A DNA stretch of 64,000 nt from assembly GCA_963931925.1 (NCBI GenBank), contig OZ007571.1, positions 36,002,233 to 36,066,232 of the forward strand, in the 5' to 3' direction. Under the pieces are notes generated by a model. That model saw nothing but the letters and a program-made list of their open reading frames with translations, ran no database searches and had not been told where the DNA came from. Of the stretch, positions 1 to 64,000 are shown piece by piece. The position numbers were made by a program, and so were the translations under genes. Numbering within the stretch: the stretch's first letter is position 1; every line of letters begins with the position of its first letter. The stretch is from Onchidella celtica. Its lineage: Eukaryota > Mollusca > Gastropoda > Systellommatophora > Onchidiidae.

Positions 1-2526
1 GTATGAAAACATTCACTGCTATGCCTTATCACGCTTGATAATGAATTAACAAGCAAAACCTTAGTCTGTCAGTCTCTAACCAATGATCTGACTTATGATT
101 CCAAACTGACAGCTGTAGTTTTCGTGAGAACGAAGCATGATAACTAGCCACACCCTCCCAAGCCCTACACAAATGGTTTCATCCTGACTGACACATACTA
201 ATAAACCAATGTGGGCATTTGGGGCAATGATTAGTTCAGAGCTTGTTTCTGATTGGTTCTTAGATACAGACAACTCCAGATGGTGGTCAGCTTGTGAGAA
301 AATGGGATAATATTGCAAATTTGTTGAGCAACAGTTCGCATGTCGATGTTACATCTTTTGAAAGTGTGGGGAGAGCCTTTGAAAGCTTAAATTAGTTTTT
401 GTGATTCCGACCAGTGGTTCACTGGTTAACATGTCAATGTCACAATGCCTTTGATTTAGAAGAGTTACAGTGAACAATAACACAGTGGTTACGTCTCAAA
501 AAGGTCAGTGAACTGATGCGTGAAAATACGGCTTGCGTGTGGCGCGGTCAGCTTGACCTTGCCGACTTCTGCCGCCCGTGCGGCGTGAGCGCTTGCGAGT
601 CAATACCGACAATTGCCGCCCCTCGCAGGGTGAGGGTTAATAAAAACTCTTATAAATTCAACTACACTCCAAATACTCCAATGTGGAAAGATGAAACAAA
701 AAATTGAATTTGGGAGAAGTGGAATTCTGCTAATGTCAGGTGAAACAAACAATTAGTTTATAATCACGAGTAACCTGTGTTGGTACTCCAAATCTTACAT
801 ATTTTTATGTATAATTTTTGTAAAAATGCATTTCAATTGTATTTTAAAAGAGAATTGAATTACTAACAGAATGAAAAAGGACAAATTTTATGCAAAATTG
901 AAATTAATACAAAAAGAAGAACTGCAACTCTTCTTGGGAGGACGCAGGAGTGCTGCATGAAAGATGAGAAAAGCAGTACTTTTACAAGGATGTACATTTA
1001 CAAATGGCAACTTTTTTACACACATCAAGACTGCATTTTGATTTCCCCGAGGGGTGCGTGACCAAACATAATATAATACTTAATAGACAAAAAAAGATGT
1101 CTGTTTCATGGCCCATTGTCAGCTGTGTTACTGTTTTGCTCTGGACCTTTCTGATGAAAGACTTAATAAATTCAAAATTTCACATAGGAGTGCAAGTTCA
1201 GTGGAGCCCTGTGAAACAAACCTAAATGAACAAACTGCCCTATGTGTTCAAGACTGGGGATGCTAACGAGCATTACCATAATAAAGGTGATAAAACTATG
1301 AAGTTTCTTGGTTTAGGACTTCCAAAACTCATCCAAGCAATTAGTTAAAAATGTCATTGTCTGTCCCTTAACAAAAACAAATTCATGGTAATATTCGATT
1401 CATAGCCAACACTTGAAATGTTGATTCAAAGACCTTTAAACATAACATGCAATTTAGTTCTCATGTTTGGGACATCAACTTGCAGTGTACAAACCTAACA
1501 CTAGTCATTCAATTATGTGCTATAATAGTCAATTAAGTATGCTACACTGCCTACAGAAAAGCACATTTAAATGTAAATTAAAGCACTTTTACTGCACTGC
1601 AATGCTAAATACAAGTATGAAATGTAGATCTACATATTAATTTATTTTAATAAAAAAAGATGCCATACTTAGACACACATAAACACTTTACACAAACTGC
1701 GTTACTAACTGCTCTGAAATATGCGAAAATGTGTGACGAATTTATAGCCTTGAATAGGGAAAAATGAAGGCAGCTTATATGTATCGAAGAAGGATACTGG
1801 AGGTAGACGCAGCTGTTGTACTTTGACATCTCTGAAAAAGTGTCAAATAATTACTTCTTCCAAAGCGAAACAGGGAACATGTTCTCGCAGCCATCTTTCG
1901 TGGTTAAGGTGAATAATGTCAACCTTCTCCAGTTCGGTAACAACTAACTCTAGATCCAGCCTAGTTACGTACCACCAGGGAAAATGAACTCCAGTTCGCA
2001 AGTTCCGTCCTTGACCTTACATAACCGAGAAACAAGTGGCGAGAGAAAGCCCTATGAAAACATCATACATAACGGCTTTGGAAATGCACGTAATCGCAGT
2101 GGGTTATAAAATGTCATTTTCATGCCCTGTGATTTTGTAATAGTAAGAAATTGGCCTCTCTCTTTCCAAAAACACAAAACAACAGCAGGCATTTATCCCT
2201 TACAAACATGAGACATGTGCGATTATTTATTATCTAAATATTACTCAAAATAAAAATTCTGTTTTCATAAACTCCCAGTTCTTTACTGTATTATCCACCA
2301 TATTCTAAACTAAACAAACATTAAACTGCCATTTTCCACGTCATAAAGGCAAGATTCTCTGAAATGCGTTGCAATATAAAGTGAGGTTTTAAATTTTTTC
2401 GGCGGTATGGGCAATAGACAAGAACTCTCTTGACTTTATTTTACGGCTGTTCAGCAACTTACTTCCGCCTGATTGTCAACAAACGCACGTGTAATTTTAC
2501 GTGTATAACACTTGCTTACCTTTAGC
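1..2526. other. Upstream flank of MYBBP1A, no supported gene
   Basis: I see no convincing coding exon in this stretch. A minus-strand open frame at 76-318 has no recognisable family and could be chance or repeat-derived. A CG-richer patch at about 530-640 ends in a sequence of the form AGGGTTAA (TTAA at 637-640). This resembles the right end of a piggyBac-type element, but no matching left end lies inside the window. The rest is AT-rich and unremarkable. Confidence 0.5.
2463..2526 (+). promoter_or_regulatory. Candidate proximal promoter / 5' leader of MYBBP1A with E-box
   Basis: The 65 bases before the MYBBP1A start codon hold a perfect E-box CACGTG at 2486-2491 and an ETS-type TTCCG at about 2463. 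E-boxes bound by Myc/Max are common in promoters of ribosome-biogenesis genes, so the site fits the gene. No TATA box or mapped start site is visible, and whether this is promoter or 5' UTR is inference. Confidence 0.3.
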
Positions 2527-2679
2527 ATGCCGGTCGAAATGACGCAGAATCTGCCCAAAGTGACAAGTTTTAGACCACCCAAACATGTTCTCGATGTCTT
2601 TTGGTCTTTATCTGATGGAACCGATGATCAGAGAAATGCCGGCACCGTGAAACTCACAAGTATTCTTCAATCCCTAGAG
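2527..2679 (+). CDS. MYBBP1A: MYBBP1A exon 1
   Basis: Codes residues 1-51 and ends in phase 0 at donor GTACAA. The segment HVLDVFWSLSDG aligns with the human REFLDFFWDIAKP region that opens the conserved DNA polymerase phi domain. An open frame extends 5' only by using a TTG, so ATG 2527 is preferred. A second ATG lies four codons downstream. Confidence 0.85.
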
Positions 2680-5600
2680 GTACAACCCACACTGGCCACA
2701 GACGAATAAATTAATATTATTCATATAGATCCGAACTAGATAGGCTATATATCGCTTTATATTAGAGATCTAGGCCTAGATCGATGCCCAGAGATGTACA
2801 TATTGTCACTTGTTGAAAGTCGTGTGATTAAATACCGATTTACTTAAAATAGTTCATCGGCATCCCCGCCAATAGTTTCCCAAAGTGGAAATTAAATAGT
2901 ACAGTATACAAATTTAACCCTCGTCCCGCGTTGAGTGAACTCGTCCACGTAACGCCCCGTCTGGGGATAGCCAGCGGCCAGTCAGCCGATCGTTCGCGTA
3001 TACTTCAGGACGCAATAACAACAATAGTGGTGGATAAATCGTAAGGGACCCCTATGATATTTGGATAAAGTACTTGTGATGATATGCAGTAATGAGTAAG
3101 TTTTATTGTGAAATGGAAGGCCCCAAATCAAGAATTTTCTGCATTTACATGCCGTTTAACATACGTTTTATCATTTTCCCAAGACCTCTGCGCTGTTTCT
3201 GTCCTTATGTCAGGCCATTCAGGTGAACAAATTATTTTTTAAGCCATTCGCTTAATTTACTAACCACATGTATGTATTGTGACATTGCCATCTCCCTCCT
3301 CTACTATGTAAAGCGTCCACTTACTATAATGTTAGTTTTAGCGAGAGATTTGATTTCCAGTTCCAGGTCGTAGAGCGCATACATGTACTGAAAAGCGGTT
3401 TAATCAAAGGAACACAATATCTCTCTAATTACCACATCAAATAAAGACAACGACCAACAACAAAATCGGTCATTTTCTCCCAGTTTTCCCTGATGAAAAA
3501 CCTACTGACAGACGCCCTTATGCAGCATGCCCTAATATTACATCGGAATTCATAATTACAGACGTAGAACGGCGTCTCAAATATGCACATGGCCCATTTC
3601 TTCTCATTTCACATGTAGACGACAACCAGCATCAAAGTAAAAGTTTCCCCAAGATTTTCCCCAGTTCAAACTTCAGACCGTCAATACTATTACATGAGTA
3701 TGACGAATAGTTGCGAATATTTGCATCGTAATAAACGTAATCGGACGATACCATTTTGTTAGATATAGTAGGGGTGACAGGATAGATAAACACGCGAAAA
3801 TAGTGTGGAAAAAAAATGTGAAAAAACAACAACGACAGTCTCGGCAACCGAATAACCATAGCGCGAGGCGCACCGTTGCTATACAAAAACGTGGCCTCCC
3901 GCAGGACCCGCGGTTAAGCGTGTCGGACAAAATAGTGGCCTCCCGTGTCTCGCGTGTTGCGCGGGGGGCCTCCCGCAGGACTAGGGTTAATGCGTTCAAT
4001 TTATAAGAGTTTGAGTTGCCAGTTGGCAGAGAGTGTTTATCTGCTGATAATTGGTTCAGTGATTTAAAAAAAAAAAATTTTGTCACAATTTGATATAATC
4101 TATCCAGGGTCCACAATAGCATGGTGGTTATAATCATTGCCTGTCAATCGGATGACCGTAGTTCGATTCTCAGGTGGATACTTTTTTTTTTTTAAAGTCT
4201 TATTAGGAATCAATCTGTGTAAATTTTTTTTTAATCCAACAACAGTAATACTGTAATACTAAATAGGGAAGAAATCCATTTCTGGGGTGGGGGTGGGGTG
4301 GAGGTAGGCCTATTTAGTCAGCACCAATAGTACCGGCAGATAACCCTGGGTAGATATAGTTGACCGACAAACCTGGGTTATTATCCGCAGATAATGGCAG
4401 CCTTGACCTAAACATCATGTTGGCACAATAACTGTTACTCTGTGCCTTTCACCATTTTTGCGGCAGCGCTTTATTTAAGCTTGATACTATACTCAGAACT
4501 TCATCAGCTGGAATTTCACAAATAAAATTTGAAAGTTCCATATAGAATTGTTTGATCTGTAATTTGTTGTAATAATGTAAAGTTCTGTAAAGGCCACCAT
4601 TATTCACCAACATTATTTTATTTATTGGCAGATACTACCTGGGTTTATCTGCCAATCAGTATTGGCAGATAAAGCCCGGATTCATCCACCAGTATTGGTA
4701 TTGACTAATTTAATTATAAAAAAAAACAAAAAAACTGGATTAATTCCCTGTTGTTGTTGTTGGATTAAAAAAACAACTAAACACTGATTCCTTATATAAA
4801 GGCTTTTATAAGAAAAAACACCCTGCCCTGCTGAGAGTCGAACCATGGTCACCCGATTGACAGGTGAAAATGCTAACCACTACATTACTACGGACTGTTC
4901 AGTTGTGATGGAATTCTTCCAAAGCAAAATCTCTAGACCAAGAAACCCATATCTATGGATAAGACACGAAGCTTTGTATCCACATAATCAGTAACATTAA
5001 CACTCCATTTTTATTCAGAACAGTCTCGCCAATTTCAAATCATGCCATAGTTTTCAACTGATGCACAATATGAAATATTGATAGTGATGAACACCGAATG
5101 GAACAAGGGAGGGAGATGGAGGATTTGAATCAGGGGAGGTCACTCATATAATACAAAATTTATGCTGGTGAATAAAAAAATCCTAGGGGAAATTTTATTT
5201 GCCAGTATCGGCGGAAAAACACTTTGTCCCGAAAATGTGAAAGGGAAGAATCTAGGTGAGAGAATGAAAGTAATTGTGTGAATGGTACAGTAGCAAAGAC
5301 AAAGCCAATCTAGGTGAGAGAATGAAAGTAATTGTGTGAATGGTACGGTAGCAAAGACAAAGCCACTCCAGCTCGGGGCTTTTGAGTGGTTCCTCATCCA
5401 AATTTGATGATGGATTTTTAAAAAAAAAATTTTTTCGGATGGAATTAAACATCTCGAACCAAAGATCTAGATGTAGGGATCAGTCTGAGAGTAATTTTGG
5501 ATGATTTCAGTATTTCCTGAATGGTTGATTTCTTGCATTTTTTTTTTTTTGGTCAGAATTAAAGTAATTTTTATTTGTCCCCAGTTTAAAACTGTCATTT

Positions 5601-8600
5601 GATGCAGATTACAAATAGCATGCAACAATTATTCATTTTCTCCCTTATTACAAAAAATGATTTTGATACTTCTGTCATTGCAGACAAAAAAAAAAAGGTT
5701 CATAAATTCATTACTATTTGTATTGAAACTTATTGATAAAGATATTCTATTATATATTGGCAGTTTTTTTTTTTCACTGCAATTTGTCAAGGCCATTCAA
5801 AGACAAACATTCAATAGTTATTTTAATCATTGGTAATTGAGAGGGGAGATGCAGTTTTTGGATGTATGCCTGGTGGGTAGCATCTGCCATGGTCAGGTTG
5901 ATTCTTTCAGTTTTTTCTTTGACACCGTCTGTCCAATCATTGGAATGGTCTAATTAGAGCGATTCCCCTTGATGCAGAAAGAAATGTCAGAGAGAGTATT
6001 TAGACTACATGTCTTAGGAGAGAGTAAGCTACTTAGAAGAATATCATATCATATCACATGTAGCGAGCTGGAAATGAGGGCTAACATGGATTGCCAATAT
6101 CTTTCACAGGGAAAAGAGAAACAGGAAACTATGAAGTACTGCAAAGAACGTTTAGTAAGAGGTCTCAGTTCAGGCAGAAAATTTGCCCGGGTTGGTTTCT
6201 CTATGGCTCTTACACAGGTACTGATATGTCATCTATAGTTTATATTCCTCAGCATGTGAAGCTGTCTGTGTTATTAAGTATCACCAAAAAAGTTTAAAAC
6301 TTTTTCTTTCAAATGATGGTGTGTAAATTTTATTTTACAATGTACAATGAAATATGAAACATTAGAGCCAAAGTAATTCTTCTATTTGGACAAAATTAAG
6401 TAATTGCTGATTGAATGTATTTTTGTTTTTTATTTACACTAAATCATCAATAATCCATTCATTATTTACAAAGTTTTTTACAAAAAAGTGATCATGGGTC
6501 TTCTTTGTTATCAGCTTTTACGTAAAGGCGAAGAAATAACTGCCGGGGATGTTCTCACCACAGTCAAGGAAAAGCTGAAAGTTGTCCGTCATGAGAAGAA
6601 ATCCAAGGCTGTAAGTAACTACTATTTCTGGTGTATTTTGTGATTTTGTGACCAATTATATAAGTGACCCTAACATATCCACACATTTTGTAAAATCTGT
6701 AAGTGTTGTGTAAATTTAGTGTGTTGTCTGTTATTCTTGCCCCATATAAGTATTTGGGCATTGCTAACATGAACACACATATCTAATGCAATAGGATATA
6801 AATACTTTTATGGGAACATGCAATTTATCAGTTCGGTGGGACTTGCAATTATGATGCTCAATAGCATTAAGTGTTGTATTCATCAGCAAGTCTTAAATGT
6901 GTTGCACATATCCAAATCTCCTCTTTGCTTTTAACATTGTCCTGTCTGAAACATCATTATATTCGTACCTTCCAAAGTTATGCATTTATTTCGAGCCTGG
7001 GAAATGTTCAAAGTAGATACAACATTATTTAACCAAATTGCAAATGTAAGACGATGCAAATATGTATGTATTGTGCTTTGTCTTTTTTTGTGTAGTACTG
7101 TACCATGCATACACATGCATAACCATAAAAAATCCAGTTTATTTCTCATTGAAACTTATTGATAAAACCTGGCATTGTGAAAACCAAAGATATTGACTGT
7201 CCACTTCTACACAATGGGGATGTTCTCTTGCCTGCATTATTTATAATATTAAGTGCACATGTTAATAAAATGCATATTGTTGCATCCATGAGTAACTTGA
7301 CAACAAATTTATTTCTTCGGTTGGCAGGAGGTAGGTGGGATTTATCTTGGTCGAGCATTTGCTGTGTCTGCCATTGTCCAGGCTAGGAAAGTTGGCCAGG
7401 TGAGTATGATAGCTGCATTTCTGTGTGATAGCCTTTGTACTTTCTGTATCAATTATCAATAATTTAAAAATTCATGCCGTGCACAGTGGCTATGATTATA
7501 GTGCTTCATTCAGACCTTCCAGTATTTTAGAACATAAACTGTTGATTGCAGTAATGGGTGGATAAATGCGACATGCCATTGCAGTAACTTTTGTATTTAA
7601 ACGATTCATTGAGTTCATTGAGCTCACACAGTGACAGTGTCTGATAAAAAATGCACAGGTGGTGATAATTCACTGAACAAGTCTCCTTTTCTTATGCAAA
7701 AAAAATGAGAAATTGCATGTCACCTGTTAGATATTGGTGTGTCAATGCTTACTTTGTCTTTAAATTTAATGCACACACTGCTTTTCTAACTTTTCCTTAT
7801 TTGCAAAAATATGAAGAAGAGTGAGGAAAATTCTCTTTTATGCCCATTTCTGATATATATGATGTTGATGATAAGACAGTCTATGAGTCTGCCTGCCTTC
7901 TAAATCATTTCAAGTAGGTAGAAAGACAGGAAAATAATGAATCTACATTATATGGATTATTTTATATGTCCCAACTGTGCCAAAATGCTCTAATTGATGT
8001 CATATTTGTTAATCATATTTGGTTCAGATGTTTAACTTTGGAATTTCAGCTGAGTGGTGAACTTTTGGACTCAGTGGTAGATGAGCTTGTGTCATTGGCT
8101 GAGAAGAAATCTTATCTTCAACCTGTGTGCAACAAAATCATGGAGGATTTGGTCAGGCAGGTAAGCTACTTTTGTGACACTACGTCATGTTACTGGAAAA
8201 AATGTTCAGGAAAGCCTATTCAAAGTCAAGAGTTGTCTTGTGAGCTGATTTAAGGAATGCATTCATTCCATTTACACTGCCAGCATAAATGGCCTTTGGC
8301 TAGAAAGTTTTTGAGTGCTGAGTATGGGGTTCAGCTTATCTGATTTATCTCAATGCACAATAAAACTGATTAGTGGCAGAAAAATATTCTGTCAACCCAC
8401 TGGCCTCACAGTCATTTCTTATGATGGAAATTTATTCATTGAGACTGATAGACAGTTAGATAAAGAAAGAGAAAGAGTTACAAATTGATATGTTTATCAC
8501 TGCCATTTGTTCATGTTCTGTTGCTTTCACTTACCGCAAGCTTGTGGTTCCATTACTATCTGACTTCTTATATTTATTTCACTGCATAATTTTACTCTGT

Positions 8601-11600
8601 AGTGGTTATAGATGTTCTTGCCAGTGTTCTCTCATGATCTTCATTTCGTCATCCCCAGCAATTTCTCAATTTCTCATCCTTGTATCGATTAATCTTCTTC
8701 TCTCGGCAGATGTCAGTGGATACATTTGGTGAACAAGTTTGGCCAAAACTGCGGGACAAGATGAAAGAAGGATGGGATTCTTGCACATTGGAGAAACTCT
8801 CTCTTCTGCTTGTCTGTAGACAGCAATTTCCGGTAAAGTCAGTGTGAGATATGATGTTTGTTGGTCCATGTTACAGTTAACAGCATGTTCAAGGGAATGC
8901 ACTGTCTTTAAGAAAAAATGTATTGTTGTTGTTTGTATGAAATTATTATAAATAGTGACCTGCAAGAAAAAAAAAGAGCAAAGTATAAATATGTAATGGT
9001 GCTCAAGTGTATTATAGAGTTCTTATTCGTCTTGAAGACATTCATGGAGTTAGAGGGTGTGTTTGTAACAACAGTTACATGTCTGGTGCTGGAGGTCATA
9101 TCTCGAACATTATTTAACATTCTGAAAATATAACTACAGACATAATTTATGGCAGGAAAATATTTTCGTTAAATAATGATTCTTTTCTAAAATTGCTCAC
9201 TAATTTCCTGCCTGCGCATAAAGGACCAAACTCAGAGAACCACAATTGCATGTAGTTAATTTTGTCTTCCCTCAGGAGGTGGTTAACAAGAAATTTCTGA
9301 AAAAGCACTGGGGTTTTCCACTTTTCTCAGAAGACAATGATGTGAAACTGATGAAAGTGATTCAGGTAAGAAAATCAGATGCAAAGAATGGTGTTGAGAA
9401 TTTTGTTACTCAAAGAGTGTTGTGTAATAGCATTACCAAAAAAAAAAAAAAAAAACCACTTGTGGTGAGCAACAGTATTTGAATGAATGTAGTGAAGGTC
9501 ATGGTATTCATAAGTTTTAGAAAAAGATTTTCAAATGAGACAAATGAATTGAAGAAAGTAAATGCTGTGAAACTGTCAGAGAGAGAGAGAGAGAGAGAAA
9601 TCTGTTTTCATATGTGAGGCGGCCCAGGAAAACCCGGTCAAAGTCACACTGGGAGATCCTGAGATATAGGCTAATAAAGTCAATTTTAGGCTCAGATATT
9701 GAAATTGGGTCAAGCAATCCACGTCATTCCTTGGCCATTTTTACATGGATTTCACTTGGTTTCAATGAAAAATTCAACCAACAAATTGATGAAAGTGATG
9801 GATTAATGTGACTTAAGAGTTCAAAAACCAGTAGATCGAGATCCTTTGATTTTTGAACTTTAATCCATCACAAAATCGGTAAGGGTTGGCGGAAACCCCT
9901 CATGTTTACACTCATTTTAACGGGCACAACACGTAGAATCTATTTAAAGCGAATGTGCATGAATATATGACATCAAAATGTAGCGTGCATGATGTAAATA
10001 ACCTAAAATCCAAAAATAGGTCACACAAAATAATCCGTCCAATTTTTTTGTTTTTTGCAAAGGATAATCTGTTTATGTTGTAAAATATTACATACTATAA
10101 TATTCTACTTATTTTTAAATGTTATTTTGTACATTTAATTACATAAAACGAACAAAAATATACATAAAATTGATGGAATGTGGGGTAACTTTCACAGAGA
10201 AAGGTTCACCGAGTTCAAGCCACTTTAAATGCGATTTTCTCAGTTTCATGTTTTCTTACCCTCCGGACTTTAAACTCCAATATCTCAGCTTATAAGTGAG
10301 ATATCGACATGAAATAAAAAGCAAAATGATCAGGAATGGCTGCAGATTAAGATAGGAACATAATTAGAAAATGTGATTTTTGACACTTTGACCTGGTTTT
10401 CCTGGGCCTCCTCACATATGTTTTGAACTTGCAGGAATTCTAATTATGGCTTTCTCAGTTTGAAATCTATGCAACATCAGGAAGTTGATTACAAAGGAGA
10501 CAGTATGCTCTTGATAATGTCTCAGATCCAGGCAAATATTTAACAGTTACAACAAATATTCCAGCATTTATTGCTTAGTAGATGTAAATTGTATAAAGAA
10601 TAATTCTGTATATTTTAAGGGCTGAACCAATATGTAATACTTTTATTCTCCTTCATATCAGTAGCTTACAGCCAATTATTTCTTGTCTTTTGTCTGTTAG
10701 GCAGAAGAGCAAGACATGAGGAAAGAGCCTCAAGAATAAAATAAATTGTTGTAATGACAGTTCTCACCAGGCTGGTTTATACAGTGTATTCAAATTATCC
10801 GAAACTGGCTAATGAAAGATCTACAAGAACCCCGCATGTGGTCCTCCAACTGGTCAGAGCTTATCATTTTATCAAGACTGATCTGATTTGCTAATTTGAC
10901 CAGCCTTTTGATTTACAGGATGTGTATAATATATATTATAATATATATGTAAGAATTTTAGCATTTTTATCTTGATAAAAGTAATGCTTATATTTCTTAT
11001 GAAAATATTATCATATATATGCATATGTACTGCCTATTCTTTGTGGGCGAAGGGACATTGGTGCTGATGTTTTTGTTTTGTTTTTGTTTTTGCTAAATAG
11101 GGAACTGGTCAAAGGGCGGAGGTCATAATGGAACAGATCTTATCTCAGATGTTGGAGAGTGACAGAGATGTTTTATCTGTATGGAGTAGCATTGGAGGTA
11201 TTATTGTGCTTAAGGAATTATTTAAAATACATTTGCTTTTCCATCTTAACTTATTAGTACAGTTTACAAGATTTATTGTGCAATAAGAAAAAAATGTTAC
11301 ACTTATGGTCATAATTTCTGAGAGAAAACAGTTTTCAGTATGGCAGAAAATCTAGCTTTCCTGATAAATTACATTCAGAGCTGTTGATAGAATCTGAGAT
11401 TTACACTGAGCTATTCTGTCTGTCCCGGCATGGCCTTCCCAACAATCATTAGCTAAAACATTTTATGCTCATTGAGTTCCTTGATTTGATAAATTTTTTT
11501 TTGTTGGTAATTGGCACAAAGATTTGATTTGGAAGTTTTTGTCTAAAATGATGTAATGAATGGTTAATTTTATTTCTGTCATAAGTGAGGGACTAATTTT

Positions 11601-14600
11601 CACATAATTTGCTGTCTTTTATAGGCAAACTGTTGGAATACACTCCAGGGAAGAGAGCTGATCTTGGAGCTCAGAGAAAACTCCTGGCATTGATAATTGC
11701 AGCAAAACTGCTACCACTCACAGCTGACACTGATCAGGTATATTTCTTCTGAAATATGGCTTACATTAACATGATTCTGTACAGTAAGTTTAAAAATATT
11801 GTTAAAGTAGAACAAATCAGCCATAAATAACTATCAACTCTCAAGCCTATTTGATGGTTAGCAAAGAAGAGTTTTTTTGTTTTGTTTTTTGCTGCGCTTA
11901 TCTTGAAATATTTTTGCCCTATGAATGTTATCTTAGCCTTAAATCCAAAATCTTCGCCAAAGAAATATCTGGACTATACTGTAGCTCCATCTTCCTATTT
12001 TGATCACCAGTCTGAATGTATCACCCCAATGGGTTTGCATTTTTGCTGAAGGAATTCCATGTCCTTTTCAAGTCCTTATTTTTCCAAACCTTTGCAAAGG
12101 AGAAGATAGGGATAGTTTTTACTTAGTGAGGTACTTGTATATCTGAAGTTTGAAACTATATTGAAGAAAGGAGAGACTAACAACAGGAGAGGTTCTGAAT
12201 TTGATGATGACTTATTGTGAAAAACTCATCATCAACAAAACAATTTTTTTTTCCTCATGGAACTGTCTAGTGTCGCTAGATCTAAAACTGATCTCATTAT
12301 GTAACAAATTCTGTCTCATAGTGAATCATAGTGTCATATCAGTAGATCAAGAATTATGTCAGATATAATTGCCCATGCAGGAGTCAGCTGTACTAAGTCA
12401 CTGAAAGCTTGAAAATATTAGAAAACCCCCCAAAATTCTGTCAGGAACCAGTGGGAAATACTGTTACCTAGAAATTTGTGAAATTTTATCACTCATACAC
12501 TTTGTTTTGTTTCCAGCTATTAAACCTGGTTTTGTCTCCTGAGCTGGCTCATTGTTTGTTTCACTCCATCACTACAAAATCAGATCCTGTAGCTGCAGCA
12601 GCTAACTCAGCTGTAAGTTTTTTTTAAATCACTTATTGTCAATATGTTACATAATGAAGTGATAGAGCTGAAGTTATAAAACAGATGGCAGGTTTGACTC
12701 AATGGGGATTTATTTGTATTTTTCACATTGATAACATGAAGTGGTCTTTAAGAAGTGTTTTTGCTCAAACCAGAAATTTGTGATGCCGATAGTTATGGAA
12801 AATATGAGAGAAGAGAAAGCAGTGCATTTTAATAAGAAGTTCAGTGCTGTCATTTGTCTTTCAAAGATGATATTACTCATCGTGTTACAGTTAAGTCCTA
12901 CTGATTCATGGACTGAACTGAATATTTAGCTGTTTGTTCGTCCTGATATAAATTAAAGTGTGGCAGCTGGAAATGGTCTCATAATAAAAGCTGTCGTCAA
13001 CATGTTTGTATTTTTTGACTGCACTGTTGAATTCATCATATAAATGGCTCAGTTGTCAGCGTAGATACTTAATATGAATACATTACACTGTCCTTGGAAG
13101 CAGATCACAGGCAGTGCAAAATGCTAACTCAAGCATGCGATGTAATGTTGGTGAACAAAAGCTGTGATACTTTTGTAGAGTAAATGAACGTTGAACTACA
13201 AGTTCATATATTAGACATTTTCAAGGTAACATAATTTTTTCTAACATTCTTGAGAATTAGTTTGAAATATGTTTATCATGTCTTTTTGCATGCATCTTCA
13301 GAATTAAGTTAATTGGAGCACTGAAATTTTATCTGAAAAAAATTGTACCTAAAATGTGAAATTGAGCCTATTTTGAAGCTTTTATTATGTCACAGATTCA
13401 TTAAAAATGCTTAGCAAGGCTACTGATATATTTGGGTTGCATTTCATGTCATTTCTGCATTTCAGTTTGAGCAGGTTAGTGCCAGACTGAAGTCTGACCA
13501 GAGCAGCCTGTTGTCAGTGATAGAAAGAGTCTGGAAAGTGGAGGCAACCCTAGACAAGTCAGACAAGTCTGGTCGAGTAGATCTGGTCAACTCACACAAT
13601 TTCTTACACCTGGTGGACATGGTAGGTCCTACTATGCACACTGTGCGGCTGTTAATCTTACAGAATATTTTTCTTTTGGCCTTATTCTTGCATTGGAGTT
13701 GAACTCTAGAATGGTATCTTTTGCTATTCTCTTCATGCGTTGAAATTTTTAGTGGTTTATATCCATATTTCTTCATTGTGATCAGGTTTCTACATGTAGT
13801 ATAAATTTACAGCTAGTAGATGCTTGCATATAATATGTAGGACTTTGTGAATGATCTATAGATTATATTAATTTTAAAACTTAGTTATAAGCACATTTGT
13901 CTTTGTCATATGTCTTAAGCAAATATTTGTGAATTTTATGTTGGCTAATGGCCTCCTGCACCAGCTGTTTTTTTGTGTGTATTTTTTTGTGCAAATATTA
14001 ACTGTGGTTTTGTTCCCAGACATATGCCGTGTTTGATGTTCTTGTGTTGCTAAAGGTCTCTATAATTCAGGCATAATTTACTTTGATTTCATTTTCTGTT
14101 TGGTGATTTGAGACAATGTTTAGCATGCTATGCCAATGTTTATTTCATCCCAGCTGTCACCTGCTGATGCAGAAAGCTATGCCAGTGTCTTAGTGTCCAG
14201 TGTGATGGGTGTAGACAAATGGCAGATTCTGTAAGTTTTCCTGGGTGTTGTCCTGTAGTTTTTAGTTTATGTCTGCTCTTAGGGGTGAAACAGAATGTGG
14301 CTTGTTTAGGCACCAGACCAGTGGCTCACTGCTCGTAAATTTTGCTTAACACTAGCACAATAGGCAATGCCTGCTCCATCCTGCTGGGTTGCGGTCTGGG
14401 CAGTGCCTATTGTGCTAGTGTGAGGCAAATTTATGGATGGAGTGTCACTGGTCTGGTGCCAACATCAGCCTTGGTGTGTTTCACCCTTTAATGTAGGACA
14501 TTTCCAAGAACTGCAGATGCATTAATTATTTTACATTATGTGAATGGTTATGTCATCCATAAACATAGACAAATATTAATTTGCTTAAAATTTTAGATTG

Positions 14601-17600
14601 AAATAAAAATTTTGATGGCGAAACAACTCAGAGCATGAGATAAGAAATTTCTTGTTGGATAACTTACAGAACTGGGAGGTTGTAATATTGACATATAGGA
14701 AATTATCTCTTTGGGATCACTTATAGTCTGTCGTTTACTTCTGGGTGTTGTATTGAAGAAAGAGGGAGAGAGTGAGCAAACACAGTAATGTAAGAGCAAG
14801 TGCAAATAAAAGTCCATCTAAATGTGAATTACTTATTTCAAAATTGTGAGCACAGGTGATCCTTCATTAAAAATTGATGTACCTATACACCAGTTGGTGT
14901 TTATTATTGTTGGTATTCTTAATGCATGAAAACTATCTGATGTGGCATGGTATGTTTGACAGAACTTTGGACACTGCATCTTCAGATTTTATATTTAAAT
15001 GACCTTTAGGAACAGTTATCTTAGAAATGTAATAGAAGAATAACTTTAATGTAAAAGTGAAAAGTTTATAAAAACTTGCATGGAAAACTAAGAATAGCTT
15101 GTCTTGAAACAAAATCATTCAGGAAGTCTGTTATTCTGTCAGGGCATTTCGTCATGGTTTGTGGACCATGAGAAATGTGTCCAATTATACATTGTCAATT
15201 GAATTGACTAGATAGAAGAGTGTTGTGCTATGGCAAATAATATGTTTATATAAAATTTGTCATTATTGAGGTCTCAACTCATAGTGTTTTTTGCTACTTT
15301 CTGCAACAGGTCAGGAAACCCAACTACAAGGCAGAGACAGAATGAGGAATGTCTGCGACAGCTGCAGCATATTATCACCAGCCAACACTTGACAACACCA
15401 TCCGCACAACGCACTGCACTGACATTGTTCCTCAGATTGTCTTTCTTCCAAGTTCTCAAGAAAACAAAAACTTTGCAACATGTAAGGAAAAAATATGCAC
15501 TGGGAATGCCAGGAAATATTGATGAGGGTATATGTGTTGGGGCAAGTGAGAGATGGAATATGATATTGCTGGAAAGCAGCCCTGAACACCAGACTACACT
15601 TCAAATTAATGCTAAAGCAATGTGTACAATGTCCTTCAGATTACATTGTTAAAAATTGTCAAACCAGTATGTCCAAGACCCCTTAACATAGAGTGGGGCC
15701 ACACGTTTAACTTTACAAGAGTATGTCGTGAAATTTACTCTATCTGTTTGGTATCATGCATTGTTGATAAATGTGGTTGATAACACCAGGAAACGTGTTT
15801 TGGCGTGTTTTTTTGGATCTGAAAATTTTGACCTGGACACTGCCACAGCTGATCAGACTTTCACACCAGACATGGTTGGGGATTCTCTAGGATTAATATG
15901 GACATACTCCAGCATAAAATCACTTGCTTCCAATGTGCCAAGAATAGAGTGAAATCAATATAAATGCAAGTTTTTTTTTGTACATATAATTGACACACAG
16001 AGGAATTAAAGTAATCAGTGATTGTCAGATCTTAAACTGAATAGTGAGAGCATCAGACTCATAGAAATTGTGCTCATACAAACTGAAATTAGGGAACATT
16101 AAGTAAATTATAATTTTGCCTTATCATGTAATTCCCCACCAGTGTGAAAGTTGTGTCAACTTTGAAGATGAGAGTTCTGCTAGGAAGTTGTGTGAGGGGT
16201 TTTTCTTCAAGAGTTTGGACAGTCTTTCAACACTTAACCCAGGTAAGACAAGGTCTGTTGCAGTGGGTCTCTTGAATCTGAGTATGCAGATGTGTGAAAT
16301 TGTCAAACATAGGGAATCAGTTATGAGATTGACAGTTCATTGACAGGAATAATGTAATCTCTATGAAATAACACTGAGAAATTTAACCAGCTATAAAAAC
16401 AGAGAATTTATGTGCAAGTTGACTGATTGGTTATTATTGGATGCAGCAGGCCCAAAAATTTATCACTTGACAGCAATTAACTCACTGTTGCAATATTAAA
16501 ATTTTCATTTCAGCCTGAAAATGGTATTTTTCGAGCCTCATATGTTGTTTCTGTCTGATTAATTATTCACTCAAATTAACTTCAACAAAAAAACTATGAC
16601 TTAGTATATATAATGGACATTAATCTCGAACGGGTAAAACTAGTGTCTGGAAGAAAAACTGCAACATAGGATGGTTTTAAAATATTACTGACACTCTCTT
16701 TGTGACGTTTATATCATCACAAGCTGGTGTTTGCACATGGAATATTTGAGATTTTATGTGGCCATATCTCATTTATCTCCTTTCCACTGTTGGTACTTTT
16801 CCCAACCCTCATCTTCGTCCTGGTTTCTTCTCAGGTCAACAGAAATCAGAGCAGCTGCATGGCTACATTGATCTCTTATATGAATTGGCACTCTATTGTC
16901 AGGTAAGCCATTCACTCCAACGTAGGAGTCCTCAGATCTGAATTTCAAAGTGTTATGATACCTGAATAGCAGCTGTCAGCAATTTCTCATGTCCTTCTCC
17001 TCAGATATAACTTGTCATAATGCATGCCAATTAACTCATTTTCAAAAAGATTTTATAATTGTATAAAAGTTTTCAAAGCCGGTGACATGAATGTCATTTT
17101 ACAAATCTTAAAAAGAAAGTTGTCATTTTCAGAAGTGGGTAAATAATTTCATTTGGTATTTGAAGCCGAAGGATTAGCTAAAAAGTCACCACTTAGATAT
17201 TTAATCCTAAATCATGAAATTTGTGAGAGAAAAATTAAGTGTTATTATTCTTCATTGTTTACTTTTTTTCAGTGAACAGTTTTCACAAATGTGCTATTTT
17301 CAATCAAAATCATAACAGCTGGCTCCTTGTGACTAAAAAGGCTGAAAAGGTGAAAGATTGCTCACCTTACATGACTAGTAAAAAGAGCATTGGTCTAAAA
17401 TTTCATAATCACATACAGTCTAAGAGTAAGACAGCTGCAAAAGCTTGTCACGAGCGAGTGAGCGAGGATCAGTAGTTACGAGAAGAGGGGTAGAATAAAG
17501 TTAACCCACGGGCCACGGGGTAAGGGAAAGCGTGCATGTTGTGAGTGGGGGGGGGGGGGGGGTCTGAATGAGGCGAGAGCGCTGTATTACTATCACTGCA

Positions 17601-20600
17601 CACTAAGACGTCCTAGAGAGCGGACGCAGGAGAAAGCCCCAGAGGGCGAACATAAGGAGAGCAGTCGGAAGACTTGGGAGTAGTGTTTTTTCCAGTGATG
17701 ACTGGTGCCGGGGACGGGCCGAAGCGCCGCCTACGGTGAGCACAGGGGATAGGCCAGCATAGGGCCGAAGGCCACACATAGGCCAGGAGTGACGCTGTCG
17801 TGTAGGACAGTCGCCGCACATGAGTCGTGGCAGTCTGGCCACCGACAGGGACGTATATATGATCGTGAATGTGTTATTGAAATGCTAATGTGCTATTGCC
17901 ATGTTGATGTGCTATTGAAATGCTAATGTGCTATTGCCATGTTGATGTGCTATTGGAATGCTAATGTGTTATGGCAATAGGAAGGGGCTATTGAGAGACT
18001 GCGGTGCCATTGAAATATTAATGTGCTATTAAGACATGGAGAGGAGAAGCTGAGACCGAAGTGTCTTTAGAAAGTAACTACCGGGTTGTGGACCCGAGGA
18101 AGTGTGCGTACGGGAGAAGGCCGTTGTACGGCAGTTGAATTGAATAATATAATGTCTGTATTTGCGCTATTATCTTTATGTTTATGTATAATAAATGTGT
18201 GAGTCTGATGGGTTGTTCTGTTAAGTGTTAAACTTGTTCGTTCGTGATTGTTGTCTTGTTATAATTATTACATCTCCCAGTCTGGGATTTGTGACACTGG
18301 GGGCTCGTCCGTTGTGACACTGGGGGCTCGTCCATTTTCGTAATATTTAGTTAGTAGGTATTTGTCAGTGGGCATTTGTTACTTTAGTTTTTGTCCACGT
18401 AGTACTTATCTTGTGGTAGGAATTTGTGCTGTCTTTGTTCGTGGGATGAATGGAAATTTCATGATGGTATAATTTATGTATATTTATGAATATGTATTGA
18501 TGCATGTATTTTGATGAATATGTATTAATGTGTACTTAAATTTCTGCAGAGAGTGTGTGTGCCAGCCTGTAGAGGTCAAGCAGCCAGAGCTCTGAGAAAG
18601 GGGAGGAACTTAAGTCTAGGGGAAAGTTAAGTAAAATTCAAAATTTTTGTGCCCTGGATTGTGGGCTGTTCCTTTAATCTGTTTTTTTCTCTGTTTTGCT
18701 GTTTTTGTTGTAATTGATTATACGGGCGGTGGCGCGGGTTTGCTGTGGTGAACTTAGTTTATCCTTTTAAAAAAAAGGTGTGGTAAACTTTGGAACTTCG
18801 TTCATCACAGTGAACAGTTCTATAGGGACCTGTATTTTTGTTTAGATTGTGGCGTTCCATCTTCCTCGTTGTTTTAGGAAGACGTTTCTCTTGTCCCTCT
18901 CTTACCTATCTGTAGATACGTTCTTTTTTTCAGACTCTGTTCTTGTTCGTACCTTGTAGTGTAATCGGCGTAGTTAGGTTGCATTTTTTTTTTCCATTAT
19001 ATTTTCTTTTTTAGGTCTTTGTCCTAGTCTGGTTCGTTGTTCCTCGATGTCCTTGTGGTCCTTCTTCTGAAGTTCTTCATTTTTGTCTTTTCTTTTCTCT
19101 TTTTATTATTAATAGTGCTATACATTTAATGAATATAGAATTAGTTAGGAAGTAGGTTATAAAATGTTCAGTAGGTAAATTTCTGAATTGTATTTGAGAC
19201 AATTGGGTGTTGTCATATCTGGTGTGATCTCAGGTCTCTGGTCGTGTCGTTAGTGACCATACCGACAGGTTGGTCTTTTTCATAATACACACCATAACCA
19301 TAAATCTGTGAAATGGCGGATCTCCGTGAGCTCATGAAGGTAGGTACGGAACTTGGCCTTGAGGGAGAGGAGCTGCGCGGCTGGATTAAAGAGCAGCAGG
19401 CGGAATTGCGCGATGAGTGTACTAAAGATAGAGAGCGAGAAAAAGAGGCTCAGGAGAGGGAATTAAAGTTAAGGGAGATAGAAGCTCAAGAACGGGAGAT
19501 AAAGTTAAAGGAGATAGAGGCGCAAGTAAAGATCGCAGAATTGGAAATCAAAAAGAATGCGCCAACGGAAACAGTTGAGCGGCAGGGGCAAAATAAAGGT
19601 GGCGTTAGGATTAAGCTGCCTACGTTCGACGACCGGAAGGACGACATAGACGCCTTCCTTTACAGGTTCGAACTGAACGCACAACTGCAATGGGGCAAGA
19701 ATAAACAATTATGGTCCACGTACCTGGCTTCCTTGTTGCAGGGGCGAGCGTTAACCTACTTTAAAGAGCTACAGCGCGAAGACGTACATGATTACGATAA
19801 GCTGAAGTCTTTGCTGCTTCGCCGATTTGCGCGTACGGAGGAATATTTCCGGGAGCAGTTTAGGCGAGCACGTGCGGATACCAGGGAGGACTTTGCTGCC
19901 TTCGTCGCGAGACTAGCAGAATATTTCACGAACTGGGTGGACTTGGCGCATGTGGGCGCGGATTTTGCTAAATTGAAAGACCTAATGATCCGTGACCAGC
20001 TGTACGCGTCGTGCCATAAAGATCTGGTGGCTTTCCTGAAAGAAAACGAACCCACGACGGTGCAGGAGGCGTCTAAGTTGGCGGAAGCATACCGTACGGC
20101 ACATCCGTCCAAACCAGTAGCGAGGGCGTACGTGCAGGATGCTGGTTACGTCGCCGTGGTTGAAGGGTCGCCAGCAGGACATAAAGACAGGTCGCGTCAG
20201 CGTGGTGCCTATAACGAGCAAGCCCAGGGGCAAACGTAGGGGGTATCACCAATCACCTGCATATGGATCCGGTAAGTTTGACCGAGCAGGAGGGCTAGGT
20301 CGCGGTAATGGCCGAGGGCGATTTGTGACCTTTGCCGATGACCGACGGCATAGGGACTTTAGTTCCGGGCGCGATGGGTCACGGGGACCCAGGTCTAGCG
20401 GAGCACAGGGAGCGGAGTGTTGGACTTGCGGACGCGTAGGTAATTTTTCACGCGATTGTAGAGCCGCGAAGTGTTGGAACTGCGGAAGAGCAGATCACAT
20501 CAGCGTGAATTGCCCTGCAGGTAGGATAGCGGCGAACGTGGATGGCAATCACGGTAGCTCCAATCCATGTTCCCCTAATAAATTTCATCATGCGGCCGCG

Positions 20601-23600
20601 TGTGTTACATCGGACAACGGAGGCGGACAGTATTCTAAGTGTCCCAGTTGTGAGAAGTTATTATCTTCCGGTGTTTTACCTTGTGGGAGAAAGATCCCCG
20701 TTATAAATTCATGTCATACAGGAGGTGGTCTTAGGGTTTATCTGGGGTTTGTTGGGGACGAACCGGTCTCGGTTTTACGAGATACAGGATCTACCGTTGT
20801 GGGAGTGCATAGGGACTGCATTCGGGATTCGCAGCTTACGGGTGAGACTGTCCCATGCATACAATTTTCAGGGGCCATTGAGAAATTACCCATGGCAAGA
20901 ATAGTGATAGATACACCTTTCCTTAGCGGGGAAGTCGAAGCAGTCGTTGGTTGTTTTCCAGGCGCCCAGCTCATCATTGGTAATGTATCTCAGGTAGTTT
21001 CCCCTTCCGAGGAGAATGTGCAGGCATGGTCGCAATCAAAAGGTATTGACTTTTGTGCCGCGGTCGAGACACGTCGACAGGTACGTGATAGGAGTAAGAT
21101 TAGACCTTTGGCAACGCCAGCGGTCAACCTGGATATCACACCAGGGCGCTTGGCGACATTACAAAAGGAGGACCCATCATTGAGTCCATGTTTTGAGGAG
21201 GCGCGAACGGAGAAAACAAGGAAATATAAGAACGGCTCGTCTTCCTTTGTTATTCAGGCGGGCATTCTGTTCCGTAAGTATGTAACGGTGGCCTCCATTT
21301 TAAAGCAGGTCGTTGTGCCAGCGTTGCTAATCGCAACAGTATTGCATTTGGCACATGATGTCCCATTAGCGGGTCATATGGGAATAGCTAGAACCAAAGA
21401 AAGGGTTCTTAAAAATTTTTACTGGCCATCTATCCACAGAGATGTACAAGTGTATTGTAAGACATGCAGTGCGTGCCAAAAGACGACGCATAAGGGTCGT
21501 ACACCCCAGGCTCCTCTTCAAAAGATCCCCACGGTTTCGGAGCCGTTTAAAAAGGTTTCGATAGACCTTGTTGGCCCCATTCACCCAGCTACCGATAGGG
21601 GGAATCGATTTTTCTTAACGGTCATATGTAATGCTACGAGATGGCCAGAGGCGGTTCCTCTTCGGACCATAACGTCTGAGGCAGTCGCGGAAGCGCTGTT
21701 TGGAGTTTTCGCTAGGGTGGGAATTCCGGAACAGATTTTATCTGATAGGGGTGCCCAATTTACGTCGGAAATGATGAAGGAATTGTTTCGCTTATTTAGC
21801 ATACAACCCATCACTACCACCCCTTATCATCCGCAGGCTAATGGCATGTGCGAAAGATTGAACTCGACGTTAAAGTCGATGCTGCGTAAGGTAGCTGCTG
21901 ATCGCCCTAAAGATTGGGATAGATATATCCCTGCAGTGTTATTCGCGTACAGAGAGGTACGGCAGGAGTCAACGGGATTCTCTCCTTTTGAAATGATGTA
22001 TGGTCGTAGTCCTAGGGGTCCAACTGATGTTCTTCGGGACATGATGACGTCGCCATCATCGGGAGACGATGAGCAGATTTCAGTGTTTCAGTACCTTGTT
22101 GATTTAAGAGAAAGATTATCTTCAGCGCGCACTATAGCAGAAGAAGCTTCTAGTATCGCTTCGAAAAGAGCAAAAGACTATAAAGATAGAGGTTCCAAAC
22201 TGAGAATTTTTAAGCCAGGAGACAAGGTCCTATTGTTATTACCTACGGACCATAATAAGTTATTGATGACATGGAAAGGTCCTTATGTTATTGAGCGAGT
22301 TGTTTCAAAGGTAGATTACGCTATCCACATTGATGGATCGAGTAAGGTTTTCCATGTTAATATGCTACAGAGATTTTATGAGAGACCACAGTATCTGTGT
22401 GCACAGACAAAACCAGAGGAGACTGTCTTCTCTATTGCTTGTACGGGGGTCGTAGACCAATTAGACAGTGACGTAAGCGACACTGAGGCGCAGGAAGAGA
22501 TACAAATTCAATTGCCGGAGTTAACTCTGACACAAGGTTACAGGGACGTAAAATTTAACCCTGACCTTACGAGTTCAATGAGTAGGGAACTTAAGACCCT
22601 GTTAGCGTCATTCCCGGATGTTATTACGGATTTGCCGGGTCGCACTACAGTGATCCAGCACCAAATAAAGTTGACTTCGGATAGGCCAGTATCTCTTAGA
22701 CCTTATCCGCTGCCTTTTTCTTCGAGAGATAGAGTTATAAAGGAAGTTGAGTCAATGTTGAAGTTAGATGTGATAGAACCATCAACATCGCCGTATTCAT
22801 CACCCATCGTCCTCGTGAAAAAACTTGATGGATCGGTGCGGTTCTGTATTGATTTTCGAAGATTGAACACTATTACGGTAGGCGATAGGGAGCCTATTCC
22901 GTTTCAGGAGGAACTAATAGCTTCATTGGCCGGGTCCACGTGGTTTTCCAAGATAGATTTAACGAAAGGTTATTGGGAAATCCCTCTTACTGAGGAGTCT
23001 AAACAATACACGGCGTTCCAAACGCCCATTGGATTATTCCAATTTAAGGTCATGCCATTTGGGTTGGTAAACGCGCCAGCGACGTTTGCACGATTAATGA
23101 GACTGGTATTGACGGACATACCTAATGTCGTGTCATTCTTTGACGATATAGCATGTCATACGTCGACATGGTCTGATCATATTCAGACACTAACAGTAAT
23201 TTTTAAACGATTACGTCATTTTGGGTTAACTGCTAAACCCGCAAAGATGGATTTGGCATGTCCAGAGATAGTATTCTTAGGACATATCGTGGGTAGAGGT
23301 GTTCAGAGACCTGAAGTAACAAAAATTGACAAATTAGTAGGGTTGCAAATCCCTAAAACAAAGAAACAAGTCAGAAGCTTAGTGGGAATTTTAAATTATT
23401 ACAGAAAGTTCATTCCAAATTTTTCCTCCTTGTCATCTTCTCTTACTGACCTTACTAAGAAGGGACAACCCGATAAGGTTCAGTGGACGTCTGAATGTCA
23501 GACAGCATTTGATAATTTGGTGACAGCATTATCATCGTCACCCATTCTGATAATACCCGATTTTCGATCTAATTTTATCCTCAGAACGGATGCGTCGGAC

Positions 23601-26600
23601 TCTGGTGTCGGCGCTTGTCTTCTACAGGAGAAGAACGAATGTTTCCATCCTGTGTGTTATGTCAGTAGGAAGTTATTGCAGAGAGAAAGAAAGTATTCTG
23701 TGATAGAGCGGGAGTGTCTTGCCATTGTGTGGTCCGTCCAGAAATTAGGACGTTATCTCATGGGACGAGAATTTTGTATCCAGACAGACCACAAGCCACT
23801 AACGTTTTTGTCGAAGAATCGTTCGTCCAGCCCACGTTTGTCTAGATGGGCATTGGCTTTGCAGCCGTATACCTTCGTTATTCAACCAATTCCAGGAACC
23901 AGCAATCATATCGCCGACTACCTTAGTCGAGCCTAGGGGAAGAGTTCAGGAGCTTGTACATCGGAGGACAGGAACATTGACAGGATCTGTGTGAACGAGT
24001 CGTCGACTTTAAAATATTGACATAAATATGATATGAAGAATGGTCTGTCACGAGCAGAGTTAGGGTCTTGGGGATGTTACGACTGCACGAGAGGCAGCTA
24101 ACTCACACTCGGACACAACCACACAAGAAAAGTATTAAATAACTAGAGCGTATATATGTCAGGCCGGTCAGGCCATAGTTTACATAAATATTAATAACAA
24201 AACAAAAGACAATAGGGGTATATATTCAAACCAAAAAAACTCTAATTAATAACTTAACCAATGATATTCATGTAACTATGGAGGTACTGCAATCAATAGC
24301 AAATAGGTATATTATACGAAATAAGATAATCTAAACTAACAGTTGAGTCGCCACTGGCCAGACGCCAGGCAAACTCTCCAGCAATAATACAGATTCTCAA
24401 GGTACACCGAAGGCTAGAACAGCCCAGTACATTCAAAGCCTACAGAAGCACAAATTGGCTTGTAGGTATTTAAGCAGCCTGTAAAAGTATATAATATATA
24501 TACACGCAATCACTCAGTCACTATTCATTTCATCAACAATGTGCTATATTATTCCAATCATACTATGGCAATAGATCTATGATAGAGGACACTCGTGGTC
24601 GAGTGCCAGCTGGGGTTTCCTTAGTCTTCCTATGAGGCTGTAGTTCTCTCTCTATCTCCGATCTCTATTATGCTTGAATAAATAAGATATATTACCATTG
24701 CTCACGCCTACTGGTAGGCGCGAACATCAATATAGCGCAGCGTGGGCTTTCAAAGGTCAGCCCACTCAGACCTTTCTTTCTAGAGCTCAGTCAGTCCGTT
24801 AGCAAGGACTTCTTGTCTTCAAAGCACACAGTTCAGGTACTGGTCAACCGGAGATACTTCACGACACGATGCTTCTGCTCGTCTGTATTCACCAAATCTG
24901 AACGTTACACGATGTCTTATACTATCTAACGACCCAGCGTGCTAGTCCGCTGGCCCAATTAGTTCAGCTATCTCATAGGTCGAAACCTCCCACCATTTTA
25001 ATTGTAGTAATACGTCTGCACTATTCTACCAGCCAGTTAACGTGCAAAAACTTGTCTAGTCATACTTAACAATGTCAACTAGCCCCACCTTGTTTCACCC
25101 CTACTCCATTACTTATTAATCACGAACATTAAAACCCACAAGCGTGAATCTAACAGTTTAACTTTACATTTATTTACTCACCAACTATAATTTGGCGAGG
25201 ACCGTTCAAGGCCACCAGCCAATTTCTCATGGCCCTGGTAAAACAACAACAACTCACTCTCTGCGTGAGTTTTAACAACATCTGAATCATGACATGGTTG
25301 ATAGGTTGATTGGTTTTTGATTCTGTATTAGGTATTGTGTTTAGTTAGCTATTGATGATGTGATACATATATGCATAGTGCAGGGCATATTGACCCCCAT
25401 ATTTTTCCCTGATTCCGGTATTTTATGTGCTAGAGGCATTGGTAGGTCATTTTTATGTAAGTATTGCTCACGCTCGCTCGTTGACAGTCATCTTGATGCA
25501 ATTTGAAATTAATTGCATTAATTTTTTTGGGGTGGGAGATGATGTCACGAGCGAGTGAGCGAGGATCAGTAGTTACGAGAAGAGGGGTAGAATAAAGTTA
25601 ACCCACGGGCCACAGGGTAAGGGAAAGCATGCATGTTGTGAGTGGGGGGGGGGGGGGTCTGAATGAGGCGAGAGCGCTGTATTACTATCACTGCACACTA
25701 AGACGTCCTAGAGAGCGGACGCAGGAGAAAGCCCCAGAGGGCGAACATAAGGAGAGCAGTCGGAAGACTTGGGAGTAGTGTTTTTTCCAGTGATGACTGG
25801 TGCCGGGGACGGGCCGAAGCGCCGCCTACGGTGAGCACAGGGGATAGGCCAGCATAGGGCCGAAGGCCACACATAGGCCAGGAGTGACGCTGTCGTGTAG
25901 GACAGTCGCCGCACATGAGTCGTGGCAGTCTGGCCACCGACAGGGACGTATATATGATCGTGAATGTGTTATTGAAATGCTAATGTGCTATTGCCATGTT
26001 GATGTGCTATTGAAATGCTAATGTGCTATTGCCATGTTGATGTGCTATTGGAATGCTAATGTGTTATGGCAATAGGAAGGGGCTATTGAGAGACTGCGGT
26101 GCCATTGAAATATTAATGTGCTATTAAGACATGGAGAGGAGAAGCTGAGACCGAAGTGTCTTTAGAAAGTAACTACCGGGTTGTGGACCCGAGGAAGTGT
26201 GCGTACGGGAGAAGGCCGTTGTACGGCAGTTGAATTGAATAATATAATGTCTGTATTTGCGCTATTATCTTTATGTTTATGTATAATAAATGTGTGAGTC
26301 TGATGGGTTGTTCTGTTAAGTGTTAAACTTGTTCGTTCGTGATTGTTGTCTTGTTATAATTATTACATCTCCCAGTCTGGGATTTGTGACAAAGCTGATA
26401 TCCAAAAGAACGTAATAATTTCTACTTTTTGACACTTATTACTATACTTTGGCTGTGCACTTATAACTGCTAGTACAATTTAAGTAGAAAAGGTTGATAT
26501 TAATAAGTAATTGTTTTACTTTGTAGTCAATCAAATATCGTGCTGAGTCATTTCATCCTGATCAACTATTGGTGTGTTCCATTTCTGTTGACAAAATTGA

Positions 26601-29600
26601 CATGTAGACAATGACACAATGCTCCATAAATAGTGTTATAATATATTTAAACCTGATTTATAAACTCAGAGAAGCACAAGTTCTGCGGGAATCAGTCCAA
26701 TGTCTAATTTTTGTCCAGACTGTAAGAGACGCCTAGGCATGATGCTTTCATGTGATTGTAGTAAGTGTTATTATGGTAGAAATACCTGGTGCCTGAAGAA
26801 AATAGAAATATTTCGTGACATTACCAGTAACTTTGACACAAAAGATCTCACTTTGCTGGGGGCAAGGATGTATCAGCAATAGATATGTAATATATGAGAC
26901 TTTGCTTTTGTGTCTTTTCAGACGTTGCTGAAAGCAGAAACTGTCAAGCCGCTGAAGGTGTGGTCAGGGGAGGTAAGTAGATCTTGTTCATTTTGAGTAT
27001 GTCTTGTCATGTATTCCTGTGTATGTGTCCACTTAGCTCTGTCAAAAACTTTAATATCTGTTGATCAGAAAAAGTTTTCATATGGATTTGGGTTTGGAAT
27101 TTGGTTATGCTCATTTGCATTTTGTATCCTGTGATGTCAGGATTCTCTGTTCACGTTCATGTGTAACCCATGTGTAAGCTTATATAAATGGACTTGCATT
27201 TGTGTGTGAGTATCTGAGTGTAAAGGCAATGATAGAGAAATGCAGGGAAAAAAGGAGATAGATGTTGCTACCACCAGGGAGAGAGATGTAGCCAAAGAGT
27301 TATAATAACGATATGTGTTTTTGTTTCAGATGTTAAGTGAATGGGACAAGTTGATGGAATTCGTCATGAAAATCAAACAGGTAAGTTGAGCAGGAAAGGC
27401 AGGTGTAGTCTGAACAAAGGAAGATTAAAAATGGAGGAAAGGAGTGTGAAACTGTTGTAATGGTGAGATTTGAAAATTGATCTTCTGAGTGAAAAATTCC
27501 CATGATCTCAGGTGGTCAAGGAGCAACAACCAAGTAGCTGTTTTGTGTTTCTTTTATTCATTGAATTTTTATAAATTGTTTGATCTGTTAAATTTTTTTT
27601 GTTTTGACCTTATGATGCACTTGAGGTTGTTTCCTGTATTTTTAATTCTTTTGAAAATTTATTGTATAGGTTTTTTTTTTGTTTTTGTTTCCAATGCGAG
27701 GCTTTTTGACCTTTTTTCTATTTTTTTATTTTAACTTTGCACCAAGCCCTTGTGCGACCCAAAGATTTTCTGTGTTTTTTAAGAAAAAGATTTTGTCAAT
27801 TTCCATGAAGTTACCAGGTCAGAGTGCCAGGATACCAGAATTAGGTGTCTCTATGTAGAAACTGTTACAGAGGAACAGGTGAGCAGAATGTAGCTAAAGA
27901 AAGCTGATGTCATAGTTGAAAATTATTCAGCAATCGGTGACAGGTTTGGAGCTAATCCTATAGTCTGATGGAGAGGCAAAGAAATGTAAAATTTTAATGA
28001 TTTTTTTTTCTTTGTTAGTAATAAATCATCTCATTCTTTCTCATTTTTGTAGGGTTTTTTGTTGAATAATTATATTATTTGTTGATCCTTTGCTTGCAGA
28101 AATCAGAGAGAGATGTCATAGATCACAGAACGGCATTCCTTTTACTGTTATTATTCTTGGGCCTTCAAAAACTGATGGATCAGACAGTTGCCTCCCAGTT
28201 GTTGCAGGTAATTTGTATATTCTTGTTTAGATTTTTCTATTGACAGTAGTGATTGATGTTTACAGTGTGCGTGTGTATTTAATTTATGTGTTGTTTGATG
28301 GAGATTGCCGGAGGTAAAACGTATTTGACGTCTTATGGTTTTTCTATCCACAGGATGTTTTTGTGTGCTATGAAAAGGCAGAGGCAAAGAAGAAGAACAA
28401 AAAAATGGAAGATGATTCAGGTGAGAAGCAGATTAAAATTTATAGATTTTCAAGGACAAATTTTGTGAGTATTTTGACTTGTAGTCTAGCTAGAAGGTGC
28501 AGAAGTTGGTATGTGTGAAACAAGAGCTAAATTATCTGAGTTGTAACATCATGTGTAATTGTAGATTAGTGGACAGCTCCTGTGTGTTGATGGATCAGCC
28601 AGCAAAAAGTGCATGATGATACAATAATTCACACTGACTTTTAAAATTAACTGACGGAATGATGAGTAGAAAGGTGGGCTTGTGGATTGTTCTTTTTGGA
28701 TTTTGATCCCCTGACCTTCCTGGATCTCTGAGTCAGGGCTCCCGAAGGGAAAAATGTGAAATTGTGGTAATAAGTAGTGTTGCTCTATGACACAACGTCA
28801 TCCATACTGGAGTCCTCTCATAACTCTAGTCAGTACTTTAAGGATTCAGTTAAAGTTGTCTGTTTAGTATTCTATGAAATCTGAACCCTAAAATGTCAGT
28901 ACTGTCATGAATCAAGACATAAGCAACTTCACTTCCTGATTTATGAGAATGATGGATTGAAAGGGGATTGATTAGGTGCTGGAGACTGCAAACCTAGATG
29001 GTTTTCAGTATTCATGGTTATGTGTTAAGTTCATGATGACACAGATGACCAACTGTGAAATTATGATAAAATGGTTTGATGGCCAATTATGAATTTATGG
29101 TTTGATATTCACTTTTCTTTGTGGATATTTGAAAAAAGCTCCTTCTTTTAATCTGCCTTACAGAACCCGAGTGGGTGGAGGTGGTGACTGAAGTATTGCT
29201 CAATATGCTGTCCCTACAGTCTCACTTGAGTCGTGTTGTCACGGCAGCAGTGTTCAAATCTTTGTCTGCCAGCCTCACACCTGCAGCTGTGGGTCTCATC
29301 ACCGAGGTAAACTTTGGTTAGCTGCAATTTAGGGAGATGTGGACATTGTGAACAGAATTGTTTGAATTAAATACAGCTGATGTATGTGGGCCTTTCATAG
29401 TAGTGGCTGTGTTATGAAGTGAAAATTTGCTCCATTAGTGCTGACATGATGTAGTAGTAGTACTTGTGAGGAATCTATTCATTCAATCAGTTCTCTGGTT
29501 GGTAAGAACAATTTTGGCTCTGTGCAGTTAAAATGATTCAAAGTAAGCGAAAACTACAACACTTGTATAATAATTCTTGGGGAGGAGTACCATTTGAGGT

Positions 29601-32600
29601 ACACAGCTAGGAGATTACAAGTACATGACTTTAGAAGCATCTGTTGTGGGGCGTGGATCAGGGGGTGGAGTGCAGGCTAGTTAGTCCTTTAGATGGATGT
29701 TTTATACTTATGGCTTTTGCACCCCTTGGCGATTAACACTCAGAACTTGAAATAGGTAATGGACTAAAGCTGTGGGCCTAATATGGTACTCCCTCCAATT
29801 TTTGGGATGGCTTTAATCCCTAACAGACAAATGTTATCAGTTCTTTATTGAAAACCTCTTGTGATATTCATGACTTGTGACCAATTGTCATGCTGTGCAG
29901 ATTTAAACTTGTACTTTTCTTGTTTCATATGAAACTCATAAGCTATTTTGGCTGTTGCAGGTGCTGATACCCAAACCAAGGGGCAGTGATGATGCTGGAG
30001 GTGTGTTAGTGGATGCTGACAATGATGATGATGAGGAGGAGGAGGAACTAGATGCGGAAGAAGCTGGCAGTGATGAGGATGAGTCAAGCCCTGATGATGA
30101 TGGTGATGATGATAATGATGACAATGCTGAAAGTGAAGAAGACATGGAGGATGAAGATGTAAACATTGATGACAACTTTCGTCAGTCAGTGAAAGAAGCT
30201 CTGGGAGAGGCAGCAGATGATGACTCGGGTGAAGATGAGGTAATACGGAGAGAGGTATAATAAAGCAGGAAGAACATTTAATGAGAAAGAAAAGATAGTG
30301 ATTGCATACAGTAATCTTTGGAGAAAATACTCACAGGTTTGAAAGTTACTGGTATGCTATGTTGCATTCCCTAGCCTCAAGACCATCCTAACTGATCCAC
30401 ATGTCTGATCAGTTGACAAACATCAAAAAGAAAGTGTAGAGTGCCAAAGATGTCATGTGCCATTTCCTGCATTTTCTGATATCAGTTTTCCAGAAAAGGT
30501 TCATAAGTTTGATAGCATAGTACTGCAAACTAAAAGTGCCATTTAAAAAAAAAAAATATTATCTGATTAGTGAATATAAAAATTTATCATCTTCTCACTA
30601 TAAAATATTTTTTGTGGATTTTTTTGTTCCTTTCAGACTTTTTATTGCAAATTGAGTTTCATAAATCTGTCTTTAGCTGTTGTATTTGTATGTTCTATTT
30701 TCAGGACTTACCTGACTTGGATGATGAAGAAATGTTTAAGCTAGATGACATGTTAGCTGAGGTATTCAGACAGAGGCGGAAGATAGGAGGCAAGAAGGCC
30801 AGGGAACAAAAGAAGAAAGAGATGGCAAACTTTAGGATTAGGTGAGTTTTTGTGCAATCATCATTTAGTGGATGGAGAAGATGATGTGGATTGAGAGGCA
30901 GATCAGACACATTCGTCTGTGAAATTTTCACGTCATCAGGACAAAATTATCACATATCCCCCTGGCAGGTGAAAGTTTGGTGATAGTAATGCTTAGAATG
31001 GCTTAGATCAGCTGTTGATTGGTAGCACCAGCTTGACTCCAACATCAGTTGATGCACATGGGATAGATTGACAGAAACACTAAGACACAAGGGGTGCCTT
31101 TTGGTTAGGAATTGATTAGACTTGAGGTGATGGCATGAATTCGGGGTCATTTGATGCAGTTGTTCACAAAAAAGGCAAAAAATTTCAGTTTTGGAGCTTT
31201 CCAATTTTGGAATTTCTGTGAAAGGGTTAACACTTACTTCTTTCATCTTTTAATTGCTTCACAATATCATACTTGAATGTAATGAATGAATCATAAATCC
31301 ACTTGTTCTTTCTTTTATTCCAGGGTATTGGATCTTGTAGAAATTTTGGTCAAAAGTGAAAGATGTGGAGATTTTGTGTTGGTAAGTGCAAGTATCAAGT
31401 CCATTCCTCCCCCTCACCACAAACATACACATACACACACCTCCCTATCCATTATTGCTATTCACACGATGTTCAGTGATTTTCAGTTCTCTTCTCATTA
31501 GTCAGACAGGGTTTCTGTACAGCCCTGGAATTCTAATTCACTTGAGAAAAAGCCCTGGGCAAGACCTGAAAATAGTGCATTAGGCCCGAAATTCTCCTCA
31601 GGTTAAAAAAACATTTTTAAACAAATGGTGAAAAAAAATCTGAATAACAACAATAAAAAATTAAATAATAAACAATGTTTTTCTCTTTTCTTGCATGTAG
31701 GCAACCCTAGAATTTAACATTTAAACCAACATTCTCAAAGATGTGCAGGGATCTCGATCAGAGTTGGGAAGGTCCTAAGAACTGTCATCAGCAGAGAAAG
31801 AGATCACAGCAAGAGATGCAGTTCTAGAACTGTAACTGGACCAGAAAGGGATCAGTTTGCAAATGTGGTTTTTAAAAATGTCCTATGATTTTTGCTCTGA
31901 TATCTTTCAAAATTTGTCCTCCACTTTCAGGACATCATTAAACCACTTTTGTTGCTGATGATGAAAACAAACCCATCCGACAGTCAGGCACTGCTGGACA
32001 GGTCAAAGGCCATCTTCAAACAGCTGAAAGCTAGAGTTAAGGTAATCATTTTCTAATCACAGTTATAGAAGCAACAGCTGACACACAATAGATTCTTTTA
32101 TGCTTTGAGTTTAAGTTTGGATTTAAAGGCATGTTGGCACCATATCGGCCATTTTGCACCTTTGACAGTTTTTAGGTACTTTATTTAAGCTTGATACTCA
32201 GAACTTCATTAATTAAAATTTCACAAATGAAATTTAAAAGTTCGTAGAAAATTCTTTTATTTGTAAAGAATGTCATGTTTCTTCGGTGAAAAATTGCGTT
32301 TAATGTCACCAGTGTAATGGTTTAGTAAGTGTTCGTTTTAGATAGTATAGATGCCTTCAATTTCTTTTCATTCTCTGCAGCAAATTTCCAACAGTATCAA
32401 TAGAAATAATTTTGACCACTTACACTTTCTTTCCATGCCTTAGATTTAAATGTTTCTGCAAGTCAGTGAGACTTTATGTTTCTTTACAGCAAGGCCTTTT
32501 GGACGGTGTTCATTCAGCCGAAGACCAACATGAAATGTTTCAGCAACTACTTGAACTGGCTCGAACAGGTGCGTAGCATGGTAGAACAGGAATGATGCTA

Positions 32601-35600
32601 AAAACAGTTGTCTCTGCCCATTGATAAATTTTCAGAGCCGCCCATATTGCTTTCTAAGTGAAAATCTCTGAGAGCACACCTGGAATTTGGGGGATACTGG
32701 GGAAGAAAAGTTTCAAGTTGATTCTCCAGTTATTTAAATAAAATATGACAATATTAAGAACATCATCAGAGTCTTATTTCATATACAACATAAATGTATT
32801 GTTAGATCTCTGGTGATGAGTGTTGTTCACCTTATTTTCACCCAATACTTTTTGTGCCAGAATAATTTTCATAAAGAAATTTTCTTTTGGAAGTGAAGGA
32901 TGTCCAACTAATTTAATGTAAGGATTTGGTGTGTGAAACAACATATTGATGGCTGAAACTTTATCTTTTAGGAAGAGATTTGTGTAATTCTTTAAGTGCG
33001 ATGAAATGTGAAAGTATCTGGTGTCTCATACCTTGCATAAGCTACTGTAATGTTCAAATCGAAGGCAGATGTGAAAATTTGGGCATATATCATCCCTCAG
33101 AACACGTGCTAGGGTAACCATTTTGTTAGTTTTGCAGGAGAGCTGTTTTAAGTTTTTTTTTGCGATTTTCATCACCCTCCTGTGGCGTCAGTTTTCCCCT
33201 TCTTGTGCTGATATTTTGACATAACATATATAGGACTGCCAATATCCAAGTGCAGGAAAGCTTTTTTTCTCAAAATTGGACAGTAGGCCTACTTGATTGT
33301 TGTTTTTCGAAGAATAAGTATACACAAAAAATTTAATAAGCCATATATCTCAGCTAATAATGCTCGTATCGATTCCCTGATTAGAGAGGTGCTAGAAAAC
33401 AGCACAAGTAATCGCATGGTGATTCAAACTCGACTATGGCTGAAATGTTGGTTACACTAGTATGTGTTTTGAGGGACGATATATTGCTTGCAGGTATGGG
33501 TCATTTTGTATACAATATTTCAGAACTAAATTAAATTTGCCATCTGTATAATGTGAGAGATGTTTTGCAAATCTGTTCTAACCCCGTAACTGTCAGTTTT
33601 CATTCTGTACATATTTATTTATCTTATATATTTTTTTTTTCATGTTTTGCAGTAACAGATGCTGCCCACCTGCAGAACATTTCCACTGCCTGTTACATTG
33701 TGGTAAGTCTGTCTGTATTTCTGACAACAGCCATATGCATTGTTCAGTATTGAAGATGTCTGTAATGAAGGCCTTCTTTCAAACATTAAGGACTTATTGA
33801 GCTTTACAGAGTGACTGTTAATAGTGTCTGTTAGATTTCGAGGGAGGTTGGGTACAGAAACAGTATTGATAGCCAAATTACTCAATTAGTGTCTCATAAA
33901 AGCTGATCAAGCTGATTGCTGGATGTGGAAATAATCTTATATAAATGTGCTTCTTCAGGGGTTCAATTCTCATCTATCATGAGAGGTATATCTTCAGTGT
34001 CCATTATTTCCTGAGTATTTGTATTTGTATAACTCTTTAATCCCATTTGGGAAATTGAGAGACGAGCACCTTGCCTCTAGACCACCTTGTCCCCAATTAT
34101 TCTAATAAATAAAGTTTGACAACCTATATTTTCCTTTCATGACCTTTCCTTTCTTTTGTTATGCCATCAAACAGTATGTTTCTAAAGCACGGTAAAATGA
34201 TGTTCAGAATTTGAAGAATTTTTCTGTGAAATGTTTATGTATTTAACACTGGATAATTTGCATCTATTTCAGATGAAACTACAGAGAGCCAGCAGTGACA
34301 GCCAGGTTGGTCTGTGTACAGTTATTTATGAGTACAAGTCAATATAACATGCAGGTGGATTTCTTATAAGGCATTTACTTGACACAAGGATCACTGTTTG
34401 ATAGAAGATGGTGAATGCTGACTGTCTGATACCTTGACAATAACAATTTGGTTTTCATGAATTTATTTCTTTTATGTTACAGAAAATACTGAAAAAAATG
34501 AAAATACTCAAAAGTTTGATATGGCCAGTGCTAACGTATGGCAGTGAAGCATGGACATTAAGAAAGTATGAAAGAGCAAAAATAGAAGCAGCAGAAATGT
34601 GGTTATACAGATGTCTCTTGAAAATGCATTGGACTGACAGAAGAATAAATGAAAGCATTTTATCAGATCTATTTATCCACCGACAACTGCTCAATTTCAT
34701 CAACAAAAGAAGGCTTAAATATGTAGGACATGCAATGACCAAATGAGAAATAAGAAAACAAATCTCATGAAAACCATCCTGCAAGGAAAAATAGAATCAA
34801 AGAGAAAAATAGGAAGACCACCAATCATATACGACAGCAATATCAAGGATGTCAGCAACTTATCAGTGCAAGAAATAAGTCAGAAAAGTGAATATTGTGG
34901 CTGATGGAACACCTTTGTATCCTCATGTGCGAAGGCTAACTTCGAAAATGGAGATGCACACAGATGACAGATGAGATGATGTTACAGAAACTTTAGGAGT
35001 TGGTGCTCAGGACAGAGGTGAAGAGAGGCCTAAATATGTCATCTTGAAATTAAACTAAATTTCAGTTTGTGCTAAATAAAGAACTATTTTAGTTTGATTT
35101 GTGGTGCACTATTCTGAGTTGTTAAAGCTCCTCCCTGTTGAATGAACAACTGATGTTGTTGCATATTGATTTGCCATGATTTGTATGTTTCCAGGAGCCT
35201 TCGATGTTGAGTCGTTGTAGGGATCTAGTAGAGAATTGTCTGCACAAGGTCATCATGAAGAAGTATGTACCTGATACCTGTTCGTTTGATGTTTTCTAGC
35301 CTATACTCATTATTAGACCATCGTCAGTGTTTTCCTTGCTTGATCTATGCTCTTTGTGTGCTGCTTGTTCCAACCTTTCTCGTCTGCTTCGTCATTTGTA
35401 CGTTCTCCACAGTAGGTAGAATTCCTCTGAACTGCATTGTTTGTACAGGTAAGTGATGTATGGGGGAAAAAAATTATTTGCTAATTTCACATTGTTTGTT
35501 CCATTTGCAGACAGTCCAAGCCTCACCCGTCCTTCTTTGTCACACTGATAGAGCTGGATCAGGTAAGCCATTTCAACAGACTGCAGGTTAATCCTGCCAT

Positions 35601-38600
35601 AAGCTGATATTGATTTAGCCATTAGTGGTGAACATTTTGCATATAATGTTTTGTAAGCAAGGGAAGGAAGAGAATGGATCTTAGATGTATGATTTGCACT
35701 TTATTCAGGATAACTCCTATTGCTTTTGTTGGCTTGAACAAACTTGTCTGTAGATACTTAACTAACTCTTACTGGCGCAATATAGAATTTTTATCATTAT
35801 TGTAGGAAATTAATTTATTTAAACCAGATTACTTAATTGTATCTTTAGATTCAATGATAGAGAGTGATTATAACCACAAAAGCATTAATTGATCTTTATT
35901 ATTATTATTTTTTTCCGTAGTCAACATTTCAAGTATTGAGTACCATGTTACTGCACGGTCTGAAGGAAGAGTCCACCAAAACACATGGACGAGTAAGTCG
36001 GGATGAAACTGTCATTGTTCAGACGTTGTCTCTCTTACATTTCTATTTGACAATTTCTGCCGTACAATATGGGAATTTATTTATTTATTTATTTTTTTTC
36101 AATATGAATGTGCTAGGTATAGAATTCTGAAGAAGTTGTTCTTTAAACACTTCACCGATTAGAACTATAATTAATAAATGCTTTTGAATTTGACACAAAT
36201 ATCCAACCTTTCCACTGTATACTGTTCAGTTTATGGCCATTCAAACACAGCTGTGAAAGAAACATTTGAATCAAAAGTACATGCTGCCATCAGTATTACA
36301 GAGAATTTTTTATTCAGGATAAAGCATTGTTGTCCCTCAGAATTCACCAGCTTCTAATAGATTTATTTCACTATTTCCATATAATCGTGTAGAAGACACA
36401 TGTAGGACTGTGCCTTGTGGTATTATTCTTGTAGTTGGGAAATCTTTCAAGAATGTTTCACTACAGCAGTTTTCATGATTTTGGGAAATTTTCCACAGAT
36501 GATGTGCTGTTCACTTCTGGCAAGTTTATGCAAGAAAACGGACAATGTGAGTGATTTTTAAATGCTTAGTGAGTGCAAATGCTTGTTGCATGTCTAATTG
36601 TATTATTGTTAGGTCATTTGTACTTGTGTGAATGTTCAAAATGTGATCCTGTTCACATGAGAACCACAATATTAATTAAATGAAGTGAAACTTTGCAAAC
36701 TTTCATAGTGTTTGGGGAAATTAGCAAAGAGAGAGAGGGATGTGTAGAAGCAGTACACTTGGTACATGCATGACAGGGAAGGACCTTCAAGGTTCCCACT
36801 CTTCCGCGGAAATCCACGGTGGAAGAGATCAGCGGTAATTTTTCCGATGTCCATTTTATTACTATTATTTAAGTATTTTGTTGTGAATTTCTATGTGTAG
36901 GTGTAATGTATGGTCCATTATACCAAATTTATGCACAGAATATGGTCAATCATTTAAAATGTACGCTCCGCATAGGCGCCGCGCATAGATTTCAGATGTT
37001 TTTTTCTCAGTTGAGTGGGAGCCCTGGACCTTGACCACAGCTGACAAGGGACAAGGTGGTCTAGAGGCAAGGTGCTCGCCTCTCATGCCAAGGGTCCCGG
37101 GTTCAAAACCCGGCCGGTGCAGGCATGTTGGAAGTTTGGGATTTTTCCCATATTTTCGTGTCCCTGATCCTATTGAGGGGTAGGATCAAGTACCTAGTCT
37201 TCTCGGAAAAGGACGAAAAAATTCGGAGGGCCCGCGTGCACGTTGCGCACGTTAAAGATACCTTGGCAGTTGGAAATCGAAAAGAGCAGGCCGAACAGGC
37301 CGCTGCCCGGGCAAAATTAAATAAAATTCATCTCTACCATTCCCTCATCCCCCCCCCCAAAAAAAACGCCGACCGGCGCTGCACTGTGGCGACGACGTGC
37401 CTGCTCCAGTTGTAACTGGGCTGCAATGGCACAAAGGCAAATTTCCTAAATAGGATTAGAGTTATACAATACAATACAATACAATTATCAATGGTAATGA
37501 AAGTTGTAGCTGTGATTCTTGCACCAGTAGAAGGACTGAGTAATAAGCCAGTGACATTGTCATGTTGTGTGACAAATACTACTATAATGGGATGAAAAAA
37601 AAAATGTCGATGGGATTGAGAGATACACAATTGATATATTAACTGTCCGTCTAACTCCTGTGAATTATTACTACTGTATCGGGTGTATGTGACCTTGTAC
37701 TCTTTGATCTGCAGATGAAGGAGTCGGAGCAGCAGCTGATGAAGACATGGACATCAGAAGCAGCCAGTGTAGTCACTAAGGTGAAATAGCACAAAGTTAA
37801 ACTTTGAAGTGCACGACATTTTGAGAAAATGTCAAGCACTTAGGAAATTTAAATCTGTGAAAAAACAAAACTAATGAAATTAAAAATCTTAAACAAAACT
37901 GGAAGTTTCTTTGGAAAACATAATTTATCAGTTTTAGTGCATTCTAACAAAACTTCTGTATTATATAATTTATTTTTTATTCTCTTTCATATGAAATATA
38001 TGTTAACCTTGAAAAGATTTTGTTTCTGGTATATATTCTAGTTTATCAGATAGGTTTCATTCATACTTTGTCGCACAGTTCAGGAGAAATTCATTTCAAA
38101 TTAAGGGCAAAAGGGCACATTTTTGCCGACTCCATCTTTACCATTCTTTTAATTTGAAAGAGAACATCTCACTCAGAACTGTTCCTGTTATATGATGGAA
38201 ATGGTAAATTGTTCCCACATGTCTGAGATCAAAAGAATTTATATAATATCAGTTGAAAAGCTTCAAATTTCACATTCTGAATATTTCTCTTTAGACTTCA
38301 TGACATCAGCACGTTGAATGAAATGGGATAAGCAGGGGTTCATAAAGGGTGAAAGGGCTTTGAAATTTGTCATCTTTTAGAAATTAAGCACTGTCCAGCA
38401 TGTTCATCACATCATAATTTGATCCAATAAATAAAATAAAATAAGTCAATTTGACAGTTTCAGGTAGACTGATTCATTTTCTAAATTCCTTTCACAGTTG
38501 CTTGTAGGTGGGGAAGGTATCAAAGTGATGCTGTACAAGGACCTGTTATCTCTGGCAGTTGCTTTGCAGACTCGGTCTGATCTGTTTCCTAAGGTAAGTG

Positions 38601-40004
38601 AGCATTTTAGATGTCTGATCTCATGAACACATTCACATTCTTGTAAACGGTCAGATATGAAAGTTTGTAGTAACACACATCCTTTAATTCTTCACCTTTA
38701 GCACCAGGTATGCGTTGTGTAAATGGATGACCAAAATGAAAACTTTTGCATAAACCTCATATCCTATGTAAGTCAAAATGTGAACGGTCACACCAGGCCA
38801 GGTATCTCACACCATACGAAATGGGGATTTTGTAATTCCTTTGCCTCAAATGGGTGAAATTATTGCACACATTCTGTCACGACAAGTTTCACTTGTTTAG
38901 ATGATGTCACCAGTGAACTACCATTCTACTTCGCTCATTTGCTCGTATGGAAAGTTTAAACTGGTCTTTTGATTTTGACCTGATCATTCCTCAGACTCGC
39001 TAAATCACCATGTCAGCTTTAAAACTATTTTCAGGAGAATCAGCAATAGTGCAGCTTGAATGAATAGTGATTTGCAGTGAAAGAATGCAGTCCTAAAGGC
39101 AAATTCTCAAGTATGGCCCTTGTGGGAACACCACTTCTGATGGTGATCTTTAATATGGTATGCCTTATGATAAATTCAGTGCCAAATGTGCATTGATCAA
39201 TTTGTTTTATTTGTTTCTTCCATGTCATGAACAGCCACCATTTGATGTTGATGTCAAGAATCACCTGATGGAAGTCAAGCCAAAATTTAATACAGACTTG
39301 AGACGCTTGGCCAATAAAGTCATTGCTTCCATAGACAGGTGAGTTTAGCTTACACCTGCTCTACTTTGTCATTGCAGTACACTGGTTTTATTTCCTGCAT
39401 ATGAACTTGGAAATTTAGAAATGCGTGTGGATGTTAGCAGTCATTTCTGCCAGGAAAGACACCACTGCTTCCATACCATATCTTAAGCAGAGCAGTGTGT
39501 ATCACATGACTTCATACTTGGTATGTGGCCATGTTATTGTAAATGCTGTCAAGGCAATCCTTCAGTATTAAAATATTTTGTGCTTCCTCTTTAAAATTTG
39601 TATTTTGGACCGAAAGACAATAGTCTCAGGTTGTGATGTTTTTTTTTTTTTAAGTACAAGCAGAGTTAAGTGTTTTCTATATGGATATAATTTTGTCAAC
39701 CACATTTTGTTTAAAATATATCAGTTTCCATAATTTGTGTCAGTATATTGTGTTGTAAGTTGAAGATATTTTAGGAACTGCTGCTTTTGTAAATCATCAA
39801 TTTCATCAGCAATCAGAAGAGACTGATTCGTTTCTGAAAGAAAATGACAAATTTGATAACAGTATAGATTCGTTTGACCATTTCCGCAGATCACAATCAG
39901 CTGCAAAGTCTTCAGAGAAAAAGAAGAAGAAGAAGAAGAAGAAGAAAAAGAATGAGGAGGATTCCATTGCCACACCCCCAGCTAAGAAAAGAAAAATAAA
40001 GTAA
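2527..40004 (+). CDS. MYBBP1A: Myb-binding protein 1A (DNA polymerase phi family), 35 exons
   Basis: This is a nucleolar HEAT-like repeat protein related to yeast Pol5. The family acts in rRNA transcription and processing and, in vertebrates, in p53 activation under nucleolar stress. Exons, all GT-AG and phase-compatible: 2527-2679, 6110-6217, 6515-6610, 7328-7399, 8050-8160, 8710-8832, 9276-9365, 11101-11197, 11625-11737, 12517-12612, 13466-13621, 14154-14230, 15310-15481, 16143-16242, 16835-16902, 26922-26972, 27330-27380, 28100-28207, 28354-28420, 29164-29306, 29961-30239, 30705-30841, 31324-31381, 31931-32041, 32490-32568, 33653-33702, 34273-34305, 35195-35262, 35511-35562, 35921-35992, 36499-36546, 37715-37780, 38498-38593, 39235-39338, 39890-40004. 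The sum is 3420 nt (1139 residues), against about 1330 in human. ATG 2527 is the first in-frame ATG. Recognition rests on segments such as MKYCKERLVRGLSSGR and EPEWVEVVTEVLLNMLS, a central acidic tract and a Lys-rich tail. Small exons (34273-34305) are least certain. Confidence 0.88.
2914..3990. mobile_element. Possible piggyBac-type non-autonomous element in MYBBP1A intron 1
   Basis: The left edge reads TTAACCCTCGTCCCGCG (2914). The reverse complement of the right edge reads TTAACCCTAGTCCTGCG (ending 3990). TTAA targets followed by CCCT-type termini are the hallmark of piggyBac elements. No transposase frame is seen inside. The right part carries a repeated CG-rich motif around GCCTCCCG. The pairing of these two ends is inferred from about 17 similar bases. 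Confidence 0.4.
4110..4180 (+). repeat. tRNA-Asp-like sequence (SINE head or tRNA pseudogene)
   Basis: Seventy-one bases fold like tRNA-Asp: an A-box region TAGCATGGTGGTTA, an anticodon loop around GTC, a B-box GTTCGATTC, and a T run right after it that would stop Pol III. The acceptor stem has two mismatched pairs (TCCACAA against AGGTGGA), so I treat it as derived rather than functional. Confidence 0.55.
4181..4822. repeat. Repeat block between inverted tRNA-like heads
   Basis: The block has inverted flanks (TAATCCAACAACAG near 4235 and its complement near 4750). It also has several variants of a GGCAGATAA / CCTGGGTT motif in both orientations at 4330-4400 and 4625-4690. The whole 4110-4894 unit looks like a head-to-head SINE pair or a compound foldback. 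No coding frame is present. Confidence 0.4.
4415..4600 (+). repeat. Dispersed repeat copy A
   Basis: The segment TTTATTTAAGCTTGATACT, followed by CTCAGAACTTCAT and TTTCACAAAT, recurs at 32127-32300 within a MYBBP1A intron. Both copies also share GGCA(C) and TTTGC(A/G) sequence upstream. Ends and class were not resolved. Confidence 0.5.
4823..4894 (-). repeat. Second tRNA-Asp-like sequence, inverted
   Basis: On the minus strand this copy has GTAGTGGTTAGCAT, the same CCTGTCAATCGG anticodon arm with GTC, and GGTTCGACTC. It faces the copy at 4110-4180. The sequences just inside both copies also match in inverted orientation (an A/T tract, then a block containing TAATCCAACAACA). Confidence 0.55.
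5249..5364. repeat. 58-bp tandem duplication
   Basis: A 58-base unit starting AATCTAGGTGAGAGAATG is present twice in a row (5249-5306 and 5307-5364) with a single A/G difference near the end. It lies in MYBBP1A intron 1 and looks like a recent local duplication. Confidence 0.85.
6110..9365 (+). CDS. MYBBP1A: MYBBP1A exons 2-7 (N-terminal polymerase-phi domain)
   Basis: Exons 6110-6217, 6515-6610, 7328-7399, 8050-8160, 8710-8832 and 9276-9365 code residues 52-251, every one in phase 0. Exon 2 carries KYCKERLVRGLSSGRKFAR, the best match to the vertebrate N-terminal block. Exon 4 has GRAFAVSAIVQARKVGQ and exon 7 has FLKKHWGFPLFSEDNDVKL, both in the expected order. Because all six are phase 0, exon skipping here would keep the frame. 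Confidence 0.87.
9611..10418 (+). mobile_element. 0.8-kb TIR element, copy 1 (non-autonomous DNA transposon)
   Basis: The left end starts TATGTGAGGCGGCCCAGG and the right end reads CCTGGGCCTCCTCACATA, so the unit has terminal inverted repeats of more than 25 bases bounded by TA. No transposase frame was found. A close copy in inverted orientation lies at 61747-62547. It sits in MYBBP1A intron 7. Confidence 0.78.
10701..10745 (+). other. Candidate alternative 3'-terminal exon within MYBBP1A intron 7
   Basis: A pyrimidine-rich tract ending in TAG at 10698-10700 is followed by 12 codons in phase 0 with exon 7. A stop follows at 10737-10739, overlapped by two AATAAA signals (10735-10745). Use of this site would truncate the protein after about 263 residues. 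The arrangement is seen directly; that it is used is conjecture and could be chance. Confidence 0.22.
11101..16902 (+). CDS. MYBBP1A: MYBBP1A exons 8-15 (middle helical-repeat region)
   Basis: Exons 11101-11197, 11625-11737, 12517-12612, 13466-13621, 14154-14230, 15310-15481, 16143-16242 and 16835-16902 code about residues 252-544. Split codons at three junctions (phases 1, 2 and 1) join cleanly, which supports the boundaries. The content is helical and Leu-rich, for example QRKLLALIIAAKLLPL and DLLYELALYCQ. Compared with human as I recall it, some 80 residues expected between exons 7 and 9 are missing or highly diverged. Confidence 0.83.
14279..14491. mobile_element. Foldback MITE in MYBBP1A intron 12
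   Basis: About 210 bases fold back on themselves. The left arm holds GGGTGAAACA, GGCACCAGACCAGTG and CACTAGCACAATAGGCA; the right arm holds their complements in reverse order. The loop is about 30 bases near 14375. Outer ends resemble TTA-flanked termini, which would fit a PIF/Harbinger-type target, but that assignment is tentative. Confidence 0.65.
17446..18296 (+). repeat. 5' LTR of Gmr1-like element
   Basis: Begins TGTCACGAGCGAG and ends GATTTGTGACA. It contains a 16-G run near 17537-17552 and short internal direct repeats built on TGCTATTG(C/A)(C/A)ATG and AATGCTAATGTG at about 17870-17965. An AATAAA at about 18190 is a possible polyadenylation signal. It is essentially identical to the 3' copy. 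Confidence 0.95.
18298..18333 (+). other. Duplicated primer-binding site (tRNA-Pro type)
   Basis: TGGGGGCTCGTCC lies two bases after the LTR (18298-18310) and recurs in tandem at 18321-18333, together with the preceding TTGTGACAC, a 23-base duplication. The motif equals the start of the tRNA-Pro primer-binding site used by gammaretroviruses such as murine leukaemia virus. Two adjacent sites could both prime minus-strand synthesis; only the first has the normal position. Confidence 0.75.
18334..19312 (+). other. Untranslated leader of Gmr1-like element
   Basis: About 1 kb between the primer-binding site and gag, T-rich with no long open frame. Packaging and translation signals would be expected here by analogy, but none can be identified by eye. 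Confidence 0.6.
19313..20239 (+). CDS. gag of Gmr1-like LTR retrotransposon
   Basis: A 308-residue capsid-type protein. Residues about 30-85 are strongly charged and coiled-coil-like, with repeated KLREIEAQ / KLKEIEAQ units. Residues about 105-255 match the retrotransposon gag domain (FLYRFELNAQLQW and the following helices). The frame ends before the zinc knuckles, which are coded in the overlapping next frame. The 101-nt overlap (20139-20239) with pol lies in the +1 frame, so pol is probably made by +1 frameshifting. Confidence 0.88.
   Translation: MADLRELMKVGTELGLEGEELRGWIKEQQAELRDECTKDREREKEAQERELKLREIEAQEREIKLKEIEAQVKIAELEIKKNAPTETVERQGQNKGGVRIKLPTFDDRKDDIDAFLYRFELNAQLQWGKNKQLWSTYLASLLQGRALTYFKELQREDVHDYDKLKSLLLRRFARTEEYFREQFRRARADTREDFAAFVARLAEYFTNWVDLAHVGADFAKLKDLMIRDQLYASCHKDLVAFLKENEPTTVQEASKLAEAYRTAHPSKPVARAYVQDAGYVAVVEGSPAGHKDRSRQRGAYNEQAQGQT
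20139..23936 (+). CDS. pol of Gmr1-like element (zinc knuckles, protease, integrase, RT, RNase H)
   Basis: A 1265-residue open frame with no breaks. In order: two CCHC knuckles from about residue 94 (CWTCG and CWNCG); aspartic protease DTGS at about 215; integrase HHCC zinc site (CKTCSACQ from 440); integrase core D476, D536 and E572, with DD35E spacing; then reverse transcriptase with FFDD at 1000-1003; and RNase H starting at D1151. The frame ends IADYLSRA. Integrase upstream of RT is the diagnostic oddity. The first residues overlap gag and are probably not an independent start. Confidence 0.93.
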   Translation: MLVTSPWLKGRQQDIKTGRVSVVPITSKPRGKRRGYHQSPAYGSGKFDRAGGLGRGNGRGRFVTFADDRRHRDFSSGRDGSRGPRSSGAQGAECWTCGRVGNFSRDCRAAKCWNCGRADHISVNCPAGRIAANVDGNHGSSNPCSPNKFHHAAACVTSDNGGGQYSKCPSCEKLLSSGVLPCGRKIPVINSCHTGGGLRVYLGFVGDEPVSVLRDTGSTVVGVHRDCIRDSQLTGETVPCIQFSGAIEKLPMARIVIDTPFLSGEVEAVVGCFPGAQLIIGNVSQVVSPSEENVQAWSQSKGIDFCAAVETRRQVRDRSKIRPLATPAVNLDITPGRLATLQKEDPSLSPCFEEARTEKTRKYKNGSSSFVIQAGILFRKYVTVASILKQVVVPALLIATVLHLAHDVPLAGHMGIARTKERVLKNFYWPSIHRDVQVYCKTCSACQKTTHKGRTPQAPLQKIPTVSEPFKKVSIDLVGPIHPATDRGNRFFLTVICNATRWPEAVPLRTITSEAVAEALFGVFARVGIPEQILSDRGAQFTSEMMKELFRLFSIQPITTTPYHPQANGMCERLNSTLKSMLRKVAADRPKDWDRYIPAVLFAYREVRQESTGFSPFEMMYGRSPRGPTDVLRDMMTSPSSGDDEQISVFQYLVDLRERLSSARTIAEEASSIASKRAKDYKDRGSKLRIFKPGDKVLLLLPTDHNKLLMTWKGPYVIERVVSKVDYAIHIDGSSKVFHVNMLQRFYERPQYLCAQTKPEETVFSIACTGVVDQLDSDVSDTEAQEEIQIQLPELTLTQGYRDVKFNPDLTSSMSRELKTLLASFPDVITDLPGRTTVIQHQIKLTSDRPVSLRPYPLPFSSRDRVIKEVESMLKLDVIEPSTSPYSSPIVLVKKLDGSVRFCIDFRRLNTITVGDREPIPFQEELIASLAGSTWFSKIDLTKGYWEIPLTEESKQYTAFQTPIGLFQFKVMPFGLVNAPATFARLMRLVLTDIPNVVSFFDDIACHTSTWSDHIQTLTVIFKRLRHFGLTAKPAKMDLACPEIVFLGHIVGRGVQRPEVTKIDKLVGLQIPKTKKQVRSLVGILNYYRKFIPNFSSLSSSLTDLTKKGQPDKVQWTSECQTAFDNLVTALSSSPILIIPDFRSNFILRTDASDSGVGACLLQEKNECFHPVCYVSRKLLQRERKYSVIERECLAIVWSVQKLGRYLMGREFCIQTDHKPLTFLSKNRSSSPRLSRWALALQPYTFVIQPIPGTSNHIADYLSRA
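24046..25294. mobile_element. Possible solo LTR nested in the 3' region of the Gmr1-like element
   Basis: This 1.25-kb stretch starts TGTCACGAGCAGAG and ends ATCATGACA, LTR-like termini similar to those of the host element. It is flanked by TGGTC and TGGTT, an imperfect 5-bp duplication. It has no open frame and otherwise does not resemble the host LTR. It could equally be the element's own 3' untranslated region. Confidence 0.35.
25529..25542 (+). other. Polypurine tract of Gmr1-like element
   Basis: GGGGTGGGAGATGA lies directly before the 3' LTR, where plus-strand priming is expected. Confidence 0.75.
25543..26391 (+). repeat. 3' LTR of Gmr1-like element
   Basis: Matches 17446-18296 throughout. 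By eye the differences are CACAGGG for CACGGGG, AAGCATGC for AAGCGTGC, and 14 rather than 16 bases in the G run. It is followed by the AAGCT duplication. Confidence 0.95.
26922..29306 (+). CDS. MYBBP1A: MYBBP1A exons 16-20
   Basis: Exons 26922-26972, 27330-27380, 28100-28207, 28354-28420 and 29164-29306 code about residues 545-684. Exon 20 gives the strongest family match: EPEWVEVVTEVLLNMLS followed by SHLSRVVTAAVFKSLSASL and LTPAAVGLI, equivalent to the human EPPWVEVLVEILLALLAQPS region. Exon 16 lies 10 kb after exon 15 because a whole LTR retrotransposon sits in the intron. Confidence 0.88.
29961..30239 (+). CDS. MYBBP1A: MYBBP1A exon 21, acidic region
   Basis: This 93-codon exon (about residues 685-777) is dominated by Asp and Glu, with runs such as DNDDDEEEEELDAEEAGSDE, and ends DDDSGEDE. 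Vertebrate MYBBP1A has an acidic stretch at the same place. The GAT/GAG trinucleotide repeats make the exon prone to length variation. Acidic tracts of nucleolar proteins typically contact basic partners; that role here is inferred. Confidence 0.88.
30705..36546 (+). CDS. MYBBP1A: MYBBP1A exons 22-31
   Basis: Exons 30705-30841, 31324-31381, 31931-32041, 32490-32568, 33653-33702, 34273-34305, 35195-35262, 35511-35562, 35921-35992 and 36499-36546. Exon 22 codes LDDMLAEVFRQRRKIGGKKA, matching the vertebrate block after the acidic tract. The next exon opens with VLDLVEILVKSE, a near match to human VLDLVEVLVTKQP. The 33-nt exon at 34273-34305 uses a weak donor (GTTGGT) and is the least secure. Several split codons join correctly. 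Confidence 0.8.
32127..32300 (+). repeat. Dispersed repeat copy B
   Basis: Same family as 4415-4600, in the same orientation, between MYBBP1A exons 24 and 25. It shares the TTTAAGCTTGATACTCAGAA core and the following AATTTCACAAA segment with a few substitutions and a short indel. Confidence 0.5.
34015..34093 (-). repeat. Internally deleted SINE copy
   Basis: The 3' tail of the SINE family at 37048-37486 (an ATTTGT repeat, ATAACTCTTTAATCCC, ATTTGGGAAATT) is joined directly to its tRNA-like head (GCACCTTGCCTCTAGACC, ACCTTGTCCC). The roughly 380-base middle is missing. It lies between MYBBP1A exons 26 and 27. Confidence 0.75.
34474..34990 (+). mobile_element. LINE 3' fragment (reverse-transcriptase C-terminal end)
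   Basis: An open frame at 34474-34746 reads LTYGSEAWTLRKYERAKIEA and ends near RLKYVGHAMTK, the typical C-terminal region of LINE reverse transcriptases. A frame-shifted continuation (KIGRPPIIYDSNIK) and a GATGACAGATGAGATGATG end follow. It is 5' truncated and broken, and lies in a MYBBP1A intron. Confidence 0.75.
37048..37486 (+). mobile_element. tRNA-derived SINE, copy 1
   Basis: The head GGGACAAGGTGGTCTAGAGG has a Pol III A box, and GGTTCAAAACCC is a B box. The body contains GCGTGCACGTTGCGCACG and CGCCGACCGGCGCTGC, and the tail is an ACAAT repeat. A close copy lies inverted at 56706-57173. It sits between MYBBP1A exons 31 and 32; the small open frames inside it are not genes. Confidence 0.85.
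37715..40004 (+). CDS. MYBBP1A: MYBBP1A exons 32-35, Lys-rich C-terminus and stop
   Basis: Exons 37715-37780, 38498-38593, 39235-39338 and 39890-40004 code about residues 1039-1139. The last exon carries an unbroken lysine run from AAG repeats and ends PPAKKRKIK before TAA. It is a plausible nuclear/nucleolar localisation signal, as in vertebrates, whose basic tail is longer. Stop at 40002-40004. Confidence 0.85.
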
Positions 40005-40163
40005 AATAAAATTTTATTAACATTTTTGCCATGGGTGAAACAGGCGTGTTTGTTTACATGGTGTGGTATCTGTGTGAGAGGGTGGAGAAATGTATAGGAC
40101 TGTCTTGTCCTACTCTACATTGAGCGTGATAAAATAGAAAAATAAAAAGATGGTAAAATAAAT
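40005..40163 (+). terminator. Candidate MYBBP1A poly(A) signals
   Basis: AATAAA occurs directly after the stop (40005-40010), again at 40141-40146, and in an AAATAAA about 12 bases further on. The later pair would give a 3' UTR of about 150-180 nt. Which one is used cannot be told from sequence. Confidence 0.45.
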
Positions 40164-40698
40164 CTGTTTTTTGGATACAGGGATGGGAATTCTCAGGAAA
40201 CTTCCCGATTTCGGGATTTTTCAAATCTTTTGTTCCTTAGTCAACACTATTTTGTTTCTTGTCGCACATGTATTGGCAATAGTGTACGTGTGTATTGAGG
40301 ATGGCAGTGATGCAATAGGTAAAAAAAATTCAGGAACATTCAGAATTCACTGTGATGATTCATTCATTGTGACAATGAATCACTGTTTTAGCAAGACAAA
40401 CAAGCTGATGTACTAATATCTGTAGTGTATAAGATAAAACTATTGTGGCAGTAAAGTGCCAAAATGGCAATACAAAAAAAACTGGCAAATAAAAAAACAT
40501 TCAACTTCCTTTTTCTGGACCGGAAGGAAGTACACACAACCAAAAAACAATGGAGAGACATTCTCACTCAAAAATGAACTATGTAATTTAATAATCTGTG
40601 TTCCATCAAGACATCAAGGGTCCTTGCCCTTCGGAGAGACCTTCAAACAGCTTCACAGACAACTTGGAATTAGGAGGTAATCATATTTCCATCTATAC

Positions 40699-40713
40699 TG
40701 GTGACCCCGACGT
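40699..40713 (+). other. tRNA-Trp-type primer-binding site
   Basis: TGGTGACCCCGACGT, the primer-binding motif typical of CsRn1-like and related Ty3 elements, precedes the gag start by 66 bases. Confidence 0.65.
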
Positions 40714-40778
40714 AGAAACGATCTACAAGATTAGACATAACAAACAACAGCACCACGCTAGTTTTCACATCACACATC

Positions 40779-41369
40779 ATGACTGATAACGAAGATCAGA
40801 CTGCTGTTGTACCTACAAATGTGGCTACAGTATCAATTAAGCTTCCCCCTTTCTGGACCCAGGATCCAGTAATCTGGTTTGCACAGGTTGAAAGTCAGTT
40901 TGCGACTAGAAAAATAACACAGGACAAAACAAAAGATGACTATGTCGTCGCTTCGCTGCCACCAGAGGTGGCCATGGAGGTACGAGATGTACTCATAGAT
41001 CCCCCAACAGATTCCCCCTACAAGAAGATCAAAGAAAAATTACTTGCGAGAATGACAGTTTCAGAACAAAGGAGGCTACAAACCTTATTAACAACAGTAG
41101 AACTGGGAGACAGAAAACCAACCCAACTCCTCAGAGAAATGGAACGTTTGCTTGGAAAATCCGCTAACAAGATTGACCAAGCACTGTTGAGGGAACTTTT
41201 CTTACAACGGCTACCACAGCCCATACGACTCATTTTGGCATCAACAGGAACAGACGTTTCGTTAGAAACCCAGGCTAACTTAGCCGACAAAATGATGGAA
41301 GTTACTCCACCCGGTGCCACACTATGGACAAACAAAAAGGACAAATACAACAGCAAAGTATGGATATAA
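40779..41369 (+). pseudogene. Truncated gag of CsRn1-like retrotransposon
   Basis: A 196-residue open frame starting 66 bases after the primer-binding site. It begins with SIKLPPFWTQDPVIWFAQVE, the signature of the gag domain found in CsRn1-group elements, and continues through SEQRRLQTLLTTVELGDRKP and LRELFLQRLPQPIRLIL. It then runs into unrelated sequence and stops, well short of a complete gag and without a zinc knuckle. Confidence 0.8.
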
Positions 41370-41702
41370 AAATATTTAATATTTCTACATGTACTTTACT
41401 GGCCCAGATATATATCTACGAAATTCAACTCTCATCCAATATAAGGTCTTTGTCACTGTGAAAACATTCAACATGCACTTGGTCATATATAGAAATATGA
41501 TCGACAAACCCATCATCACAAAGGGCATAAAATTTCATGAGATTGCTGCATATGCCAATATCAATATATCCCTTATAAATATATGCTGCCTATAGACACA
41601 ACAGGTGAGATGCTTATGTATATGATGACAGTCGAAGCTAAATCAGCTTGACTGGTCACAGATGTCCTGAAAAATTCTTGTTTGAACTGTTTAAAAAAAA
41701 TT

Positions 41703-41843
41703 TCATCTGCTCTTGAAGAAGGCTGATATTGTTGCTTGTGTCTTCTTTGGCTCTTGAACAATCACATCATCATTGGACCTTCCTCTCTTTCTTGTAGGCT
41801 TGGTGTCGGATGTGCTGATTGAACTCCTATACAATTTGAAGAC
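41703..41843 (-). CDS. MUTYH: MUTYH exon L, C-terminal tail with PIP-box-like motif and stop
   Basis: Codes [20 protein letters not shown], a basic stretch, and ends [11 protein letters not shown] before TGA. Q-x-x-I-x-x-F-F matches a canonical PCNA-interacting peptide. Human MUTYH has QQVLDNFFRSH at the same place. RKRGR may act as a nuclear localisation signal. Confidence 0.9.
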   Translation of the reverse strand, partial: VFKLYRSSISTSDTKPTRKRGRSNDDVIVQEPKKTQATISAFFKSR

Positions 41844-44800
41844 CTGTAATAATACATGAACTCAGTATATGTGACCCAAGGCAAAAGATATTCATATATT
41901 TAGTATGAATTGTAAGTAAGAACATGTTGTATCCTCTCAACCAGTTTTGGGAATTCCCCTCATTTCAATCATTTACAAAATTAGCAAATTTTCTGGATTT
42001 CACTGACCATATTGGTAACTACAATAATGAAAATATCATGATTAACTAAGGTTGTTCTACCTGTAACAATGTGTCTGGATTGTGGAAGAAAAACCTGTAC
42101 ACATTCACACAAACAAATCATTGTGACAAAGTGTAACATTAAACAATTTCTCAGTCTCTGTAACCTTCATTATAAAGCTGCCACTTCAAGAGGCATTTTC
42201 CTCACACATTAACCAAATAGTAAAATGACTCACTTTTCTCATACCCACTGACACAGCTGACTCCTCCATTTCATCTTCCGTCACCCATTTTGTTGGACGT
42301 TGAATGGACAGTGTATCTTGGGCCAGCTGACCACAGTCTAATGTCAAAATCCACACTTTATACAAATGATGGATGTGAGAAAACTGGTGGCTTACCTAAT
42401 GGAACAAAAATGTAAAAGGTTAAATCATTTTGTGATTGACAGAGCACTTCGACTTCGTGAATTGTATGTTATTACATCTTTCCACCCCTCTACTATATGG
42501 CATGGTAATACTAACAGTGAATCAGTACTGCTACTTAAATGAATGTTATCATGTGAAATGTGCATTCACACTGCACCATCCTCTTTCATGGTTAGAATAC
42601 ACTGCACAAAGTCTATTGTACAGCAGTGAAGATGCATAACCTTTTTCTTTGAAGAAGTGTGGGTTTTGCTTTACAGCACAGTACAACAACATGACAAACA
42701 AAGCTTATTGACATGTCAGAATTGTGAATGTGTGCTCTAAAAATACAGCAAGAAATTTTGTCAGGTTGACCAAACCTTGAGTGGATTCAAACCTGAAACC
42801 TCCACACCCAGGTTAAGTGCTTGAACCACTTGGCAACTGTATTGGCAAACATCACCTGTTGTGTACAGGGTGTCCCAGAAGTCGCGCACCATCCTGGTTT
42901 TAAAAAGACACCTTTATTGGTTTCATAAACACCTTTATTGATAATAATCATAACAAATGCTCAGATTGAGCACCCTCTGCAATAAAACACGCATCAATTC
43001 TCTTCATCAAACTGTCTTTCACACTCCTGAGGGTTTCAGGGACGATCTTTCGGCACTCAGTTGTTATTGCAGGATGGTGCGTGATTTCTGGGACACCCTG
43101 TATATTGGCTGATTGGGTCAATAAAAATAATTAAACTTAAATAGTAGCAATATGTTTATGTGTGAACTATGCTAAGCCCATGGTGACATACCCCTCCAAC
43201 AGCCACCATTTTCTGGACAACATGACTGTCCAGTCCTATATCCTCGCTGAAAGCCTGGATCAGCTGATTCTGTGAATCCACAAGACCACAACTGGGAAAT
43301 TCCCACATACCTGCCAGTAAGCCTGATGAGAACAAGGACATGATTGAGTTCTGTGCTGGTGGCATACAAGAACGACAGTATGATGTAAAACATTGAGAAA
43401 CACAAGATGCTGTATGTTCTGGTCATAATATTGTAGCCAAAAAAAAAAAAGGGGGGGGGGGGGGGGGGGGCTGTATTTTGGAGAGAATGTTGTTTGGGGC
43501 ATTTAGCCAAATATAAAAAATGCTGAGTTGTGTTTACTATTCAGCAATGGTTTACAATGTAAAATACCATGCGCCCCTGACAACAGCCCCCCTTTGTAAG
43601 TAACAAAATCAAATACAAAAAAAATTCAAAGAAATAAAATACAATAAGCTTTTAGACATCAGAGCAATGATTATTTGTCATCTGTTCATCGTTGTTAACA
43701 TGAAATGCTAAATTCAATATCTTACAAATCATAGTACTTTTGACACAAACCTTTGTTGGGTCTTTGGCAGATCAAATATTTTGATTCGCAGCTGTTGGAA
43801 TTGCTCTTCTTCCCTGCTTGATTGATGATCAGACTATTGATCTCTTCCTTTTTGACCTCTGCCTTCTTAGGTTTCCGTGGAAAATTGGTAACTCCTAACC
43901 TGGAAAAGGACAATGAAAAGGATTAAACCTAACAAAAAAAGTTTATGTGACTATAATCTGACAAAAGCCTTCTATTCTAAAACTGACCCGGCAGACTTTG
44001 AGTAGAAAGACGGCAGTGCCTGCTCTTTACATGTGTGAAAAATATATATGTCTGAAAAATAAAAAAGTGACCAAAAAATCAGCTGGATTGACTCCTTTGG
44101 AAAATAAATCTTTTTCGTGGGCCCAATATTATGCACATGAAAGACCGAAATCTTCCCCGATGTCTTCAAATAAAACTGACACTGGTCAATTTATGGACTA
44201 TGCACCTGTTACAAGAGTGAAAATTGATACTGAAAGCTCATCTGAAGACAAGAATAATTACATGTAGCTACTAATGGCTTAAATATACATGTACATGTAT
44301 ATCAAAATAAGTTTACAATTACACTGGTCGGATATATACTAGGATAGTAGCCACAAATAATACATTTAGTGCTACAGATAAAGTCTATAATAAATGTATG
44401 AAAATGTATCAGACATTCCCTATACTACAAATGAAGTTATTCTTTTATAGCCTGTTTCAATGACAACACTACCACCTTATCAATTGGTGGAGCACTCAAT
44501 TCAAATAAAAATGGACAAGGACCAGCACAGTGAAATTTCATAAACTTTCAAATGTATACTGCCTGTTGTATCCTCTGCTAGAATTTGCTGGGAATCCAAT
44601 TTCTCCACAAACATGACTGGCAAAGTACTATAGACCAATCCACTTATCCTGGCATGGCTTTTGTCGACATTGTGGGTAACTTGACACAGTTTTTAAGTCC
44701 TGACCTATTCCTTCTTTGATGCTACTAAATATTTCCCCATATGTTCACGTGTTATCCCATTTTCTCCTCTCATATCGACACATTTCTCCCCGACCAGAGC

Positions 44801-47800
44801 ACACCAAGTGCACTAGATCTAGTCCTGTGCTGCCAAAAACGCCCACACAACTCCCAGCATATATATACGACCTGTTTATTTCTTTTTGCAGTGCCAGCGG
44901 TGACAGGTGGGGGGAGGGGAGTGAACAAAGAGGATGACCCTTGACTTCCATATCATGAGCGTGGAGTGCGATGCATAAGCTCACGGCAGTAAAAATACAG
45001 AGTGCTATAGACCGTATGACCCAACCTTCTTTTTTTCTCTCACAAAAACATTTCTGTGCCGTTGATACTAGGCCTTGACCTAGATCTCTCAGTTAACTGT
45101 TGTACTGTGTCTATCAGTATCATCACTTCTACTGAAGATACGGTCAGGTCACGGTTAAAAAGTAAAACACTGCGTATTTGATGTATAGCTATAGTGTTGA
45201 CGGCCACTTATATTCTTTTTATCCGAGCACGTTGAGGCTGTGGAACTCTTTGCCGGAGGACCTAAAATTGTGCAGTAGCCTAGACTCTTTTAAGACAAAA
45301 TTAGAAAAGCACACGTTGAGAGCTAGCTACTGAACAGGCTGCATAGATATACTTATAAACCCAGTGATAAGATTGGTTGATCTGCTCATGGCCACAATCA
45401 AGTGTTTTTATAAGTTTTTATAAATCTAATCGACTCCCGCTTCTTACACCCTTATATGTATATAAATTTTTAACTCCCAGGGACACGGGCCGAGTCGATT
45501 TTTATTGCGCACTGGTGAGATACTCAAATCTGAGAAAACCAGTTTTAAGGAAGAAGAAGAAGAAGAAGAAGTAACTCGCCGATAGCAAACGGTTGCCATG
45601 CAACTGCTTCACACAATGATACTGGAGGAACTGGTGAATGTATGCCAATAATTAGAGGAACAAGGGACATAATTGCGTTACTTATTGGATACGTTTCCCA
45701 TAAGGGTGATGTTTGATCTCCCGTGCTTATGTTTTTTGTTCTCTTCCATCACTAATCTGGTCGACCGCGATTCAGCCGGTCCCACTGGTGTCAAGATATT
45801 AGGATTGCACTGTGTAAATTTCTTTCTCTGTCTCTGTAATTTCTTTCTCAACATCTAACTCTCCATGAGTCGTGCCCTTGCCGCTCATTTCCCTTTTTTC
45901 TCTTTCTTTCCGTTGTTTGTTTACAAGACGTGCTGCACTGCGTTTGCGCGTCAACGCCTTGCGCACCCCCTTGACCATTATCTTATAATTTTGAACATTC
46001 TCCCCACCTGGACTCATAACCAATTTAGGATGTCCACTCAAATACTCAATCCGTTCATCTCATCATATCATCAAAACAAAATATTCAAAGAAACAAAACA
46101 TTAGTCACTTCCTGGACCAAATTGCAACAAACATAATTAATAACCAATTCCCAGTATTTTCACCTAGATGTTAAATGTACACAGTTACTTTCACCACCCT
46201 TCTTTGTAGGGATTTGTAATTCAGATGATACCTGAAATTGAAAATCACAAGTCTAGTTTCTCAGGGGGCTTTGCCTTTCTACCTGCTCTAGTGTAAACTG
46301 AGCCTGGTTGGTTATCAGAAGATGTACCTCTAGGCCAAGCACTATCTCTTGAATAAGTGGCTTCGGGGCTAGATATAGGCCCATCTGCTTGCCTCTCTGT
46401 ATCAAACAGCTCTAACTTGTGGAGCTTTTGTAAAGCTCTTGTCACTTTACCCCTGGTTGTTTTCAGTTCTACTGCTCTGATCAGCCTATCTTTTCCCACA
46501 AATGTCTTAGTTACAACACCAAGTGCCCACTGCAGTCTAGGCTTCCCTTCTTCTCTTATCAAGACTAAAGAGCCAATTTTCACATCATTGTTTGGCTTCT
46601 TCTGTGCCATAGGTGGTAAGTTTCTAATGTAACTGTCCTGCCAAATGTTCCAAAACTGATTGACCGCCTGTGACTGACATCTTTCTCTCAATGCAAGATC
46701 ACTCACCTCTTCACAATATTCATCCACCATGACAAAACTCAATGCTGAGCTTCTTCCTATCAAAAAGTGGGAGGGGGTGAGGGGGTTCCCAGTATCCCCA
46801 ATGTAGGTGAGTGGTCTAGAATTGATACAGGCCTCTATCTCTTGTAAGACAGTTTCCAACTTAACCCTTGATACCTGAGTTTTTCCCAGACTCTTCCTCA
46901 AAGCCGATTTTACTGACCTTTCCCACCACCCTCCCCACCATGGAGCCAAGGGGGCACTGAATTTCCACTCTATACCCACATACTCTAACTCCCTTTGCAG
47001 TAAGCCATGAGCTGCTCTAAATGTTTTTGCATTGTCAGAGTAGATTATTGAGGGTTGGCCTCTCCGCGCAGCAAATCTCCTAAAAGCTAGTATGAAATCT
47101 TCAAGGGATATAGAATCAACCAACTCAACGTGAACCGCTCTTATCACTGCACATGTGAAAAGTACGATGTACAGCTTTTTGTCAGGATTGTCAGAACAAT
47201 AGAGAGGGCCAGCATGATCGATGCCCACAACCGAAAACGGAGGTGCTTTCTTGACTCTGTCCACCGGAAGAGGTGCAATGGCTTGTTCGCATGGTCTTGC
47301 ATCTTGTCTTTGACAATCAAAACACAATTTGCATATTTTCTTAGCCAATGTTCTCACCGATAATATCCAAAATGAATTTCTGAGTGATGTGATCAAAGTA
47401 TTCACTCCGGCATGTTTCATCAAGACATGTCTGTTCTTCACTATGAGATAGGAAACATGGCACTTGGGTAGGAGTATTGGGTGTTTCTCATCATACAAAA
47501 GTGTAGGAGCTAATGTAAGCCTGCCTTGTATCCTCAACAGTCCATCCTTGTCAATAAATGGGGAAAGCTTGTAGACGTGAGATGTTTTCTTCACAGCCAT
47601 TTCGCGGTCGAGGGTTGTCAGTTCTTCGCCAAAATGTTGCTTTTGAACACAGCGCAATAAAGTGGTCTTTCCTGTTTCTAATTCTTCTGGGGTAAATTTA
47701 TTGGACTTGTTTCTTGTTTGCCCTGCACGTCTGTTGCGTATAAATCTTAAAATCCATGTCATCACTCGAACAAGCTTTCCAATGTCAGAGAAGCGATCAT

Positions 47801-50800
47801 AGTCAATCAGGCCCCGGCAATCCAGGTTTGCATTGATCAGAACTGTCCCCTCTTGTCTTTCCTCTTCGTCCATCTCGGGCCATACTATCTTTTCATTGAC
47901 TTCATCAGGCCTTGCTTCATCCTCTTTCAACCACGTAGGTCCATGCAGCCACAAATCCGATTGTGTCAATTCTTGTGCAGTCACGCCCCGGGTCAACAAA
48001 TCTGCCGGGTTTTCCTTTCCGGGGCAAAATTTCCATCTTTCTGGATTTGTGTGTTGCTGAATCTCTTGCACTCTGTTCCGAACAAACTGCTTCCATTTTG
48101 TGGCATCACTCTTTATCCAACTCAGAGTAATCTGAGAGTCTGACCAGCATGTATAGGAAAGGTTGGTATCATCAATCTGAAGCGCTGACGCAACAAAGGC
48201 CAACAGTCTTGCAGCTAAAAGTGCAACCAAAAGCTCCAGTCTTGGAAGAGTTATCTTTTTTAGCGGAGCTACCTTCGTCCTGGATGTGACCAAGGTTACA
48301 AAGACTTTGTCATCGACAAGTGTCTTCAAGTACACGCAACATCCATACGCTTTTTCAGAGGCGTCTGAAAACGCTATTAGTTGTTTCTCAGATGTTCCAT
48401 TCCATGCCACTGGTGAAATGCACCGAGGGATTTTCCAGTCCTGGATACAACTGAGGCCACCTATCCAGCTGTTCACACGTTCTTGGAACTCAATAGGTAG
48501 AACATCATCCCACCCAAAGCCTCTCCTCCATGCCTCTTGAAACAAAATCCTCAGCGTTATGCTAAAGGGAGTCAAAAATCCCAAAGGATCAAACAGTCTT
48601 GCTGTGATACTCAACAATAGTCTCTTAGTGAACAGACCAGGCTCTAGAGAAGGGAAAGCCCTAAAGATAAAACTATCTTCCTCTGTAGTCCAAGAGAGTC
48701 CCAATACCTTGACTGTATTGATGTCACCGAATACTTCAAATGTCCTGGTGAATTTTTCCTTCGCTGCTCGACAATTTGTAGCCCACTTCGTGAGTGTGAA
48801 ACCGCCTTGCTGCATCACATTCCCAACTTCTGTCATCATCTTACAGACTTCTTCTTCAGAATCAGCCCCTGTCAACCAATCATCCACGTAAAGATTAGCC
48901 TCCAACTCTCTGGTTGTTGTCGTTGAATCAAACTGCGATAAGTGAAACTTTAGAGTAGCATTCAGCAGGAAAGGGCTTGCTGCGTTGCCGAAGGTAACTC
49001 TGTTGAACCTCATAGTTCTAATTTTCTTGTTAACGTCCCAGAGGAATCTATGCACATCTCTGTCAGACTTGTGCAGGTTGATCATCAAAAAAGCCTTCTG
49101 TATGTCTGCCATGAGTCCAAATTGCCATCTCCTGAACCGTAGTAAAATCTGAACCAAATCAGGAATCAGTTTTGGCCCTATCTCCATACAATCATTCAAG
49201 CTAACTCCGATATCGCCTTTGCAAGATGCATCGAAAACTGGTCGCACCTTTGTGGATAGACTCTCCTCTCTCACGACTGGATGATGGGGTAGGTAAAAAA
49301 TAGGATCATCAGTCACCATGTCTTTTTCTTGAACTTCTTGGATGATTTCTGATTTTTCCAACTCTGTAAGTACAGCATCATACCTTTCCTTCAAGTCTTG
49401 GTCCTTTTCCATTCTTTTGGTCAACCCCTTCAATCTTTTTTCAGCAATTTCTCTGTTGTCCATCAATAAGCTCTTGGACTTCTCACTCTTCCATGGCAAT
49501 TTGACCGTGTATCTCTCTGCCTCAAATCGTATCTCTCTTTCAAAGTTTTGCAATGTCCTGTTTTGGAGGATGTCTTCTTTTTCTACGGGACTTATACCTA
49601 TTGAGTCCAATTCCCACATGTTTCTTACCTCTTGCTCTGACATTCCTGTCTGACAAAATAAAATCTGACTTTTAAGGGTTTTCAAGTGTGATCTTACCTG
49701 ACCCTCATATGACCCTGAAAGCATCCACCCAAAGACTGTTTTCTGAGCCACCAAACCCTCTGAGCTTGTTTTTTGAATTTTGATCAGAGGCCAGTACCAG
49801 TCAAGACCAATCATAATGTCTACCTTTACAGGTCTACCCTTTTCATAATTCTCTTCAAGAGGAATAGAACTAAAGTTTTTCAAAATGTCCACTGGCACTG
49901 GTGCCCTAAACATGGTGGAGCAAATAGTCTTCATACCAATCAGCCTGATTTTTACTTCACAAGCATCAAGCTCATACACCTCTTTCTCTCCCTTTCTCGA
50001 CCCATTCTCTCCAAAACGACAGTACGCCAAGGACTCTTTCCCAACCCGTTTCAAATTCAATTTCTTAGCACAGTCTAAAGTAACAAAGGATCTATCTGAT
50101 CCGCTGTCAAACATGATGTTGACCTCAGCCCCTGCTATTTTACTTTTCACTACTTGCATGACAGTTGTCTTGTAACTGGTTCTTGTGTAGGAGACTCCTA
50201 CAAGAGCTGGATCAGCACCAGATCCGACAGCTCCCTCACCATCCTTGTTCATATTTTTCAAACACAAAACACTGTGGTGGTTCCCCTTGCAAAAATAGCA
50301 CACTTTAGTACAATGTTTTGCCAAATGTTTCCCCAGGCATACAAAGCACAAACCCAAGTCTCTAATTTTCTGTTTTCTGCCCTCAAAATCTAGATTTTTC
50401 AGTTCTCTGCATCTATCAGAATAGTGTGTTCCAGAGCAAAACGCACACTGTCTAGTTTGCTGCCCACCCGAAAGCAAGCTGCAGCAGTTCCCGTCTTCTT
50501 CCTCCCCTCCCACTGTGGCTGCCCCTTCACTGGGAGTCCTAGGCCAGGTACTGTGGTTGCACTTCCTGCCCCTGAGCCAAATGTCTGCGAGTGCTCCCGT
50601 CTCTGGATCTCGTCATACATAAATTGGAGAAGGAAGTCCAGGTCACCCTCGTGCCCCTCTCCCACTCTCGCCCATTCCAGCCTGATGTTCGACGGTAGCT
50701 GGTGCAGGATAAGAGGTGTAAGAATGACGCCATAGTTTTCACCGCCAACACCCAGGCTCTGTAAACTTCTTACTCGTGTTTGGATTTCGTCGTGTAGTCG

Positions 50801-53800
50801 CCACAGGTTGGGTGGTGACGAGCTGTCTTTCGCAGAAGATGAAAGATTTGTCTGTAACAGTTTCTGAATGTGCGAAAAAATGATTCTCTCTGGTCTGCCA
50901 AACCTCTTCAGAAGAATCTCTTTGGCTGCTGCGTAGTTCTCTGCGGTCAGTGGTAAGCCAGAAACAGCAGCGGCTGCCTCGCCCTGAAGAAGGGACTGTA
51001 AGTACGTAAATTTGTTAACAACTGGGACGTCGGTTTCATCAATCACAGCCCGAAATTTGTCCAAAAATGTCTGCCATTCGGTGTAGTCACCCCCAAATCT
51101 TGGTAGCTCTAGCTTTGGAAGCCTTGCTGTGGGACGACGAGGGTTGTTGGCAGCTGCAGAATCCCTCAAGGCGCCAGCTTCTGAAGCGGCCTCTGTGTTC
51201 TGATTTTCCCTTGTCATAATTTTCAATCTTTCTTTAGCCTCTACTAAAACTTTTCTCTTCTCATCTCTGAATTCTGCAGCAACATCAATATCTTCCTCTA
51301 ACCTGACTAATTCTATTTTACTCTCAACTAAGGCCTGAGCCTCATCTAGATTTTGCATTCTTTTATCAAAATCTTCTATTTGTTCTAACAGTTCTGTTTG
51401 TGATGTTTCTTTTTGCAACGTCTGCTGCAGTCTATTGGTTACTCTTGTGAGCCAACATTTGGCCGCGCTTCTCTTTCTGCCGGCCCCTTCCATATTGTAT
51501 GGTGGCCACTCTAGCTAGTTCTCTAGATCTATCACTGGGTGACGTCTCACAACTGTCAACCCTCCACAACTCTTGACAACTTCTATAATATCTAAAGTCG
51601 CTGTCCCGGGTTTCGGCACCATGTAAATTTCTTTCTCTGTCTCTGTAATTTCTTTCTCAACATCTAACTCTCCATGAGTCGTGCCCTTGCCGCTCATTTC
51701 CCTTTTTTCTCTTTCTTTCCGTTGTTTGTTTACAAGACGTGCTGCACTGCGTTTGCGCGTCAACGCCTTGCGCACCCCCTTGACCATTATCTTATAATTT
51801 TAAACACACTGTATCATTCTGTGGCCAAAAAGGTGCCACACTAAACCACAGCTGGATATCGATGCTGTGTCTGCCTATCACATGCTGGTGAAGGTTTGTG
51901 TTTATGCTTATATGTAATGATGAACAGTCAGCACCAATATAGTTTAAATATTACTAAGGCAGTCTGCCCATGTAAATGTTGAATGCTGTTGACAGAATAC
52001 TCACTGTTTGTCCCAAGGCTTCTCAGCAGGTAGACAGAGGTGACAGTCGGGAACCACTAAGAAACGACAAAAATCACGATGTCATTAGGCATGTACTTAA
52101 ATTTGATTCCTTTCATTTGGCACAGTCACCCCAGATCTGTCAAATCATATGGCATATCCACATTTCATCCATCCTGCCCAAGGCTAATATAATTGAGAAG
52201 TGCATCATACAAACATGCTGGTCAACCAAGTGCAATAACAAAGCAACTCCTTCTTCCCCACTAGAAGGTGCAAAGTGGCCGTTGTCGTGCTGACGCGCTG
52301 TTAAACCCAAACTCAAACTTCCCCACTAAAGCAATGAACAAATTATGCAAAAAGCAGACATAAAATAATGTTGGTGACTGTAGATTGAGCGGCCTTTCTG
52401 AAAAAAAGTAGGAAAACCCCAAACAGAAACTATCTGTACAGATAATTTATGTGTAACATGTTAGCTGTGAACCAGACCAAGATACACAACAACATTCACT
52501 CTAAAAACCAAAAGATCAGAAAATCAACAGAGCGCGGCAAACATACATCCGTGGCTGATAAATGTAAGAGGTTCGTACACAGGTTTGTAAGAAAATACAT
52601 GTATAACACACGGCTGTTTAAATTGCTTGGAAAGCGGTATTCTAGTTGCCGATCGGAATCCCCCGCCGACCTCCCGCGATGCGGTCATAAATCACCTGTC
52701 AGCCGTGTGCACATCCGTGAAGGCATGCCATCCCTGGTCAAGCCTGTGTAATACGATTCCACCAATTTTCGCATACCTTTGCAGCGCGATATCTTCCGAT
52801 CTAATAATGCTACAGCACCATGCGAGATCTCATTTTAAACGTCAGGATTGTACCAACAGGACGATATAACTTTTGCTGCTTACTTTTCAAGATTGTTGAT
52901 TTTATCGGCTATTTCCAGTGTGTGTTTTTTAGATTTTGGAATTTGATTTTCAACACTAGTTCTCTTTAATCGTCAATATTTTGCACGGGCCGCCTTTGAT
53001 TTCCATATAAAATCAATATTTCGAAAGTGTAAAGGCTAACCTCTAACCCGTGCAAGTTTGGTGTATGTATAGGTTCTGTGTGATTTGTTTACGATTTTTG
53101 AAAAAGTTGTGCGACTCAATCGAGGTGCTTCTGTGCCATTCTTTGTTTGTTTGCCGCCTGTTATTAGCAGCTTGTGTGAAAAATATTGCAAAATGGAGCA
53201 CCATGAAGAACATATCCACGTTGAGCGCCTCCACGAACTGTGTCGAACATGTGGTGGGAGGACACTTACCAAACAGCAAAAACGGCAAAGGCGGAAAGCA
53301 AAGAAATGCAAGGACTTTGAGAATGACATTTTGCTTGCTTTTGGTGTATCCATCACCGGCGACTTGAATCATATTCACTCCTCAACTATTTGTTATTCGT
53401 GTGTGGCCGTGATAGGAAACATCAAACGCCATGCCTTCAAAGGTAGTATTGTTAACGCCAGGAAGTTGGCCCAAGGAAGTTCACATTTATGGACTGAATT
53501 TCAGCCACACACGAGGGCCGCAGATTGTGTATTATGTGCACAGTATTTAAAGACTAGTTTGGGGAGTAGACATGTTTCAAATGACTCCACACCACATCAA
53601 GACAGAGACCAAACAATAATTTCCACAGCAGCAGCAGCATGTTCAACTACGACATTAGAGGATATAATCCCTTCGCCGATAACACAAAATTCAACATTTG
53701 AGGAGACAGCACCAACACAAACGATTGCATGTACAATACAAGACGCAATCCATCGTGACATAACGGAAGCCACATCAGCTACATTACATGACACATCCAA

Positions 53801-56800
53801 CCTATCAATGACCTGTAGTACAACATGCGAGGACACAACGCTAACAGAAAACACACCGTCATCTAGCAGTGGCCTTAATGAGGCAGAGTTGAGCGGCCCC
53901 CCATTGCTACATCAACGCCACACAAACCTACAAAGGTTATGGTAGACAGCAACACCTCACCGGCATTTAAACACGACAAGTTATTTTCCCAGTCATTCGA
54001 ATTGTCCCCAACACGGCCACTTACACAAGAAGAACATAAACTTCACACACATTTTGTTAGGAGACGATTGAATAATTCAGAAACAAACATTTTCAAATGC
54101 AAGACAGGAGGCCAACCTATACTATTAGCCAAACTAACAAAAACAAATAAAGAAACATCTCTAGCCAAAGAAACCACCAAAAGAAAACGCACACATTTGC
54201 TTTCTACCATTAGGACTAGCATAGCGGGCTCATCACAAGACAGTATTACCACACAACATGCATCAGAACTTAGACAGGTCAAAACAGCGACACGAAAGAA
54301 TATTTGTGAGGAGGCAGGCATTAAATTAAAACCACAAATGAGCAGCCAGTCTGTGATGGCAATGAAGGAAGCTACAGATCTAACATGGAGCCAGTTACGT
54401 TAACAAAGACGGTATCTTAAAGAAGCTGGCCTCATGTTGCCAAATGAGCAAGAACAACGGAAAGCCATGGAAGATCTGGCAGCTGACATTGTCACAGAGA
54501 TGGAGGATTTTATTGACGCCGATGGACAGACACACCGCGCAGCATTCGGGAAGGTTTCAAATCTATCAGATTTTGTAGTCAACATCTTAGACAAACAGAA
54601 ACAAAATGAGACACTCACGTGGCACGACTCCACCATTCCACAGGATGAAATTTGGGTTAAGTTTGGGGGGGACCACGGCAAAGATAGTTTAAAATTTACT
54701 CTTCAAATAGCTAACACACAAAAAGCCAATTCAAAACACAACACATTTCTAGTTGCAATGGCAAAAATCAAAGACAGCTATGAAAACCTTGAAACATGTA
54801 TGTCTGTTTTACAACCTCAACTTGCAGAGCTTTCAGCACTAGTATGGCAGGGCAAGAAAATAGTTTTATTCCTTTTTGGGGATTATGACTTTCTTGCTAA
54901 AATATATGGACTCTCTGGTGCACAAGGCACATACCCATGTCTGTGGTGCCTGGCGCCAAAGTCCCACATGATGAAATTACAAACACATGACTCTCCAGCC
55001 CGCTCTTTGGCCACCATCAAACATGACTACAAACGTTTCAAAGAGGTCGGCTTAGGGCTGAAGAAACGTGCGCCGTTTTCACAATAGTCTCCACCTCCCA
55101 ATGCTAGATGTAGATCCAAGCCATGCTGCTCCGCCATATCTTCATATTTTGTTAGGTATTGTGCTGAAACACCATCGCCTGCTTGAAGAGGCTGCACATG
55201 AAATCGATGTGCAGTTGGGCTTACAAGCAGAAGATGAATGCAAAGGTGTGTCTGCGTCAGTAAAATCCTATGGAAGCAACTGGCCAAAGGCTGAGGGACT
55301 CGAAGAAAGAATTCGGTTCCTGCAAGGTTGTGTGACTCTGACTAATGATGAAGAAGAGAGAAGCCGTTTTCAGGAGAAGCTCTCAGATGCAGAAGAAGAG
55401 TTACTCAACCTTGATTTCGAGCCCCTCAGCCCTAGGTCAGGGCCCATCTGCTCACAACTAGACAACATTCTTGACAAACACAACATTACACCCCAGTCAT
55501 ACCATAGCCGTTCATTCATCGGAAACCACTGCCACAAATACATCACTGCCAAAGTTTTTAAGACATTACTTTGTTCATTATCAAGAAAACACAGGAAAAC
55601 ACACACAACCAGAGCATACTGACCATGGCTTTCGTGTTGCGGGACAAATTTAATGAAATAAATGAAGCATACGCCAAAGTTCACACATTAATATCACATG
55701 GAAAACCTGTGCCACCTAACAACATTCCACACATTCAAACTTGGATTACTAGGTACATGGAATTATTCAGATGTTCTTTCCCCAATAAAATCATACCTAA
55801 GCAACATATTCTAGAGAAGCACTGCCTTCCCTGGATACAGAAATACGGGTTTGGTATGGCACTGCATGGTGAGCAAGGGGGCGAGCTCATTCACGCTTCT
55901 GTGGCCAAGTTAGAAAGACGGGCAGCAGCCATCAAAAACATGCAGCACCAACTTCAACTAGTCATGCAGTCACAACATCTACAAACCTCCCCAGAACTCC
56001 AAGCATGTGCTCCACCAGTGAAACGAAGGAAGACAAAATCTTAATCTGTGACATTATTTATAATTTTATAGACCCATTCATTGTTTTTGATTATTTGTGA
56101 ATTTGTGATAACATATGACTGGTTAAGTGCAGGCGTGACATGACACTGACAGTGAGGCCAACGGAAAACGATCGTCAAACTCGAATAACTCGACACTGGA
56201 TATCTATACATGAATGCAGTCATGTGAGTTTTGAAAGTTAACCTATTTCTCATGCTGTGTGATGATTTCACCTCATTCGATGGGGCCAATCATATCTAAT
56301 TTCATATCTGAAATTTATGAACAATGTACTCATTTGAGGAAATATTGTATCATTTTGTGCCTCTATATCTCTACTACGATGTTGAATACATTTCTATGGT
56401 TCACTGTATACATTTACAATATATCGCTAAGTTATTATGTGTTTACAAAAGTATGACATATGGGCTGATTTGGGTGTGAGACTGCTTTGATTACCGATAA
56501 AAAACAGCGAGTCAGAAGCGCTAAACGGGCTCCGGGAAACCCCCCCTAGAATCGAGGTCGCTGACCCAGTTAACGAGGTCGCGACCGGGTCAGGTCACCA
56601 ATAGCGGGGAGGCCGCTCGACTGGGCTCGGCAACTAGAATACCGCCTCTTAACAGCCGTGAACAGCGAATTGCCATTAACTCACTATTGCCAACACTGCA
56701 TCAATATTTGTATTTGTATTTGTATTTGTATAACTCTTTAATCCCATTTGGGAAATTTTGCCTTTGTGCCATTGCAGCCCAGTTATAACTGGAGCAGGCA

Positions 56801-59800
56801 CGTCGTCGCCACAGTGCAGCGCCGGTCGGCGTTTTTTTTTTTTTTTTTTGGGGGGGGGGGGGGAGATGAGGGGGGAGGGACTGGTAGAGATGAATTTAAT
56901 TTAATTTTGCCCGGGCAGCGGCCTGTTCGGCCTGCTCTTTACGATTTCCAACTGCCAAGGTATCTTTAACGTGCGCAACGTGCACACGGGCCCTCCGAAT
57001 TTTTTCGTCCTTATCCGAGAAGACTAGGTACTCGATCCTACCCCTCAATAGAATCAGGGACACGAAAATATGAGAAAAATCCCAAACTTCCAACATGCCT
57101 GCACGGCCCGGGTTTCGAACCCGGGACCCTTGGCACGAGAGGCGAGCACCTTACCTCTAGACCACCTTGTCCCACAGAGCTGATGTTAAGAACCAACCAC
57201 ACACAGCTTTTCTTCATTTCAATTTTACCTGATGTCAGGAAGGCAACTGAAATTCTAACACAGATTTCACATTATCATTTGAATTTCTGAAATCCTGTTG
57301 TAAGAATTTCAAACCAAAATACCACTGAGATATAAATAAATCAACTATGTGCTAAACCTACAACATTCTATGTCCACAATGTCAGGCTTGATATCCTGCT
57401 TGTGTGACTTGGTGCAAAGTTTCATGGCTGACTGTTGTTTAGCTCTCTCCACCTGTGAGTAGAAATATGTACGAGTTTCCACATCAAAACCATGAGGCTG
57501 GATGTTAAGATACACAATGTAAACATGTGACAATTTTTTAACCCTCTTGCTGGTACAGGGCCATCATACGTTGCAGAAGACTGTCGCACAGCCGAAATAT
57601 CAGTCCTAACTTTTCATGCTAAAACTGCCGCGAGGCCGATATTGTTGCAGCATGTTTCACACTCCTAATTTTACTATTTCCTGCTGTTTGACTGCCCAAT
57701 AAACCATTATTCTAGTAATCTAAAGGAAGGAAGGACATTTGGGTTGGGTAGCAAAAGGGTTAATGCCAACAGGCTTTGTCCTGAAGTGTCCTCCTTTTCT
57801 GGAAAAAGTCAACAGAATGTAGACCTTCAAAATTTGCCCACATGGCCCAAGGTTGGATTCTAAATCAAAGGGTTTGCAAATAACTAATAATGTCAGCTAT
57901 TTTCTGTATGATAAGAACCTTACATTTGATATGAAGAGTACAAACGTAGTTGCCTTTTCATCAAGATCTTTGAACAGATTTTAATCTGGTTTTAAAATAC
58001 ATATTATCTCCAATACATGTATCAATGGTCAACATTGGAGTGATCACAAAATTGTTTTACAAGGATACTGAAATCCATTGGGTGCTGTGGAAAAATTGCA
58101 CAAACAAAATTATAACAACTTTGCTGAAAATCACACGGACTTGAAAACAGGAAGAACAGTCTTCTATTTAACTTCTTCAACTGAAACTCACATATTGACG
58201 ATTTAAAATGTTGTCAGTATTAAAGTACAAAGAAGCAAACTCAAAATCAGGCTAGTCTAACAAATAAAAAATCAGTTCCATTTGGTCTAATGTGCAAAAT
58301 GACTTCATGCAAAATTTCAACAACATGCAATGGACAATTTTCAAGAAAATCGATGCTGATCCTGCTCATTCCAAAAAAGACCCACTATCAGTGCCTTCCT
58401 CGAAAACAAATCTTCTCTCAACGCTGAAACTTAACTCATTTTATTCTGTATTGGGTGAAATAAGTCTAAGTCACTATGCACATAGACAGAAACACACTAA
58501 GTAATGAGAGTGACTGAGAGTAAGACACTAACCAATGCATAAGCATGACAATATTTTTGGACTGGACACTGGCCACAAGATGGATTCTTTGGTGTACAAA
58601 CAGTTGCTCCCAGTTCCATCAGTGACTGATTAAAATCTCCAGGTCGCTTGGGATCTACAACTTGGTTGGCCAATGACCTGAAAGATAAAGAGTTCACTTC
58701 TTAAATACTCTGGGTAATTGAAAGATGTAAACAAGTATGTTTTGCTGACAAGATAAAAAAAAAAAAAAACACAATATCTTTGGGGTTGCATCAGAGAAGA
58801 TTGAAGGCAGGAAAAGCAGAGGTAGACAGAGAAACACGTTCACTGAAAGTCTTCATTCATGGGCAACAAACAAACGTCACAACAACAACTCCTTCTTGAG
58901 GTTGGCTGATGACAGATCCGAGTGGAGAGCCATGATCACCAATATCTGTTCCAGACAGGGCAACTGATGATGATGATGATGTATTAGAGAACACATATGA
59001 CAGTGTTTATTAATGGTAGTAATCTTTTTCTTTTCAAATGATTATGAATTTGAAGAAAAGACAAAGTGACAGAGAAAAAAAACATTAAAAAAACTGGAAA
59101 GCCAAAAATTTCTGGATGATTCCCATCTCTGTACTCAAAATGGGTACAAACTATCATTTCCTCTGTCTTAGTCTACACATACTGCTACAATTCTGTGAAC
59201 CACCATCTCCAACATCATCTGTGGCTCCTGTCTGTTAGACATATAGTTTCTTTAGCATAATTGCCTTAGGCATTGCAATTACCCTCACAACTGTATAATG
59301 ATGAGCTGTCTTCATGGATCTTTCAGTGCTTCTCATTACTTTTGTACAAACTACCATCTGACGATATTGTAATAGATATTTAATTAATGTAAAAGAAACA
59401 TGAATTTATTGATCCCAACAAAAACTTTGTAACTTACCATATAGTGTCAAGTGTATCTTGCTGTGTGCTGTTGGCTCCAATTCCCCTTAGCCTTGCCATG
59501 ACGCGCACAACATTTCCATCCACTACACCAACCACCTGATAAACAAACACAGGAAAGAAATGATGTGTTTCCTACAGTCGAGTTTGTATTTGAGTTTGGA
59601 GAAAGCATGTTGACATGATAAAGGCCATAATTGTGCAAGATGATAGAATATGACAGAATGATAGGAAAGAAGGAGACCCTATCACAAGCACCCCCAACCA
59701 CCCACTTCCTAGGGTCAGAAGTCGGCAAAAAAATAACAGACAAATAGAGTGTACACTGAATGCTTGATGAATGTGGCCAATGCTTTAAAAATGATGGATG

Positions 59801-62800
59801 AAAACGTCTGCTTGTCTAGAATGAAACTTGACAAAAATCAGACATAATATAAATTCACCTCAAACAAACTGTGAAGACTACTTTGTCTAGGATTGCTAAT
59901 AGTATGACTTATGACTAAACACTTGTTTCAGATCACATCTACATGGTTTTCACAAACAAAAATTTGACAAGTGCAAGTCATATCTCACTTATCAAATCGA
60001 TGTTGCATCACAGGTGAAAACTTGGCGAGTACTTTTCATGGATCTCCTTTACTCCAATTTTTTAAATCAATAAATTCATAGCTCAACCGATTTCTTGACG
60101 TTAGCTACTATGTCCTTTAGACATCAAGCTAAGCAATGTCATCTGTTCTTAGTTTGCAGAGACCTGATGATGCAGCTAGGCTAATGTTAAAAAACAAAAA
60201 TTTTAAGTTGCACGCTGCACTAAAATGTACCATTACCACACTTTATGTCTTGTTATGAAGGTGACAACTGAAACGTCTCTTCCAAAAATGCAGAGAACTG
60301 TAAATATCATGGGATTCCCTATCCTTCTACAGAAAATCTTACAAACTTTAAATGGGTTCTATTGACAACAAGAAAAACATGACTTTTTGTGTGTGAGTGT
60401 GTAAGGCACCACGTAACTAAGAGATTGAGCATGTAATAAACCTGTCTCCAAACTTCTCTCACCTGTCCATACACAATTGATGCTATGGCTGCTGCTGTGT
60501 ACCGTCCCACCCCTGGCAATTTTTGCTCCAGCTCTACAGCTGTTTTAGGCATCTCTCCCTTCATCTCCCTCACCACCTGCTCAAGGACAAAAAGTGTGTG
60601 ATTTATGTTGTTATGTTGTAAAAAAAAATTTTGTTTATAAACAATGACATTAAAAACAAATTTTGCAGAGGCCTTTTCAAGAACTATGGAGATATTAGAT
60701 TCCTGTCAAAGTACACTTTAGTGAGAGAATTACGGTACATTCTAATTTTGAGTGCATATGGTAAATTGTGGAGGCAGCCGCAGTACAGTTGTGCAGGGAG
60801 TCAGGCAGACATTGTGCTTTGTCTGCCATTAACACCCCTCCCCCTGCTTGGCATGTAATTGCTAGTCTCTCACTTAAGGCATACTTAAGTCCTCACATAC
60901 TTTGTCTCCTTACTGAACATGTGCTCTGACAGCATACTACACTTGAAAGTGATGACCCAGTGTGGGCCAGTTGGCTACAACTGTGTAGCTTCATCAGATA
61001 TGCATGTCACTATCAGTCAAGACTTAGTGTGCATTCTCATTGTCTGCACTGAGCCAACTAGCCTACACTCCCTGTATCGCTAACTGGTGGTCAGTCTGTT
61101 CACTTTCGCTGAATGATACTGTAAGCAAAAATCACTGGAAATGCACTCATCTTTATATCGTTAAATTCCTACAGTCATAATATATCAATAGGATGAAACA
61201 AGGCTGCAATCAGCAAAAAAACCAAAACAACGAATCCTTATGAAAGCTAAGATCTGTCGTCAGTGTGACATTACATTGAAATACATAACATAATAAGAAG
61301 GGAGAAGACCAAATAAATTTTAAAAAATGGGTATATTCCTTGCCTTGTTATTTGCCCTTTTTACTGGAATAGCGAGACCTTGGGTATAACGAGACATTTT
61401 TAGCAGAAAACCGCATCTCGTTATAACCAAGTTCCACTGTCATTCTCTACTATATAGACAATAAAACAAGAAGGGACTAACGAAGTTCTAGAAAAGAGTA
61501 ATTTGACCCTGGTCTCAGTTCTAATTCCGTTTGCCAACGCAGGCAGTGACCACTGTTACCTTCTGAACTCCCTCCAAAAGTCGTCTTGCACGTGAATAGT
61601 AACCCAGGCCAGTCCACATTTCATTCACTTCCTGTAATACAGATCATCTTGTTTTGAATACATGAATGGATCCCTGTCAATTCATAGTCAGGATGGAGAG
61701 GAGTAAAAATGTTTTTAATAAAAATTTATGAAACAACAAATTAATATATGTGAGGCGGCCCAAGAAAACCAGATCAAAGTCTCAAAAATCATATTTTCTA
61801 ATTATGTTCCTATCTTAATCTACAGCCATTCGTGATCATTTTGCTTTTTATTTCATGTCGATATCTCACTTATAAGCTGAGATATTGGAGTTTAAAGTCG
61901 GGAGGGTAAGAAAACATGAAACCGAGAAAATCGTATTTAAAGTGGTTGAACTCCGTGAACCTTTCTCGGTGAAAGGTTACCCCACATTCCATCAATTTTA
62001 CGTATATTTTTGTTCTGTTTATGTTATTAAAAGTACAAAATAACATTTAAAACTAAGTAGAATAGTATAGTATGTAATATTTTACCACATAAACAGGTTA
62101 TCCTTTGCAAAAAACAGAAAAATCGGACGGATCATTTTGTGTGACCTATTTTTGGATCCTAGGTTATTTCCGTCATGCGCACTACATTTGGGTGCCATAT
62201 ATTCATTCACTTGAAATAGATTCTACACGTTGTGCCCGTTAAAATGAGTGTAAACACGGGAGGTTTTCGCCAAATCTTACCGATGTTGGGATGGATTAAA
62301 GTTCATAAATCAAAGGATATCGATCTGCTGGATTTTGAACTTTAAGACACATTAATCCGTCACTTTCATCAATTTGTTGGGTGAATTTTTCGTTGAAACC
62401 AAGTGAAATCCACGTAAAAATGACCAAGGAATGACGTGGATTGCTTGACCCAATTTCGATACTTCAGCCTAAAATTGACTTTATTAGCCTATATCTCGGG
62501 ACCTCCCAGTGCGACTTTGACCGGGTTTTCCTGGGCCGCCTCACATATAATAAGCATTATGCACAATGTAGAGTGAAAATATATTTACCACTAAAACTAG
62601 ACAGATAGTAGATCAGATCATTCATGTAAAAAAGAGTACAATTCTTAACAAAAAATAATATCTCAAAATTGTCATGCAGTTCTGAGACAAAGTCTAACTT
62701 TACACATACGTACATAAAATTCACTGTGGCTAAACAATTTTGAGGATTTTATTGTATCATAAACTCTTACTATACCAACAATATTATTCAGCAATGTATA

Positions 62801-63898
62801 GTTTGTTGTTTTTGTTTGTAAAAAGGTAATTTTTGGTGAACTTCTCCTTGCCATCATTGAAGGGCAGTTTATCTACACATATAGATACATGCATATCGTC
62901 ACCGCCCCTTAAAACTGGAGTAATCCGTTTTATGTTACTTTTCAGGAGAGGCAAAAAACTATTTTACTCTAGCACAACTGGTCTAGTTACAATGAAATTT
63001 TTAAAGTTTACTATTTGATTATTTTTCGGCTGAGGACTATAACTAAGCTCATTTTTTTTTCGTTGCGGCTTTGAATGTAATTGAATATATGAAAATCGAT
63101 TTTTTGAATTTTTAAGTTGCTACAGTCTTAGGGAACAGTAACGGTATATTACAAAAACTATTTCTTAAAGGTTTCATTCACCAAACCAAACTGAAGGTAT
63201 TCATTAGTGGAAAAAATAATTTGAAAATTGTATATTTGAACTATGAAATGAAACACATGCCATGAAATTACCTCGATATTTGAAGCTGCCAAATCTTGCA
63301 ATGTTGGCCACTTCTTCCAGATTGAAGGGAGTGGAAGGGGAAAACAAAAATGAAGCAAAAGTTAAATAAACAAATGAAACCGATATGACAATGGCCGATG
63401 ACAATCACGACTTTTCCAGATTCATCTCTACCTTAAACACTCAAACGACATCACCAGTAACAACAATTTCATAACTGAGACATTAAAAATGATCATTTAC
63501 CAATATTATATTATTTATTTATCTCAAGTCCTGTCTCTCTTTCTGTGGCTTACATTTTGTCTCTCTCTACTTAACCAATTCAATACACATGATGCAAAAA
63601 CATCTCATTACACCCTACCCATATCACTCTCATCCCACTAGTTTACAATACAATGCCATTATGACTTAAACTTTAAACACATCTGTGATGAAATGACAGA
63701 CAAAAAGCAAATGAAAAAAGGCTAAAACAAAATGTTAAATTTTTTTCCAGTTCAGTTATTTAATTACTTGGTCATGTTAACATTTACCTTAGTCCAATTG
63801 TTGTAATAGCTGATGACAGTTGCTACTTGAGTCTGTTGCAACATAACTTCAGATACCCAAACTCTGTATGCTTGTTGGTTAGGGTCCTCACAATCTAC
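41703..63898 (-). CDS. MUTYH: Adenine DNA glycosylase MutY homologue, partial at the N-terminus
   Basis: A base-excision-repair enzyme that removes adenine mispaired with 8-oxoguanine, acting in the nucleus and mitochondria. Exons in transcription order: 63898-63788, 63313-63272, 61631-61560, 60576-60463, 59535-59438, 58677-58533, 57452-57362, 52056-52005, 43899-43751, 43322-43192, 42395-42234, 41843-41703. Phases join throughout, giving 435 codons plus stop. Seen in order: catalytic Glu in [13 protein letters not shown], helix-hairpin-helix [13 protein letters not shown], catalytic Asp in [10 protein letters not shown], four-Cys iron-sulfur motif, Cys-rich linker, NUDIX-like C-terminal domain and a PCNA-binding-type tail. 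The first exon or exons, with start and any mitochondrial signal, lie beyond the right edge. Confidence 0.92.
42234..42395 (-). CDS. MUTYH: MUTYH exon K
   Basis: Fifty-four codons with [20 protein letters not shown] and [20 protein letters not shown]. The F-S-H motif corresponds to the vertebrate HTFSHIKLTYQV segment, where the Ser reads 8-oxoguanine in MutY structures. Confidence 0.9.
42864..43102. mobile_element. mariner/Tc1-like deletion derivative
   Basis: TA-flanked ends ACAGGGTGTCCCAGAA and its inverted partner pair for about 32 bases including GCACCATCCTG. On the minus strand the interior still reads like a transposase C-terminus ([20 protein letters not shown], then EHLL and a stop). 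It lies in the MUTYH intron between exons J and K. Confidence 0.75.
43192..43322 (-). CDS. MUTYH: MUTYH exon J (NUDIX-like domain)
   Basis: Codes [20 protein letters not shown] and continues to [20 protein letters not shown] is the conserved counterpart of the NUDIX-fold signature in MutY proteins. Phase 0 at the donor GTATGT. Confidence 0.9.
43439..43470. repeat. A12G20 homopolymer junction
   Basis: A run of A directly followed by about 20 G. No function is visible, and length is likely unreliable in the assembly. Confidence 0.9.
43751..43899 (-). CDS. MUTYH: MUTYH exon I (start of NUDIX-like domain)
   Basis: Codes [20 protein letters not shown], a lysine-rich and serine-rich loop, and [12 protein letters not shown]. 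The first block equals vertebrate LGVVNFPRKASRKPPREE, the entry to the C-terminal domain that recognises 8-oxoguanine. Confidence 0.9.
43998..44267 (+). other. Unrecognised open frame within a MUTYH intron
   Basis: An 89-codon frame opposite MUTYH (opening at a TTG) has a protein-like composition and ends [17 protein letters not shown] and a stop. A few more open codons extend 5'. I recognise no family, and it has no clear start or splice context. It may be a pseudogene fragment, an unknown repeat, or chance. Confidence 0.2.
45222..45575 (+). mobile_element. CR1/L2-like LINE 3' end with GAA tail
   Basis: The frame [16 protein letters not shown], then [14 protein letters not shown], ends at a TGA (45331-45333). 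The WNSLP...SFK pattern is characteristic of the C-terminus of CR1/L2-type ORF2. It is followed by about 220 bases of 3' sequence and an AAG/GAA repeat. It lies just outside the BEL element, in a MUTYH intron. Confidence 0.65.
45813..45997 (-). repeat. 3' LTR of BEL/Pao element
   Basis: Same 185 bp as 51622-51806 with one visible difference (TGTTCAAA in place of TGTTTAAA at the start). Flanked on the + strand left side by CACTG. Confidence 0.93.
45998..46010 (-). other. Polypurine tract of BEL/Pao element
   Basis: AGGTGGGGAGAA in element orientation directly precedes the 3' LTR. Confidence 0.65.
46245..50513 (-). CDS. pol of BEL/Pao element
   Basis: A 1422-residue frame with no stop. It shows Cys/His knuckles at residues 23-84 ([39 protein letters not shown]), peptidase A17 active site FDSGSD at 135-140, and reverse transcriptase with YVDD at 542-545. 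A BEL-type RNase H follows, then an integrase zinc region (CFDCQRQ) and core with [10 protein letters not shown] (Asp 1099), and a C-terminal domain of the DUF5641 type. Full length for the family and apparently intact. Confidence 0.93.
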   Translation of the reverse strand: MGGEEEDGNCCSLLSGGQQTRQCAFCSGTHYSDRCRELKNLDFEGRKQKIRDLGLCFVCLGKHLAKHCTKVCYFCKGNHHSVLCLKNMNKDGEGAVGSGADPALVGVSYTRTSYKTTVMQVVKSKIAGAEVNIMFDSGSDRSFVTLDCAKKLNLKRVGKESLAYCRFGENGSRKGEKEVYELDACEVKIRLIGMKTICSTMFRAPVPVDILKNFSSIPLEENYEKGRPVKVDIMIGLDWYWPLIKIQKTSSEGLVAQKTVFGWMLSGSYEGQVRSHLKTLKSQILFCQTGMSEQEVRNMWELDSIGISPVEKEDILQNRTLQNFEREIRFEAERYTVKLPWKSEKSKSLLMDNREIAEKRLKGLTKRMEKDQDLKERYDAVLTELEKSEIIQEVQEKDMVTDDPIFYLPHHPVVREESLSTKVRPVFDASCKGDIGVSLNDCMEIGPKLIPDLVQILLRFRRWQFGLMADIQKAFLMINLHKSDRDVHRFLWDVNKKIRTMRFNRVTFGNAASPFLLNATLKFHLSQFDSTTTTRELEANLYVDDWLTGADSEEEVCKMMTEVGNVMQQGGFTLTKWATNCRAAKEKFTRTFEVFGDINTVKVLGLSWTTEEDSFIFRAFPSLEPGLFTKRLLLSITARLFDPLGFLTPFSITLRILFQEAWRRGFGWDDVLPIEFQERVNSWIGGLSCIQDWKIPRCISPVAWNGTSEKQLIAFSDASEKAYGCCVYLKTLVDDKVFVTLVTSRTKVAPLKKITLPRLELLVALLAARLLAFVASALQIDDTNLSYTCWSDSQITLSWIKSDATKWKQFVRNRVQEIQQHTNPERWKFCPGKENPADLLTRGVTAQELTQSDLWLHGPTWLKEDEARPDEVNEKIVWPEMDEEERQEGTVLINANLDCRGLIDYDRFSDIGKLVRVMTWILRFIRNRRAGQTRNKSNKFTPEELETGKTTLLRCVQKQHFGEELTTLDREMAVKKTSHVYKLSPFIDKDGLLRIQGRLTLAPTLLYDEKHPILLPKCHVSYLIVKNRHVLMKHAGVNTLITSLRNSFWILSVRTLAKKICKLCFDCQRQDARPCEQAIAPLPVDRVKKAPPFSVVGIDHAGPLYCSDNPDKKLYIVLFTCAVIRAVHVELVDSISLEDFILAFRRFAARRGQPSIIYSDNAKTFRAAHGLLQRELEYVGIEWKFSAPLAPWWGGWWERSVKSALRKSLGKTQVSRVKLETVLQEIEACINSRPLTYIGDTGNPLTPSHFLIGRSSALSFVMVDEYCEEVSDLALRERCQSQAVNQFWNIWQDSYIRNLPPMAQKKPNNDVKIGSLVLIREEGKPRLQWALGVVTKTFVGKDRLIRAVELKTTRGKVTRALQKLHKLELFDTERQADGPISSPEATYSRDSAWPRGTSSDNQPGSVYTRAGRKAKPPEKLDL
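50399..51493 (-). CDS. gag of BEL/Pao element
   Basis: A 364-residue protein. Residues about 20-95 form a charged coiled coil. Residues about 125 onward match the BEL/Pao gag domain ([19 protein letters not shown], then [18 protein letters not shown]). It overlaps pol by 115 nt; pol lies in the -1 frame relative to gag, so -1 frameshifting is the likely way pol is made. Confidence 0.9.
   Translation of the reverse strand: MEGAGRKRSAAKCWLTRVTNRLQQTLQKETSQTELLEQIEDFDKRMQNLDEAQALVESKIELVRLEEDIDVAAEFRDEKRKVLVEAKERLKIMTRENQNTEAASEAGALRDSAAANNPRRPTARLPKLELPRFGGDYTEWQTFLDKFRAVIDETDVPVVNKFTYLQSLLQGEAAAAVSGLPLTAENYAAAKEILLKRFGRPERIIFSHIQKLLQTNLSSSAKDSSSPPNLWRLHDEIQTRVRSLQSLGVGGENYGVILTPLILHQLPSNIRLEWARVGEGHEGDLDFLLQFMYDEIQRREHSQTFGSGAGSATTVPGLGLPVKGQPQWEGRKKTGTAAACFRVGSKLDSVRFALEHTILIDAEN
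51515..51787 (-). CDS. LTR-initiated leader frame upstream of BEL gag
   Basis: A 90-residue frame starts at an ATG inside the 5' LTR, runs through the rest of the LTR and the primer-binding site, and ends at a single TAG (51515-51517). It is in the same frame as gag, whose ATG follows 21 bases after the stop. The peptide is very basic and charged ([29 protein letters not shown]). Its RKRSAA motif recurs at the start of gag (GRKRSAAK). It may be a leader peptide or a readthrough extension of gag. Confidence 0.5.
   Translation of the reverse strand: MVKGVRKALTRKRSAARLVNKQRKEREKREMSGKGTTHGELDVEKEITETEKEIYMVPKPGTATLDIIEVVKSCGGLTVVRRHPVIDLEN
51604..51621 (-). other. Primer-binding site of BEL/Pao element
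   Basis: TGGTGCCGAAACCCGGGA abuts the 5' LTR with no spacer and starts with the TGG expected for pairing with a tRNA 3' CCA end. The tRNA identity was not determined. Confidence 0.7.
51622..51806 (-). repeat. 5' LTR of BEL/Pao element
   Basis: In element orientation it begins TGTTTAAAATTATAAGATA and ends AAATTTACA. A TTATAA lies just before an ATG (51785-51787). The remainder of the LTR is open in that frame. 185 bp is short for the group. Confidence 0.93.
52005..52056 (-). CDS. MUTYH: MUTYH exon H (Cys-rich linker), isolated between transposons
   Basis: A 52-nt exon coding [16 protein letters not shown], with acceptor TTTCTTAG and donor GTGAGT. It equals the human CHLCLPPSEPWDQ segment, whose cysteines belong to the zinc-linchpin of mammalian MUTYH. 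Phases (1 in, 2 out) link exons G and I exactly. It lies 199 bp from the BEL element and 552 bp from the N-RAG-TP-like element. Confidence 0.87.
52609..52652 (+). repeat. 5' terminal inverted repeat of N-RAG-TP-like element
   Basis: CACGGCTGTT (52609-52618), a 16-base spacer (52619-52634), then CGGTATTCTAGTTGCCGA (52635-52652). The same two blocks occur inverted at the other end with a 6-base spacer. Confidence 0.85.
53193..53945 (+). pseudogene. RAG1 N-terminal-like zinc protein frame of N-RAG-TP-like element
   Basis: From the first in-frame ATG (53193) this 250-residue frame carries three cysteine-rich blocks in the order of vertebrate RAG1: [11 protein letters not shown], then [15 protein letters not shown], then [20 protein letters not shown]1 has matching LCRICGN, IHPTEFCHNCW and WHPHTPSCDICF blocks in its non-core N-terminal region. 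That region binds zinc and stimulates recombination but is not catalytic. The rest is Ser/Thr-rich and low complexity. The frame ends at a TAG just after a C6 run (about 53897), and the next frame is open across that point, so a one-base slip is likely. Confidence 0.8.
53939..54403 (+). pseudogene. Middle coding segment of N-RAG-TP-like element
   Basis: A frame open from before 53939; its ATG overlaps the TAG of the preceding frame. It codes about 154 residues, Lys/Thr-rich, without a recognised domain. It ends at TAA 54401-54403, after which the same frame stays open to 55087, so the TAA is best read as an inactivating in-frame stop. Confidence 0.6.
54434..55087 (+). pseudogene. DDE transposase-like segment 1 of N-RAG-TP-like element
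   Basis: Shows [20 protein letters not shown] (Asp at residue 80), [19 protein letters not shown] (Asp at 150), and a zinc-type YPCLWCLAP. In RAG1 the order is the same: DGMGD holding the first catalytic Asp, then a stretch with the second Asp, then CTLCDA. Assignment of these Asp residues as catalytic is inference from order and context. The frame ends at 55087, where a neighbouring frame takes over. Confidence 0.65.
55068..55622 (+). pseudogene. DDE transposase-like segment 2 of N-RAG-TP-like element
   Basis: Continues in a different frame with [20 protein letters not shown], a position matching the RAG1 IDALHCDIGNAAEFYKI region, followed by helical charged sequence and [16 protein letters not shown], comparable to the RAG1 region around MNGNFARKL. 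The frame degenerates after about 55560, near a T5 run, where the last segment takes over. Confidence 0.6.
55571..56044 (+). pseudogene. DDE transposase-like segment 3 (C-terminus) of N-RAG-TP-like element
   Basis: From about [18 protein letters not shown] onward this frame codes the C-terminal part, including [20 protein letters not shown]. That segment sits where RAG1 has WASEGNESGNKLFRRF with its catalytic Glu. The protein ends in a basic tail [10 protein letters not shown] before TAA. Confidence 0.62.
56627..56660 (-). repeat. 3' terminal inverted repeat of N-RAG-TP-like element
   Basis: Read on the minus strand: CACGGCTGTT (56660-56651), spacer AAGAGG (56650-56645), then CGGTATTCTAGTTGCCGA (56644-56627). 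Just inside lie two direct copies of CGAGGTCGC (about 56553 and 56574) and GGTCAGGTCACC, possible transposase-binding repeats. Confidence 0.85.
56706..57173 (-). mobile_element. tRNA-derived SINE, copy 2
   Basis: Reverse-orientation copy of the 37048-37486 SINE, with head GGGACAAGGTGGTCTAGAGG, B box GGTTCGAAACCC and an ACAAAT-repeat tail. The C/A-rich internal tract has expanded into long T and G runs (as read on the + strand). It lies between the N-RAG-TP-like element and MUTYH exon 57362-57452. Confidence 0.85.
57362..57452 (-). CDS. MUTYH: MUTYH exon G (interdomain connector)
   Basis: Codes [20 protein letters not shown] and [10 protein letters not shown], matching the start of the interdomain connector after the iron-sulfur loop. 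It ends with one base of a split codon at donor GTAGGT. This junction was fixed by phase and by the next exon's start, so it is slightly less certain. Confidence 0.82.
57538..57763. mobile_element. piggyBac-type MITE in MUTYH intron
   Basis: Starts TTAACCCTCTTGCT and ends AGCAAAAGGGTTAA, a 226-bp unit with about 14-base inverted ends and TTAA on both sides. No open frame. It lies between MUTYH exons F and G. Confidence 0.65.
58533..58677 (-). CDS. MUTYH: MUTYH exon F (iron-sulfur cluster)
   Basis: Codes [20 protein letters not shown], then [20 protein letters not shown] and C. The spacing C-x6-C-x2-C-x5-C is exactly that of the [4Fe-4S] loop of MutY and EndoIII. Confidence 0.93.
58796..58982 (+). 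mobile_element. RTE-like LINE 3' fragment
   Basis: The strand reads as a degraded C-terminus: [18 protein letters not shown], then [17 protein letters not shown], ending at a stop and a GATGAT repeat tail. ADDR.WRAMI with a trinucleotide tail is typical of RTE-group LINEs. It is antisense to MUTYH. Confidence 0.65.
59438..59535 (-). CDS. MUTYH: MUTYH exon E (catalytic aspartate)
   Basis: Codes [20 protein letters not shown], whose Asp corresponds to Asp138 of E. coli MutY, then [12 protein letters not shown]. It ends in phase 2; the split Trp codon completes in the next exon. Confidence 0.92.
60463..60576 (-). CDS. MUTYH: MUTYH exon D (helix-hairpin-helix)
   Basis: Thirty-eight codons with [20 protein letters not shown] and [11 protein letters not shown]. 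The LPGVGxYTAxAI hairpin is the DNA-binding HhH of the EndoIII/MutY superfamily. As in other MutY proteins, the lyase-type Lys of EndoIII is absent at the Tyr position. Confidence 0.92.
61362..61440. mobile_element. Short pogo/Tigger-like foldback remnant
   Basis: CTGGAATAGCGAGACCTTGG and GTATAACGAGAC are mirrored by GTCTCGTTATAC-like sequence (ATCTCGTTATAAC) and CCAAGTTCCACTG within 80 bases. CAGTGGAAC with TATAACGAG motifs are typical of pogo/Tigger termini. The internal part is almost fully deleted. It lies in a MUTYH intron. Confidence 0.5.
61560..61631 (-). CDS. MUTYH: MUTYH exon C
   Basis: Codes [20 protein letters not shown] and GVQK. The WxGLGYYSRxRxL motif is a hallmark of MutY proteins and helps bind the lesion strand. 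Confidence 0.92.
61747..62547 (-). mobile_element. 0.8-kb TIR element, copy 2
   Basis: Reverse-complement relative of 9611-10418 along its full length, with ends TATGTGAGGCGGCCCAAG and TGGGCCGCCTCACATA and TA on both sides. It lies in a MUTYH intron upstream of exon 61560-61631. No coding capacity is visible; mobility would depend on a transposase elsewhere. Confidence 0.78.
63272..63313 (-). CDS. MUTYH: MUTYH exon B
   Basis: A 42-nt exon coding [14 protein letters not shown], almost the same as the vertebrate [14 protein letters not shown]. The acceptor follows a pyrimidine-rich stretch and the donor is GTAATT. Confidence 0.88.
63788..63898 (-). CDS. MUTYH: MUTYH exon A (catalytic glutamate)
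   Basis: Codes [20 protein letters not shown], whose Glu equals the general-acid residue of MutY (Glu37 in E. coli). It ends in phase 0 at donor GTAAAT. The 5' boundary is uncertain: the AG at 63899-63900 or one a few bases further in are both possible. Confidence 0.88.
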
Positions 63899-64000
63899 CT
63901 TCACATAATATGTTACACGTAGAAAGATCATCACAAACAGACAAATAATTCAAATCAAATCTGAGAAATCAAACCAATGTTACAGGGGTGTCCAAATCAC
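63899..64000. other. Right edge within MUTYH
   Basis: Upstream of MUTYH exon A. No further exon is recognised before the window ends. The missing N-terminal coding exons and promoter must lie to the right. Confidence 0.6.

Follow-up and report, generated by a model that had tools for sequence, protein, structure and literature searches.

The window, the whole 64,000-nucleotide stretch of the Onchidella celtica genome analysed here, contains a MUTYH-like gene on the minus strand and a bounded transposable element lodged within it on the opposite strand. In gene direction, the host gene is represented by an HhH-GPD piece (63767-63949, below the Pfam cut-off), an HHH piece (60322-60705), an EndIII 4Fe-2S motif in a MUTYH-like open frame (58500-58700) and a NUDIX_4 match, also in a MUTYH-like open frame (43159-43422, below the Pfam cut-off), all on the minus strand. 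We take the four pieces to follow one another as they should in the adenine glycosylase MUTYH, and it is from this order that the name is derived. The element sits antisense to the gene between the third and the fourth piece, which are the nearest recognised exons before and after the insertion, respectively. An insertion inside a DNA-repair gene, as proposed in an earlier sequence-only reading, is thus borne out by MUTYH-like domain pieces on both sides. A BEL/Pao retroelement at 46248-51514 adjoins the element.

The boundaries were read in the interval 52000-57300 and the ends were tested, which placed the transposon at exactly 52609-56660, identical to the two coordinates originally proposed. 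Its left end consists of a 10-bp terminal block, CACGGCTGTT (52609-52618, plus strand), a 15-bp spacer (52619-52633) and a 19-bp inner block, GCGGTATTCTAGTTGCCGA (52634-52652, plus strand). The right end mirrors this arrangement on the minus strand, with an inner block identical at 19/19 positions (56627-56645), a spacer of 5 bp (56646-56650) and a terminal block identical at 10/10 positions (56651-56660), so that the two conserved blocks of the inverted ends agree over 29/29 bases. Both flanks carry the target-site duplication AACA (52605-52608 and 56661-56664), likewise as first noted and read from this one copy; 4-mers sampled from the two flanks agree at a frequency of about 0.005. The flanking letters, TAACA on the left and AACAG on the right, share only 4 bp, which differs from the 5-bp duplications of Transib. 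Some 90 bp inward from the left end, at 52700-52707 on the minus strand, the first 8 bp of the element recur in inverted orientation (CACGGCTG), which may be due to chance.

Within the 64 kb, the inner block was found at both element ends only, even with up to three mismatches (shuffled expectation 0.00), and exact matches to the terminal block were likewise confined to the two ends; one mismatch added three further sites, giving five in all against 2.28 expected. Neither a second copy nor an empty site was found in the window, where tBLASTn of four relatives returned the single element only. No hairpin beyond chance was detected in 56490-56660 (z -0.08), and no Rfam family matched 36500-57500 at the gathering threshold. 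The inner block had no exact match in the viral_contigs collection, and profile searches confirmed no relative among 64 viral_contigs stretches and nine genome_contigs candidates; these collections hold viruses, bacteria and archaea and are therefore uninformative on copy number in the host.

Between the ends, the remains of one transposase can be followed on the plus strand through several overlapping frames. The first frame (53193-53945) contains a zinc domain at about 53229-53564, followed by a linker, and homology leaves this frame near 53900. Three cysteine blocks share its reading frame: ELCRTCGG (53235-53258), in which the first cysteine is invariant and the second nearly so in alignment A4, and HSSTICYSC (53376-53402) and CVLC (53526-53537), in which both cysteines are invariant in the same alignment. 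The second frame (53882-54403) includes a GGQP motif (54107-54118) and ends at an in-frame stop (54401-54403), beyond which it continues as a DUF1280, RNase-H-like core (54404-55087) with the first aspartate in FGGDHG... (54662-54688), the second in LFGDYDF (54872-54892) and the C(2)C motif in PCLWC (54935-54949). A third frame (55062-55622) carries the LH motif (55140-55145), invariant in alignment A1, inside PYLHILLG (55134-55157), as well as a 14-residue stretch at 55500-55541. The fourth frame (55562-56044) holds the H(4)H motif, HILEKH (55805-55822), and the catalytic glutamate region, LHGEQGGE (55862-55885).

Five open pieces were scanned against Pfam at E ≤ 10. The first (53193-53942) matched RAG1_imp_bd (PF12560) with E 1.7e-7 and a score of 31.6 bits (cut-off 23.3), which confirms the RAG1 N-terminal homology previously read from the three cysteine blocks, and 54404-55084 matched DUF1280 (PF06918) with E 1.3e-15 and 58.1 bits against a cut-off of 25. 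The pieces 53882-54400, 55062-55619 and 55562-56041 gave no significant Pfam match on their own; tBLASTn of relatives assigns them to the one transposase. Relative P0014 covers 53229-53564 and, in three overlapping pieces, 53948-56002, and P0001 covers 53900-56038 in three pieces at 55-63% identity, with a fourth piece at 53436-53906 at 25%. The open linker between these regions (53565-53900) is poorly conserved and could conceivably contain an intron.

Together, these features identify the element, almost certainly, as a Chapaev (CACTA-Mirage-Chapaev-Transib group), a DNA transposon of the cut-and-paste type that was once autonomous and has since decayed, of the kind lacking a RING finger and inserted antisense in an intron of the MUTYH-like gene. 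DUF1280 is described as comprising the transposases of Chapaev transposons and as belonging to the same clade as RAG1 (PMC3985635, in the portion available). The hallmarks given for Chapaev are a 3-4 bp duplication, CAC...GTG termini, a DDE triad and the C(2)C, LH and H(4)H motifs (PMC4079192, part of the text), and all of them are present here, with CAC...GTG ends formed by the inverted terminal blocks, the 4-bp duplication, and Asp, Asp, Glu and the three further motifs readable despite the interrupted frames. The RAG1-like N-terminus of Chapaev has been named the Chapa domain, to which two subgroups add a RING finger (PMC4411706, available sections); the zinc domain of the window matches PF12560 and aligns with its Chapaev relatives. 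A RING finger had no match in 53193-53942 at E ≤ 10, and it is a feature of two subgroups rather than of all Chapaevs. The broken coding frame of the window copy is a further difference from described Chapaevs.

The zinc region had originally been taken as the mark of an N-RAG-TP element. The Aplysia californica element of that name is described, in the accessible part of the source, as composed wholly of RAG1 N-terminal-like sequence (PMC8355894); by this description the two share such a zinc region in an invertebrate transposon, and they differ in that the window element also has a catalytic core. A search with the 250-residue first frame returned one protein, the N-terminal-only Plakobranchus gene model P0108 (190 aa, 43% identity, E 5.2e-35), and a transposon made of this region only would account for both the model and the zinc homology. 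It is highly improbable, being already contradicted by the DUF1280 core that the two ends also enclose, with its DDE, C(2)C, LH and H(4)H motifs. The observation of a bounded element with RAG1 N-terminal homology therefore stands, and its assignment to N-RAG-TP gives way to a decayed Chapaev.

Equally, the zinc N-terminus, together with a RAG1-like core fold in a relative, would suit a transposon of the RAG-like (ProtoRAG/RAGL) kind, in which a RAG1L gene is present. Such elements encode RAG2L as well; here, the five scanned transposase pieces contain no kelch match, and outside the transposase 584 bp on the left and 616 bp on the right remain, with no open frame above 86 aa. The duplication is 4 bp long, where Transib and RAG have 5 bp, and the core falls in DUF1280, which leaves this explanation barely conceivable. 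Transib, for its part, differs from the Chapaev element of the window not only in its duplication but also in lacking the N-terminal region.

As read, the copy is inactive: in addition to the in-frame stop, the frame changes near 53900, 55062 and 55560-55590. Sequencing or assembly errors in an intact, possibly active Chapaev could in principle produce the same picture, and the identical end blocks (29/29) and perfect duplication suit a fairly young insertion, but four separate interruptions within about 2.8 kb make this decidedly unlikely. The readable catalytic motifs and the position within a host gene would also fit a Chapaev transposase that has been domesticated as a host gene; with both inverted ends and the duplication in place and the reading frame broken, the probability of this is close to negligible, and a decayed transposon is preferred.

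Chapaevs that combine a RAG1-like N-terminus with a core are a known kind of element, and the pairing of the zinc domain with the core was reported in 2015 (PMC4411706, available sections). Although such elements had been thought to be rarely described, a search that scored 7992 candidates found at least 107 related proteins at E ≤ 0.001. In these relatives, precomputed annotation places PF06918 in 105, PF12560 in three and a RING domain in four. Where their sources are named, they are Elysia, Plakobranchus, Littorina and Nucella, which we take to be molluscs, and Lineus and Sycon, presumably a nemertean and a sponge. A FastTree phylogeny of 106 sequences and 380 columns, from which proteins below 520 aa as well as P0028 and P0052 were left out, pairs the window transposase with P0001 (support 0.981). 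The ends, the duplication and the motifs are read in the element itself, and its homology to complete relatives runs from the zinc domain through to the C-terminus.

With phmmer, the zinc region matched solved RAG1 weakly (E 0.0011 for the whole sequence, 0.083 for the best stretch alone), and a profile of 22 N-terminal segments reached RAG1 at 1e-10. Unlike vertebrate RAG1, the window element has no RING match and is a transposon with its own ends. Its core is too diverged from RAG1 for direct sequence detection, with no match of 54404-55084 or 55062-55619 to solved RAG1 or Transib chains; the evidence for kinship of the cores comes from DUF1280 and from a relative whose core has a RAG1-like fold, rather than from a structure of the window copy itself. 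The GGQP motif marks the start of a stretch whose counterpart in relative P0005 shows a loose structural alignment with the RAG1 nonamer-binding domain. This glycine-proline motif was seen by eye, and its glycine is invariant in alignments A3 and A6. In the P0005 model, 14 of the 30 RAG1 rows start at model residues 316-331 (rmsd 4.3-7.3) and the other 16 at residue 380 or later (rmsd 3.0-4.9). At the sequence level, a 22-segment profile speaks against the resemblance, since it found no RAG1 chain at E ≤ 10 and its four matches were unrelated proteins. With so loose a placement, the stretch after the motif is at best a weak candidate for a nonamer-binding-like region.

Comparisons of the zinc domain suggest a relationship between the Chapa/RAG1 N-terminal domain and the ZAD domain found in zinc-finger proteins of insects, short of membership in that family. 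All 22 segments come from proteins selected for an [LIV]CRx[CG] motif. This motif occurs within the first 160 residues of 43 of the 108 proteins examined, and selecting for it favours zf-AD and RAG1_imp_bd alike. At E ≤ 0.1, PF12560 was matched by 20/22 segments and zf-AD (PF07776) by 15/22, compared with 0/22 decoys, in which C, H and W alone keep their positions and which hence control for cysteine spacing rather than for the motif-based choice of segments. The ZAD-like part corresponds to the first ~75 residues of the Chapa domain. The P0068 segment passes both curated cut-offs (zf-AD 29.4 versus 28, RAG1_imp_bd 32.7 versus 23.3) and is the one of the 15 to pass that of zf-AD, with the sponge-like P0101 and P0105 not rescanned singly. 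The window domain scores 18.1 bits against PF07776, below the cut-off of 28, and zf-AD had no match in the whole 250-residue frame at E ≤ 10; RAG1 itself scores 17.6 bits (E 0.0045). Among full-length relatives, several of which lack the N-terminus, zf-AD was matched in 13/55 and RAG1_imp_bd in 12/55 at E ≤ 1.

In a second look at the structural level, the three matches listed were all ZADs (M1BP, Pita and Grauzone), and Foldseek gave no match at E ≤ 0.001. Alignment A4 compared with one M1BP ZAD segment yielded a probability of 72, and two short proteins came up when relatives of this ZAD segment were sought. In the literature covered, which excludes most subscription papers, we found nothing tying RAG1 to ZAD, with or without a transposase context, or to the zinc-finger associated domain in a transposon context, nor Chapaev to zf-AD or to a nonamer.

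Going by what is known of the family, the intact ancestor would have made one transposase, whose N-terminal Chapa domain would dimerise the protein and might help to bind DNA. After the linker, the RAG1-like DDE core would bind the CAC-ended inverted repeats and excise the element, and joining to the target with a 4-bp stagger would leave the AACA duplications.

The two-block ends invite comparison with RAG signals, whose spacers are 12 and 23 bp, and with ProtoRAG ends, whose spacers are 27 and 31 (PMC8289069, from the portion available). Like the 12/23 signals, the window ends are bipartite with spacers that differ by about one helical turn (15 versus 5 bp), in one copy only, and this inequality may be a simple indel. 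On a wider and doubtful reading, such Chapaevs, though outside the RAG lineage, would have the complete RAG1 architecture, namely a dimerising zinc domain similar to ZAD, a helical, nonamer-binding-like stretch from the conserved glycine-proline motif and a DDE core, along with bipartite ends with unequal spacers.

Because the zinc region of the RAG1 N-terminus and a catalytic core like that of RAG1 occur here in one element, one apparent support for the assembly of RAG1 from two transposons is weakened; that Chapaev unites the two was argued in 2015 (PMC4411706, as far as available). If the ZAD relationship holds, it would suggest for the RAG1 N-terminus a function in dimerisation that can be put to the test, and the wider reading, if true, would imply common ancestry of this region and the insect ZAD domain. 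A 12/23-type asymmetry has been proposed for RAG-like transposons (PMC8289069, same portion). Should the unequal bipartite ends of Chapaev hold, such asymmetry would be earlier than RAG-like transposons, and under the wider reading the asymmetric signal of two blocks that underlies the 12/23 rule would predate RAG itself.

Beyond the decayed Chapaev element, a DNA transposon at 52609-56660 with a broken frame, the window holds several other repeats and a further putative host gene. A plus-strand retroelement frame of 1271 aa at 20121-23933 was recognized by its domain matches, which run in the order CCHC, integrase (H2C2, rve), SH3-like, reverse transcriptase and RNase H. The frame thus differs from ordinary Gypsy elements in that the integrase precedes the reverse transcriptase, an arrangement similar to the Gmr1-type order. 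On either side lie direct repeats approximately 8.1 kb apart (17446-18072 and 25543-26167), which are 98-99% identical in their first parts, each end in a 19-bp tandem array, and are perhaps the LTRs of this retroelement. A BEL/Pao retroelement with DUF1759, Pao peptidase, and RVT_1 plus DUF5641 matches occupies 46248-51514 on the minus strand. Around it, a 191-nt direct repeat with 98% identity (45807-45997 and 51616-51806) perhaps represents its LTRs.

An exon-like plus-strand frame at 30567-30842 matches DNA_pol_phi (PF04931, E 7.2e-9), and this match, from which the gene name is taken, points to a putative MYBBP1A-like gene.

Two repeats are present as inverted copies. One, at 9605-10422 and 61743-62553, is dispersed and aligns in four blocks that are 88-95% complementary. 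The other, whose copies at 37048-37444 and 56754-57173 match at 95% over 304 nt and at 98% over a further 86 nt, includes a tRNA-Glu-like stretch at 57100-57170 (minus strand) and is possibly a tRNA-derived SINE. Its 56754-57173 copy begins just beyond the Chapaev element. Within that element, the terminal 8 bp, CACGGCTG, recur in inverted orientation at 52700-52707, some 90 bp in from the left end, perhaps by chance.

Among the transposase relatives found by protein search with the element, P0068 carries an N-terminal segment that scores above the curated cut-offs for zf-AD, the insect ZAD domain family, and RAG1_imp_bd, the RAG1 N-terminal zinc region, alike, together with a RING domain and the Chapaev core domain DUF1280. 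Judged by these domain matches, P0068 may be a bridge linking ZAD, Chapaev and RAG1.
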